Assembly: GCA_903813345.2 (NCBI GenBank)
Contig: CAIIXF020000008.1
Location: forward strand, 34,374,867 to 34,438,866
Source: Owenia fusiformis
Taxonomy: Eukaryota > Annelida > Polychaeta > Sabellida > Oweniidae
Direction: 5' to 3'
Length of the DNA stretch: 64,000 nucleotides
In this document: in pieces, positions 1-64,000 of the stretch
Layout of the letters: the number at the start of each line of letters is the position of its first letter
Numbering within the stretch: position 1 is the first letter of the stretch
The notes under the pieces: model-generated
What the model saw: only the letters and a program-made list of their open reading frames with translations
What the model was told of the DNA's origin: nothing
The model's database searches: none
Program-made: the position numbers and the translations under genes

Positions 1-516
1 CAGGGTCTTAGTTTTATAACGTGGGGGGTCTTAGTTTTATAACAGGGTCTTAGTTTTATAACGTGGGGGGTCTTAGTTTTATAACAGGGTCTTAGTTTTA
101 TTACGTGGGAGGTCTTAGTTTTATAACAGGGTCTTAGTTTTATAACGTGGGGGGGTCTTAGTTTTATAACAGGGTCTTAGTTTTATAACGTGGGGGGTCT
201 TAGTTTTATAGCAGGGTCTTAGTTTTATAACGTGGGGGGTCTTAGTTTTATAACGTGGGGGGTCTTAGTTTTATAACGTGGGGGGTCTTAGTTTTATAAC
301 AGGGTCTTAGTTTTATAACGTGGGGGGGTCTTAGTTTTATAACAGGGGGGGTCTTAGTTTTATAACAGGGTCTTAGTTTTATAACGTGGGGGGTCTTAGT
401 TTTATAACAGGGTCTTAGTTTTATTACATGGGGGGTCTTAGTTTTATAACAGGGTCTTAGTTTTATAACGTGGGGGGTCTTAGTTTTGTAGGTCTTAGGT
501 CTTAGGTCTTAGTTTT
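1..516. repeat. Satellite array, 20/42-bp units
   Basis: The core GGGTCTTAGTTTTATAAC repeats about every 20-22 bp. Units usually alternate between a short spacer (CA) and a G-rich spacer (GTGGGGG), giving a dimer near 42 bp. The array decays at its right edge into short GGTCTTA repeats. It begins at the window edge, so its full length is unknown. There is no coding potential. The G-runs and TTAG-like core look superficially telomeric, but the unit is too long and too T-rich to be a telomere repeat. Confidence 0.95.
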
Positions 517-684
517 GTAGACACCCATTATAGGGTTATATAATGTATCATATCTTTAGATAAGAGGCATTACTAGTTTAGGGGTTTCAATGCAAAAGCC
601 TGACCCAGATAGCTAAAAATAATAAATATAAAAATATTAAAGTTTCTAGCAGCCCTGTGCCCATCTATGCTAGGTTTTATACAT

Positions 685-1717
685 TTACAGTCTGGAGGTC
701 ATGCTTTGTGTCATCAAATCAAAATATTGATTTATTAAAATGAGAAAATCTCCAGAGATGTGATAAAATGCTTGCATTATGAATATATCAAGAAGTACAA
801 AAACATCGCTATCTGGGGATCTCATAACTATAGTTTTTTTCTGTATTTTCAGGTTCATTTGCCATGTTAATTGCATGGAGTATAATTTTTGTATCTGTCT
901 CTTTGTGGGAAGATTTCAGGCTAGGTTCAACTCTATGTGTAACAGTAGTTCCATCACTGGTTACAACTGTACAGATCTCACCACATGTAAAATAAATCTG
1001 TCTTTCTTTGAGTTTAGGAGCATTTTTATCTTTTTCCATTCTTCAAGGATCAACTGGCTCAGCTGCATTTCATTCTCATCATTTAAAAGGAATTCCTTCC
1101 AATTGTTAGGAATCCTGGTATTAGGTCCACAATTGTTTTTTTTGGTTTGGATCCATGTAATATTTTATGTTTTTCCAGCTCATGTTATAATTTTGACTTT
1201 TCTGTTTTATCCAAGAGCCCATCAGGTGTTCCAAGAGCCCAGGGTATTGGACTCAGGGGATATTCCAATATTCGCTTTAGACTGATACTATGCTACTCTG
1301 ATAACATGACTAACTGGCCAAATATATTGTGGTCAACTCTAATCTCAATCAGTTTGTTTCCAAAGCTTTTCACCTTTTTGACTTCAGCATTGAATTCAGA
1401 TGTTTTCAGTTTCATTCTTTTATGGGGTCATGAAATTTTTTTTCCCTTCTGCACAAATCAGTCTTGAATAAATTGCTTAAAGACTTGTGTGCCCTTGGAT
1501 GCTGCTTTAAGAGATCATCTGCTAAATTAGAGGGTGTTGGCATTCCAGATGATATGCAGTATAAATTATCATTGTCCTCAATTTGGAATGGATTGAGAAA
1601 GCCATCTATTGAATCAATCAAATTAACTATAAAAAAAATCAGACAGTAATAAGCCATGAATAGCTTACTATTCTCCCTTATTGTTTTGCTGTGTTCCCTG
1701 CAAATAATAGATAGCAA
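685..1717 (-). pseudogene. Decayed ORF of a repetitive invertebrate protein family
   Basis: Three minus-strand frames form a broken protein. The N-terminal piece (1412-1717) carries NPFQIEDNDNLYCISSG followed by FHDPIK. The middle piece (809-1039) carries SSHKETDTKIILHA, and the last piece (685-876) carries RSPDSDVFVLL. From memory, this order (NPF...LYCLSSG, FHDPIK, EADT...H, SPDTDV) recurs in multi-copy uncharacterised ORFs of corals, molluscs and other invertebrates. The spaced acidic residues suggest a PIN/XPG-like nuclease fold, but that is inference. Frameshifts and stops between the pieces make it non-functional. A protein search would settle the family. Confidence 0.5.
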
Positions 1718-2002
1718 TTTATAATTGCAATTAGATAATCAGTTTTTTAATCAAAGTTAGATATAAAGGTGTTTTATAAGTAAAACCTGTGTACAGTGAA
1801 CATCTATAGAGCCACAAAAATGTGTTCACTATTGGTAGATTTCAATACAGAGAGACAATTTGAATTGGAATATGTGCTGAAAATAGGGTGTTCATTTTAC
1901 ACAGGTGTTCCCTAGAGAAAGGTGTTTACTACCACAGGTCCCATTGTATTAGACTTATGTCATTTCAAAGACATTCACTAGCTACAAGTAAAACAAGGCA
2001 AA

Positions 2003-2475
2003 TGTCACCATCTAGTTAAAACAAGATAAAAAATACCTTTTTGACCTTGAGGAGGTCACTAAAGGTCAAATCTATATGACCTTGAGAATGTCATTTAATG
2101 ATCAAATCTATATTCTTATATCTTCAGAAGGTCATTGAAGGTCAAATCTCAAACCTTAAGTCAGATTTGAACTTCCGATAACTTATAGATGATTTTGAAA
2201 AAATGGTTAATTTGAAGCAAGTTGAAAAAAGACTTTTTTGACCTTTTCTGACCTTGAAAAGGTCATTGAAGGTCAAATCTTAAATATAAAGTCAGATTTG
2301 AACTTCTGAAAACACGTAGATGATTTTGAAAGCAATTGAAGTCAGTCTATACAGTATTTGTTAATTATTTGAAATTGCAAGAATTTGTTACAGACCACCA
2401 ACCACAAACCGCCGACCAAAGACTGCCATCAAAAAAGAACAGAGACCATAACAATATAAAAATATATGACATAAA
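2003..2475. mobile_element. GGTCA-repeat element, truncated copy
   Basis: It starts with AATGTCACCATCTAG and ends with GAGACCATAACAATAT, matching the ends of the 1.25-kb element inside the LINE at 46.3-47.5 kb. The interior has degenerate units with GACCTTGAG, AGGTCATTGAAGGTCA, a TTGAA-rich stretch and AAGCAAGTTGAAAA. It has only two to three units against many in the longer copy, and its terminal inverted repeat is not clear. No ORF. Confidence 0.7.
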
Positions 2476-2499
2476 AATGATAACCTGATATGAACCATC

Positions 2500-3880
2500 C
2501 TCCTAAGCAGGTGTCCAGAATCCGTACCTCCTTCTTCCCCCTGCTATAACCAATTTGGATGTGCCCGATTTAACTGAATCACTTGATCTAATTATGCACA
2601 GTGACTTATACATGATTTCTGTCGCAGTGTTGCAACAGCCAATCAGAAAGTGAGTTCTTAATCGGGGAAATGGTAACTGCTTATCGCAGGGGGGAAAAGA
2701 AAGAATATGTTCTGGATTTTGAAGCCCTGTGATCGGAGGATGGATATGAACATGAAGTATTTATTTTTATATGAACATGCCAATATGACCACGCCCCTTC
2801 TAAAAAGGGAAAGAGGGAGAGGTAAATTGACCCCTATAGACAAAAACCATGACAGAGTTTGAGTTTTTTCTTTATGGTAATGTGTTGGGGACATGTTGGT
2901 GCTACTTTTAGGAAAGTTCCATTGATATTAAGCTGAGATTGATTGAGATATTAAAATATCAATTCCAATCAGTATCTCTCAACCCCCCCCCCCTAAATTC
3001 TATGATTTTAGGGTGAAAAAATGTTGTTGTTTTTAAATAAAGTTAAAATTCTTCAATTTTTTTACATATGCATTTTAAGTATGATTACTCTTAACAGAAA
3101 CACCAAAAGCATTGGTTGTTTAGTTTTTGTTTTATAGCTAAATAATAATGTACCCCCTAGAAATCTGAATTTTAGGGTCGAAAATGCAATTTTGACATCT
3201 TTCGCACCATTTGTGGCATGTAAGACCAGTAAATTCTGTTGAGATAGACCTAAATACATAACCTAAGTCACAAGAGAAATTAGAGACCTTAAGATTGCAC
3301 CAAATAGTAACCTGTACCTGTACGTGAAACATGATGCGCGCGCAACAAATCATGTAACTTTATGCTCCATTCGACACGTCTGACTTGTTTTATAATCCCG
3401 TTGACGTGTAAATTCAATAGCGCCGGGCGTTTTTGTCGTCTTGTTGTGAACCTGTACGCGAAAGATTGTGAGTGAGATCAGTATTACATAACTATGTACT
3501 ATTTATTTCACGGTCTCATTCATTTTACACGAGCGGCAAGACGTGAATTTGGCACTTTACAGGTTGGTTGGAACGTGAGTTTTGAACCATTGATGAATGA
3601 CTAAAAAAGCAATGTGCTGTTTATTTATATGTTATTAATTTAAAAGTAAAATATCTGTCGAATAGCTGTGTATGTGCTATGGTTCAATAAATAACGAATC
3701 CTATGGGTAAAGTTGCAGATAATTTAAAGTATGAAATAATGGCAATTCGTATTGCCATTATTGTATCACTTATGTGAAAGCCATACTGTTCCGGCAGATT
3801 AGACTATTTCGCTTTCTCCTTTACATGCCAGACTGTTTTGTTCTGTTGATCAGTTGTTTGATGTAAAGTATACGAAAATT
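2500..3880. other. Non-coding stretch
   Basis: I see no supported gene here. At 2503-2650 is sequence that recurs in inverted orientation near 53,060-53,297 (core GTCGCAGTGTTGCAACAGCC), so it is a dispersed repeat. The rest is AT-rich, with short poly-C (2984) and poly-A/T tracts. ORFs of 65-78 codons on the minus strand have no recognisable domains. Confidence 0.6.
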
Positions 3881-3884
3881 TAAA

Positions 3885-4770
3885 AAAATCGAAACCATCA
3901 AATATCACTTTTGAAACCATGGAATATCACTTTTAATATAAAAAGTGATACTCGATGGTTTCAAGATTTCTAATATGAAAAAGTGAGATTCGATGGTTTC
4001 AAAAGTGATATTCGATGGTTGTTTTTTTTGCTAAAATATGATATCTTGATCCACATATCAAATATATCTTCAGGTGATATTCGATCTATATCCTTGCAAC
4101 CATGGGATAAATGAGGGTTATGGGAGGTTCTGTATTTGGGATATATCCTATCTTGCTAAGGGGAATATAGATATCTTACCGAGGGCCCGGAGGTCCGAGG
4201 TAAGATATCATATTTCCTGAGTGATATACCCCATATTAAAAACCGAGCATCGCATAACTGATTTATCTCATGACAAGTAAGATTTCACGAGTGCGGTTTT
4301 TAGGACACCAATAGTGCAGATTTGTTTTTTAAAGTGTTCTCATTCTCATTATTTTCGAAAAAAACCATCAACATTTTGGTCAAAAGAAATGCTACCGTCT
4401 GCTGCATCCATTTTGACAGTTTCGCTTTTGCAAGATATACTTGTGAAGATATCATATATTCACTCATGGACATTAATGGGTAATGATTTCCCTGGAATAA
4501 ACGGACAATCCAATGGTTTAAAAAAAATATAATTTATATCCATTCATTGATATCAATATCGTCACTCATCAACTGCGCTCATGAAGATATCATATATCCA
4601 CTCATGGATATAAATTATATTTTTACAAAACCATAAGATATTCCTATATTATCCCATGGTTGCAAGGATATAGATCGAATATCACATGAAGATATATATT
4701 TGATATGTGGATTAAGATATCATATTTTAGCAAAAATGTCCCAAACCATCGAATATCACTTTTTAATCAA
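3885..4770. mobile_element. Palindromic foldback element
   Basis: The left arm (about 3975-4110) is the reverse complement of the right arm (about 4630-4765), sharing blocks such as GATATTCGATCTATATCC and AAAGTGATATTCGATGGTT. Inside are at least two further hairpins: an AT-rich stem with a GC-rich loop at about 4160-4215 (TCTTACC...GGTAAGA around GAGGGCCCGGAGGTCC) and one at about 4530-4615. No ORF is convincing. The layout resembles the insertion at 55,643-56,630, suggesting one family or a shared way of forming. Confidence 0.7.
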
Positions 4771-4977
4771 AATTCTTTTTTTGTTCAAATTTTTTGTCGC
4801 ATTTTTTTTCTTTTAATTTCTTTCAAATTATTGTTTGAATTCTTTTTGAAAAATTCAAATAAAACAAAAAAAATTCAAATATAACAAAAAAATCCAAATC
4901 TTTCAAAATTGTTTGAGCCCAAAAATTAGGATTTAGAAAGATAATACTTCATGAACGAAAAAAAAGTAGGCCGAACT

Positions 4978-5420
4978 ACTGTAGACAGACAGGCGGGCGG
5001 GCAGACAGACGGACGAACGGACGGACAGACAGACAGACGGTCTGATCATGACAGACCAGCAGGTTGGCAGACCGAAAGGCTGGCAGTCCGACAGGCTGGC
5101 AGACAGAACGACAGGCTGGGAGTCTGACAGACCGGAATGCCGGCAGGCTGGCACACCGGCAATTTTACAGGCCGACATGTTGGCAGACCGGCAGGCTGAC
5201 ATACTGGCAGACAGAACGACATGCTGGCAGGCTGACAGACCGGAATGTTGGCAGGCTGGTAGACAGAACGACAGCCTGGCAGACAGAACGACAGACCGAT
5301 ATGCCAGCAGGCTGGCAGACCGACAGGGTGACAGACGGACAGGCTGGCAGACCGATAGGCTGGCAGTCAGAACGACAGGCTAACAGGCTGAACCACATGT
5401 TGGTAGGCAGATAGACCACC
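4978..5420. repeat. GC-rich minisatellite (GGCAGACNGACAGGCTG)
   Basis: Degenerate tandem units of about 16 bp built from GGCAGAC, GACAGGCT and AGACCG. They open long frames on both strands with low-complexity translations rich in DRQAGW or CLSVCRS. These frames come from the repeat and are not genes. The array contrasts sharply with the AT-rich flanks. Confidence 0.9.
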
Positions 5421-6980
5421 GTGCTTTATAGTAAAAACCACTACATAAAACAAACAAGCAATCAAGCAGATTAACACACAAACAAATCTCCTCAAATTAT
5501 CAAGAGACAATTATCAAGAGATAAATATCTACATAGCAACAATTGGAAATAAATGAAAAAATCTTTACCTCACCCAAACACCTAACACCCATTGGTATAT
5601 CTGTATGCCTTAAGCAAATTACACTTCCCCCATACAGAATCACTATGGATATGTGTGTAGGCCGATTTAAAATATCATACTTTCATCACCAGATACCCAC
5701 TAATTCCTTGTTTCATACACGTACACGTCGACGAGTGACCAAGGACTTGTTTTAGGCGCACAAAAGGAACATTTAAAAAAACCTGTACATGTATTTACAG
5801 GTACACGTACAGGTCGTCTGTATATCTTAAGGTCTCTATTGTCCCGACAACACCCTGATCGAAGTGCCTCAGATCGTTACCTATAAGGCTTTCCATGAAA
5901 CTGCAGTTACCAAACTCAAACAAGCAATATCAAAATTGTGTTTTTTTATTTTAAAAACTTTCCGCAGATACAGATCTGTGTACAATTCTTTATAATTACA
6001 TGTGTATACACAAACAACTTCCCTTCATTTTAGTAAATTATAAGACTACCCCAGTATGTATAATTTTTCTTACATAACATAAAAAGCAGTACATAATACT
6101 ATGAAATAAATGTACATTGTGTACATAATGTACATGTATATAATGTATAATGCTACACACCGTATTTAAAATTAATAAGATCAAAATCATATAATAATAT
6201 TTAATCATGCACTTGGATTCAATTATTTTAATTTACATTTTTTTTTTGGGGGGGGGGTGATATTTTAGTTTTCTGTAAATGTTAAATAATGTCACTGGCC
6301 ATAGTTAATTCAATAATAACTGTGAAGATAAATATTGCGAGGTAATCCAATAACAAGGTCACTGAAAATATTGAGATGAATATCATCTTTAATACAATTC
6401 ATCTACTTCAGAAAAGGCCTTTCAACAGAAACCTTGTCTTGTCTCCGTAACAATTTATTGTTGACAGTTAAAATACAGGAGACAAGCTGAAGTATGTCAA
6501 ATTACGTTTGCGATCTAGCACTCTTATACCATACATTGGAAATGTTACAGAGCACAAAGATGTTTTTAAATGGTTCAAGATGAACTATATCTTTCATTGA
6601 TTATAACTTTTCATGTCTACAAATATTTTTGTCTTTAAACAAGAGAGAAAAATATTATTATTACCCAACCCTATTATTCATGACTATTTTACACTATTTC
6701 TTTCTGAAACTCATATTATTGTATCACTTTTTCAAGTTGACCTCATAGTTGTGTTATACTCCTTGCCAATTCAACAATACACCTTGCTGATTTAACATTT
6801 TTCCATTAGTCATTAGTCTTTAAATTGCAATTTATGACCCAATCATTATCCTAATGACCCTTGTACAGTATTTTGGTTTCTCTGAAGAACAATTCTTCAA
6901 TATTCTAATATCCAACATGATGATGATGAGGATGTAGCATTTTGAAAATGTGAGATAAAACATTGTTCCTTTCAAGATCT

Positions 6981-7090
6981 TCATTTGTATAGCCCTGAGG
7001 AGATGCTACCCCATAATCCTCTGTTCCATGTCACATGATGTTCAACTGGTAGTGTTGCATGCTGGTACCATTTTTCTGCCATCCCTGCTC
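6981..7090 (-). CDS. Candidate small terminal exon, unknown gene
   Basis: On the minus strand a pyrimidine-poor acceptor (ATTTCAG) at 7091-7093 leads into a frame containing GMAEKWYQHATLPVEHHV and WNRGLWGSISSGLY, then a stop at 6981. The same frame and acceptor survive in copy 2 (52756-52874), where a change at the end extends it by a few residues. I do not recognise the product. It lies downstream of the PSME4 stop, so it could be the last exon of another gene or chance conservation between duplicates. Confidence 0.22.
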
Positions 7091-7742
7091 CTGAAATGTA
7101 CAATATATTACATTTAAAAACAGGCAGTTTCCAATAAACTGAAGACCCCATGATACTTTTACACTTTCATATCAGAGTATCATCGGGGCTTACACACAGA
7201 ATAATGACATATGCCTATAATGCCTAGCAATGACCCGGGAGCAATGATCTCTCCTAATACATGATTCTAAAAATGCTCTAAAATGCTGAGCTATGAGGAT
7301 TCTACTGAAGAATATTAGACATGCAACTTTGTTTCCTCAAAAAGACAAGAAACATACACGAACTAAAATTACATAACACTAAATGGACAAAATGCTACAA
7401 AAGTTCAAAGTGAAATGAATTCAATCAAATGAAGAACTTATTCAACTGTGACTACATTAATGCCAGGATTTGATTAAAAGTACCTCAACTAGGACTCTAA
7501 ACCTTTCATGGTGAATTTTACCCCATGGTATGCATCATTATAAGTATATAGCACATACTAAATTATAAGACCCCTTAGGAAAAAATGCATGTTTTGACAT
7601 GTGTGGAGAAAAAGGGTACACGTTCTTCCTTAGTTCTACACATTTTTACTTCAAAAACAGGAGATGGCACTCTTGTTTTTACACACTTTTACCTCAGGGA
7701 AAATGTGGTTGATAATATCAATATTTTTTATCTGTAGCAAGC

Positions 7743-9169
7743 CAGGCCCGTAGCCAGAGGGAGCCCCCCCCCCCTGATATCTCCTAAAAAAATGTGGACC
7801 TACCTTTTTTGCTTTATTGAAAGAAATCCTGCTTTCCCCCACATAAACTGAGCAATTTAGATCAAAACTGGAATTACTGGGCATTGTTTTTATTGATTTG
7901 GGTATCATTTTTTTTAATTAAGGGCCAATTTTTTTCTCGCGGACATAATTGTACACATTCCCCTCTGGTTTTTCAAAATCACCCTTTGTGTTTTGTTAAA
8001 CATGCCCTTCACTGGCGGATCCAGAGGAACGGGGATGGGGAGTGGGGCATGGGTCCCCTCAAGGATAAGCCCTGAAAAAAGGCCAAATTTATCAAAAATG
8101 GGCCATAAATTTTCAATATTTGAGCCCAATTCTTGGTTTTAGGGACCCCAAATTTTTTCAGCGCCTTTTTCTGACTTGAAATGTTGGTCCTCCCCTTATT
8201 AGCTTCCAGATCCCGCAAGTGCCCTTTACAATACGAAGGGGTTGGTTTAGCATAGGAAATTAAAATTAAATTTATTTGTGGGTGGAGTGGGGGGAGGTTC
8301 TGAGGGGGGGGGGGGGGCACTAGCGGATCTAGATGGGTGAGAACCTAATATTCTCGCTCTGAAATTAGGCAGAATGCACCAAATGATGTTCAATTTTCGA
8401 AATTTGCTATTGGAGAACCCCCCGGATCCCCCTATTGGCACCTATTCTCGCTTTGAAATTGTTCAAAATGCACCAAAGATGTTCAGTTTTTGAAATTCTC
8501 TGGGGGAGTTTCTGGGGGAGAACCCCCATACCCTCCTATTCTTCAATTGGTCAAAATGGGGAGAACCTACAGACCCTTATTCTTGCTCTGAAATTGGTAA
8601 GAATGCACCATATGATGCTCAATTTAGAAAATTTTCTTGGGGGAGAACCCCCAGACCCCCCTATTCTCGCTCTGAAACTTGTCAGAATGCACCAAATGAT
8701 GTTCAATTTTCAAAATTTGCTGGGGGAGAACCCCAATACCCCCCTATTCTTCAATTGGTCAAAATGGGGAGAACCTACAAACCCCCTATTCTTGCTCGGG
8801 TCAGAATGCACCAAATAATGTTCAATTTTCGAAATTTTCTGGGGGAAAACCCCAGACCGCCCAGGCCCGTAGCCAGGGGGGGTTCGCAGGGTTCGGGCGA
8901 ACCCCCCCTGGCCAAAAATTCTTTCAAAATCATGCAGTTTTTGACCATTTTGAGCACTTCTCTAGTGATTTTAGCCTAATTTGGGCCAAAATTGTCAAAT
9001 GTGAACCCCCCCCTGGAAATTTTTGAAAATTGAACCCCCCCTTGGCAAATCCTGGCTACGGGCCTGCCGCCCCCCCCTATTATCTTGCTTGTTCGCTGGG
9101 GTGGGGGTGCTGAAGGGGGGGGGGGGCGTTGGGTTGAGCCCCCCCTTACAAAAAGCTGGCTACGGGCAT
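7743..9169. mobile_element. CCCGTAGCC-type TIR element, 1.43 kb
   Basis: The ends are CAGGCCCGTAGCCAG and, inverted, CTGGCTACGGGCAT. The 6-bp flank GCAAGC is duplicated (7737-7742 and 9170-9175) and occurs once in the empty site of copy 2 (about 53,750). The interior carries an 80-130-bp minisatellite (about 8330-8860; units with GGGGGAGAACCCCC and TTCTCGCTCTGAAA), long G/C homopolymer runs and a nested 205-bp relative. Several ORFs of up to 127 codons run through the repeats; none looks like a transposase, so the element is non-autonomous. Confidence 0.88.
8862..9066. mobile_element. Nested 205-bp CCCGTAGCC MITE
   Basis: Nearly identical in sequence and length to the MITE at 22750-22954. 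It starts CAGGCCCGTAGCCAGG and ends TGGCTACGGGCCTG, with a C-rich interior and the shared segment TCATGCAGTTTTTGACCATT. CCGCC flanks both sides, consistent with a short target duplication. It sits inside the larger element of the same terminal type. Confidence 0.85.
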
Positions 9170-9314
9170 GCAAGCATGGTCAAGTGAGATTGTCACGCTC
9201 CAACTAAGTTTATGGGAACATAGATCAATACATTAACTTATGATCAAAAGCAAAAGTATAATTGCAATAGATGACGAAGGGTCACATTTGTTTGCTTGGT
9301 GTTAATTACTTTTG

Positions 9315-9736
9315 AATATTGGGTGCGGAGTTACGTTTATGGAGCTCCTCCGCACCCAATATTTAGAGGGGGCTCATATCTGAAAACATTTCCGAATTTT
9401 TATAAAATCACACAGATACTGCCTGGCTTCCAAGATGCAAAAATAATTTGTATAGATAGTGTACCTTGAACACCATTTTTTATGAATGCTGGGGACTCAG
9501 TATTAAAAGGATAATTTCAAAATATATAGGTCTGGGAAAGGTTTAAGGCACACTGCGTCGCTATAGAATGAATTGCGCTACTATTTTCACAATTGTATTG
9601 ATATTTGGTGTCAAATACACATATCTTGGTATATTTGAAGTCCCAAAACGGCTTAATTTCAGAAATATCCCAAATTTAAATTCAAAAATGACCGTTAGCT
9701 CCGCACCCTCCGCTCATTTGCTCCGCACCCAATATT
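9315..9736. mobile_element. TIR element with AATATTGGGTGCGGAG ends
   Basis: Starts AATATTGGGTGCGGAG and ends CTCCGCACCCAATATT. A second inverted copy of the end lies at about 9346-9364, making a short terminal hairpin. It is missing from copy 2, where the flanks meet with small differences, so the target duplication cannot be read. No coding capacity. Confidence 0.72.
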
Positions 9737-9792
9737 TCCCACAGGCTCTGTCTGCATAGGGTGTATATGTTCCTAATGAAATTGTTGCCTAT

Positions 9793-10299
9793 TAGTCCAG
9801 CGGAATAATGGCATATTGAAACTTTTGGTTGCCTTCTAGGATGTATGCTATATATATAATTAACACCATCCCAAACATGTATCAAGTCATATCTATGAAT
9901 AATGTGAGCTCACAATTACACTTTGTTCAAATTTTATGCCTTCAAAACATAGTGACCCCTTGGAATATATGTGATATCAGGGGGGATAAATGACCAGTAC
10001 TCTGTAAATATGAGATTTTAGGTAAGGAAAAAAAATAGACACGCTATTAAGGATATATAACAGGTTATACTAGGTGGCTTGAGTTAAAGACTCTGCTCAA
10101 GATCATTGAAAAAAAATTCCTTAATTAAAAGGGTATTTCATAGGGGGCGCCACCTATACGAGGCTGTAAAAAATTTTGCCCACCAGTGCCAAACCGGCAC
10201 AGTTCTGATTTTGAAAGTCAATAACATATAGATGAAGAAAATACAAAGACATAGCATACATCCTAGAAGGCAACCAGCTTCATCGATTCCGCAGGACTA
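9793..10299. mobile_element. TIR element, 507 bp, TAT target duplication
   Basis: The inverted ends begin TAGTCC and extend about 60 bp with some mismatches, sharing GGTTGCCTTCTAGGATGTAT. Copy 2 holds the uninterrupted site (CCTATTTGTTTTATTT near 53,965), showing that TAT was duplicated. A 3-bp target site and TIRs recall PIF/Harbinger-type elements, but no transposase is present and the class is inferred. Confidence 0.85.
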
Positions 10300-10467
10300 T
10301 ATTTGTTTTATTTATGTATTTAATTATTTTTCCTTAAATGTACACAAGGATCCCACCACGATCAAACGGACATGTGGTTAAATCATATAATCTATCAAAT
10401 TGTAAGCTCTATTCAGATATGTATTTGATCGTAACACTGTATATCTGAAACCCTACTTTGCATGTAT

Positions 10468-10555
10468 ACTCCCCTCAAAATGTTTGGCAACCTTATCTCC
10501 AACATCGGACAACATGTTAAACCTCTCAGGGTTGCTGATTTTTTTGGAGGGGAGT
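10468..10555. mobile_element. Mini-palindrome (ACTCCCCT ends), both copies
   Basis: An 88-bp segment starts ACTCCCCTCAAAA and ends GGAGGGGAGT, with a second inverted pair inside (GGCAACC / GGGTTGC). It also occurs in copy 2 (about 54,132-54,226), so it predates the duplication. The ORF reading out of it (10462-10749) is not kept in copy 2 and is not a gene. Confidence 0.6.
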
Positions 10556-11604
10556 GTATTCACCAATATGATGAAACAAAAATTAATTTTGATGAAGATA
10601 GCTTGGTATTTTTGCAAAAGGACATATTTAAAAAAAGAGAAATTGAAATAATGATCAGTACAAGAGTAATTTTGATGAATGTTTATCTCCTGTCAGTTGT
10701 AACAATGGGAAAATATCAGTCACGGCTGCCAGTGAGAAAAACGTCATAATGCTCATGTTTTGAAATGTAAAATAGAGTGGAAAAGAGTGGAATCAGCAAG
10801 GAATTGATTAAATAGCCAAGTAGTGTACACTCTAAATTGTATAGAAATGACAGAAAATTAAGAAGTTCAATGAAATATTATGGAGAAATGGAGTGGAATA
10901 GGCATGATCAATGAGAAATTTTAGCAGACGTCTGTGAAACATGGGTGTAACCAGGTTTCTATGGTAACTCTGTATACACCTGCCTGCTCTCAAAATTCAC
11001 TCTAAATATGCATTTTTAACATTTTGTCAATAAATTTTGAATGAAATGTCTGAAATTTATACATTTTCATACAATATACAGTCCTTGCTTATTGGCTGTG
11101 AATTTTGTTCCTCCTTAATATCTCTCTATTTCATGCGATATCATAATTAAAATCATAAAGGTGCTGATTTTTCAAACTGGAATTGCTCTGAATAAACCCT
11201 GCTTATTGTGGTTTTCACTTTACATTAATCATTCTAGATATAAAGTTCACCATGGTAATTTGAAATCATCACCATCTAAATCACTTAATAATCAAATGCT
11301 ACATCTAATTTTGTATAAATCATGCAAGTCAAAAAACAATTTTAGAAAGGGGATCTCAGGTCAGGTAAATCCAACAGCATAAACCCAAGAGGGATTTGAA
11401 ACATTGATTTCAACATTACTGGAATTGTCAATTTGAAAACATCAGCTGGAAATCCCTCAAGACATTGTCAAAAGAGGAGGGAAGTCAACCACTGTTATCC
11501 TTTTTCATATTATGACAAAATTTTGAAGCTCTGAAAATTGTGGCATTGAAATGATATGAGGGGCATTATTCATGTGTGCATGTCACACTGTACCATATTT
11601 GGAT

Positions 11605-12011
11605 ATACACAGGGAGATATGCCGATATAAAATTAGTGCAAAATTAGTACTAAATTAGTACTCTGGCAAAAGCGCGCTCACGAGCACTCATGCCACGAGT
11701 GCTAATTTAGTACTAATTTTGTATTAATTGAGTACTTGGCATATGTATGAGTGCTCATTGAGTAATGAAAAATCAATAAAATTAGCACTATTTTATCACT
11801 CATCATATGAGTACTCATTTAGTACTGAAAATGCAATAAATCAATACTCATTTAGTACAAAATGCTACGAGTACTATACTGTATATAATGTGATTTCATG
11901 TACGGTTATCTGATGATTTAAAATGAAACTAGTAATAACTGAATTTCTTCTTCGTTTTCTTTATTTTCTTTAATAATTTCACTTCATATATATATATATC
12001 TCCCTGTGTAT
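11605..12011. mobile_element. TIR element ATACACAGGGAGATAT, copy 1
   Basis: ATACACAGGGAGATAT at the left is matched by its complement ATATCTCCCTGTGTAT at the right. The interior has a second palindromic zone built from TTAGTACTAAATTAGTACT. The orthologous element in copy 2 starts at 55,253 and ends at 56,647, split by a 1-kb insertion, so this element predates the duplication. Confidence 0.8.
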
Positions 12012-12617
12012 TTTTGTGACAGTCCTGCCAATTAGTACACCTGTACTGTGGACCTAAATAATCCAAACACTTATCTGTTTATCTTTCCTTCAACAGTTAT
12101 TACTAATGTTCTTTTGTAAATTAGAGAAACAAAAAAAAAATATGGAAAAACATTATTTTGAGTATGACACTTCATGTTAGAAAATTTACGCTAATTACGC
12201 CCATTAATGACAATAACATGATTACTCAGATGGTTTGCAGATTTGCATGGCGTGATATACAAACAATGAGCCCCGAAGGACATCTGGGCGGACAAGATAA
12301 TAGCCACTAATGATTATAACGACAACATACAAATTACAACACCCAGTATAATAAATACTGTACCTAATCTGGAATCACACCCAAGTCAATATTTTCAAAA
12401 CTGATTTTCTCTCAATAATATCTCTAAAACCTTAGAACATGTACAGGGTGTCAACTAAATATATTCTCTCAGCTAATTTTTTTATCCTCACACTCTTGAT
12501 GAAATGAAAGCCAGAATTATACATGTAAAATAGAAGAATGTCTTGCATATATTATTTATATCCAAAACTCGATTGACCAATTTCTTCTTAATTAATTTAA
12601 TTAACGGGCAATCTTTC

Positions 12618-13591
12618 GGTAGACTGTAAATCTAGTAAATCTAGTAAAACTAGTAAATCTAGTAAATCTAGTAAAATCTTGTAAAAACTTGATAATTCAA
12701 TATGAAGATATAAAGTGCAAATGTCGAAAATGCACTGAAAATGTCTTTGAATGAATGAAATGAACATGTAGAAAAAGTTCTACCTTTTATTTCATTATAT
12801 TTAGTTACAAAACAACTATATGTTAGTACTGGATAACAAAATGGTTATCAAATGGTACACCCATTTTATCATCATACACAACCCACCCAAGAAGCATGCT
12901 CTATTAACAAATTAAGTTACATATTTAAGGACTGAGGGGACAATGCGTACCATCTAAATGACACAGGCTTGTTTTTCCCTCACAAAATGTTATAATGCTT
13001 AGCCTATCAGATAATTTAGTTATTGCTTATTTTTTGGCGATGCTGTTCAATTGACAATATTTGTAGAAGTTCCAATGTGAGAGAAATGGATAAATGGCAA
13101 TTTCAAAATTGATTTTTGCCAACCCCCAAAAAATAATAAAAAACAATCAAATGCTGTAGTAAGGGCAATCTAGTGAGACAACTTACTGATTGATCTATTT
13201 GCTTTACCTATACATAAAGTATAGTATGGCATTTCTACAATGCTTTCCATTTACGTTTTGATGATGATATGTTCCTTGTATTCCTTGTAATTAATAGTTT
13301 AAAGCCATATCATATCAGCCCCTTAAACATTCTTTTTTATAATAATATTTCACAATTTTGTTAAAAAATTTGTATATTGATTATTTGATGAAAGGAATGA
13401 CTCTGAATTTTAATGCAGAGAAGGTATTTTTCTAATGTTGTAAAAGGAATCATAATCACCAATACTCTTACATAGAGACTGACATTGATATCAAATGAAT
13501 GGTCCCTAAAAAGTTTACAAGATTTTACAAGATTTTACTAGAATTACTAGGTTTACTAGATTTACGAGATTTACTAGATTTACAGTCTACC
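12618..13591. mobile_element. MULE-like TIR element, 974 bp, 9-bp target duplication
   Basis: CAATCTTTC is duplicated on both sides (12609-12617 and 13592-13600); copy 2 has one related copy and no insert (about 57,938). The TIRs start GGTAGACTGTAAATC, run for about 70 bp and are themselves built of TAGTAAATC-type subrepeats. A 9-bp target duplication with long TIRs is typical of Mutator-like elements. No transposase ORF remains, so this is a non-autonomous derivative. Confidence 0.9.
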
Positions 13592-14480
13592 CAATCTTTC
13601 TGATGGTATAACTGATTGACTGTTAACATCCTTTGGTTAGCACTTTTTTGAATTCATGAAAAGTATCTGTTTATTGTAATTTAAATTCATACTTCAAGAG
13701 AATGTCAATGCTATTATAATGGGAATTTTCCCAATTCAACTTGTGGTACCATGACAACCATGTCATGTTTCATGTGGTACCATGACAACCATGTCATGTT
13801 TCATATGGTAACCATGGCATTTTTATTGAAGAGGGAAATGATAAATAACTATGTGATATTATTGCAATGTATTATAATCTCATGGACCTCAATTTCAGCC
13901 ATGATGGTTTCAAAATTTCCGTAAATAATTTGCACTAAAATGTTACATCAGAACACGAACTTGAATGTTTATGATCAGCAATGTGATCTTTCCAATGATG
14001 TTACTAATAATTTAACAAGAGAATATTTATATTATGGATTTTCATTTAAACCAAACATAAACTGAGCTCCATAAATTTAGCCATTTAATGTTAAAAATCT
14101 CCGAAATTTGAGGCAAATTTTTAAAAACTAAAATTCTTTAGGTGTATCAATCTAAATTTGATGGGAATAATGTTTAACTTAGTTATAATTATCAATCAAT
14201 AAATTTTCTCTTTTTTGTCATCGTCAAAGTTGACATAATGTATTTTTCTTGTTTAAAATTTATGAAAAGGCTGGTGAAATAGTTGCTGGGAATGGATCGG
14301 GGTGGCAGACGTCATGCAGGAACAACATTTATCTCAGGTAAAAAGTACCCACTGCCCACATTTCAGACTATAAGACTACTGTATCCTTTTGATACAAGTT
14401 TAGAGCACCCAAGGCTGAAAAGAAAATGTTGACATTTTACCAAATAGTTGCTACTCACCTATAAGACTACCTCTCTGGGA

Positions 14481-14615
14481 TCATGCGTAGTAGTTTGGAG
14501 AAACAAGTAAATCAGTAAGCACAACTAGCTGATCATCAGTGAATTTCTGCTTATGGTCCTGCCAGTTATCATGATGGGTACGCCTAAAGTCTGACAAAGT
14601 CTTCTTAACTGTCAT
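14481..14615 (-). CDS. PSME4: PSME4 C-terminal coding exon, copy 1
   Basis: Encodes the last 44 residues of proteasome activator subunit 4 (PA200/Blm10 family), which caps the 20S core and opens its gate through a C-terminal YYA motif. The frame [18 protein letters not shown] continues to a C-terminus ending SPNYYA, the conserved gate-docking tail, then TGA. The acceptor (TTTTCAG) lies at 14616-14618 on the minus strand. The previous exon is 6.5 kb away because of insertions. Residues match vertebrate PSME4 closely, as far as I recall that family. Confidence 0.93.
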
Positions 14616-14689
14616 CTGAAAATATATAAATACAACATTGCCAGTTTTTAAAATGTATACCATTACTATTCACTCTGCTGTGTGCAGTT

Positions 14690-15062
14690 GATGGAGGCGT
14701 TATGTCGCAGGTTCGTGTTCTCTACGACAAGCTTAACACTAATATGATAGACATGTTTTGGTCTGTAGGTGCAGCTGTTAACATGGTGATTGTCATGTTG
14801 TTGTTATATTCTACTTTTAAACAAGCTTCAAGATCTTCTGTAACAGACCATAACTATAACTCAGTTCAGCTGTTTAGGGTGTTGGGATGTATCACTGCAG
14901 CTTTAATAATACCTGGTATTGGTTTTTACTATTGTGTGTATATTGACTACTTGTTTATTATAATAAGGCTAGCAAATGATATTGAGACACAACCAGGGCC
15001 TCTTCTATTTGAAGAATCTACGAAAATCTTATCCCTTAAAGATATGCTATACAGATATGTAG
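14690..15062 (+). CDS. Candidate first exon with hydrophobic segments and 2A-like motif
   Basis: The frame opens at ATG 14702 and encodes about 120 residues to a good donor (TGTAG|GTCAGT, 15062/15063). There are two hydrophobic stretches, about residues 17-37 and 59-90, followed directly by RLANDIETQPGP. That matches the 2A ribosome-skipping consensus D(V/I)ExNPGP except for Gln in place of Asn. A possible acceptor (CTGTGTGCAG) precedes it at about 14,690. The domain downstream is not identifiable. In this family 2A follows a hydrophobic leader in some LINE ORFs and some NLR-like proteins. Losing the Asn probably weakens or abolishes skipping. Confidence 0.45.
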
Positions 15063-15392
15063 GTCAGTATTACATAATCGTGAAATGAATAAGTCTGAAT
15101 ATATCATTGGTCAGAAAACACTAAAATCTGCTTGAAACTGTAAAAGTTTGTACACTCTATTCCACACTGTATAGAAATAAAATAACTTACACCATAAGTA
15201 ACTGTGAGCCAATCATTGCATAGAAAAAACTTTATGCACTGTTTATAAGATTCACTGAGACAAGTGGGTCAATACTTCATGTACTTTATGTGCTCTCACA
15301 CAATTACCTTCCCTTGCATAAAGTTGCTGTACAGTTATATGTAACTGAATATTGTATATTCATCACAAACAACCTTAGCAAAATGATGGTTC

Positions 15393-15481
15393 GACGAAAT
15401 GGACGGTTCGCTAAAACCAATAAACCAGGCAATCCAGGCCAATTTGGAAAGAAACTAGATAGCGTGATAGCGAATGAGGAT
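15393..15481 (+). CDS. Candidate small basic exon
   Basis: Bounded by a possible acceptor (CAACCTTAG) and a strong donor (GATA|GTAAGT). It encodes MMVRRNGRFAKTNKPGNPG, then QFGKKLDSVIANED. Its phase does not join that of the upstream 2A exon, so if both are real they belong to different transcripts or an exon is missing between them. Basic N-termini of this kind are common in transposase-type genes, but I do not recognise this one. Confidence 0.25.
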
Positions 15482-15499
15482 AGTAAGTGAAATATATTT

Positions 15500-16800
15500 T
15501 GCAAAGGTCAGCTTGTAAACTACTGGGTAACCCTAAATGATGAGAAATATGATTGTACAAAATATGTTTTGCATGATTTATTCATATCCCAATGATTTAA
15601 CTCCTTCACTGCATCTAATAAGGTATATAGATACAAATTACGGGACATTTAGGAATTAAGTGACTAGACCAAAGCAAGCATGTTTGAGATTTTAATGATT
15701 TTAAATAAATTACCACTTCATTATTTGCTTTTAGACATTCAATCAGTTTTATTTGTCCAACAAACCATATTCACAATTGTTCAATCCAACGAAGATTAGG
15801 GGATAAGCTATAGGGACCCCTCCATTTGTCCGTCCATCCATCCTTCAACTAGACAACAGCAACACCAAAGTGTAGCAAATCCCATCGAACAGCCATGGCT
15901 GGCATTTTTACAAACAAAGTATACAGCAAAATTTTTTATCTCCATCGAAAAATACTTCAATTCTTTGAAGCAAATGATTCTAAAAGTACAACATATTTTT
16001 GAAAAAAGATCATTCTGTTAAGTGAAATTGTGAAAAATATTTTGCAATGTGTGAAATTGAATTAAAGAACATGATTCAATGAATAGTGGATGCTTCAATC
16101 CACTTATGTCTTCTAGTCTAGGCTTTGAATTCGGACTACCACCCTCGTTCATAGTCTAGAATCAGGACATATGTTAAATTTAATCATCTACAATACATTG
16201 AGTCATTGGCTTAAATCCTATAATATAATATGCCTATCAATATAATATGTAATTATTTAAGTATCATCTCAATGCTTTTAATTTTAATAGAATTATCTTA
16301 ATATTTTACTAACTGTATTATATGTAGTTTGCATTACTGTTGATAAATAAATAAATGATTGCACTGTTAAGTAAAGAAATAAAGCAATTGTATTATTTAA
16401 ACTGACTATACACTATAGAAATGATTTTCATTGGAAAATCAAATCAGTACCAAAATTATGGTTACCCTGTAGTAGTGAAAGGCACATTAAAAATGAATAT
16501 CACCCCCTTCAATCTATTTTTACAGGTTTTTATGATTATTTCAGATTTTTCTATAGTTTGCGTAACCAGGACGGTGAATTTTCTTCATTTTTCATCAAAC
16601 ATTTTGTCTTACCAATATTTATTATATCTGTCAATTTTATCAAAATCGCGCCGCTACGTTTGAAAATAATTCAAATTATGTAGTTTTTCCCATTGAGCTC
16701 CATTATAAAAATGGAATTTTCAAACCTAATATTTTAAAATTCTACGTGGTGAAAAGTTGCATATTGAGTAGTTAGTTAATGTTATGGTGTTAAAAATTAA
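15500..16800. other. AT-rich non-coding stretch
   Basis: No gene seen. At about 15,795-15,890 is a fragment of the dispersed repeat carrying GTAGCAAATCCCATCGAAC, also found at 32.8, 36.4 and 50.5 kb. The ORF at 16,421-16,663 is hydrophobic, low in complexity and unsupported. Confidence 0.6.
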
Positions 16801-16823
16801 AAACAAAAAGGAATAAAGAAAAA

Positions 16824-17321
16824 ATGCCACAGAGAAGTCTCAATAGAGTCTCTTATGTTGTCTGCATCTGTGAGGCTGGAAAATCAGTCAACATTGATAA
16901 ATATCAGATTAAAGACTTTCATCAGCCAATATATCCAACTATTCCTGAGCATGGAAGGGGTATTATTATTTATATTAAAAGTGATATTGCATACAATTTA
17001 AGACATGACCTCTCAAATCAAAATGAAATTGTATGGGTCGAGTTAGTGATAAACCACAAGCGCATTTTAATAGGTTCATGTTATAATTCTCCTTCATTGG
17101 TATCAAAAGAAGAAATACATCAATTTAACAGTAGATTAAAATCCACTCTGCAAAAGATCAGAGTAGAAGATCGGTATGACATGATTCTCCTAAATGGAGA
17201 TTTTAATGCAAAATGTAAACTTTTTTACGATAAAGATCATGATACCCCTTCCGGTATAGCACTTTTTGACACAATGAGTGATTTTGCATTTAGTGAACTC
17301 ATTCATGAATCCACAGAGTAA
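16824..17321 (+). pseudogene. LINE endonuclease N-terminal part, frameshifted
   Basis: An AP-endonuclease-like fragment. CICEAGKS stands at the usual S-E-T-W catalytic glutamate region and LLNGDFNAK is the conserved GDFN motif. The frame hits a stop at 17,319; the correct frame (SKSCLDLVFTDALG) continues one base out of phase toward the next ORF, so a one-base indel near 17,315 splits the protein. The start is truncated; the first ATG is not the native initiator. Confidence 0.85.
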
Positions 17322-17377
17322 CTTTAACATCCAAGTCTTGTCTCGATTTAGTTTTTACTGATGCCCTGGGTAAGATC

Positions 17378-19864
17378 TTGCATAGTGAGGTTTTACCACC
17401 TATAGGAGGCAGTGACCATTCCGCAGTTTTGACCAATGTAGACATTAGCAAGGCAAACATCAAAAAAGTTAATTCCAAAAAGGTTTGGCAGTATAAAAAT
17501 TGTGACGTGCAGAGGCTTAATCAAAATATTTCTACTCTTGACTGGGATCATGTAATTTACTCTGGGGATATTGACTCTGCAACCCAAAACTTTACTGAAA
17601 AATTACTTAGCATATTTAAGGCTTTCATACCATGTAAAGAAAAGTGGACAAAATCAAATGATATGCCATGGTTTAACTCTGACATAAAAAAGGCAATAAA
17701 CAAGCGCGACAAGTTATATAAAAAATGTAAAACTTCAAATGATAAGAAACACATAGATGAACTTTCGGAGCAGAAAGGTGTAGTTCGAAATTTGATAGAA
17801 AATGCAAAAATGACATATGAAAATGATATATGCAATAGTCTCCAAGTACAGGAAAAAAATGATAAATTTTATTGGCTTACGATAAAACAACTTTTATGCA
17901 CACGATTTGTATCTGAGATACCTGCCCTATTTTCTAACAACTTGATGAATGCTGCCAAGACAGATGAGCAAAAGGCAAATTGTCTTCAATCAATTTTTTT
18001 AGAAAAATTTCACCATGACTTTAATTTTAATCTCAATGACTTACCTGTATTTCCAACTAGATCAAATATCCAAATAAATACATTATTCACTGACAGAGTG
18101 GAGGTTTGCAAATTTTTGAGACAACTTGATATCTCAAAAGCTGAGGGCCCAGATGGCATTACAAACAAAATGTTGAATCTTGTGGCTGACTCAGTTGATG
18201 CCCCAATGTCTAAATTATTTAACCGTATTTTTGAGGAAAACAAATTTCCGAAACCCTGGAAAGATGGGGTTATTATTCCAATATTCAAAAACAAAGGCGC
18301 TAAGACTGATTCATCAAACTATAGACCAATTACTCTGTTAAATACAATGGGTAAACTTTGTGAACGAATACATCAGAAAATGCTTAAACACTTAACAGAA
18401 AACCATTTGCTTTTCAAAAACCAATCTGGATTTCTGCCTGGACATAGTGTAGAATACCAACTTCTTTGCATTACTAATTATATAATGACATCTTTTGAAG
18501 ATAATAAAGATGTAAGATCGCTATTTTTGGATATCGAATCAGCGTTTGACAAAATTCCACATGAACTATTACTTCATAAAATAAAATCATATGGTTTTGG
18601 TGAAAATATTATAAGTCTTTTCTCTTCATACTTAAAGGATCGTAGAGTACGAAAAAAAGTTAACTCAAATTTTTCTGGCTGGTCTGAAATGGGATATATA
18701 AACTCTGGAGTCCCTCAGGGTTCCATTCTTGGACCTATCTTCTTCTTAATGTACATAAATGACCTTCCGGATATTCTTGACTCAACATGTTTCATTTGTG
18801 CAGATGACACTTCAATTTATGCCCAAGTGTCCTACAATGAAAACACTGAACTCTCTCACAATAAGCTCCAATCAGATCTAAATAGAATACAATTATGGTC
18901 AGATAAATGGAAAATGAAATTTAAACCTAGCAAAACAAGGGAGGTAATCTTTAAAAAGCCAAGAGCAAAGTTACGAAACTATCAACCTCTTCTCCTAAAT
19001 AATAATAAAATTCAGAGAGTCAATAGCCACAAACACTTGGGAGTCATACTCGATGAGCATCTTAACTTTGAGGAACATATAAATGGAATTGTTTTAAAAA
19101 CTAGTAAAATGCTCAACCCTCTTCTTTTCCTTAAGTCAAAAATTTCATCTAAACACTTGGAGAAAATGTATACATCATTCATTCTTCCTCATCTTGAGCA
19201 AGGTTCACTTTTTATTGATTCCTCTTCAAGGGTTCATATTGAAAAGCTTAATAGAATCCATTATCGAGCTGCACTTTTAGTTTCGGGTGCTATTAGTGGA
19301 TCTAATTTTGAGAAGGTCTTACAAACCTTAGGATGGAAATCACTACTTGAACGTAGACAGGAAAAGAAAGCAATCTTAATGTTCAAAGTTCATAGAGAAA
19401 TGGTCCCCGCCTATGTGCAGAATATCTACACACCTTTTTTGAACCCAGCTTATAGAACGGGTTTAAGAACTCAGCGTCAATACATTATTCCTGCCTCTTC
19501 ATCAGTAAAATTCAAAAATTCACCTGCAATATCCCCTATTAAAACATGGATATCCATTCCAGAAAAAATCAAAAAGAAAGAAACTAAGTCGCAGTTCAAA
19601 AGATCATATAATCAATCCTTCGAAAATTCAAAATTAATCTCTGTTTTGACAACTCATCTGAATATTAAGAGATCTTTGGAAATAAAACTTAATCGAATGA
19701 GATGTGATCTTTCTTTGCGCTCTGATTTCTTTCGGCACAATTTTGAAAAGTTTAGAGATCCAAGTTGCCCATGCGGATTTCGAAACCAAACAAAGGTACA
19801 CTATTTACTTGATTGCCCTCTAACACATGATGCCCGACAAACTTTTCTCCAAAGTCTCTCCTAA
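17378..19864 (+). CDS. LINE ORF2: endonuclease end, reverse transcriptase, zinc knuckle
   Basis: 828 codons. It begins with the end of the endonuclease (GGSDHSAVL, the catalytic SDH). The RT domain follows at about residues 280-560, with NYRPITLLNTMGKL, motif A FLDIESAFDK, SGVPQGSILGP, and the catalytic FICADDTSIYA. A C-terminal Cys/His motif (CPCG...HYLLDC, about 800-815) is typical of CR1/Jockey-group elements. The RT has no stop and all three catalytic aspartates, so it was active recently. The ATG at 17,378 is only the first Met after the frameshift. Confidence 0.93.
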   Translation: MHSEVLPPIGGSDHSAVLTNVDISKANIKKVNSKKVWQYKNCDVQRLNQNISTLDWDHVIYSGDIDSATQNFTEKLLSIFKAFIPCKEKWTKSNDMPWFNSDIKKAINKRDKLYKKCKTSNDKKHIDELSEQKGVVRNLIENAKMTYENDICNSLQVQEKNDKFYWLTIKQLLCTRFVSEIPALFSNNLMNAAKTDEQKANCLQSIFLEKFHHDFNFNLNDLPVFPTRSNIQINTLFTDRVEVCKFLRQLDISKAEGPDGITNKMLNLVADSVDAPMSKLFNRIFEENKFPKPWKDGVIIPIFKNKGAKTDSSNYRPITLLNTMGKLCERIHQKMLKHLTENHLLFKNQSGFLPGHSVEYQLLCITNYIMTSFEDNKDVRSLFLDIESAFDKIPHELLLHKIKSYGFGENIISLFSSYLKDRRVRKKVNSNFSGWSEMGYINSGVPQGSILGPIFFLMYINDLPDILDSTCFICADDTSIYAQVSYNENTELSHNKLQSDLNRIQLWSDKWKMKFKPSKTREVIFKKPRAKLRNYQPLLLNNNKIQRVNSHKHLGVILDEHLNFEEHINGIVLKTSKMLNPLLFLKSKISSKHLEKMYTSFILPHLEQGSLFIDSSSRVHIEKLNRIHYRAALLVSGAISGSNFEKVLQTLGWKSLLERRQEKKAILMFKVHREMVPAYVQNIYTPFLNPAYRTGLRTQRQYIIPASSSVKFKNSPAISPIKTWISIPEKIKKKETKSQFKRSYNQSFENSKLISVLTTHLNIKRSLEIKLNRMRCDLSLRSDFFRHNFEKFRDPSCPCGFRNQTKVHYLLDCPLTHDARQTFLQSLS

Positions 19865-20262
19865 AATGCTGACCCTGATCTAAAACTTTTCTCCAGCAAA
19901 TGTAAATATGACAAGGTAGATATGATTCTCTTTGGTGATAAACATCTTTCTCCAAAGCTTAATTCCACACTCATAGAATTATCGTCTGAATTTATAAACA
20001 AAATCTTGTGACAACAGCTACCTTGCCAAATTTTCAACCATCATCTGTCATCTCATTTCATCTTCATCATATCTAAACACTACATTATGTTATTGTAATT
20101 ATTATTATTATTGTACATGTAAAATATTCCACTGTATAAATTGTATCTCCACAAGCCAATAATGTGTAAACTTAGGCTTGTTTTTCCATGTTACTTGTAT
20201 GAAAGATTGTACGTTACCTATGCTTATGGAAATAAAATAACCTTAAAAAAACAAAAAAAACA

Positions 20263-21176
20263 TTAAATTACTTTTTTTCTTACTAGTGTTACTTTTTTTG
20301 TTACTTGACATTATACTTTTATATGCCATTTAGAGTCAGTATTTGTCATGACATTATTGTATATAAACTTTTTCCGGATAAAACAAAAAGAAAAAGTGGG
20401 CATATTGGGGGTAAGTTTCCAAGAAACCGTCACAATTTGACATTAAATTTGCTCTCATTATTCCATGTCAATTGACTATTTTCCAAAAGGTCCAATAGTT
20501 CTGGCTTCAGCTTTATCTTGGATAAACCTTTTAGTTTTTAGTGCTTATCTGTCAGATTAATTATATTAAATTTAAATTAAGACTGTGCTTTTTGAAAATA
20601 TTTTTTCACATTTTTTAACACTCTCTGTCAACTCTACTTCCTTCATCATCACACTATTAATGAAGGCAACAAAAGTACTTTGTAGTAAAAGTTTATCAGT
20701 GAATGCTTTTTCTATAAGAAATCTATTTCTATGTTTACAGAAACACTTTTCATGAGAATATCAATGCTGCATCAATTCAATTGTGTCTTATTTGAAATGA
20801 TACATCTAAATATAATTTTTATAATTTTCTAGAATTTCGTTACAATGGAACTTTCCAATAAATCAGGAAAAAAGAGATTCAGACAAAAAAACATGTTTTG
20901 AAGTTTATTTAGTTCATAAGTAATTTAGTTTATTTTTGGTCTTATTTTAATTAAGCCTCATGTGGTTCGCTCTTTAATCGATAGGGTATGAAAACATGTA
21001 CCTCAAAAAGGACAAAAGGTGTGAAAATCCCCATGTTAAACCTATGGGGGAAAACAAGGAAGTATGAATTTGTTCCTCTGCAAACTGCACCATGGGAAAT
21101 ATATTGACCTTATAAGGAAAATCATTCTTGTCTCCTCTTTTGAAGAGGGAACAACGATTACAACAATTAGACTAAC
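20263..21176. other. PSME4 last intron remainder, copy 1
   Basis: From about 20,445 the sequence is homologous to copy 2 (59,150-59,930) and carries no exon. Both copies are AT-rich with poly-T tracts. ORFs here are extensions of the next exon past its donor site. Confidence 0.75.
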
Positions 21177-21386
21177 CTGAATTGGTTGTGGGTCATCTAA
21201 GTGGTTACTAAGGTCCATTAAAACTTGTGGCATAAATTCTGGAACATCGTAAGGATACGCCTGAACGAGTGCACTCAGGCCGAGTATCCCAGCATGCCTC
21301 TTGATAAGTGATTCTATAGAGATGGGAACTTGTTGCTGACGCTTCTGTTTCTTCACTTTTGTGCTGCTTAGCTTCTCAAAGTGTGT
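21177..21386 (-). CDS. PSME4: PSME4 penultimate coding exon, copy 1
   Basis: 210 bp (70 codons), phase 0 at both ends. The acceptor TTTTTAG precedes THFEKLSSTKVKKQKRQQ, and the donor is CAG|GTTAGT after DDPQPIQ. It includes ESLIKRHAGILGLSALVQAY and PYDVPEFMPQVLMDLS, conserved HEAT-like helices of the C-terminal PA200 solenoid near the YYA tail. The KKQKRQQQ stretch corresponds to the basic region in human PSME4. It splices in frame to the terminal exon at 14,481-14,615. Confidence 0.93.
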
Positions 21387-21973
21387 CTAAAAATCATAAA
21401 TTAATAGAGGCATTAAGGTAGGCGCAGTATAGTGAGTAATCTGCTTAATCCTCAGGACTGATAATAGATGGCATTATACTCAGTGGATATAATAAACAAT
21501 CTATCATGGCAGGAAACACCATGCAATCCACTTGTGATGTGCCATCTATATTTGTCACCAAGTGTGAAGTTTTTACAAGTAGCTTTATATTTTAATGATA
21601 CATCCCAAATATCCCCCGTCTTATTTTACCAATAAAATGTTAGATCTTTATCAACTAAACTAATTATTTTAGCTGCGTATCCTTCCAAGTTCAGGCAAAT
21701 TTGTTTGTGTTGGTGTGTACAGTATGTAGTTGTATGTCTGTGTACCAGTGCACATAAAATAACACAGGGCTTTTCCAAGAAGGAGTTTCTGACTCTGTCT
21801 TCGAGTTTAAAATGGGTTACATCATTGAAAATCAAATTAGGCAGTAACCAAGATACAATACAATACAAATCCTCATATGAGAAATACTGACAAGGCAAGA
21901 ATTCAATATCTTTTTGTTGTACATTAACATAATTCATTATTATATCACTCCTTTTAAGGACTAACAAACCTAC
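21387..21973 (-). other. PSME4 intron, copy 1
   Basis: AT-rich intron. The plus-strand frame at 21,705-21,890 and the minus-strand extension of the adjacent exon are not conserved as protein in copy 2 (60,142-60,535), which has lost about 200 bp of this intron. Confidence 0.8.
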
Positions 21974-22201
21974 CAGCATTTGTTTATCAATCTTAAGGTA
22001 TCCACAGTGTAAAAATCCACCAAGTGTTACGGCTGCAGCTTCCCTGACCTCCAGCTGATCATCTACCAATAGATGGAGCACTATGTCCTTGATCTGGTCA
22101 AGGTGTTCTGTTTGGAGAACGGTAAATAGATTGTAGAAGACAAATGCCTGGATGAACGTCAATACAGCAGTTCTTGCACGCCAGATTCCAAGTCCAGATA
22201 T
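21974..22201 (-). CDS. PSME4: PSME4 internal exon, copy 1
   Basis: 228 bp, phase 0 at both ends; acceptor ATTTCAG, donor CTG|GTAGGT. It encodes ISGLGIWRARTAVLTFIQAF, then LLVDDQLEVREAAAVTLGG and HCGYLKIDKQML. The block QLEVREAAAVTLGG is the characteristic HEAT repeat of the PSME4 C-terminal region. At position 42 copy 1 has Asp (QIKDIV) where copy 2 has Cys (QIKCIV); the rest is nearly identical. Confidence 0.94.
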
Positions 22202-22474
22202 CTGAAATATGAACAGATACTGTTCAATTGTGACATATTTGACAAGATTTTAAGTGAATAGTATGACTGTAACAAGTTATGCCATTAATCATCATAGATC
22301 ATTGTAACTTATACTTAGAAAGCATAGAATACACAAAGTGTAACATTTTCAATCAGTCTTTCAATTTGCGATAGAAAATCAAAAAGTAAGTTGAAATAAA
22401 CTATAATCACAACACATGCTCTTTCTTGCTCCCTTTTATTGTGATTTAGAATTTATTTTCTTGGAATAATGTAC

Positions 22475-22680
22475 CTCTTTAATGACATGTAGCACATGTT
22501 GAACATTCTCTGTTCTCTGGAGTGTATGGGCCATTAAATGTAGGGCAGTTTGGCACTCAGCTTTCAGCTCATCATCTGTAGTGTCTTGGACATAGATGCA
22601 GATCAATGGCAAGAACTTCAACATATCTGGTGGTAAGGTGTATAGCATGCGCCCCATACTACCACTGATCCATTTCAGGG
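22475..22680 (-). CDS. PSME4: PSME4 internal exon, copy 1
   Basis: 206 bp, entered in phase 2 after acceptor ATTTCAG and leaving in phase 0 through donor GAG|GTACAT. It encodes LKWISGSMGRMLYTLPPDML, then IYVQDTTDDELKAECQTALH and ENVQHVLHVIKE. Its first 73 bp plus 32 bp of upstream intron is the unit of the 105-bp tandem array that follows on the minus-strand upstream side. Confidence 0.93.
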
Positions 22681-23490
22681 CTGAAATCAGATAAATACAA
22701 CATTAATATAATGGCAAGAACTTCCAACATATCTGGTGGTAAGGTGTATCATGCCCGTAGCCAGGGGGGGTTCGCAGGGTTCGGGCGAACCCCCCCCCCT
22801 GGCCAAAAATTCTTTCAAAATCATGCAGTTTTTGACCATTTTGAGCACTTCTCAAGTGATTTTAGCCTAATTTGGGCCAAAATTGTCAAATGTGAACCCC
22901 CCCTGGAATTTTTTGAAAATTGAACCCCCCTTGGCAAATCCTGGCTACGGGCCTGTGTATAGCATGCACCCCATACTACCACTGATCCATTTCAGGGCTG
23001 AAATCAGATAAATACAACATTAATATAATGGCAAGAACTTCAACATATCTGGAAGTAAGGTGTACAACATGCGCCCCATACTACCACTGATCCATTTCAG
23101 GGCTGAAATGAGATAAATACAACATTAATATAATGGCAAGAATTTCAACATATCTGGTGGTAAGGTGTACAGCATGCGCCCCATACTACCACTGATCCAT
23201 TTCAGGGCTGAAATCAGATAAATACAACATTAAAATAATGGCAAGAACTTCAAGATATCTGGTGGTAAGTGTATAGCATGCGCCCCATACTACCACTGAT
23301 CCATTTCAGGGCTGAAATGAGATAAATACAACATTAATATAATGGCAAGAACTTCAACATATCTGGTGGTAAGGTGTACAACATGCACCCCATACTACCA
23401 CTGATCCATTTCAGGGCTGAAATCAGATAAATACAACATTAATATAATGGCAAGAACTTCGCATATCTGGTGGTAAGGTGTATAGCATGC
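22681..23490 (-). repeat. 105-bp exon-derived array, copy 1 (about 7 units)
   Basis: Each unit contains the PSME4 splice acceptor (GATTTCAG), the exon start CCCTGAAATGGATCAG and the exon sequence to GAAGTTCTTGCC, then 32 bp of intron. One unit is broken by the MITE at 22750-22954. In the minus frame each unit runs into TAA just after the exon part. The array stands upstream of the real exon, so a transcript would meet the repeated acceptors first. Confidence 0.92.
22750..22954. mobile_element. CCCGTAGCC MITE, 205 bp, 6-bp target duplication
   Basis: Inserted in a unit of the exon-derived array. GTGTAT is duplicated at 22744-22749 and 22955-22960 and occurs once in every uninterrupted unit. 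The ends are CATGCCCGTAGCCAGG and TGGCTACGGGCCT. Same family as 8862-9066; the larger element at 7743 uses the same ends and the same 6-bp duplication length. Confidence 0.92.
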
Positions 23491-24835
23491 GCCAAAAATC
23501 AAGACAAATGATGGCATAATCAAGACATTGCATCAATTTATATTCCAGTGAATCATTTAAATTCAGGCACTTCATACCTACTACCTCTCCAAAAGTTTGT
23601 AAACTCCAGCTCCACTTATAGACCACAATCATGTTAAGCCTGCTTATATACATGTATAGCAATTTAAGGAAATCAGCATAGCTGTACGTCTCTTCTTACC
23701 CTTAGTCATTAATCAAGCAAACATTAAATTCAAAGAGTGCAGGCTTCAAAACCAAATCAAATGGGGAATCAGGGTTGTCAATCTTTCAAAGGTGTATCTT
23801 ATCTCAGAAGACTTTAACTTTTTGTCTGCTTGTCTTTCTAAATCTATTTTTCTTCGAAGTAACTCAGTAAATGATTAGTCCCCAACTTCCCCAAAATAAC
23901 ATAAGAATTTTTATGGGATGTAAGCTTTTTAAATATAACATCAAGACTGCCTACTAAATATGGTGGCAAACAGAAGTTTTCTTTTTTCTGTTGTATTTTC
24001 TCTATAACTCATAAGAAAATGTTGTTCACCCAAGTATTATAGATATTGAAATTGCATGAACATTCATCGAGGTTTTGGCTTGCATGACAACCAATTTCTA
24101 TGTGTACATATAACTTATGTGCTCTAAGTCTAAACTTGCAAATAGCCTGTGTATTATTTTCATTTTGGATATTTAAATAAATTTTTCTTTCAAATAATTT
24201 CTAAATTCTACATAAGTTCTCAAAACAGAGTATTTGAGTAGCTTTTGTCTATTGAGTGTTATAATTCTGATATAGTTCTTTAATAATTGTCTTGAAAAAA
24301 TAAAACGTGAAAGGGCAATTTAGCACTATTTATGGCGGAGTAATTCCTGTTGCTTCAAAGGAATATAAAACCTTCATGACCTCCTTATATTGATGTTTGT
24401 CAGGTAAATATAAAAAATTTGAATAGCAAACAAAAAGAATAATTCAGATTGCATTACTTTAACAGGTTGCTAACAAAACACTACACATAAAAAGGAAAGG
24501 AAATAAATCTGATCAGAAGAGATGACATTCTGAATTATATCAAATAATTTGTTGGTAAGACACTGATTTATTTCAACTACAGTGTACTTTTAATAATTAT
24601 CAAGAAATAAAGCTTCATGTATATCTAAATGTAGTTTAAAGCCAAAAAGAGGTCAAAATAATTTCTACTGCATCTTTTTTGAAGTGCTAAAGATATGGTA
24701 CACATGATGACTTATTTTATAGGTTCTATTAATGTTTATGTTTAGAATTATTGGAATTGAATATTTTAGCAATAGTGAATCACATGTGTACAGTTGATTA
24801 GTGGGACATTGTTCCTTTCTTACATTTTTATGACC
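23491..24835. other. Non-coding stretch upstream of copy 1
   Basis: I looked for upstream PSME4 exons on the minus strand and found none, so copy 1 appears to be a 3' partial duplicate. The sequence is AT-rich without recognisable repeats. The ORF at 23,423-23,662 is an array remnant. Confidence 0.6.
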
Positions 24836-24843
24836 TCAATAAT

Positions 24844-25194
24844 AAGAGGGGGAAACCCCCAGGGTTCAAAGATGACCTACCTCTATAATGTAAATCTGAA
24901 TTGAGATAACCTACCATCCTGATTGGTCCAAACAAACATGGTGGATTAAAAATTTTCTAATAATGCTTGAATAATACTATGTTAATTTTGGGCGTATGAA
25001 CAAATATCATAGCTTGTTATTTCACATGAAGATAAAGAAAGATGTAAGGAATATGCTTATATTGATTAAAAAAACATCACAACGATGTGCAATGTTCGAA
25101 AACCAACTAGAGAGAATTTGCGCAAACGAAGGTGGAACACAAGAGACGTAACATGTCTGTCATCTCTAAAGCTCTGGGGGTTTCCCTCCTCTTC
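24844..25194. mobile_element. MITE with 8-bp target duplication (hAT-like size)
   Basis: TCAATAAT is duplicated at 24836-24843 and 25195-25202. The roughly 30-bp ends share GGGAAACCCCCAG and GATGAC, inverted. 351 bp with no ORF. An 8-bp duplication suits hAT-type transposition, though the ends do not show the usual hAT CAG terminus, so the class is tentative. Confidence 0.88.
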
Positions 25195-25202
25195 TCAATA
25201 AT

Positions 25203-26160
25203 CTAAAATTTCTATATTCATGAAATTTCCAACAATGACTCACTCATCTACAAAATGTAAAAGGGGAAGCCCATTAATAAAATATTCATCTCAATCATAA
25301 GTCAAATTTAGGGAGGGGGTTGTAGGGGGGTATATAGCAAACGTTCAATATTACACCGAAAAATTGCAAATACCCCCTCCCATCAAATCCTGGGGGGAGG
25401 GGGAGGGAAGAATTATTTTTTTGTTGATTTTTTTTTTTGAATATGATCTATATTCATTTTTAGTATGTTATTTTCAGTGTAAAAAAACAATTTTCAAGAT
25501 TGCATCAGTATTTCTCATTGATATTTCATTATTAAAGCCTGACCAAGGGCGACGCCCACTTTATCAACATGTTAAATATACAAGTTAATGAGTCTTCTAT
25601 TATGAATAGGAAAATTACCTAATATGGCTGAATAAAACTGACAAGATTACTTATGTTAAGATAATAGATGCTGTAAGTAAGTCAATTTCACTGTTAAAGG
25701 CTTGTGAAAGGCCACACCCCTTTTAGATATAAAGATATAATAATATATAATTCACAATTAATGATACATAATTTTTAATGAGAGCACTTTGACTAATTGA
25801 TACAAGTTACCTCATTAAGTATCTTAACTGCAGTTCAAATATCCTATTTTGTGCATTTAAGCACTTCAACACTCTATTATCATTATCACTCACTTAGGTG
25901 CCATGTCCATTACAATCCCTGTCACACAAATACATAATATTGGCTTTAAAGCACTTGCATCTTTTTGTTGATCACTATTGTTTGCAGCTACATTTTACTA
26001 GCATTTGGCATGCATCTGAAGCTTGGGGCAATGTTTTCCATTCCGGCACATAAATCATTTTTCCAGCATTTGTGGTAATGGACACTGTGCCAAAAAGGCT
26101 ATATAGTAATAGAATCTCCTGTTAACTATGCTCTAATATCAACTGTCATAGTGTGAAATA
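25203..26160. other. Non-coding stretch
   Basis: AT-rich with a C/G-homopolymer zone at 25,310-25,415 (CCCCCTCCC / GGGGGAGGGGG, imperfectly inverted). No ORF beyond 74 codons and no recognisable domain. Confidence 0.55.
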
Positions 26161-27850
26161 TCTCCCGTATCTCCCGTGTTGTAGAGACACAACCTATACC
26201 AAGAGATTTGGCGGACAACTAGTATAGTTAGTACTATTTTCTACTCTACGAAATATGAGCTAATATAGGCTGCGTTATATATCTAGGGTAACAAATAGTT
26301 TGCCTACCACTCAATTGGACCTATAGAACCAGATATACCCGCCGATTCTATGGAAAACAGCTTCTTCTGGCCTATTTCAGGATATACTATTAAATCAGAG
26401 CTCTAAAAACAGGAGATACGCTAACTATACGAAATAACGTCATCATTTCTTATTTCTTTAACTTATCTGGCTTATTAATGATTGACAATGCACTGTCAGC
26501 GTTAAGTAATTAGACAGACAAAATAAAACTGATAGATTCACTTTATACACATTATTTAGCCAGATTTAGTATTAATAGAGGTGATTTTTATCTTGACACT
26601 TTTTTTAAAAAAAATTTTAAAAAAATATTATTTTCTAGTATTTTCAAATCTAAACCAAAAATATCAAATTACATTGTATTATTTGGGTTCTAAAAAATAT
26701 TATACGCGATTATAGCTTGATGTACAATCCATCTGGTTAATTACTTAACCAAACAAAACAAAGAATGTACAGTGTGGCAGTTAATAGGATCAACCGTTCT
26801 ACTGGCCTTCTCATCTCAATTATTTACAAATGTCACACATTATTTTGATTGTTCTATTTCTATTTCAAAAATATTTACAAAATAAATATTTTAGAAGAAA
26901 GAAAGAAATTTAACTTGATTTAAATTAATGTTAACAAAATGTTAAGAAAATAAATCAATTAAAAATCAAAAAATTAACTTTCCAATGAGTTAATCAATTC
27001 AATCCAAATTTTAACACAGTGTTAATCATAGAATGAGGGACAATATACAATCAAATAAATATAAAAAAAAACTTAATTTGCAAATTATTATTTTTGTGGA
27101 AATTAGAACAATCGGCTCTAGATATTAATCCATTAACTCTAACAAACGGATTAGTTATCAGTGAACAAAACTCATTTCATAAAAATTGAAAATAACTTAG
27201 GGATTAAAGTATTACTTCTATTGCTCTGACATCAATACATGTATGTGAATGGTGAAAATCTGCATGATTTTGAAAGAATTGTTGGCCAAGGGGAGGGAAT
27301 CGTAACTTGTTAAGTACGGGCCTGTTTAAAATGCGTAATGTATTTAGGTAAAATTTGAGCAGTTCTGTGTCAAGACTATTTTTGTGGTTTGCAAAGTGAA
27401 TACAGGTGGTTGTTTGTGCCTGTGTAAGAGGGGGCCTTAAATGTTGTTTGTTGTAAACTTAATGTGGCAGAGAAACAATGGAGTAAAAATGTCAGGAAAC
27501 CCATTGATTAAAAATTAGCTTTCCGTTGAGTCAATCAATTAAATCCAAATTTTAACACAATGTAAATCACTACATTAGGGACATTATGTAATCAAATAAT
27601 TATGAAAAACTTAGTTTTCAAATTATTTTTCGGTTAAAATTAGAACCATCGGCTGTAGAAATTAATCCATTAACTCTAACAAACAGATTATCTATCAGTG
27701 TGAACAAAACTCAAATCATAGAAATTAAATAACTTAGAACTGTTGGCTGTAGGAAATTAATCCATTACCACTAACAAATGGATTAGTTATCAGTGTTAAC
27801 GAAACTCATATTAAAGAAATTGAATAATTGGGGATTAAAGTTTTACTTAT

Positions 27851-28730
27851 TATGGACAATATCTGCTAGGATCGATAAGGCTAAATTGGGGGTTTTCAAC
27901 AGATTATGTAGATGCAAACATTTTATTACTAAAAAAGTCTTCATTTTAAGATTGGCAAGTTATTTGTCGAACAGGGAAACTTTTAAACAGAAAGGGTTTA
28001 TCAATGATCTATACAATCTGGCTGAAAAATATGAATATATACCAGACCAAATTCAACAATTCATCTGTAATGGCAAATATCTGATTAAGGAGAAGTGGAG
28101 ACTGCTTACTAAATCCCAAATTCATATTTTTGAGGAGAACAAATGGCAAGAAAGCTGCCAACAGAATGTCTCTTTGCAATATTTTCGTAACGTCCATACA
28201 AACCTCAGCCCAAGCATAATGTGGGAATTGGGTAGACAATTCCCAAAATGCACTTGGAATTTAGGCAATCTCATTCATTTATCCTTACCTAATGTATATG
28301 AAAAGAAGTGTAAAATGTGTGACACCATTATTATTACCAATGAGTTCATAATCGTGCATTACCTATTGCATTGCCAAAATACCAGAATTATCTGTGAGAG
28401 AGACGAACTTTTTAATTTACTAGTCTCAATTTTAGACATAGATACTGGTGTCAAGCTGTTTTCTGCTGACACACATGTTTTTATTGATGCCATACTAGGA
28501 AGTCAGGCAGATGTTCTCCAACAATTAGATGATGACACATTTTGTAATTTTTTACTAACTGTTGCAAATAAGCTGCAATTTGTGCAGCACTATTTCATGT
28601 AGATATAAATATTATTCTTACATTTCATGATTATTCTCTATTGTATAAAGTAACTGTATAATTGTAATTATTATGTTTGTTGCTCCGATTAATTTTCGGG
28701 AATAAAAGAAACAATAAACAATAAACAATA
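27851..28730 (+). mobile_element. 5'-truncated LINE, 3' end of ORF2
   Basis: A comparison with the unfilled copy at 30,230-30,300 places the left junction at 27,851 and the right at about 28,730; roughly 20 bp of target was lost. The 3' end is a short repeat tail (AATAAACAATAAACAAT). It belongs to the same family as the LINE at 42.85-48.56 kb. Confidence 0.88.
27853..28602 (+). pseudogene. LINE ORF2 C-terminal fragment with Cys/His motif
   Basis: About 250 codons from the LINE junction to a stop at 28,600. The segment ARIDKAKLGVFNRLC parallels EAQINKAKLSFLHRLC in the LINE at 47.6 kb. A CKMC...HYLLHC motif (C-x2-C-x13-H-x4-C) matches the C-terminal zinc knuckle of that family. The upstream ATG at 27,793 lies in the flanking repeat and is not native. 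Confidence 0.85.
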
Positions 28731-28737
28731 TGTCAGT

Positions 28738-29130
28738 ATGTTATTTACATCAGTTTGTTCTACCATGCTCCAATTTGCTCAAAGTGTAATCATCGATTTG
28801 TCAGATGAAACATTAGGAATTAATGTAAAATGTACCCGCTTCTTTATTTTCATTATCAAACAACTATACATACCGAATCTCGCACCTTTTGAATATATAT
28901 ATTTGGAAATGGAAAACAAAGAAAGGTTAATAAAACTAGCTGTAATAAAAAGAAATGGGCCAATTGACCTTTTGCGATCAGAATTCAGGAATTTTGTTTA
29001 TGGATACTGTTGTCACATATTTCGTCTTATTGGTATGACGTCATATAGAAATGATATTAGACATGATGGAATCACGAAATGGCGGACACGTGGCAGTTTT
29101 GAGCTAAAAATATTGTCGTTTCTTATATAA
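28738..29130 (+). other. Repeat-borne ORF, also at 30,203-30,568
   Basis: A 75-codon frame (QFAQSVIIDLSDETLGINVK, then TRFFIFIIKQ) is present in both direct repeats with almost no difference. It has no recognised domain and is closed differently in each copy, by the MITE here and by a stop at 30,566. It is most likely a repeat passenger rather than a gene. Confidence 0.3.
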
Positions 29131-29489
29131 AAACCATGGGTCGGATATTTACCAGGTATGCCTATTTGACTAGATCATGAGTTTGTCTATATATATGCGA
29201 AGTTTGGGTGAAATTCATACTAAACATCGATGCCTATAAGCGCCCCCCGTTTTTGTCAAAATCGGGGGGCGCTAAACCGCTATCTAAATCATGTCAGTAA
29301 GACCTTAGACTTGGTATGTGCTTAGCATGAATGTTGATCTAGTCAAATAGAACGCTTTCGTGAAAAATAAATCAATAAAGCACGAAATATAGAAGATAAT
29401 CTCTCAAAATCAAGCATCTAAAGCTGGGTGACCTAATTGTGACGTCACTAAAAGACAGAATCCATTCGGTGATCGCAAATCATCAATTG
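28961..29489. mobile_element. CAATTG MITE with central hairpin, copy A
   Basis: The sister repeat at 30,513-30,518 has one CAATTG; here it is present on both sides of about 517 bp. The ends share TTTGCGATCA inverted. At about 29,239-29,273 is a hairpin with an 11-bp GC stem (AGCGCCCCCCG / CGGGGGGCGCT). Two TGACGTCA palindromes lie near the two ends. It also interrupts the ORF that runs through both sister repeats. Confidence 0.9.
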
Positions 29490-31575
29490 TAGTAGAGACA
29501 AATGTATTACATCATGGACTAATCTGTTGTTTATATCCCTGGTTTATATCTCAGATATTTATATTGAAAACAGAAAAAATAAATTGTAAAATGTGAGAGA
29601 ATTCAAGTTTTAATTTTGTTTTAGCATGGCTTAACACCACTTGCATCATGCAAACTTAATGCATGTTTCCTAATTTATTATCAGAGATTTGTCAGAAGAA
29701 ATCGGAGCAATACATCCAATATATTACAGGCTCGTAATAAGTTTCAGCCCAGAGGATCAATTTTCAAAACATACCAACGGGTCACAATTGATCATTTTGG
29801 CCCAAAATCACTTAACAGTGCTCAGATTGGTAAAACTATGTAAGATTTTGACAGAGAAACAATTGAGTTAAATTGTGAGGAAACCCAATGGAGTAAAAAT
29901 GTGAGGAAACCCATTGATTAAAAATTAACTTTCCGTTGAGTCAATCAATTAAATCCAAATTTTAACACAATGTTAATCATAACATAAGGGACATTATACA
30001 ATCAAATAATTATGAAAAACTTAATTTGCAAATTATTTTTCGGTTGAAATTAGAAACATCGGCTGTTGAAATTAATCCATTAACTCTAACAAACAGATTA
30101 TCTATCAGTGTGAACAAAACTCAAATCATAGAAATTAAATAACTTAGAACTGTTGGCTGTAGGAAATTAATCCATTACCACTAACAAATGGATTAGTTAT
30201 CAGTGTTAACGAAACTCATATTAAAGAAATTGAATAATTGGGGATTAAAGTTTTACTTATCATATTGCTCTGACATACTGTATGTCAGTATGTTATTTAC
30301 ATCAGTTTGTTCTACCATGCTCCAATTTGCTCAAAGTGTAATCATCGATTTGTCAGATGAAACATTAGGAATTAATGTAAAATGTACCCGCTTCTTTATT
30401 TTCATTATCAAACAACTATACATACCGAATCTCGCACCTTTTGAATATATATATTTGGAAATGGAAAACAAAGAAAGGTTAATAAAACTAGCTGTAATAA
30501 AAAGAAATGGGCCAATTGTAGTAGAGACAAATGTATTACATCATGGACTAATCTGTTGTAATAATTAGGGATTAAAGTTTGACTTATTATATTGCTCTGG
30601 AATGTCAATACATTATGTGAATGGTGAAAAACTACGTGATTTTGAAAGAATTGTTGGCCACGGGAGGGGGGTCTTTAGGTATGGGTCTGTATAAAATGCA
30701 TAATGTGTTTATTGAATATTGAGCAGTTCTGTGTCATGACTGTTGTTTTGGTTGGCAAAGTGAATGGTTGTTTGTACCTGTGTTAGAGGGGGATTTAAAT
30801 GTTGTTTGTATAAACTTAATGTGACAGAGAAACAATGGAATAAAAATTTGGAAAACAAATTAATTAAAAATTCAAAAATTAACTTTACAATGATTTAATT
30901 GATTGAATCAAAAATTTAACACAATGTTAATCGTAACATGAGGGACATTATACAATCAAATATATATGAAAAAACTTATTTTGCAAATTATTTTTGTGGA
31001 ATTAAGAGCAATCAGCTGTAGAGATTAATCTATTAACCCTAACATACGGATTAATTATTGAATAACAAATTATTATTAACAGTACAGTATGTACCGAAGA
31101 TTGCTGTACATTACTTAAAACCTAAGTGCTAAAATTACAGTTCTTTATTTTATTAACATTAAACTTTGTTGATAAACAAGAGATAAAGAATATGGTTCAG
31201 ATTCTCCCTATTTGTTTATTTAATGACTTAACTACCGGAGTAATTGTTAATAAGCCAGATAAGTGATGTTACCTAATTAGCGTTGCGAATAATGAGACTC
31301 GATGTCCGATATTGTATGAATAGTAAAGTATAGTCAGTGTTTTAAGAGTATAGATAGAAGATGTATAATATAGTTAGCAAATCTCCTGATTACCACGGGT
31401 ATAATATGGGACCTATTCTGTGGCATACCATCAAATAGTTAAGTAGAACTGGTTCGATACGCAAATTTGTCCCTATCAGAGATATCATATCCAACTATAT
31501 TTTGGGGGATTCTAGAGATATACAAACTATTTGTCCAAATCTCTTGAAATAAAACGAGAGATACCGCACATTTTG

Positions 31576-32200
31576 CACAGTGGGATTCCCAACTCAATTT
31601 TGAGAGTGAAGCGAGGACTGACATAGGTATAATTGTCTGGACCAAACTTATGCAACTTATGGTGGGATGTTCTCAATTTGAGCTGTTTTCTTTGTGAACA
31701 TTTCTTGTCTTGCAGCATTTACAGTTGTTTCATTGTTGTCTCTGTTGTATAAAATCACAACAAAATGTGCAGTGATTGGCATAACTTTGGCTTACTTATT
31801 GGGATCTTCAGCCAAAGTTTTAAGTGCATTTGTCAACTCGGATAAGTAATCCAATGTTTCTATGGTGTTGTTTTTAATTTACCATGGAATCCGGATATAG
31901 TGTCTGAACCTGTGGGGGCATGAAATAAGGGGAGACACATAGTCCTACCATGTCAAAGTGCAGCTGCCATTTCATGTGAGATATCTCTAATTTTTTACTT
32001 TTCCCAAAGCTATCCATTTTTGAACTTTGAGTTCTGATGATATACTGACTGTGAGACAGACAATATCAGTCTACTGTTCTAATCATCAATGTGTTCTACC
32101 CAGACTTTACTGCACGGTGGATGTGCTTATTCATGTGTTGATGGGGAAATGTCTTGAATGGGCATCGGGGGATATGATAATACATCTTACAATACATTGT
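31576..32200. other. Non-coding stretch
   Basis: Nothing recognisable. The ORF at 32,027-32,215 (+) has no domain. Confidence 0.5.
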
Positions 32201-32584
32201 TTACATCATCTCTAATAAATTCCAATTTGATGGTAACATTTCATCTACCTTTCGGCACTTAATTAGTTGTTTTAATTGTTCCATTTTGAGATAAAGAGGG
32301 TGGGAAGGATTGGTTTTCACGTTTGAAGAACTCCTCAAGATGACTGTCTCTATTCTGACATGCAATGAACAGTCTTGAAAAGAGAGAACAATCATTTTTT
32401 TCAATGCTGTTTCCTTGGTAACATTCACTTTTGTTTTCCGTTCCTTAAATATTACAAAATTGTTTCTTTTTATATAGATAGTGTCTGTTATTTGTTTAGA
32501 TTTGTCATCCAGTTTTTCTTTAGTGTACAATTTGTACTGATCCTGGCCACTTTGCTCCATTTCCCAAAGATGACCCAGGTTCAC
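32201..32584 (-). CDS. Unrecognised minus-strand ORF
   Basis: 127 codons, lysine-rich, starting MNLGHLWEMEQSGQDQYKLY, with no signal peptide or membrane segment and no family I know. It could be an exon of a minus-strand gene that also includes 34,323-34,600 and the fragment at 35,549-35,734, but no splice chain is proven. Length and composition are only slightly better than chance for this AT-rich sequence. Confidence 0.25.
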   Translation of the reverse strand: MNLGHLWEMEQSGQDQYKLYTKEKLDDKSKQITDTIYIKRNNFVIFKERKTKVNVTKETALKKMIVLSFQDCSLHVRIETVILRSSSNVKTNPSHPLYLKMEQLKQLIKCRKVDEMLPSNWNLLEMM

Positions 32585-32817
32585 AAGCAGAATGTTGATT
32601 TATGATTATTCTCTACAAGTTTGGATCGATTAACTTAAATAGTGTTACCTTCATTTAGAAATGATGATGTTGACCTGATGTTAAACTGAAATAAACACCA
32701 TCTCCACAATTTTACTTTGCGCATCTGCTGCCCTGAGAGACCTCATGCTCATGATAGTGCACGTAATCATGTCCTGCAATTTGATTTTACATCGTATACT
32801 GATGGGCGTGATTTAAA

Positions 32818-34045
32818 CTAGATAATGGCAACTCCACGGAGTAGCAAATCCCAACGAACAAAATATCAATTACCAAATTCCAATCAATTATACTCATTAC
32901 TTTGGTTAAAATTGAAAAATTTAGATTTTAGAATTGCGAATTCCTGCAAAGCAGCCATTTTGAATTTTCTGAGGTACAAATCTGAAAAATAATACCATAA
33001 TTGTGATCTACTCCAAAATTCCTTCAATTTGAGTATTATATAGCCATACATTGAAGGGATCGAAAAATTGTTGCGAAATCGTACATTAGACGGCCATTTT
33101 GAATTTTACGAGGCTCGAATCAGAAAAAAGATACAATATTTGCAATCTACTCTTAATTGCCTTTCATTTGAGTATAATAAAGCTAAACTTCAGAAAGATC
33201 TAAAAATTAGCGAAAATTTCTGTTTTCCTGACCCCCCATACACGGCCCCTGGGGGTCAGGATGAAAAACATAGAATATATGTGAAATAGATAGATGTTGC
33301 GAATATACTACCAAAATTTCAAACAATAATATTAATTACTATGGTTTAGAATGAAAAATTTATGATTTTTGCGAAAAAGTCCCGTCATTTTTAAAGCGGC
33401 GGCCATCTTGAAAAAATCCATTTTGAATTTTCTGAGGTACAAATCTGAAAAATAATACCATAATTGTTATCAACTCCAAAATTCCTTCAATTTGAGTATT
33501 ATATAGCCATACGTTGAAGGGATCGAAAAATTATTGCGAAATCGTACATTAGACGGCCATTTTGAATTTACGAGACTCGAATCAGAAAAGAGATACAATA
33601 TTTGCATTCTACTCTTAATTGCCTTTCATTTGAGTATAATAAAGTTATACTTCAGAAAGATCTAAAAATTAGCAAAAATTTCTGTTTTCCTGACCCCCCA
33701 TACACGGCCCCTGGGGGTTAGGATGAAAAACACGGAATATATGTGAAATAGATAGATGTTGCCAATATACTACCAAAATTTCAAACAATAATATTAATTA
33801 CTTTGGTTTAGAATGAAAAATTTATGATTTTTGTGAAAAAGTCCCATCATTTTTAAAGCGGCAGCCATCTTGAAAAATTTTTTTTTGCGTAAAACTATTC
33901 ATCAATATATATCTTTCCAATAAATATGAAGAAAATCCGTCAACTAATATTTGAGTTATCTTCCGGACGGACGGACGGACTGACGGACTGACGGACGGAC
34001 GGAGGGCTTCACTATATCCCTACCGAACTTCGTTCGTTGGGATAA
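32818..34045. mobile_element. Dispersed element with ATCCCAACGAAC inverted ends
   Basis: Starts near ACTAGATAATGGCAACTCC with ATCCCAACGAAC at 32,849, and ends with the inverse GTTCGTTGGGAT at about 34,032. Inside is a tandem duplication of about 470 bp (32,930-33,395 and 33,405-33,865; core TTTTGAATTTTCTGAGGTAC) and a GGACGGACGGAC simple repeat at 33,963-34,003. Related copies are at 36,372-37,095 and fragments at 15.8 and 50.5 kb. No transposase. Confidence 0.75.
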
Positions 34046-34322
34046 TAAATTATGTTCATGAGTACGAAAGAATATGATAGTATTATGGGAACTACTCACT
34101 TCTTCTGGACTGACATTGAGGATACAATATCTTTGTTGTCTAATGAGTACAAGTCATTTGAAGTCTCCAGAAAGGATTTCCCATCTATTCTATGGTTTCT
34201 GATAATAGTTTCACATTATCTTTGAATCTTTGTTGTATGCTTATACTTTGTTCATGATTAGATAGGTCTTCATCTTGATCATTATTTATATTGTTCTCAA
34301 ATTCATGATCAGTCTGACAAAT

Positions 34323-34600
34323 TCAGGGCCCCCAACCATCCAATAGAGTTGTCTGGTTGTCAAAGAGCCCCACTGCTCCACCGTTTGATTTATCTAGACT
34401 GTTATTCTGCTTGTGAAGCTGGTCAGTAGCACTAGCAATGGCTAAAAAGCTCCATCTTGGTAACAGTGAAGTGGCCTTTTGTGAAGGCTTCCTAGACTTC
34501 TGGATGTATTTGTTATAGTTGTAGCATATTCCTAATGTGAACTGGTACTCATCAAGCATATTGACAAGGTCAAAAAACGAAAAACCAGGTGGTACGCTTG
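34323..34600 (-). CDS. Unrecognised minus-strand exon-like ORF
   Basis: An open frame containing VPPGFSFFDLVNMLDEYQF and KATSLLPRWSFLAIASATDQ. Its apparent N-terminus (from 34,652) lies inside the MITE at 34,602-35,130, so the MITE interrupted it or supplied a start. Composition looks protein-like, but I do not recognise the family and no splice acceptor is clear. Confidence 0.3.
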
Positions 34601-34601
34601 C

Positions 34602-35130
34602 TAATTGATGATTTGCGATCACCGAATGGATTCTGTCTTTTAGTGACGTCACAATTAGGTCACCCAGCTTTAGATGCTTGATTTTGAGAGATTATCTTCT
34701 ATATTTCGTGCTTTATTGATTTATTTTTCACGAAAGCGTTCTATTTGACTAGATCAACATTCATGCTAAGCACATACCAAGTCTAAGGTCTTACTGACAT
34801 GATTTAGATAGCGGTTTAGCGCCCCCCGATTTTGACAAAAACGGGGGGCGCTTATAGGCATCGATGTTTAGTATGAATTTCACCCAAACTTCGCATATAT
34901 ATAGACATACTCATGATCTAGTCAAATAGGCATACCTGGTAAATATCCGACCCATGGTTTTTATATAAGAAACGACAATATTTTTACCTCAAAACTGCCA
35001 CGTGTCCGCCATTTCGTGATTCCATCATGTCTAATATCATTTCTATATGACGTCATACCAATAAGACGAAATACGTGACAACAGTATCCATAAACAAAAT
35101 TCCTGAATTCTGATCGCAAAAGGTCAATTG
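34602..35130. mobile_element. CAATTG MITE, copy B (inverted relative to copy A)
   Basis: Nearly identical to 28,961-29,489 in reverse orientation, including the GC hairpin and both TGACGTCA sites. The ends are AATTGATGATTTGCGATCA and, inverted, CAATTGACCTTTTGCGATCA. The high identity suggests recent movement. The two copies form an inverted pair about 5.1 kb apart. Confidence 0.9.
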
Positions 35131-35139
35131 ACTAGAGAT

Positions 35140-36010
35140 AAAGAGGGAAATTGCCCTCTCTGATAGCACACACTTAGTTAAGGCACAGTATTTCGATTCA
35201 AATAATCGGAAACCAAAACTTAAAGACTGGTACATTCTGTTGGTCAGCACACCATTCATCAAACTCTTTATCACTTCATCATCTAGATTCTGGACAGCTG
35301 TATATGTAGTATAGGCTCTCTTGAGAATTTAGAGACTGCAGGCTGTGACTGTATGGCGGCCCTTCTGGTTCTGGTTCAAACCCATAAAAGAGGTTTAATA
35401 GCCTAAATGTTCAGCATATGAAAAGTGGGTGCCGCCCATGACTAGTCTTTAACAACTATGAAAATCAAAGAGAAACCATCTGGAAATAAAGAGGAAAATT
35501 CTCCTCCTGTCCTATAGCCCTCACATAGTCTAGGCACAGTATTTCAATTTAAATAATCAGAAACCAAAGCCTGAAGACTGGTACATTCTGTTGGTCAGCA
35601 CACCATTCATAAAACTGTTTAGGCACTTGGTCAGCACACCATTCATCAAACTGTTTAAGCACGTCATCATCTAGATTCTGGACAGTTGTATCTGTAGCAT
35701 AGGTTTTCTTCAGGAGAATATAGAGACTCGACATACATGTACATAGAATAGTGGATACATGTTGTAGATCTGGGACATTTGTTGCTTGCTTTCTTCTTTC
35801 TTCTAAACAGGGGTTTGATATGTTATGAGCCTTTAAGAAGTCAAATTCTAAGATTAATTATAGCACCTAACATCAAAAGAGTATCTGGTCTTATCCAGAA
35901 AGCTGAATTACATTCATTTATTCAACCCATGATAGAGATTTAATAACCTAAATGTTCAAGATATGAAAAGTGGGCGTCGCCCATGATTAGTCTTTAACAA
36001 TGATGAAAAT
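35140..36010. repeat. Tandem duplication with a decayed minus-strand coding fragment
   Basis: Two direct copies (about 35,140-35,475 and 35,500-36,005) share TGGTACATTCTGTTGGTCAG and CCTAAATGTTCA.GATATGAAAAG. The minus frame in the second (35,549-35,734) reads KTYATDTTVQNLDDDVLKQF then DEWCADQ, which is partly re-duplicated in itself; the first copy has stops. The protein is unrecognised. Confidence 0.7.
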
Positions 36011-36371
36011 TGATGATAAATCATCTTGTTATGTTTGCAAAATTTCTTTACCATGAAAATAGCACACTAAAACTGTGGTATGACCATATTCAAAGAAAAT
36101 TTTTTATGAAACAAATATTCCTATATCTCCCCACCCCCACGGGATTTGGTGGGAGGGGGTACTTATTATTTTTTGATCATTCTAGTGGACCACAAAAATG
36201 GCTCTGGCTCTTAAATCAAAGGGAAAGGTATTCTGATGATATGTGGAAAGTTTCATGCTTCGTTCCATGAACGAACTATTTGCCTGTTTTCTTGCACTAT
36301 TGATCTCGCTACATAAAGTGTTTTTCTATTGATATCAACGCACTGAATAAACCTAATTTAGAAACTGTTGC

Positions 36372-37095
36372 AACTAGAAAATGGCAACTCCACGAAGTAG
36401 CAAATCCCAACAAACAATATATAAATCATGAATCTGTACAGTCACAGTGTAATGTTTACCATCTACTCTTCCATTCAATAAATATTTGAGATCATTGTAG
36501 TATCATGTCACCATACTTTCAAGATAACTCTAAGTAATGGCGAATTCCTGCTCTTGGCAGCCATTTTGAATTTTCTCAGGCACTAATCAGAAAAACAATG
36601 CCATAATTGTGATCTACTCTAACATTTGTAAATTTGAGTATAAAACAAGAGCCATACTTTTAAGAGATCAGAAAATAATTGCGAAATCCCACATGGGGCC
36701 ATTTTGAATTTCACAAGGCCCAAATCAGAAAAATGATACAATATTTGCAATATACTCTAAATTGCCTTTCAATTGCATTAAGTTATACTTAAAAAACATC
36801 TAAAAATTAATGCAAATTCATGGCCCCTGGGGGCCAGGGTGAAAAACACGGGATAGATAGATGGATGGATGGATGAATGGATAGATAGAGGTTGTGAACA
36901 TACTATTAAAATTTCAAATAAAATGTTTAAACTGAAAAACATAAGATTTTTGCAAAAAATTCTCGCCATTTTTAAACCGGCGGCCATCTTGAAAATTTTT
37001 TTAAATAAAACTATTCACCAATATACATCTTTCCAGGAAATATGAAGAAAATCTGTTCACTAGTATTCGAGTTATCTTCCTGATGGACAGACGGA
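36372..37095. mobile_element. Second copy of the ATCCCAAC(G/A)AAC repeat, truncated
   Basis: Starts AACTAGAAAATGGCAACTCC and follows the 32.8-kb element through CATTTTGAATTTTCTCAGG, a GGATGGATGGATG simple repeat and TTTTTAAACCGGCGGCCATC. It ends without the right-hand GTTCGTTGGGAT end. Diverged from the first copy by indels. Confidence 0.72.
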
Positions 37096-37097
37096 GG

Positions 37098-39019
37098 AGA
37101 ATAGACCATTGGCGAAGTGCTAAAATTCCCCATTGCCATACCATATCTAGTCCTTTAAATATAAGTGTATTTTGCTCCTTTTAGGTCATGGGTGTGACAA
37201 TTGACCAATGGCGGAGTGCTATAGGCAACTTCCAACGACATGACCCTGCCAACTCTAGTTTTTTGTAATAGCTGAGACCCTGACGAACAATCTCCAATTG
37301 CCATATTACGCCTGGTCCTTTAAACATAAGTGTATTTTGTTATTACTTTTAGGTCATAGGTGTGACAATAGACCAGTAGCGGAGTGCTATAGGCAATTTC
37401 CACCCACATAGCCCCATCAACTCCAGTTATGAAATAGCAGAGGCCTCGAGAAATAATCCCCAATTGCCATATCATGCCTGGTCATTTAAAGGGTTCCGAT
37501 TAGCATCCCGTATAAAAACAATATGGGGGCTCCAGGCGAATCAACTGGATCAGTCCATTTTTAAGAAATAAGGGGAGTTCTGTAAAATCCAGTTTATTGA
37601 AATTGTCTTTGAGATAAAGTAATCCGTTTATAATGATTTTGAAAACGTTATCCAAAGAGTGATTGCGTTCAAAGAATACATGTACAACAGCCAATATAAA
37701 TCCTTGTATTAGAAACCGGTTTGTCTTGCTTTGTTTCATTTGTAGGATATTTCATATGCCAAGCTGTGTGCTATTACGTTATGGGGAAATTTAGATGCCA
37801 ATTTTTCCTTATTATACACAAATAGAAGATCCTGAAACTTCACCCATAAATGTGGAATTGATTTGTCAAAATAAAAATCACCCTTTTATAAATGTGTGAC
37901 GATCTATAATATACTTATGCTATATAATAGTTAGAGGTGTTGACACAACGACCTCGAACCTGTGAACCCTTGAGTATTATTCCGGGATCGGGCCTTTTAT
38001 ACTAAACGGTGAGCAACACCAGAAACGAGCGTTCGATTTGCTAAACGATATGCGTCACCCTTTAAACATAAGTGTATTTTGTTACATTTAGGTATGGGTG
38101 TGACAATAGACCAGTGGCGGAGTGCTATAGGCAACTTCCACCAACATGGCCCCGCCAACTCCAGTTATGAAATAGCAGAGGCTTTGAAAAATAATCCCCA
38201 ATTGCCATATCATGCCTGGTCCTTTAAACGTAAGAGTATTTTGTTACTTTTAGGTCATGGGTGTGACAATAAACCAATGGCGGAGTGCTACAGGCAATTT
38301 CCAACCACATAGCCCCATCAACTCCAGTTATGAAATAGCAGAGGCTTTGAAAAATAATCCCCAATTGCCATATCACGCCTGGTCCTTTAAACATAAGAGT
38401 ATTTTGTTACTTTTAGGTCATGGGTGTGACAATAGACCAGTGGCGGAGTGCTATAGGCAACTTCCACCCACATGGCCCCACCAACTCCAGTTATGAAATA
38501 GCAGAAGCCTTGAGAAATAATCCCCAATTGCCTTATCACACCTGGTCCTTTAATCATAAGTGTATTTTGTTACTTTTAGGTCATGAGTGTGACAATAGAC
38601 CAACGGAAGAGTGCTATAGGCAACTTCCACCCACATGGCCCTATCAACTCCAGCTATGAAATAACAGAGGCCTTGAGGAACAATCCCCAATTGCCATATC
38701 ACGCCTGGTCCTTTACACATAAGTGTATTTTGTTACTTTTAGGTCATGAGTGTGACAATAGACCAATGGAGGAGTGCTATAGGCAACTTCCACCCACATG
38801 GCCCTATCAACTCCAGCTATGAAATAGCAGAGGCCTTGAGGAACAATCCCCAATTGTCATATCACGCCTGGTCCTTTACACATAAGTGTATTTTGTTACT
38901 TTTAGGTCATGGGTGTGACAATAGACCAATGGCGGAGTGCTATAGGCAATTTCCACCCACATGGCCCCATCAACTCCAGTTATGAAATAGCAGAGGCCCT
39001 GAGGAACAATCCCCAGTTG
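37098..39019 (+). repeat. 163-bp tandem leader-exon array
   Basis: Eight recognisable units have starts at 37,188, 37,356 (ATA in place of ATG), 38,094, 38,257, 38,420, 38,583, 38,746 and 38,909, plus a truncated unit at 37,098. The last six are spaced exactly 163 bp. Each has an acceptor-like TTTTGTTACTTTTAG, then a frame starting MGVTIDQWRSAIGNF (37 residues, to NNPQL), then 52 bp of linker. As 163 is not a multiple of 3, reading through shifts frame and stops in the next unit. Only the last unit joins the downstream gene. Confidence 0.93.
37490..38061. mobile_element. TTAA-flanked insertion (piggyBac-like MITE)
   Basis: 572 bp between duplicated TTAA (37486-37489 and 38062-38065) in the linker of the 163-bp array. 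The ends are AGGGT and ACCCT, as in piggyBac-type elements, but the inverted match does not extend beyond five bases. The minus ORF inside (37,500-37,739) has no transposase motif. The TTAA site is part of the array linker (CTTTAAACATAAG), so the empty site is seen in the other units. Confidence 0.75.
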
Positions 39020-39236
39020 CTGATTGTGATCACCTTCCTCCTCTTGATGGGGGGTGTTGAGCCCAATCCTGGACCCAGGAATTTTAAAAATGCAATAGCT
39101 AAGGCACTGGGAACCAATCCTCTATTGTTAGGTGCCCTTCCTCTACTGAAAGGAGTGACTAATCCATCTTCAAATGCAATGCCTCTGACAGAAAGACATG
39201 TGGTCAGACTGATAACAGATACTGTATCTAACCCAG
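38909..39236 (+). CDS. Exon 1 of NTase-TPR gene: leader with 2A-like peptide
   Basis: Encodes 109 residues plus one base. The leader MGVTIDQWRSAIGNF is shared with the upstream array units. A hydrophobic stretch LLIVITFLLLM (about 37-47) leads directly to GGVEPNPGP, which fits the 2A consensus (D/G)(V/I)ExNPGP with skipping expected between Gly55 and Pro56. The donor CCCAG|GTAAGAG is strong. A 2A after a short hydrophobic leader has been described as a signal sequence that gives two protein pools in some sea-urchin NLR-type proteins; here it is inferred. The upstream promoter is not identified. Confidence 0.8.
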
Positions 39237-39443
39237 GTAAGAGTTAAAAGGGATACAAGCTAAAAGACTGTAAATGGTGTATGTAACTTATTGATAAAGC
39301 AAAAGCATTATGATTTGTTTTTCTCTGATATATTAACTTTAACATTACTTTATATCTTCCCTGAAACACTTAAAATGGCAGGAAACAGATGACAATCATA
39401 AAATAAACTTGCTATGAACTGGCAATAGCATTTAATTTTGCAG

Positions 39444-42400
39444 AGACTGGTGATGCAATGTATTTGCTAGGTCAGAAAATAACTGCATGTCATCAGAAGA
39501 CAGAGCTCAAAAAGCAAGCTGGGTACATGTATGAATTGGGATTAGCTTATGCCAAACTGGCATGTGAGACATCAGATCATTGGCAGTTCATCTATGCAAC
39601 AGCACTCTTCAATGCAGCACTACAACGCATTGAGAAAAAGCCAAAGGCTGTTGGAGGCATCCTAGGTAAGTGTTTACCTCTAAGTGTTAGAGGCAAACAT
39701 ATACTAACTGTACAATCTATAACTGACCAGTTGCAACGGATAGAGACTGAATTTCTTAAAACAGTATCTAAAGTCAACAATGAATCAACTGCAGACTGTA
39801 CAAAAAGGTACAAGAATCATCTGGATCAAGTAAGGACATATTCTACTGATACCATAAATAAGATTCATAAAAATGACATGCAGGTTGATAGTGATACATC
39901 TGAAATGAGTGATGAATGTGAAGACAGGCTGATAGTAAACAGCAAGAAGTTCTACAATAACCTTACAAGTCAGATAAAAGAGTTTCATGAGTTAGTATTT
40001 GATGAATGTGTTAAAGTACTAGGTGCTCCAATGTGTAGGTTTGTGTTTCTAGGGTTAGGTTCACTGGCTAGAAAGGAGGTAACTGCATGGTCTGATCTTG
40101 AGTCAGCAATCATATATGACCCAACTGGCAAAACACCCTCAGAAATTAATGAGACGAAAAAGTATTTCAGGGTTCTCATGCATTATTTTCACATGAAAAT
40201 CATCAATTTGGGTGAAACTCGTTTAAATGTGCTAGATATCCCTGTGCTCTGTGATTTTAATTCAAAACTCAGTCCAAATTTAAAAGACAATAATTTCTAT
40301 GACACCTTCACTAAACAAGGACTTGCCTTTGATGGCACTCTACCTAAAGCAAGCAAGACACCTCTTGGCAGAAAGTCCACCAGTGTTCCAAATATAAAAT
40401 CTGATGAACTAGAGCTTATAATGACACTTGAAGAAATGGCTAAATGTCAGTCGACAGATATTTCAATTAAAGAAGGGTATCACCTTAGTGATGTGCTCCT
40501 TACATCTACCATTATTAAAGGAGACAAATCTCTTTGGGATATGTACAATGAGAAGGTTCATAATTCAATTGAATCGAAGTCAGTATCTAATCCAAGTATC
40601 TCGATAGGTCAAGAACGCGGATATGTCACATTAAAGGATGACTTAAAAAATTATGACAGCAATCCTTTAACACCTGAGTCGTTTCAAAAACAAATGCGCA
40701 CAAAACACTCCATCTACAGATTTGCCACAATATCTATCAACATTCTCAAACTTATATATCATTGTAAGTCAGTAAGCCCCCTTGACATCTTAGAGGAGTT
40801 GGAACAGAAACAGGTTCTGACTGAGAGAGCCAAGAAGGACTTACAAGTGATGGTTTGCCTAGCCACAAATATGAGACATCTAGTGTACAGCAGATATGAC
40901 CAACAAGAAGAGATGGTATCCTTCCTGGCTCCAAATCCCAGTCAAGGAACAGTTAATTCAGAAGTAGTATCTGTGAGGGATTTCAATGCAATATACAGGT
41001 TCTATGCTACATTATTCCCCTGGTCTGAATTTCTAAAAACACACTCCACAGATCTTGCAAAATGCGCACATCTAGCTAGATATATTAATAACAGTGATAA
41101 TATTAAGGGACAACTCCATGAAGAAATGCTATTCACTGACAATGCACTCAAAGCCTATATACGTGAAGAAGAGAGGCTCCTCTTACTTGAAGGGAAAGAA
41201 AACAAAATCAAAAGCAGCAATATAAAACAAAACATAGGCAATCTTTATGAATTGCAGGGAAGGTATGATCTGTCAATGAAATACTATGAACAAAGCCTCA
41301 CAATGTACAAACAGATGTATGGTAAATCCCCACATTCTGGAATAGCAAAATCACTTTATGGTATAGGTAAAGCGTATACAGGAAGAGGTGCTTATACCAA
41401 TGCAATTAAATACTATGAGCAAAGTTTGACAATGATGAACCAAGTGTATATGAATCAACCAAATCCAATAATAGCAAAAATACTGACTAGTTTTGGAGAT
41501 GCATATTACAGGACAGCCAATTATGACATAGCAATTAGATACCATGAGCAAAGTCTAGATATGTACAAAAAGTTACCCGAGGACAAAGCACATTCTGGGG
41601 AAGCGGATACAATTAAGAACATTGGTATGACACACCATAGTAAAGGTGAATATGACCAGGCTATTCAATACTACAATCAGAGTCTGGACATGTACAGAGA
41701 GACATATGGAGACCAGTCCCATCCTAGAATAGCAAATACACTAAACAACATTGGAATTGCATACAGTGATAAAGGTGAACATGACAAGGCTATTCAATAC
41801 TACAATCAGAGTCTGGACATGTACAGAGAGACATATGGAGACCAGTCCCATCCTAGAATAGCAAATACACTAAACAACATTGGAACTGCATACTGGAGTA
41901 AAGGTGAACATGACCAGGCTATTCAATACTACAATCAGAGTCTGGACATGAAGAGAGAGACATATGGAGACCAGTCCCATCCTAGAATAGCAAATACACT
42001 AAACAACATTGGAACTGCATACAGTGATAAAGGTGAACATGACAAGGTTATTCAATACTACAATCAGAGTCTGGACATGTATAGAGAGATATATGAAGAC
42101 CAGTCACATCCAGACATAGCAATGACACTAAACAACATTGGTAGACCATACAAAGATAAAGGTGAACATGACCAGGCTATTCAATACTACAATCAGAGTC
42201 TGGACATGTACAGAGAGACATATGGAGAACAGTCCCATCCTAGAATAGCAAATACACTAAACAACATTGGAACTGCATACAGTGATAAAGGTGAACATGA
42301 CAAGGCTATTCAACACTACAATCAGAGTCTGGACATGTACAGAGAGACATATGGAGACCAGTCACATCCTAGCATAGAAAATACACTAAACAACATTGGT

Positions 42401-42655
42401 ACTGCATACAGTGATAAAGGTAAACATGACCAGGCTATTCAATACTACAATCAGAGTCTGGACATGAAGAGAGAGACATATGGAGACCAGTCACATCCTA
42501 GCATAGCAAGGACACTAAACAATATTGGTGATGCATACTCATTGAAAGGTGAGAGGACTAAGGCTATGGAATACCATAAACAGAGTAGAGACATGAAGAA
42601 ACAGTTAAACAAAAACAGGATTCATCATACACATCAAACCACCGGAAGTAAATAA
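39444..42655 (+). CDS. Exon 2: nucleotidyltransferase-like domain plus TPRs
   Basis: The acceptor (TTAATTTTGCAG) joins exon 1 in frame (G|AG = Glu), giving a protein of about 1,179 residues. At about 308-330 is GLGSLARKEVTAWSDLESAI, the GS-x(10)-D-x-E signature of the polymerase-beta NTase superfamily (DUF294/GlnD-like); a third acidic residue may be in LDIPVLCDF near 372. Eleven 43-residue TPRs follow from about 700; repeats 4-10 are almost identical (LNNIGTAYSDKGEHDKAIQY). The order NTase, helical linker, TPR is known in marine invertebrate proteins of unclear function. Substrate is unknown. Confidence 0.85.
41650..42540 (+). repeat. 129-bp tandem TPR repeats inside the gene
   Basis: Seven consecutive 129-bp units encode the 43-residue TPR. 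DNA identity between units is very high (shared TACAATCAGAGTCTGGACATG), while the three repeats before them are diverged. This indicates recent unit expansion or gene conversion, so repeat number is likely to vary between alleles. Confidence 0.93.
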
Positions 42656-42788
42656 AATCACGAAGTCGAACCTGATTTCACGGAGATAAAATCTGGTCAA
42701 CGATCGTCAAGAGTCCACATACTCTACATTTAACACGCTAGGATTGTTTATGAATGTACAAGGATTTATTTTATGTACAAGCTGTGAC

Positions 42789-42794
42789 AATAAA
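42789..42794 (+). terminator. Candidate poly(A) signal of the NTase-TPR gene
   Basis: AATAAA about 135 bp after the stop codon, before the LINE at about 42,850. It is the only canonical signal between the gene and that element. Confidence 0.5.
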
Positions 42795-42968
42795 TACTCT
42801 GGTATGTGACAATTTTACGTATAAAACATCTTACACAATTATCAATAGGGCGTAACCGACATGGAAAACCAGTTCTGTGACCTACTTCTCCATTCAAAAA
42901 ACGCGGACGTCAGAGACGCTATGTAAATAACAACATCAGCACATGTTTTGATTGACAATATCATCAAT

Positions 42969-44539
42969 ATGGCTGGCTGCAACTCAGATCATTCTGATGG
43001 CATGGAATCAGATTATGAAGATGTAGATGATATAGCTACGCAAACAGAAAGCCAAACATTTGAACATATTAAACATTTATGCGGAGGAAAATCCCGAGAA
43101 GAATTCAAAATGAAATATCTCGTATTCAATCCTCGGACGATCACCTACGAGATGTAAGATCGAGTCTATTCGCTCTTGCAAAACAACGTAGGCCCAAGGA
43201 TATTCCAAGAGGAACACTCATCAACAGACGTACCTCAGATAAAATATGCGATGATTGCTACATACTATATCACTTCTTGGAAGGTGATTGTAATGTGAGT
43301 GAAACTAAAACAATACTTAGTTGCAAACAATCCATCAGCAGTGCGCCAACACAAACAAGGGCAAATGAAAATGACAATTCACCGTCTGAGACACTACTAA
43401 CCCATATCCTCTCCTTGAAGGATATTGTTAGAGAAAATCAGGTAGAATCCAATGAAAATATATGTAACCTTAAGAAGCAAATACTTGAAATCAGTTCAAA
43501 AAATCAGAATGAAATCATTTCTCTGAAACAAAAAGAGCAGAACCTCCGCGACAATATCGCACAACTTAAGAAGGAGCTGAGACTAGTTAAACAGTCGTCT
43601 AATGAAAAAGATGATACGCTACGAGCTCTAGAGGAAATCATAAAACAGAAAGATATCTTACTGTCCAAAAAGATAGCAAGTATAGAAAACAGCCTAACAT
43701 GCATAACAAAGAACAAGAAATCACCCCCTCCTGCAACTGATCCCAACGAAACACCGAAGCAACAAACCGAAGAAGAACAACAAAACAGGTGTGAACACAA
43801 TCAAAACCATACACATGATAATGGTGACAATAGCAAAACAATGGCACATGAACGACAGCGATATCTTTCTGCGCAATGCTCAACATCAAGACAAAATGAA
43901 CGCGAAAATTTACCAGAAATAAAAAGTACAACCATGGAACTCACAAGACCAAGCAATGGCGCTGCCGTCACACCTGTTACAGAGAACAACAAGCCAGAAC
44001 AACACCATACATTGTCTACGAGTTGCTCTACTAAGCCTAATAAAACTACAAATCAGATGAAAACCACCAAAGAAACCATAAATTCACAAGACCCGGAAGC
44101 AACAACGATCCTTTCACGAATAACCTACAGGTCCAACAAAACAAACCCTAAGACATCCTATGATGAAAGCATTGGAGACTGGCGATCGAAATCATTTCCG
44201 TTGGATGATTATGACGATGGGTTCGAAGGCGCCAAACCAAGACGGAAAGTTAAATGGCTAGTGCTATCAAGAATCAACTCACGTCTCTCGTGGCCTGATC
44301 TCCAAAATAAAATCATTAAATACGCACAACGTAAAAATGTTGAATTAACATTCGTCAGGCACTTAAAATCAGGTGACGTAAGAAATTCATACAGTCTCAA
44401 ATGGTATACTCTTCGCATCAATGTTAACACAAATGACTGTGACTCAGCTTTAAGGAAAGACTTCTGGCCTGAGAATATTATTTGTAGAGAATGGATCAGT
44501 GACCACGAGGAATCTCCACATGCATCAATATGGGAGTAA
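42969..44539 (+). pseudogene. LINE ORF1, coiled coil, frameshifted near the start
   Basis: An acidic N-terminus (MAGCNSDHSDGMESDYEDVD) is in one frame to 43,157 and the rest in another (43,079-44,539), so there is one frameshift near 43,110-43,140. The middle is a coiled coil (LKQKEQNLRDNIAQLKKELR), followed by a polar, low-complexity linker. The C-terminal domain (SRLSWPDLQNKIIKYAQ, FVRHLKSGDVRNSYSLKWY) resembles ORF1p C-terminal domains of CR1/L2-type elements. The stop overlaps the ORF2 start by 10 bp. Confidence 0.8.
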
Positions 44540-46069
44540 AACCAAAGTTATCATTATGTAATATGTTACACGTAGCCTTTTTGGTATTAGTCAGTCATAT
44601 CATATCCTCATACGCGACATCTATTAATATGCATAAGCAAACAAGTGATCTTAGGTTATTCTGCTGGAATTCACAAGGAATAATGTATGGTGCACCATAT
44701 ATATCTCAACACCTGAAGTCAGTCGACATTGCAGTGATCACTGAACACTGGTTACATTCTGGTTCAATTAATTTCTGTAATACACTTGATTTAGATTTTA
44801 CAAGTAATGTAATCACAGATCATCGTCTCAATGTAGATAATCCAAAAAGGCCACGTGGTATAGGGGGAGTTTGTATAATATATAGAAAATCACTACATGC
44901 TAAGCATATTAAATTGAATTTCGAATCTGATAGGATTTGTGGAATTGAAATGACCGTCAATGGATACACTTTTTATTTTCGGTGTATACATGCAATCGAC
45001 CAACAGCTCAATTCACGAATATAAAGAATGTCTCAATCTTTTAGATGATTTATATAATATATATAGCCCAAAGGGCAATATAATTCTGTATGGCGATTTC
45101 AATGCACATTTGTCCAGAGATATCTGCCCTAGAATACAAGGGACCAGTAATTATAGAGGTAAATTGATTGAAACATTCTTAACTGAAAATAATCTATTAT
45201 CGATCAATTGTCAAACATTAGCAACAGGTCCTTGGTTTACGTACTACAACGATGCAGTGCAAACATGTATTGATCACATCTTTATCAAAAATGCAGGTAT
45301 AGATTGTATTAAAAAATGTGTAGTACTAGATGACCATCCACTGAACTTATCTGATCATCATCCCATTTACCTCGTAATGTCGCTTAATCAGTTAACATTG
45401 AAATATATAGCAGACAGCATCCCCAGGCCCAACTGGAACAAAGCCAGTGAACAACATCTACTCTTATATAAGAATTATATCGCAACTCGATTGAACCCCT
45501 GTTTAATTGAATGTGATACTGTTGACGACACAGAACAGCTCACCAATGAACTTACAAATATTCTGAGAAGTGCGTCAAAACTCCATCTACCGAAATCTAA
45601 ATATAAGCCCTTTCTCAAGCCATATTGGAAATCGCACGATCTTAAACCACTGCATGATAACATGAGGCATGCTCGGCAAATATGGATAGCAGCTGGTAAA
45701 CCAAGGGGCAATCAGTTTGCCTCGTATTCCTCATACAAGCATGATAAAATATTATTCTCTAATGCCTTAAGAATCGCCAAATTACATTACGAACGTGAAT
45801 TATACAACGACCTTGAATCCGCTGCAGAAGTTGACATTAATACATTTTACAAAGCAGTGCGCAACACAACAAATGGACCGTCAACCTGCCACGAACTTAA
45901 AATTGGAAGTGAGATTATAAGGGACCCAGATAGAATACGAGATGAATGGGCAAATTATTTTGAAAATCTTGGGAAGCCCAAAAGTTACCCCAATTTTGAT
46001 GACAATTTTAAAGCTAAAATCGAACACGACTTCAAACAGATCATCGGAACGAACAAAAATAGCTTGTAA
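44530..46069 (+). pseudogene. LINE ORF2 endonuclease part, frameshifted
   Basis: APE-type endonuclease. FCWNSQGI, VITEHWL and YGDFNAH supply the Asn, Glu and Asp/Asn positions, and LSDHHPIYL the catalytic His. The frame changes near 44,985 (YTFYF / FGVYMQSTNS), consistent with a one-base deletion. It ends at 46,067 where the RT-core deletion puts it out of phase. The N-terminus has a hydrophobic segment (LHVAFLVLVSHIISSYA). Confidence 0.88.
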
Positions 46070-46246
46070 AAAAGCCAAACAATCATTCCATGCTCTCAAT
46101 AAAATTGGAATGAGAAACGGAGCCATGAATCCGCTAGCCTCGGTCAAAATATGGAAAAGTGTCATAATCCCCTCTGCGCTCTATGGTTCAGAACTATGGG
46201 GAAAATTAACCAAGTCTGAACTAAACAATCTTGAAACAAGGCATTA
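46040..46246 (+). pseudogene. LINE RT thumb fragment after internal deletion
   Basis: The segment KKAKQSFHALNKIGMRNGAM, then VIIPSALYGSELWGKL, is the conserved region after the RT palm. It follows the endonuclease linker directly, so several hundred residues (fingers, palm, catalytic ADD) are deleted. It stops at LETRH, where the GGTCA element is inserted. Confidence 0.8.
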
Positions 46247-46256
46247 ACATGACAAA

Positions 46257-47511
46257 ATGTCACCACCTAGTTGCTCACAATACTATGAGTTCAAACTTAA
46301 GTCAGATTTGAATTTCTGAGAACTTGTAAAGTCAAATTTGAACTTCTGAAAAGATGTAGATGATTTTGAAAAAAAAATTTGGTCAATTTGAAGCAAGTTG
46401 AAAACAGACCTTTTTGACCTTTTTTGACCTTGAGAAGGTCATTTAAGGTCAAATCTAAAGTCAGATTTGAATTTCTGAGAACATGTAGATGATTTTAAAA
46501 AAAAATTAGTCAATTTGAAGCAAGTTGAAAAAAGACCTTTTTTGACCTTTTTTGAGCTTGAGAAGGTCATTGAAGGTCAAATGTCAAATCTAAAGTCAAA
46601 CCTAAAGTCATATTTGAATTTCTGAGAACATGTAGATGATTTTGAAAAAAAATTTAGTCAATTTGAAGCAAGATGAAAAAATACCTTTTTGACCTTTTTT
46701 GACATTGAGAAGGTCATTGAAGGTCAAATGTCAAATCTAAAGTCAGATTTGAATTTCTGAGAACAAGTAGATGATTTTGAAAAAAAAATTTAGTCAATTT
46801 GAAGCAAGTTGAAAAAAGACCTTTTTGACCTTTTTTGACTTTGAGAAGGTCATTGAAGGTCAGATGTCAAATCTTAAGTCAAATCTAAAGTCAGATTTGA
46901 ATTTCTGAGAACACGTAGATGATTTTGAAAAATTTTTTTAGTCAAGTTGAAGCAAGTTGAAAACAGACCTTTTTGACCTTTTTTGACCTTGAGAAGGTCA
47001 TTGAAGGTCAAATGTCAAATCTCAAGTCAAATCTTAAGTCAGATTTGAATTTCTGAGAACACGTAGATGATTTTGAAAAAAAATTTAGTCAATTTGAAGC
47101 AAGTTGAAATCAGACCTTTTTGACCTTTTTGACCTTGAGAAGGTCATTGAAGGTCAAATGTCAAATCTAAAGTCAGATTTGAAGGTCAAATGTCAAATCT
47201 AAAGTCAGATTTGAATTTCTGAGAACATGTAGATGATTTTGAAAAAAAATTTAGTCAATGTGAAGCAAGTTGAAAAAAGACCTTTTTGACCTTGAGAAGG
47301 TCATTGAAGGTCAAATGTCAAATCTAAAGTCAGATTTGAACTTCTGAGAACATGTAGATGATTTAGAAAAAAATTGAAGTCAGTCTAAACAGTATTTGTT
47401 AAGTTATAGGAAGTTGTAAGAAATTGTTACAGACGCCGGACGCCAACCGCCGGACGCCGTCGCAAAAAAACGGAGACCATAACAATATGTCACCACTTTT
47501 GGTGGTGACAT
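46257..47511. mobile_element. GGTCA-repeat element inside the LINE
   Basis: The ends are ATGTCACCAC and GTGGTGACAT, inverted; the right end also has a short hairpin. Eight or so units of about 110-150 bp carry AGGTCATTGAAGGTCA, TGACCTTTTTTGACCT, TTGAAGCAAGTTGAAA and GTAGATGATTTTGA. It separates LETRH from KYVVKTIQG of the same LINE protein. Shorter relatives are at 2,003-2,475 and inside the MITE at 51,029. Confidence 0.88.
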
Positions 47512-47533
47512 AATAATAACACAGAAATACGTA

Positions 47534-48367
47534 GTGAAAACTATCCAGGGATATGACAAAAGGACTTCATCAGCAATAGTACTAAGTACCCTACTTGTAG
47601 GTCTATGGACAATGGAAGCCCAGATTAACAAAGCCAAATTATCCTTCTTACACAGATTATGTTCGTCAAATCCCAATTCCATCATAAAAACGATTTTACT
47701 GATCAGAATAAGTTCTTGGCTATTAGATATCTATGACACACATTTAGGGTTCATACCAGATATTATTGAAGTGTTGTCAAAGTATGAAGTACTTTATGAA
47801 ATATTCTCAGGCTATCTTCAATCTTTTACATTCCCCTCGAAGGCCAAATGGAAAAGCTATGTGAATGCTCAAATCAATATTAACGAAACTGGAAACTGGC
47901 AACGCTTGCTCTCCAATAATACAAAATTAAACAGATTTGCGCAAATTCAGACTGAACTTAAACCAGCAATACATTGGGTAGCTGGCAGGAAATATCCTCT
48001 TAAAACATGGGCATTTGCAATACTTCTACATTTGGCTTCAAGGGAACTTCCAGATGACGATTTCAATACTCAATGTCTGAGGTGCGGTAGAACCACCAAT
48101 GATACTGTCAAACACATGATAGTAGAATGTCAATTTTTAATTGCATTAAGAAATGAAATGTATGAAAATATTATAAATAGCATCTCTGTGCATCAGTCAT
48201 GTGAACTCCTAAACAGTGAAGATGACATAATCTTAGAATTTCTCCTTGGAGGACGCTCCGATATTTTGCATACAATTGATGATGCCACATCAATAAAATT
48301 GCTTAACATATGTGCAACATACATCAATATGATGATGTACAGTTTCACCAACACTTGTTTAGAATAA
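47534..48367 (+). pseudogene. LINE ORF2 C-terminal part
   Basis: After the insertion the LINE protein resumes with VVKTIQGYDKRTSSAIVLST. It includes EAQINKAKLSFLHRLC and CLRCGRTTNDTVKHMIVEC (C-x2-C-x9-H-x4-C), the zinc knuckle shared with the LINE at 27.85 kb, and ends at 48,365. The region itself has no stop; it is non-functional because the upstream half is broken. Confidence 0.88.
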
Positions 48368-48560
48368 TACTGCACTGGTAGTACAGATCATCTACCTATA
48401 TTTTTAAAAGAAAGTCACACATCTGTACATACTATTATACTATAAATAGTTTTCTTATTATAATTTTATTCTGATATAATGTAAATTACTGTTTATTAAT
48501 TTGTTGTAAAACTTCATAATGAAGGAAATAAATCAATACAATACAATGCAATACAATACA

Positions 48561-50327
48561 TAAACAATTATGAACTCTCACTTATGAAATAAACTACAGA
48601 ATAAATGATGATGACATTATAATTATTTTAATTATTAACATTTCAAACTCAAACTCAAGAAGAACATAAGTTTGCATTATATATTCAATCAAAGGACCTG
48701 TTTATTGAAATTAGGAGTATTTGATGACACTTTTTATGGTGTGATTTCAAAGTACTTGTCGAACTTGACAATCAGGAATACAGTGATTGATTTGTAATTT
48801 TGAAGTTCATTTTGAATCAGTTTGCATTACACATCCAACCAAAGGAGGTATTTATTGAAATTGGGAGCATTTGGTGACACTTTTTTATAGTGTGATTTCA
48901 AATTACTTGTACAACTGGACAATCAGGAACACAGTGATTGATTGTAATTTTGAAACGGAGCATATGTCAAAATAAATTTCTGACCATTTGTGTACTTACA
49001 TAAAATATGTTTTTCAATAAAAACTATATTCAAGGGTCATAAAATGATCATAATTAACATCAAGTGATATCATTAAATCAAAATCAAAATTCTATGTTGG
49101 TTTTTATATGAGTAATGAGAATGAGACATCACATTATGTGACATCAATGCATATCATTCTTATTAATAGTACTATATTCTTATTCCAAAATATAACATTA
49201 TTTTAGGCATGGAGTTCCCAATAGAAAATTGGGATATTAGTCTTGGGTATTCCATGTAGGAATGTCTCTATTATGTACCAAAGAAGATTTTTTGGCTGAT
49301 TTTCCAATGTTAATTTGGCTCTAAATTTTGCTCAATTATACAGAACTGTGTAAAAATCATGATATTGTAATTGTTTAATTAGCATAATGTATAGGCCTAG
49401 TGTAAGATTGTTTTAATTGTCAAACTATTCTTCAGTATTGGAGGCTAAATGAATAAATAAATTACTGTATGTAATGTAACTGTCTAAAATAAAAGATGCA
49501 AATAAATTATACATTCATGTACATACATACATATAACTATATATAGAATGTTCGTTGTTTATAAATATAATATGTGAAAATTAATAAACAATTTTAGTTA
49601 TATGGTTAGCAATGGTCTCCTAAGCATTAAAAAGACTGGGTATTGCACTCTATTAAAATCTGAAAATGACATGCCATCCTGTTGAATTTTGAAAACATGC
49701 CATCCTGTGGTACATGTTGGCACCTTGTCACACAAGTAAAAATATTGAGTTAGTTTGACCAAAATTGTACAATCAGGATTTAGCAACCCATTGAGAGGAT
49801 CACTGGTTTCTTCATTATCTGTATTGTCACACAAGTAAAAAATATTGAGTTAGTTTGACCAAAATTGTACAATCAGGATTTAGCAACCTGTTGAGAGGAT
49901 CACTGGCTTCTACAATCACATTTGTCTGTAAACATGTTAAAAATCTGTCACTGATGTAAAATATATTAAAGATGCAGTGTCATAATCAAAAATGAACTTT
50001 GTTTGTTTCGTATCTTTTATGCTAGAACACAGGGTGTTCAATAAGTAATGACACTAGGTCCCAAATTCTGTCAAAGTTTAAGCAACCTTGTTGTAGATTT
50101 TCTTAAATGTTAATGTGAGTGAATTGGAATGTTTCAAAGGCCATGATCTACAGACAATGAAACAATGGTTGTTATAGCAACTCAGTAACATGTGCATTTG
50201 ACTGTAGACTTAAATTTGCTTAATTTAGTGTTGCATTGTAGTATTTTGGGCAAGGTGCAACATTTATTGAACACACTGTATATGGATTTGATGCAGATGA
50301 TATAAATGCTGTGGTAGATCTTACTTG
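48561..50327. other. Non-coding stretch with two local tandem duplications
   Basis: About 48,668-48,955 holds two 150-bp copies (core GGTGACAC..TTTTATAGTGTGATTTCAAA). About 49,720-49,910 holds two 97-bp copies (AATATTGAGTTAGTTTGACC). The minus frame there reads SDPLNRLLNPDCTILVKL in both copies with an acceptor-like CATGTTTACAG at about 49,934, but the phase does not join the exon candidate at 50,328, so I do not call an exon. Confidence 0.6.
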
Positions 50328-50475
50328 TTTTAAATAATTTAATTGCTGTTTTCCTTTCCTCATTGTCCTCAGGCTTCAATGCAGGTGCAACCACTATGCT
50401 GATGTCATCACTCACTGTGACATCATCAACCTCCATTGGAGTGGCTCCATCTTTTGTTGAAGTTGGTGCATCACC
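50328..50475 (-). CDS. Candidate internal exon, unknown gene
   Basis: On the minus strand an acceptor (TTTTGCTTTAAG) precedes DAPTSTKDGATPMEVDDVTV, then APALKPEDNEERKTAIKLF, ending at a donor AACAA|GTAAGA. Acidic, linker-like composition; PMEVDD stretches occur in many proteasome and nuclear proteins, so the family cannot be named. It lies between the LINE and the UGT fragment, with no confirmed partner exons. Confidence 0.4.
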
Positions 50476-51028
50476 TTAAAGCAAAAATAGCAAAATTATA
50501 CATCCAGAGAATTAGGAAACTAGAAAACGGCAACTTCATGGAGTTAAATCCCAATTAGCACACAATGTAACACATTACTCATTAATTTAAAAAAGGCCTT
50601 ACTAAATATTCAGTATAATGAATCCATCTCCATCATGAGAATTCATGGACTTCTATATCTAAGCTTCTTTCTGGAAGACCATGAGATAGTTAAGAGCTTA
50701 CTTTCGATCTGGTCCCATACAGTTTTCTTGAAAATGTTGATGACAAATCAAATCAATTACAGAAATAACTGACCAATGAGATTGTTTTAAACTTTGAAAT
50801 CCTGATGGATATCTTCATCTAAGCCTAACTGGAGTCATAAAAATAAGTGAATTGATACAACTTGAGATAAAGTTTACAACTAATGACAGTGGCAATACGA
50901 TATCATGTAACACCATGTAATGTTTAACATTAAGGGCAATAAATACATGATAACCATCACACTTAGAATTGATGTACCGCTCCAATCTGAGGATACTAGA
51001 TTGCAAATGGTAACCAACTAATGTCTAG

Positions 51029-51243
51029 GTCACATTTGCTCCGATTCATGAGCCGGCGCCCGGCAGATTGAGTATTTTGTTCAAAATTGAAGGGCAAATC
51101 TCAAATTTGAGATCAGATGTGAACTCCTGAGAACTTGTATATGATTTAAAAAAAGTTTGGTCAATTTGAAGCAAGTTGAAATCAGTTTTGAACAAAATAC
51201 CGCAATCGGCCGGGCGCTGGCGGATGAATCTGAGCAAATGTGA
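51029..51243. mobile_element. 215-bp MITE, 60-bp TIRs, in the UGT fragment
   Basis: Starts GTCACATTTGCTC and ends GAGCAAATGTGAC; the arms share ATTTTGTTCAAAA and run about 60 bp. The loop carries TCAATTTGAAGCAAGTTGAA, also found in the GGTCA elements. It replaces the membrane-anchor end of the UGT reading frame. The target duplication is not clear. Confidence 0.85.
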
Positions 51244-51690
51244 CCAACAAATAATATTGGAAAAAGTTGAGCTCCCGTGTAGGAATTGACCTCAAGTGAT
51301 CCGCACCGTTGTGCTTCATGACGTATTCAGCCCAGTATTTGATAGTTTGTGAAGCACTCATTGGTTGATCTCTGGCCAATGCCTGGGCTTTTAGAACATT
51401 CTGTTTATACACTGGACTCTCAGGAAGGTCATCTAAAGCATCTGAAAGTAGTTCCATATTCACTTCATCAAAGATGACAAGTCGCCCCATTTTGTGACGA
51501 TGGGTGAGGATCCCGCAATGCTGACATTTGTCATAAAACAAAGGGATGCCAATGACAGGGACTCCATTATACACTGTTTCTGCAGATCCAGATGCTCCAC
51601 AATAAGTCATAAACACTCGTAGGTTACCTTGACTTAGACAGGCACTAACGCAGGGAAGAGTTGCTTCAAGGCCAAAGGCTAACAATTCTG
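51238..51690 (-). pseudogene. UDP-glucuronosyltransferase C-terminal fragment
   Basis: Matches the UDP-sugar binding half of family 1 glycosyltransferases: RVFMTYCGASGSAETVYNGV (signature usually FITHxGxxxxxE), then VIGIPLFYDKCQHC and a C-terminal AEYVMKHNGADHLR. Active UGTs transfer glucuronate or another sugar and end with a transmembrane anchor and a dilysine tail; here the frame runs into the MITE and ends about 15 residues later, so the anchor is lost. Tyr replaces the usual His in the signature. N-terminal exons were not found. Probably a relic or 3'-truncated gene. Confidence 0.75.
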
Positions 51691-52755
51691 ATTTGGCAGG
51701 TCAACATTAAGCCTGTCCATGAACACAAGTAACTATAGTAACCAAACTCAAACAAGCAATATCAAAATTGTGTTTTTTTATTTTAAAAACTTTCCGCAGA
51801 TATAGATCTGTGTACAATTCTTTATAATTACATGTAAACACAAACAACTTCCCTTCATTTTAGTAAATTATAAGACTACCCCAGTATGTATACTTTTTTT
51901 ACATAACATAAAAAGCAGTACATAATACTATGAAATAAATGTACATTGTGTACATAATGTACATGTATATAGTAATATATATATAATGCATATATACTAA
52001 TGTATAATGCTACACACCATATTTTAAATTAATAAGATCAAAATCATATAATAATATTTAATCGAGCACTTGGATTTGATTATTTTAATTTACATTTATT
52101 TTATTTTTTTGGGACGGTGATACTTTAGTTTTCTGTTAATGTCAAATAATGTCACTGACCATAGTTAATTCAATAATAACTGTGAAGATTAAACACTGAA
52201 AATATTGAGAGGTAATCCAATACCAAAGGTCACTGAAAATATTAAGATGAATATCATAGTTAACACAATTCATCTACTTCAGAAAAGGCTTTTAAACAGA
52301 TACATGTACCTTGTCTTGTCTCTGTAACAATTTATTTCAAGAATTGTCGACAGTTAAAATACAGGAGACAAGCTGAAGTATGTTACATTTGTGATGAAGC
52401 ACTCTTTTTCATTGTTCATATTTTTTCCCATATAATGGTATTTTCAACAGCAAAAAAACATTGGTGTCTCATATGCCTAATAAACTTTAAGTCCTATTCT
52501 ACACTATTTCACTCTGAAACTCAAATTATTGTATCTTTTTTGTAGCTGACTGCATGGTTGTCCTATAATCATTGCTGATTCAATATTTTTCCAAAAGCCT
52601 TTAAATTGCAATTTATAACACTACAATCATCCCAATGAACCGTGAACAGTACAGGTGTATTTTGGTTTCCTCGAAGAATTTGTCAATATCCTAATATCTA
52701 ACATGATAAGGAGGGTGTAGCATTATGAAAACGTGAGATTAAAACATTGTTCCTT

Positions 52756-52874
52756 TCAAGATCTTAAACAGTATAGCCCTGAGGAGATGCTACCCCATAA
52801 TCCTCTGTTCCATGTCACATGATATTCAACTGGTAGTGTTGCATGCTGGTACCATTTTTCTGCCATCCCTGCTC
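52756..52874 (-). CDS. Candidate small terminal exon, copy 2
   Basis: Orthologous to 6981-7090, with the acceptor changed from TTTCAG to TTTTAG and the last residues changed (GLYCLRS instead of GLYK). The shared frame GMAEKWYQHATLPVEHHV is kept. Product unknown; see the copy 1 entry. Confidence 0.22.
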
Positions 52875-53057
52875 CTAAAATGTACAATACATCACATTTA
52901 AAAATTTTTAAAGGTATTTCAACAGGCAGTTTCCATAAACTGAAGACCCCATGATACTGTGTTCTACTTTCACAATTTCAAATCAGAGTATCATAGGGGC
53001 TTACACACAGAATAATGACATATGTCTATAATGTCATATGCAATGATCTCTCCTAAT

Positions 53058-53297
53058 GAACTCGCAATCTGATTGGCTGTCGCAACACTGCGACAGAAAT
53101 CATGTATAAGTCATTGTGCATAATTAGATCACGTGATTCAGTTTAACCGGGCGCTTCCAAATTGGCTGTCGCAACAATGCGACAGAAATAATGTATAAGT
53201 CATTGTGCATAATTAGATCATGTGATTCAGTTTAACCAGGCGGTTCCAAATTGGTTATAGAAGGAGGTACGGCTTCTGGATACCTGCTTAGGTGGAT
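53058..53297. mobile_element. Dispersed repeat insertion, copy 2 only
   Basis: Missing from the aligned position in copy 1 (about 7,257). It includes two direct copies of about 90 bp (ATTGGCTGTCGCAACA.TGCGACAGAAAT). A homologous, inverted stretch is at about 2,503-2,650. The sequence GATCACGTGATTC contains a CACGTG E-box. Ends not resolved. Confidence 0.65.
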
Positions 53298-55252
53298 GCT
53301 CAAAAATACACTTTGCCAAGATTAAATACATGAACTAGACACACATAACACTCTAAATGGGCAAAAATGCTACAAAAGTTCAAAGTGAAATGAATTCAAT
53401 CAAATGTTAAGAACTAATTCAACTGTGACTACATCAATAGTGCCAGGACTTAATAAAAAGTACCTGAACTAAGGTCTAAACCTTTCATGTTGAATTTTAC
53501 CCCAAAGTATGCATCATTATAAGTATATAGCACATACTAAATTATAAGACCCTTAGGAAAAATTGCATGTTTTGACATGCATGGAGAAAAAGGGTACATG
53601 TCCTCGCTTAGTTCTACACATTTTTACTTCAGTTCTCCAATGTGTGGCATGGCAAAATGAGGTAAAAACAGGAGATGGCAGTCTTGTTTTTACACACTTT
53701 TACCCCAGGGAAAAATGTGATTGATAATATCAATATTTTTTATCTGTAGCAAGCATGGTCAAGTGAGATTGTCACGCTTTGCTTAAAGTTTATGGGAACA
53801 TATATCAATATATTAACTTATGATCAAAAGCAAGAGTATAATTACAATAGGGAAAGATGATGAAGGGTCACATTTGTTTGCTTTGTGTTAATAACATTTC
53901 AATTATGATCAAGGTTGAGTAGCTTTTAAAATAGAAACAAATATCTGTTCCTAATAAAGTTGTTGCCTATTTGTTTTATTTATGTATTTATTTATTTTTC
54001 CTTAAATGTATGAAAGGATCCCACAATCACACGGACATATGGTTAAATCATATAATCTATGAAATTGTAAGCTCTATTCAGATATGTATCTGATCGTAAC
54101 ACTATACATCTGAAACCCTACTTTGCATGTACACTCCCCTTAAAAAATTTGGCAACCTTATCTCCAACATCGGACTACATGTTAACACCTCTCAGGGTTG
54201 CTGATCTTTTGTTTTTGGAGGGGAGTGTATTCATCAATATGCTGACACAAAAATTAATTTTTGCAAAAGGACATATTTAAAAAAAGAGAAATATAAATAA
54301 TGATCAGTGCAAGAGTAATTTTGATGAATGTTTATCTCCTGTCAGTTGTAACAATAGGAAAATATCAATCATGGTTGCCATTGAGAAAAATGTCATAATG
54401 CTCATGTTTTGAAATGTAAAACAGAGTGGAAAAGAGTGGAATCAGCAAGGAATTGAGTAAATAGCCAAGTAGTGTACACTCTAAATTGTAGAGAAATGAC
54501 AGAAAATTAAGAAGTTCATTGAAATATTATGGAGAAATGGAGTGGAATAGGCATGATCAATGAGAAATTTTAGCAGACGTCTGTGAAACATGGGTGTAAC
54601 CAGGTTTCTATGGTAACTCTGTATACACCTGCCTGCTCTGAAAATTCACTTTGAATATGCATTTTTAACATTTTCTCAATAAACTTTGAATGAAATGTCT
54701 GAAATTTATACATTTTCATACAATATACAGTCCTTGCTTATTGGTTGTGAATTTTGTTCCTCCTTATATCTCTCTATTTCATGCGATATCATAATTAAAA
54801 TCATAAAGGTGCTGATTTTTCAAACTGGAATTGCTCTGAATCAACCCTGCTTATTGTGGTTTTCACTATACATTAATCATTCTAGATATAAAGTTCACCA
54901 CGGTAATTTGAAATCATCAGCATCTAAATCACTTAATAATCAAATGCTTCATCTAATTTTGTATAAATCATGCAAGTCAAAAAATAATTTTAGAAAGGGG
55001 ATCTTAGGTCGGCAAATCCAACAGCATAAACCCAAGAGGGATTTGAAACATTGATTTCAAAATTACTGGAATTGTCAATTTGAAAACATCAGCTGGAAAT
55101 CCCTCAAGACATTGTCAAAAGAGGAGGGAAGTCAACCACTGTTATCCTTTTTTCATATTATGACAAAATGTTGAAGCTCTGAAAATTGTGGCATTGAAAT
55201 GATATGAGGGGCATTATTCATGTGTGCATGTCACACTGTACCATATTTGGAT

Positions 55253-56647
55253 ATACACAGGGAAATATGCCGATATAAAATTAGTGCAAAATTAGTACTA
55301 AATTAGTACTCTGGCAAAAGCGCGCTCACAACACTCATGCCACGAGTGCTAATTAAGTACTAATTTTGTATTAATTGAGTACTTGGCATATGTATGAGTG
55401 CTCATTGAGTAATGAAAAATCAATAAAATTAGCACTATTTTATCACTCATCATATGAGTACTCATTTAGTACTGAAAATGCAATAAATCAATACTCATTT
55501 AGTACAAAATGCTACAAGTACTATACTGTATATAATGTGATTTCATGTACGGTTATCTGATGATTTAAAATGAAACTAGTAATAACTGAATTTCTTCTTC
55601 GTTTTCTTTATTTTCTTTAATAATTTCACTTCATATATATATTTATCCCATACTTGGACGTGTTACAGGTACATAAAGCTGGTTTGTAAAAACTTATATT
55701 TTCATCAGCGGGCAGATATAGCTATACGTCCCGCTCCGAGCGGGCAGATATAGTATATCTGCCCGCTACGTCATAATCGCCGCTCACATATTTGTTCATA
55801 ATTTGTAATGTTCGCGTAATGACTGTACACGACAATGGAGAAAACACAGACAATCGGGATCTGTTTGATGGTTTAAAAAAGGTAAGGAGCATCCATTTAA
55901 TCAATCAAAAATTCGAGAAAATAAATGTGGGAATATTTGAGGGAACAGGAAAACCAGCCCACGGCCAAAAAAACAAAACTGGACATGAATATTCTAAAAT
56001 ATTTCCACGACTGAACAATGTGAACCAGATGACCAAGATTGGTATGGGATAAACATATTATCCTATAGTCGGTTCAGGATATTGGGATTATCCCTTGGCC
56101 AATATAATATATTTTCCCTTGGGACCTGCGGCCCTCGGGCAAATATATTATATTGGCCTCGGGATAATCCCAATATCCTGAACCTCATATAGGATAATCT
56201 CTATTTATTCCATAGTTAGCATGATATTCATAGGATAACATGTGAAAATAAAAACGGTATTTTTGTAATCAGTGGTAAAATATGATATTTTTGACAAATT
56301 TTCACTTGACCATAACATACGTTTTTTTAGCCATGACATACGACATCGTATGCGATGGTTTATGGATTTTTGCTACTTCAGACTCAAAACGAGGCCAAGT
56401 GTCAACATCGCCGGATCATTTGGAAATTTGAATTAAATAACTTAATTTCCGACGATTCTGATGATGACTTTAACAATGGAATAAAAAGAACATCCTATGA
56501 TTTACTCGTCATATGATTTTAATCCACTCATGGATATTGATATCTGCACTCTCTCGCTACGCTCGCTCGTGCAGATATCATATCCATTCGTGGATAAAAA
56601 TCATATCACTCATAAATCATAAGATATCCTCTATATCTCCCTGTATA
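55253..56647. mobile_element. TIR element ATACACAGGG, copy 2, with nested insertion
   Basis: Orthologue of 11605-12011: left end ATACACAGGGAAATAT, right end ATATCTCCCTGTATAT. It is split by a palindromic insertion of about 990 bp at 55,643-56,630. Confidence 0.8.
55643..56630. mobile_element. Palindrome-rich insertion, copy 2 only
   Basis: Contains three hairpins: GCGGGCAGATATAG / CTATATCTGCCCGC style repeats at 55,715-55,765; a long AT stem (CCAATATAATATATTT, 56,099-56,150) around a GC-rich loop; and GATATCATATCC / GGATATTGATATC near 56,530-56,605. The frame at 55,792-56,052 (86 codons, VHDNGENTDNRDLFDGLKK) is unrecognised. Architecture parallels the foldback element at 3.9-4.8 kb. Confidence 0.75.
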
Positions 56648-57162
56648 TTTTTGTGACAGTCCTGCCAATTAGTACACCTGCACTGTGGACCTTAAATAAT
56701 CCAATCACTTTCAATGTCTTATATTCAGATCAGATTTTAGAAACTTTAACAATTATTTTTTACAACTTATCTGTTCATATTTCCTTCAACAATGATTATT
56801 AATGTACTTTTGTAAATTGGAGAATCAAATAAAAAATATGGAAAAACATTATTTTGAGTATGACACTTCATGTCAGAAAATTTAAGCTTATTACGCCCAT
56901 TAATGACAATAACATGATAACTCAGATGGCTTGTAGATTTGCATGGCGTGATATCCAAACAATAAGCCCCGAAGGACTTCTGGGCGGACAAGATAATAGC
57001 CACTAATGATTATAACGACAACATACAAATTACAACAGTATAATAAATACTGTACCTAATCATGAATCACACCCAGGTCAATATTTTCAAAACTGATTTT
57101 CTCTCAATAATACCTCCAAAACCTCAGAACATGTATAGGCAGTCAACTAAATATATTCTCTC

Positions 57163-57793
57163 TCTTAATTTCAAGAAATGAACTTTTGTGCATAAAAGTG
57201 CATCTAGTTGAGCTAGGCATCCAAAACTTCTTGTGGAGTTGCTCTGTGAAGCCTAGTTTTGATGTACTAAAGTACAGTTCAGATATCATGTAGAGACAAA
57301 AATTATCCAACATTATTTGGGTGTTAAAGCTAAGGAGGAGAGAAGATATATCTATTTGACACCCTGTACGTTAGAAAGAGTACTTTCATATTTTCTTATA
57401 TAAGCTGTTTTAGGCCTTCTAATATTGCAGCTTTGATAAGATTAATTTTACAATATGAACATGGGTGGAGTATGGTAGGAGTAGGTGAGGCAACTACAGG
57501 GAGGCAACTACAGGTGAGGTAACTACAGGCGAGGCAATTGCAGGGGAGGCAACTACAGGCGAAGCAACTACAGGAGAGGCAACTACAGGCGAGGCAATTA
57601 CAGGGGAGGCAACTACAGGCGAAGCAACTACAGGAGAGGCAACTACAGGCGAGGTAACTACAGGCAAGGCAACTACAGGTGAGGTAACTGCCTTTCCAAA
57701 AATACATTTCCTCAGATGTATTTTTCAAATAAAACTACTTGTAGATAAATGAAATCCAATGCAGAAATAAACCTTATCGATCCTTATCAAAAT
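57163..57793. repeat. Insertion with 15/30-bp minisatellite, copy 2 only
   Basis: Absent from copy 1 at about 12,475. The core (57,480-57,690) repeats GGCAACTACAGG(C/G)GA every 15 bp with an approximate 60-bp higher-order period. The minus-strand reading frame (CSCLACSYL repeats, 57,396-57,728) comes from the repeat and is not a gene. Confidence 0.85.
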
Positions 57794-58807
57794 TTCTCAG
57801 CTAATTTTTTTTATCCTCACACTCTTGATGAAACGAAAGCCAGAATTATACATGTAAAATATAAGAGTGTCTTGCATATATTTTTTATATCCAAAACTCG
57901 ATTGACCAATTTCTTTTAATTGATTAAATTAACAGGCAATTTTTCTGATGGTAACTGATCGACTGTTAACATCCTTTGGTTAGGATCTGAATTATTCTTC
58001 AATGTATTACTCAAAGCACTTGTTTTTGAATTCATGAAAAGTGTCTGCTTCTTGTAATTTAAATTCATACTTCAAAAGAATGTCAATTCTTGGGAATTAT
58101 CCAAATTCCACTTGTGATACCATGACAACCATGTCATGTTTCATGTGGTAACCATGGCATTTTTATTGAAGAGGAAAATGATAAATAACTATGTGATATT
58201 ATTACAATGTATTTTCAATTTCAGCCATGATGGTTTCAAAATTTCTGTAAATAATTTGCACTAGAATGTTACATCAGAACATGAACTTGAATGTTCATGA
58301 TCAGTGATGCCATCTTTCCTATGATGTTACTAATAATTTAACGAGAGATTTTTTATGTTATGGATTTTCACTTAAACCAAACATAAACTGAGCTCCATAA
58401 ATTTAGTAGACATTTAATGTTGAAAATCTCCCTCCGAAATTTGAAATTTTTAAAAACCCAAATTTTTATGAGTATCAATCTAAATGTGATGGAAATTATG
58501 TTAGCAATAATAATCAATCAGTAAATTTTCTCTTAATTTGTCATCGCAAAAGTTGACATCATGTATTTTTCTTGTTTAAAATTGATGAAAAGGCTGGTGA
58601 AATAGTTGCTGGGAATGGATTGGAGTGGCAGATGTCATGCAGGAACAACATTTATCTCAGGTAAAAAGTACCACTGCCCTCCTTTTAGACTATAAGACTA
58701 CTGTATCCTTTTGAATTTCCAAAAGTTTAGAGCATCCACGGCTAAAAAGAAAATGTTGACATTTTACCTAATTGTTGCTACTCACCTATAAGACTACCTT
58801 TCTGGGA

Positions 58808-58942
58808 TCATGCGTAGTAGTTTGGAGAAACGAGTAAATCAGTAAGCACGACTAGCTGATCATCAGTGAATTTCTGCTTATGGTCCTGCCAGTTATCATG
58901 ATGAGTACGCCTAAAATCTGACAAAGTCTTTTTCACTGTCAT
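58808..58942 (-). CDS. PSME4: PSME4 C-terminal coding exon, copy 2
   Basis: 135 bp, the same 44 residues plus stop as 14481-14615, with conservative changes only. It ends in the YYA tail that docks on the 20S proteasome. Acceptor TTTTCAG. The preceding intron is about 1 kb, without the insertions of copy 1. Confidence 0.93.
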
Positions 58943-59931
58943 CTGAAAATATATAAAGACAGCATTAAATAGGCAGTATGTATGTAACTCAGTTACTGCA
59001 TGTATAAGAGAGATGCATCACAGTTGACCACTCCAGGAAAGGATCCGAAATGATGCAGAGTTCCAAGATTTGCTAATATTGATTGCTTAAAGAGAGTGGA
59101 AACAATAGAGATGATGTTGATGGTTTCCAAGATATTGTCATGATTTTACAATCATTTTTCCTCTCATCATTCCATGTCAAGAACTTTCTAAAAGTCCAAT
59201 AGTTCTGATTTTAGCTTTATATGGGTAACATTTGGCTTTTTTAGTGCTTTATTCTCTCAGAATAATTACGTTAAATCTCTAATATATTTTCAGAAAATAA
59301 AATTAAGACGGAGTTGCTTCCAACACTTAACATTCTCTGCCATTTCTAATTTCTAAAAGTTATAATCCATGTGTACTGGTATGTTAGAAATCTAGGTGAT
59401 CATTTCCACATGCAAATATGTCATACTATGCAGTTAGTTACACAACAAAATGAATGCTTGTAGACTTTTACATACATACTTTTCGTGATAATATCAATGC
59501 TGCATCCATTCAATTGTGTTTTATTTGAAATGATTTCTAAATAGGAGACATCTATTTATAATTTTCATAATTTTCTAGAATTTTGTTACAATGGATCTTT
59601 CCAATAAATCACAAAAAAGGAGATTCAGACAAAAAGCATGTTTTGAATTTTATTTAGTTCATAAGTAATTTAGTTTATTTTTGGTTTTATTTTAATTAAG
59701 CCTATCGTGGGTGGTTCGCTCTTTAATCAAGAAGGTATAAATGTACTTAAAAAAGCCCTCAAAAAGACAAAAGGTGTGAAAATACCCATGTTAAACCTAT
59801 GGGGGAAAACAAGGAAGTATGATTTTGTTCCTCCGCAAACTCCATCATGGGAAATATATTGACCTTATAAGGAAAATCTTTCACGTCTCCTCTTTTGAAG
59901 AGGGAACAACGAATACAACAATTAGACTAAC

Positions 59932-60141
59932 CTGAATTGGTTGTGGGTCATCTAGGTGGTTACTAAGGTCCATTAAAACTTGTGGCATAAATTCTGGAAC
60001 ATCGTAAGGATACGCCTGAACGAGTGCACTCAGGCCGAGTATCCCAGCATGCCTCTTGATAAGGGATTCTATAGAGATGGGAACTTGTTGCTGACGCTTC
60101 TGTTTCTTTACCTTTGTGCTGCTTAGCTTCTCAAAGTGTGT
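59932..60141 (-). CDS. PSME4: PSME4 penultimate coding exon, copy 2
   Basis: 210 bp, phase 0 at both ends; donor CAG|GTTAGT and acceptor TTTTTAG. It keeps KKQKRQQ, the SLIKRHAGILGLSALVQAY helix and the DDPQPIQ end. Intact, in frame with its neighbours. Confidence 0.93.
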
Positions 60142-60535
60142 CTAAAAATCATAAATTAATAGAGGCATTAAGGAAGGTGCAGTATAATGAGTAATCTGCT
60201 TAATGGTCCTCAGGACTGAAAATAGATGGCATTATACTCAGTGGAGACAATAAACAATCTTACACGGCAGGAAATAATACCATGAAATCCGCATGTGATG
60301 TGCCATCTTTATTTGTCACAAAGTGTGAAGTTTCTACGAGTAAGCTTTATTTTTAATGATACATCCCAAATATGTCCCATTTTTTATTTTACCAATTCAA
60401 TGTAAGATCTTTATCAACTAAACTAATTATTTTAGCTTCATATCCTCATATGACAACACAAAAATTCAATATCTTTTTGTTGTACATTAATAAAATTCAT
60501 TATTATGTCACTCCTTTTAGGTCTAACAAACCTAC

Positions 60536-60763
60536 CAGCATTTGTTTATCAATCTTCAGGTATCCACAGTGTAAAAATCCACCAAGTGTCACGGCTGCAG
60601 CTTCCCGGACTTCCAGCTGATCATCCACCAATAGATGGAGCACTATGCATTTGATCTGGTCAAGGTGTTCTGTCTGGAGAACGGTAAATAGATTGTAGAA
60701 GACAGATGCTTGGATGAACGTCAATACAGCAGTTCTTGCACGCCAGATTCCAAGTCCAGATAT
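60536..60763 (-). CDS. PSME4: PSME4 internal exon, copy 2
   Basis: 228 bp; donor CTG|GTAGGT; acceptor TTTTTTAG (CAG in copy 1). Encodes the DDQLEVREAAAVTLGG HEAT repeat. Cys replaces Asp of copy 1 in QIKCIV. The frame is open. Confidence 0.94.
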
Positions 60764-61044
60764 CTAAAAAATGAACAGATACTGTTCAATTGTGACAATA
60801 TTTGACAAGATTTTTAGTGAATAGTATGACTGTAACAAGCTATGCCATTAATCATCATACATGTAGATCATTGTAACTTATACTTAGAAAGCATAGAATA
60901 CACAAAGAGTAACATTTTCAATCAGTCTTTCAATTTGCAATAGAAAATCAAAAAGTAAGTAGAAAGTAAACTATAATCACAACACATGTCCATTTTTCCT
61001 CCCTTTTATTGTGATTTAGAATTTATTTTCTTGAAATAATGTAC

Positions 61045-61250
61045 CTCTTTAATGACATGTAGCACATGTTGAACATGCTCTGTTCTCTGGAGTGTATGGG
61101 CCATTAGATGTAGGGCAGTTTGGCACTCAGCTTTAAGCTCATCATCTGTAGTGTCTTGGACATAGATGCAGATCAATGGCAAGAACTTCAACATATCTGG
61201 TGGTAAGGTGTACAGCATGCGCCCCATACTACCACTGATCCATTTCAGGG
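61045..61250 (-). CDS. PSME4: PSME4 internal exon, copy 2
   Basis: 206 bp; donor GAG|GTACAT, acceptor GATTTCAG. Encodes MGRMLYTLPPDMLKFLP and TTDDELKAECQTALHLM; His replaces Asn of copy 1 (TEHVQ). It stands at the 3' end, in transcript sense, of the large 105-bp array. Confidence 0.93.
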
Positions 61251-64000
61251 CTGAAATCAGATAAATACAACATTAATATAATGGCAAGAACTTCCAACAT
61301 ATCTGGTGGTAAGGTGTATAGCATGCGCCCCATACTACCACTGATCCATTTCAGGGCTGAAATCAGATAAATACAACATTAATATAATGGCACGAACTTC
61401 AACATATCTGGTGGTAAGGTGTATAGCATGCGTCCCATACTACCACTGATCCATTTCAGGGCTGAAATCAGATAAATACAACATTAATATAATGGCTAGA
61501 ACTTCAACATATCTGGTTGCAAGGTGTACAGCATGCGCCCCATACTACCACTGATCCATTTCAGGGCTGAAATCAGATAAATACAACATTAATATAATGG
61601 CTAGAACTTCAACATATCTGGTTGCAAGGTGTACAGCATGCGCCCCATACTACCACTGATCCATTTCAGGGCTGAAATCAGATAAATACAACATTAATAT
61701 AATGGCTAGAACTTCAACATATCTGGTTGCAAGGTGTACAGCATGCGCCCCATACTACCACTGATCCATTTCAGGGCTGAAATCAGATAAATACAACATT
61801 AATATAATGGAAAGAACTTCAACATATCTGGTGGTAAGGTGTATAGCATGCGCCCCATACTACCACTGATCCATTTCAGGGCTGAAATCAGATAAATACA
61901 ACATTAATATAATGGCAAGAACTTCCAACATATCTGGTGGTAAGGTGTATAGCATGCGCCCCATACTACCACTGATCCATTTCAGGGCTGAAATCAGATA
62001 AATACAACATTAATATAATGGAAAGAACTTCAACATATCTGGTGGTAAGGTGTATAGCATGCGCCCCATACTACCACTGATCCATTTCAGGGCTGAAATC
62101 AGATAAATACAACATTAATATAATGGCTAGAACTTCAACATATCTGGTTGCAAGGTGTACAGCATGCGCCCCATACTACCACTGATCCATTTCAGGGCTG
62201 AAATCAGATAAATACAACATTAATATAATGGCTAGAACTTCAACATATCTGGTTGCAAGGTGTACAGCATGCGCCCCATACTACCACTGATCCATTTCAG
62301 GGCTGAAATCAGATAAATACAACATTAATATAATGGAAAGAACTTCAACATATCTGGTGGTAAGGTGTATAGCATGCGCCCCATACTACCACTGATCCAT
62401 TTCAGGGCTGAAATCAGATAAATACAACATTAATATAATGGCAAGAACTTCCAACATATCTGGTGGTAAGGTGTATAGCATGCGCCCCATACTACCACTG
62501 ATCCATTTCAGGGCTGAAATCAGATAAATACAACATTAATATAATGGCACGAACTTCAACATATCTGGTGGTAAGGTGTATAGCATGCGTCCCATACTAC
62601 CACTGATCCATTTCAGGGCTGAAATCAGATAAATATAACATTAATATAATGGCTAGAACTTCAACATATCTGGTTGCAAGGTGTACAGCATGCGCCCCAT
62701 ACTACCACTGATCCATTTCAGGGCTGAAATCAGATAAATACAACATTAATATAATGGAAAGAACTTCAACATATCTGGTGGTAAGGTGTATAGCATGCGC
62801 CCCATACTATCACTGATCCATTTCAGGGCTGAAATCAGATAAATACAACATTAATATAATGGCAAGAACTTCCAACATATCTGGTGGTAAGGTGTATAGC
62901 ATGCGCCCCATACTACCACTGATCCATTTCAGGGCTGAAATCAGATAAATACAACATTAATATAATGGCACGAACTTCAACATATCTGGTGGTAAGGTGT
63001 ATAGCATGCGTCCCATACTACCACTGATCCATTTCAGGGCTGAAATCAGATAAATACAACATTAATATAATGGCTAGAACTTCAACATATCTGGTTGCAA
63101 GGTGTACAGCATGCGCCCCATACTACCACTGATCCATTTCAGGGCTGAAATCAGAGAAATACAACATTAATATAATGGAAAGAACTTCAACATATCTGGT
63201 GGTAAGGTGTATAGCATGCGCCCCATACTACCACTGATCCATTTCAGGGCTGAAATCAGATAAATACAACATTAATATAATGGCTAGAACTTCAACATAT
63301 CTGGTTGCAAGGTGTACAGCATGCGCCCCATACTACCACTGATCCATTTCAGGGCTGAAATCAGATAAATACAACATTAATATAATGGCTAGAACTTCAA
63401 CATATCTGGTTGCAAGGTGTACAGCATGCGCCCCATACTACCACTGATCCATTTCAGGGCTGAAATCAGATAAATACAACATTAATATAATGGCTAGAAC
63501 TTCAACATATCTGGTGGTAAGGTGTATAGCATGCGGCCCATACTACCACTGATCCATTTCAGGGCTGAAATCAGATAAATACAACATTAATTTAATGGCA
63601 AGAACTTCAACATATCTGGGGGTAAGGTGTACAGCATGCGGCCCATACTACCACTGATCCATTTCAGGGCTGAAATCAGATAAATACAACATTAATATAA
63701 TGGCAAGAACTTCAACATATCTGGTGGAAAGGTGTACAGCATGCGGCCCATACTACCACTGATCCATTTCAGGGCTGAAATCAGATAAATACAACATTAA
63801 TATAATGGCAAGAACTTCAACATATCTGGTGGTAAGGTGTACAGCATGCGGCCCATACTACCACTGATCCATTTCAGGGCTGAAATCAGATAAATACAAC
63901 ATTAATATAATGGCAAGAACTTCAACATATCTGGTGGTAAGGTGTATAGCATGCGCCCCATACTACCACTGATTCATTTCAGGGCTGAAATCAGATAAAT
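61251..64000 (-). repeat. 105-bp exon-derived array, copy 2 (about 26 units)
   Basis: Units are 73 bp of PSME4 exon start plus 32 bp of its upstream intron with the acceptor. Variants recur in patterned order: GGCAAGAACTTCC, GGCACGAACTTC with GCGTCCC, GGCTAGAACTTC with GGTTGCAAGG, and GGAAAGAACTTC. Blocks of these variants recur, giving a higher-order repeat. At about 63,530-63,850 units carry GCGGCCC. The array passes the window end, so its total length is unknown. Confidence 0.95.

What the first reader, a model, noticed from the sequence alone, without database searches (positions are those of the whole stretch)
37098..42655. 2A-like leader fused to a nucleotidyltransferase and TPRs, preceded by a tandem array of leader exons
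The gene joins, in frame over one intron, a repeated leader, a hydrophobic segment, a 2A-like GGVEPNPGP, an NTase signature GLGSLARKEVTAWSDLE and eleven TPRs. 2A used as a signal sequence is known from some invertebrate NLR-type proteins; I know of no description for an NTase-TPR protein. If skipping is partial, two pools would arise: leader-attached (targeted) and Pro-starting (cytosolic). NTase plus ligand-sensing repeats would fit an innate sensor that makes a nucleotide signal, but that is inference.
Basis: partly seen in the sequence, partly recalled or inferred. Interest (0 to 1): 0.8.

Follow-up and report, generated by a model that had tools for sequence, protein, structure and literature searches.

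The report
Ribosome-skipping leader on nucleotidyltransferase-TPR gene family
What looks like an animal genome carries dozens of related genes that begin with a detachable "2A" leader, a virus-like signal that makes the ribosome drop one piece of protein and go on with the next, followed by a bacterial-type enzyme and protein-binding repeats; if it works as it looks, ribosome skipping has been kept by selection across a whole cellular gene family.

Summary
The gene is real and one of a family. Its two exons join in frame to 1,179 residues: leader, L-rich stretch, GVEPNPGP, DUF294 nucleotidyltransferase (NTase), TPRs. The genome has 64 strong NTase-exon places and 59 leader places that reach the 2A, 3 of them LINE-like; 40 of 59 lie within 10 kb upstream of an NTase exon on the same strand, none on the opposite strand. 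On the NTase tree (43 leader-gene pairs) the 2A residues p12, p17, p18 and p19 never change while their codons change 47 times; the free position p15 changes residue 18 times. This is what selection for StopGo/2A activity should leave. The L-rich stretch often holds charges and starts 30-191 residues from the Met, so 'signal sequence' fits poorly family-wide. The NTase profile finds DrrA/SidM best among solved structures, with a G-X11-D-X-E motif, and relatives in Chlamydiae are NTase-TPR proteins, some with an F-box. A LINE-like ORF1 shares the leader. Splicing, skipping and enzyme activity are untested. New variant of a known kind.

The parts
37185..38859 (+). Seven partial tandem copies of the 5' part of the leader exon (starts 37185, 37353, 38091, 38254, 38417, 38580, 38743), each preceded by an acceptor-like TTTAG, without L-rich stretch or 2A
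   Evidence: 163-base tandem repeat 38059-39020
38906..39236 (+). Leader exon (5' limit taken after TTTTAG; not shown by transcript); start codon 38909; box MGVTIDQWRSAIGNF 38909-38953
39005..39046 (+). Stretch NNPQLLIVITFLLL, the likely StopGo upstream element
   Evidence: L-rich upstream motifs in PMC12846837
39053..39076 (+). 2A core GVEPNPGP; expected skip between Gly (39071-39073) and Pro (39074-39076)
39237..39443 (+). Predicted phase-1 intron, GTAAGA...TTTTGCAG
   Evidence: similar sites in paralogues
39444..42655 (+). Second exon: N part, NTase, further conserved part, TPRs, stop
39962..40213 (+). DUF294 nucleotidyltransferase match
   Evidence: residues 186-269 of P0001
40058..40102 (+). 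Motif G-S-x10-D-x-E (GSLARKEVTAWSDLE); candidates for the third carboxylate are E270 and D283 (40214-40216 and 40253-40255)
41219..42600 (+). About eleven TPR units (129-base DNA repeat 41641-42528); outer limits approximate

Best explanation
A detachable StopGo/2A leader heads many members of a large paralogous family of NTase-TPR proteins. SHOWN by sequence: a leader exon with a box MGx(S/T)xxQWRxxIGxF, a variable linker, an L-rich stretch and mostly a G(V/I)ExNPGP core; a GT site in phase 1 close behind it; a matching acceptor before the NTase exon; same-strand linkage of leader and NTase exon; residue-level conservation of the 2A core while its codons drift. INFERRED: the exons are spliced together; the ribosome releases the leader peptide (about 53-214 residues in this set) and goes on with Pro, so that most NTase-TPR protein is made free of the leader and starts with Pro; the NTase transfers a nucleotide, most likely AMP, to a protein held by the TPRs; the many diverging copies suggest a role in dealing with intracellular microbes, as in other expanded repeat-protein families.
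For: Family: 75 NTase rows; dropping 3 second pieces leaves 72 places, 64 with 400 bits or more. Linkage: 40 of 59 leaders within 10 kb upstream, same strand, of an NTase exon; 3 in the reverse order; 0 on the opposite strand. Core: NPGP in 58 of 59 leaders, (D/G)(V/I)ExNPGP in 49 of 59. Selection: p12, p17, p18, p19 have 0 residue changes with 14, 14, 11 and 8 codon changes on the NTase tree; p14 and p16 one residue change each; p15, free in the published motif, 18 (43 pairs). The published core is (D/G/C/N)(V/I)ExNPGP and GxExNPGP skips in duck hepatitis A virus (PMC12846837; PMC6249498). Splice sites: best-scoring GT in phase 1 and 7-25 bases after the core in 55 of 56 gene-type leaders, 160 in the window copy; YAG at the homologous codon in 43 of 53 NTase exons. 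Start: A or G at -3 in 53 of 53 measured. NTase: G218, S219 and D230 in 63 of 63, E232 in 98% of 63; profile of 20 paralogues: best PDB match DrrA 3nku, E=8.4e-6 over about 70 positions; DUF294 in 20 of 20 and SidM_N in 16 of 20 at E<=1, best 1.2e-6.
Against: No transcript, skipping assay or enzyme assay. Ten of 59 leaders depart from the published core: 6 GVQ, 1 GVH, 1 GLE, 1 GIExDPGP and the LINE-like DIH. 4 of 56 gene-type leaders have no NTase exon within 60 kb (L029, L034, L039, L045); behind three of them the stretches I fetched gave no match to the window protein, two of these holding 500 N, the fourth was not looked at. 12 of 64 NTase exons have no leader found within 60 kb: six in two groups without any (L115-L117 with L119; L121 with L123), two near contig ends (L080, L118), one with stops (L086), three unexplained (L091, L098, L102). 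A single origin of the leader is not shown: the fork joining the groups is unresolved and the leader label needs 11 changes (shuffled mean 18.6). Reverse-order same-strand neighbours rise to 13 at 30 kb and 17 at 60 kb, since genes cluster. The window's own protein does not match SidM_N at E<=1. +4 G in 53 of 53 only reflects the Gly codon. The structure model failed (mean pLDDT 35.6). AMP as the group transferred is analogy; the immune role rests on copy number.
Confidence: 0.65

Rival explanations
1. Dual targeting as in sea urchin NLRs: when skipping fails, the leader is a signal sequence and sends the NTase-TPR protein into the secretory pathway; when it works, the protein is cytosolic.
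For: Same layout (N-terminal 2A on an expanded repeat-protein family) as PMC4981915 (abstract and opening section seen); 21 of 56 gene-type leaders pass a 19-residue mean hydropathy of 1.6.
Against: 35 of 56 do not pass; 32 of 56 have at least one charge and 14 two or more in the 14-residue stretch; it starts 30-191 residues from the Met, more than 70 in 10 of 53. L-rich sequence is itself a StopGo upstream element (PMC12846837).
Confidence: 0.17
2. The NTase is a sensor that makes a nucleotide second messenger, in the manner of cGAS, OAS or bacterial CD-NTases, the TPRs being the ligand-sensing part.
For: NTase motif with its carboxylates kept; animals use NTase-fold sensors (recalled).
Against: No OAS, Mab21 or CD-NTase family among the Pfam families listed for the NTase part; PADLOC gave only CorA-like at 7.4e-4 and PDC-S09 at 0.0071; relatives found are DUF294, SidM/DrrA and Chlamydiae proteins.
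Confidence: 0.2
3. The 2A is a relic of a LINE-type element upstream of the genes and has no present function.
For: A LINE-like element with three near-identical full leaders and one partial carries the same leader on its ORF1; by eye 13 of 15 sampled D-core 2As lie in LINE-like frames.
Against: No residue change at p12, p17, p18, p19 against 47 codon changes; phase-1 donor position kept.
Confidence: 0.05
4. The leader peptide with its box is itself a working product and the NTase-TPR protein its 1:1 partner, the 2A serving to part them.
For: A box (M/L)Gx(S/T)xx(Q/H)(W/Y)R heads 54 of 59 leaders although linker length varies widely.
Against: No Pfam family reaches its cut-off in 20 leaders scanned (one search shows best E 0.036); the box could act in translation instead.
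Confidence: 0.2

Closest known systems
N-terminal 2A-like sequences of sea urchin NLR proteins (Roulston 2016, PMC4981915)
   Same: 2A at the N terminus of members of a large cellular family of repeat proteins; 85 of 241 NLRs there
   Different: NTase and TPR downstream instead of NACHT and LRR; leader with a conserved box and its own exon; core mostly G at p12; signal-sequence character not family-wide by hydropathy
StopGo/2A of RNA viruses (PMC12846837)
   Same: Core (G/D)(V/I)ExNPGP with free p15 and an L-rich upstream stretch; G at p12 and P at p15 in the window gene as in motif 5 there
   Different: In intron-bearing chromosomal genes, at the N terminus and not inside a viral polyprotein
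LINE ORFs with 2A (Odon 2013; cited in PMC4981915, not held)
   Same: One LINE-like ORF1 here has the same box and 2A (L054, L055, L124; called LINE by eye from endonuclease- and reverse-transcriptase-like frames)
   Different: Gene leaders have a G core and a donor site behind it; the D-core 2As sampled are mostly followed by an endonuclease-like frame (by eye)
Neochlamydia NEX2 family (PMC4209131, passages)
   Same: DUF294 followed by C-terminal TPRs, expanded to 50 proteins; chlamydial NTase-TPR frames found here align with the window NTase over up to 505 columns. That these frames are NEX2 members was not tested
   Different: Most NEX2 members have an N-terminal F-box; the window gene has none and has a 2A leader
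SidM/DrrA adenylyltransferase domain and GS-ATase
   Same: G-X11-[DE]-X-[DE] motif (PMC8097203 and PMC7815794, passages); SidM_N matches 16 of 20 paralogues at E<=1
   Different: About 70 positions align in the profile search; the window protein alone does not match SidM_N; TPRs instead of the other DrrA parts

Membership tests
StopGo/2A | Core (D/G/C/N)(V/I)ExNPGP | tested here: met
   GVEPNPGP in the window; 49 of 59 leaders
StopGo/2A | Suitable upstream element | tested here: inconclusive
   L-rich stretch, G at p11 and p12, P at p15 in the window gene, like motif 5; activity not measured
StopGo/2A | Two products made in translation | not testable with these tools
   needs in vitro translation
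2A signal sequences of the sea urchin NLR kind | N-terminal 2A on a cellular protein | tested here: met
   by predicted gene structure
2A signal sequences of the sea urchin NLR kind | Works as a signal sequence when not skipped | tested here: inconclusive
   hydropathy proxy 21 of 56; no predictor, no localisation
2A signal sequences of the sea urchin NLR kind | NACHT/LRR receptor downstream | tested here: not met
   the 25 best of 40 Pfam families shown are led by TPRs and include DUF294, no NACHT or LRR
DUF294 nucleotidyltransferases (PF03445) | Score above Pfam's gathering cut-off | tested here: met
   32.0 against 21 bits; 20 of 20 paralogues match at E<=1
DrrA/GS-ATase type AMPylases | G-X11-[DE]-X-[DE] | tested here: met
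   G218...D230-x-E232; G and D in 63 of 63
DrrA/GS-ATase type AMPylases | Third metal-binding carboxylate | tested here: inconclusive
   E270 (98% of 64; Q in outgroup L129) fits DrrA's spacing, D283 (97% of 64; kept in both outgroups) GS-ATase's; model failed
DrrA/GS-ATase type AMPylases | AMP transfer to protein | not testable with these tools
   needs an assay
Chlamydial NEX2-like NTase-TPR | DUF294 in the middle and TPRs at the C terminus | tested here: met
Chlamydial NEX2-like NTase-TPR | N-terminal F-box | tested here: not met
   none at E<=1 in leader, N part or the part behind the NTase; found in 2 of 5 chlamydial proteins scanned

The most novel reading that the evidence does not exclude
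An animal lineage took in (or shares by transfer) a chlamydial NTase-TPR effector family, has no F-box on it, gained a 2A leader exon that is also worn by a LINE-like element, and expanded the result to more than fifty protein-nucleotidylating, possibly anti-microbial proteins, most of which are released from their leader by ribosome skipping.
Probability: 0.3. Interest if true: 0.9.

Novelty: new variant of a known kind. Interest (0 to 1): 0.78.

Why it matters
StopGo motifs are said to occur only very rarely in cellular coding sequences (PMC12846837). Here some forty genes in one genome appear to keep one, with many synonymous changes under a frozen peptide, so the question of what a cell gains from N-terminal skipping becomes testable by comparing paralogues with canonical, variant and missing cores. 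It also joins three things that I did not find together in the papers listed by my searches: 2A leaders, AMPylase-type NTases and chlamydial effector-like TPR proteins.

Tried and rejected
Structure: a single-sequence model of window:39443-41176 failed (mean pLDDT 35.6), so no fold search was made. The second job was not used: the paralogues come from the fetch from genomes, which the tool's list of accepted sources does not name. Bacterial relatives: the first scan with A2 found none, viral contigs none; a scan with A4 found one contig, of an uncultured Chlamydiae bacterium. These scans need exact matches to short patterns, and only that one phylum was then searched, so other bacteria or amoebae are not excluded. 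NCBIfam: none. Papers: Rao 2025 on eukaryotic 2As (PMC12338488) and Odon 2013 (PMC3708506) are not held, so these genes may already be listed there. N-myristoylation of the MG start was considered and dropped: position 6 does not fit the recalled consensus in many leaders (by eye). A pseudogene family is unlikely: 62 of 64 NTase exons have no stop inside the match.

Rows dropped: 22 of 81 leader rows that do not reach the 2A; 3 of 75 NTase rows that are second pieces of a gene; 8 of 72 NTase places under 400 bits, two of which served as outgroup. The animal-Chlamydiae tree used 18 of the 66 animal rows and 10 of 11 chlamydial frames; the shortest match, L173, was left out. Pfam was run on 5 of those 11 frames.
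Full report
What is there. The window is G000:C8:34374867-34438866 of a 498 Mb assembly in 525 contigs. The leader exon 38906-39236 and the exon 39444-42655 join in phase 1 to 1,179 residues with no internal stop. The exon 2 protein matches DUF294 (E=1.3e-7, 32.0 bits, cut-off 21) and TPR families.

It is a family. A 600-residue NTase query gave 75 rows; after dropping three second pieces 72 places remain, 64 of them with 400 bits or more, in frames of 507 to 4,014 codons, 62 of 64 without a stop inside the match. The leader query gave 81 rows, 59 of which reach the 2A; three of the 59 are LINE-like (L054, L055, L057). Of the 59, 33 lie within 5 kb, 40 within 10 kb, 47 within 30 kb and 52 within 60 kb upstream of an NTase exon on the same strand. 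In the reverse order on the same strand the counts are 1, 3, 13 and 17; on the opposite strand 0 at each distance. The rise at long distance shows clustering of the genes, so I use only pairs within 15 kb below.

The leader. 54 of 59 begin with a box (M/L)Gx(S/T)xx(Q/H)(W/Y)R, and two more nearly so (L012, L014). Those 54 run from 54 to 215 residues to the end of the core. The base at -3 of the ATG is A in 45 and G in 8 of 53 measured; the G at +4 follows from the Gly codon and is no evidence. The core reads GVExNPGP 29, GIExNPGP 18, GVQ 6, DVE 2 (LINE-like), and one each of GIExDPGP, GLE, GVH and DIH (LINE-like). The best-scoring GT behind the core is in phase 1 in every row; in 55 of 56 gene-type leaders it lies 7-25 bases behind, in the window copy 160 (a simple match count, no chance control). 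43 of 53 NTase exons have a YAG at the homologous codon; of the ten others four (L061-L064) have an acceptor one codon or less away in the DNA alignment of close paralogues, the remaining six were not settled.

Selection on the 2A. In the NTase tree ('quick' method) the rows fall into a group of 53 (42 with a leader within 15 kb, 7 at 15-60 kb, 4 without), a group of 5 (2, 1, 2), a group of four without (L115-L117, L119) and a pair without (L121, L123). The fork that joins the first three is unresolved, so one origin of the leader is not shown; the label needs 11 changes against a shuffled mean of 18.6. For 43 leader-gene pairs within 15 kb, the fewest changes on that tree are: p12, p17, p18, p19 no residue change and 14, 14, 11, 8 codon changes; p14 and p16 one residue change each with 9 codon changes each; p13 seven (three residues); p15, free in the published motif, 18 residue changes among 13 residues. 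Upstream, p8 is L throughout, p7 changes once, while p6, p5, p2, p0 change 9-14 times and include charged residues. Leader columns did not shape the tree.

Where else 2As occur in this genome. The G-core DNA pattern has 53 places against 1 for the reversed control: 47 are gene-type leaders above, 3 lie in LINE-like frames (L130-L132, by eye) and 3 in two leaders on C11 (L133, L134), behind which I found TPR exons but no NTase match. Of the 56 gene-type leaders four have no NTase exon within 60 kb. The D-core pattern has 95 places against 0; of 15 sampled, 12 precede an endonuclease-like frame, one a PHD-like finger and two are unclear, all by eye. A low-copy LINE-like element (three near-identical full leaders and one partial) has the same box and 2A on its first frame, and its leader finds gene leaders at E down to 2.1e-4. 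Which way the leader moved cannot be told.

Signal sequence or not. In the 56 gene-type leaders 21 pass a mean 19-residue hydropathy of 1.6; 24 have no charge in the 14-residue stretch, 18 one and 14 two or more; the stretch begins 30-191 residues after the Met in 53 measured, above 70 in 10. A study of viral StopGo found L-rich upstream motifs to be part of StopGo itself (PMC12846837: abstract, introduction, sections 9 and 10 and passages seen). I therefore read the stretch as the StopGo element first, without excluding a targeting role in some members.

The enzyme. G218, S219, E224, T226, S229 and D230 are invariant in 63 of 63 and E232 is in 98% of 63. A profile of 20 paralogues finds DrrA/SidM best among solved structures (3nku E=8.4e-6, 6yx5 3.1e-5). 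Pfam DUF294 matches 20 of 20 and SidM_N 16 of 20 at E<=1, best 1.2e-6; the window protein is among the four that do not match SidM_N. The spacing equals G98-D110-D112 of DrrA (PMC7815794, passages); the motif G-X11-[DE]-X-[DE] is given in PMC8097203 (passages). For the third carboxylate, E270 fits DrrA's D112-D150 distance of 38, and D283 fits the GS-ATase distance D703-D753 of 50 to within one; E270 is Q in one outgroup copy, D283 is kept in both. This stays open.

The chlamydial link. A profile with basal copies found one contig in the genome collection, of an uncultured Chlamydiae bacterium (E=2e-19 against the candidates only). In the phylum of that genome 16 of 151 sampled genomes match at E<=0.001, best 2.1e-40 over 350 query residues; four have 9 to 11 matching rows, scoring being capped and one gene counted twice in one of them. 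Of five such proteins scanned at E<=1e-5, three have DUF294 with TPRs, two of these with an F-box; one shows LRRs only and one SidM_N only. The window NTase aligns to one frame over 505 columns at 29% (E=5e-44). In a tree of 18 animal and 10 chlamydial rows the animal copies lie on one side (87/96, below the starred level; root unknown, several long branches). This resembles the published NEX2 family of Neochlamydia, 50 proteins with TPRs, mostly F-box and DUF294 (PMC4209131, passages). Direction of transfer is open; no other animals and no other bacterial phyla were searched this way.

Is it in print. Eight searches of the open library listed no paper on a 2A-NTase-TPR protein among their best 10-25 titles; a 2025 survey of eukaryotic 2As is not held, so priority is uncertain.

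Verdict. Observation confirmed; interpretation partly supported. Best reading: a StopGo leader, under selection, on an NTase-TPR family with chlamydial relatives; splicing, skipping and protein nucleotidylation are inferred.

Noticed in passing
window 14630-15088 and 16794-19864 (+): Endonuclease-like and reverse transcriptase frames (RVT_1 E=1.1e-29) with, upstream, a frame carrying DIETQPGP, a 2A-like core with Q for N.
   Followed up: partly
window 43073-46250 (+): Another retroelement-like stretch directly behind the NTase-TPR gene (endonuclease matches).
   Followed up: no
window 22955-23493 and 61175-64000: A 105-base tandem unit that looks the same in both places, about 5 and 27 copies.
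   Followed up: no
window 51182-51700 (-): UDP-glucuronosyltransferase fragment (E=5.3e-26).
   Followed up: no
L134 1828-2298 (-), C11 27.98 Mb: A leader with the same box in which the 2A core stands twice in a row (GIEKNPGPRVIETD twice), with TPR exons behind it.
   Followed up: partly
L030, L037, L039, L045, L047, L048 (GVQ) and L051 (GVH): A subgroup of leaders in which the E of the core is replaced; a natural test of weakened skipping.
   Followed up: no
window 39077-39236: The window copy has its donor 160 bases behind the core, its four nearest paralogues 25 or 10; origin of the extra coding piece unknown.
   Followed up: partly
G000 contigs C1-C12: Twelve contigs of 32-62 Mb hold most of the assembly; this recalls the annelid Owenia fusiformis, from memory and untested.
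   Followed up: no
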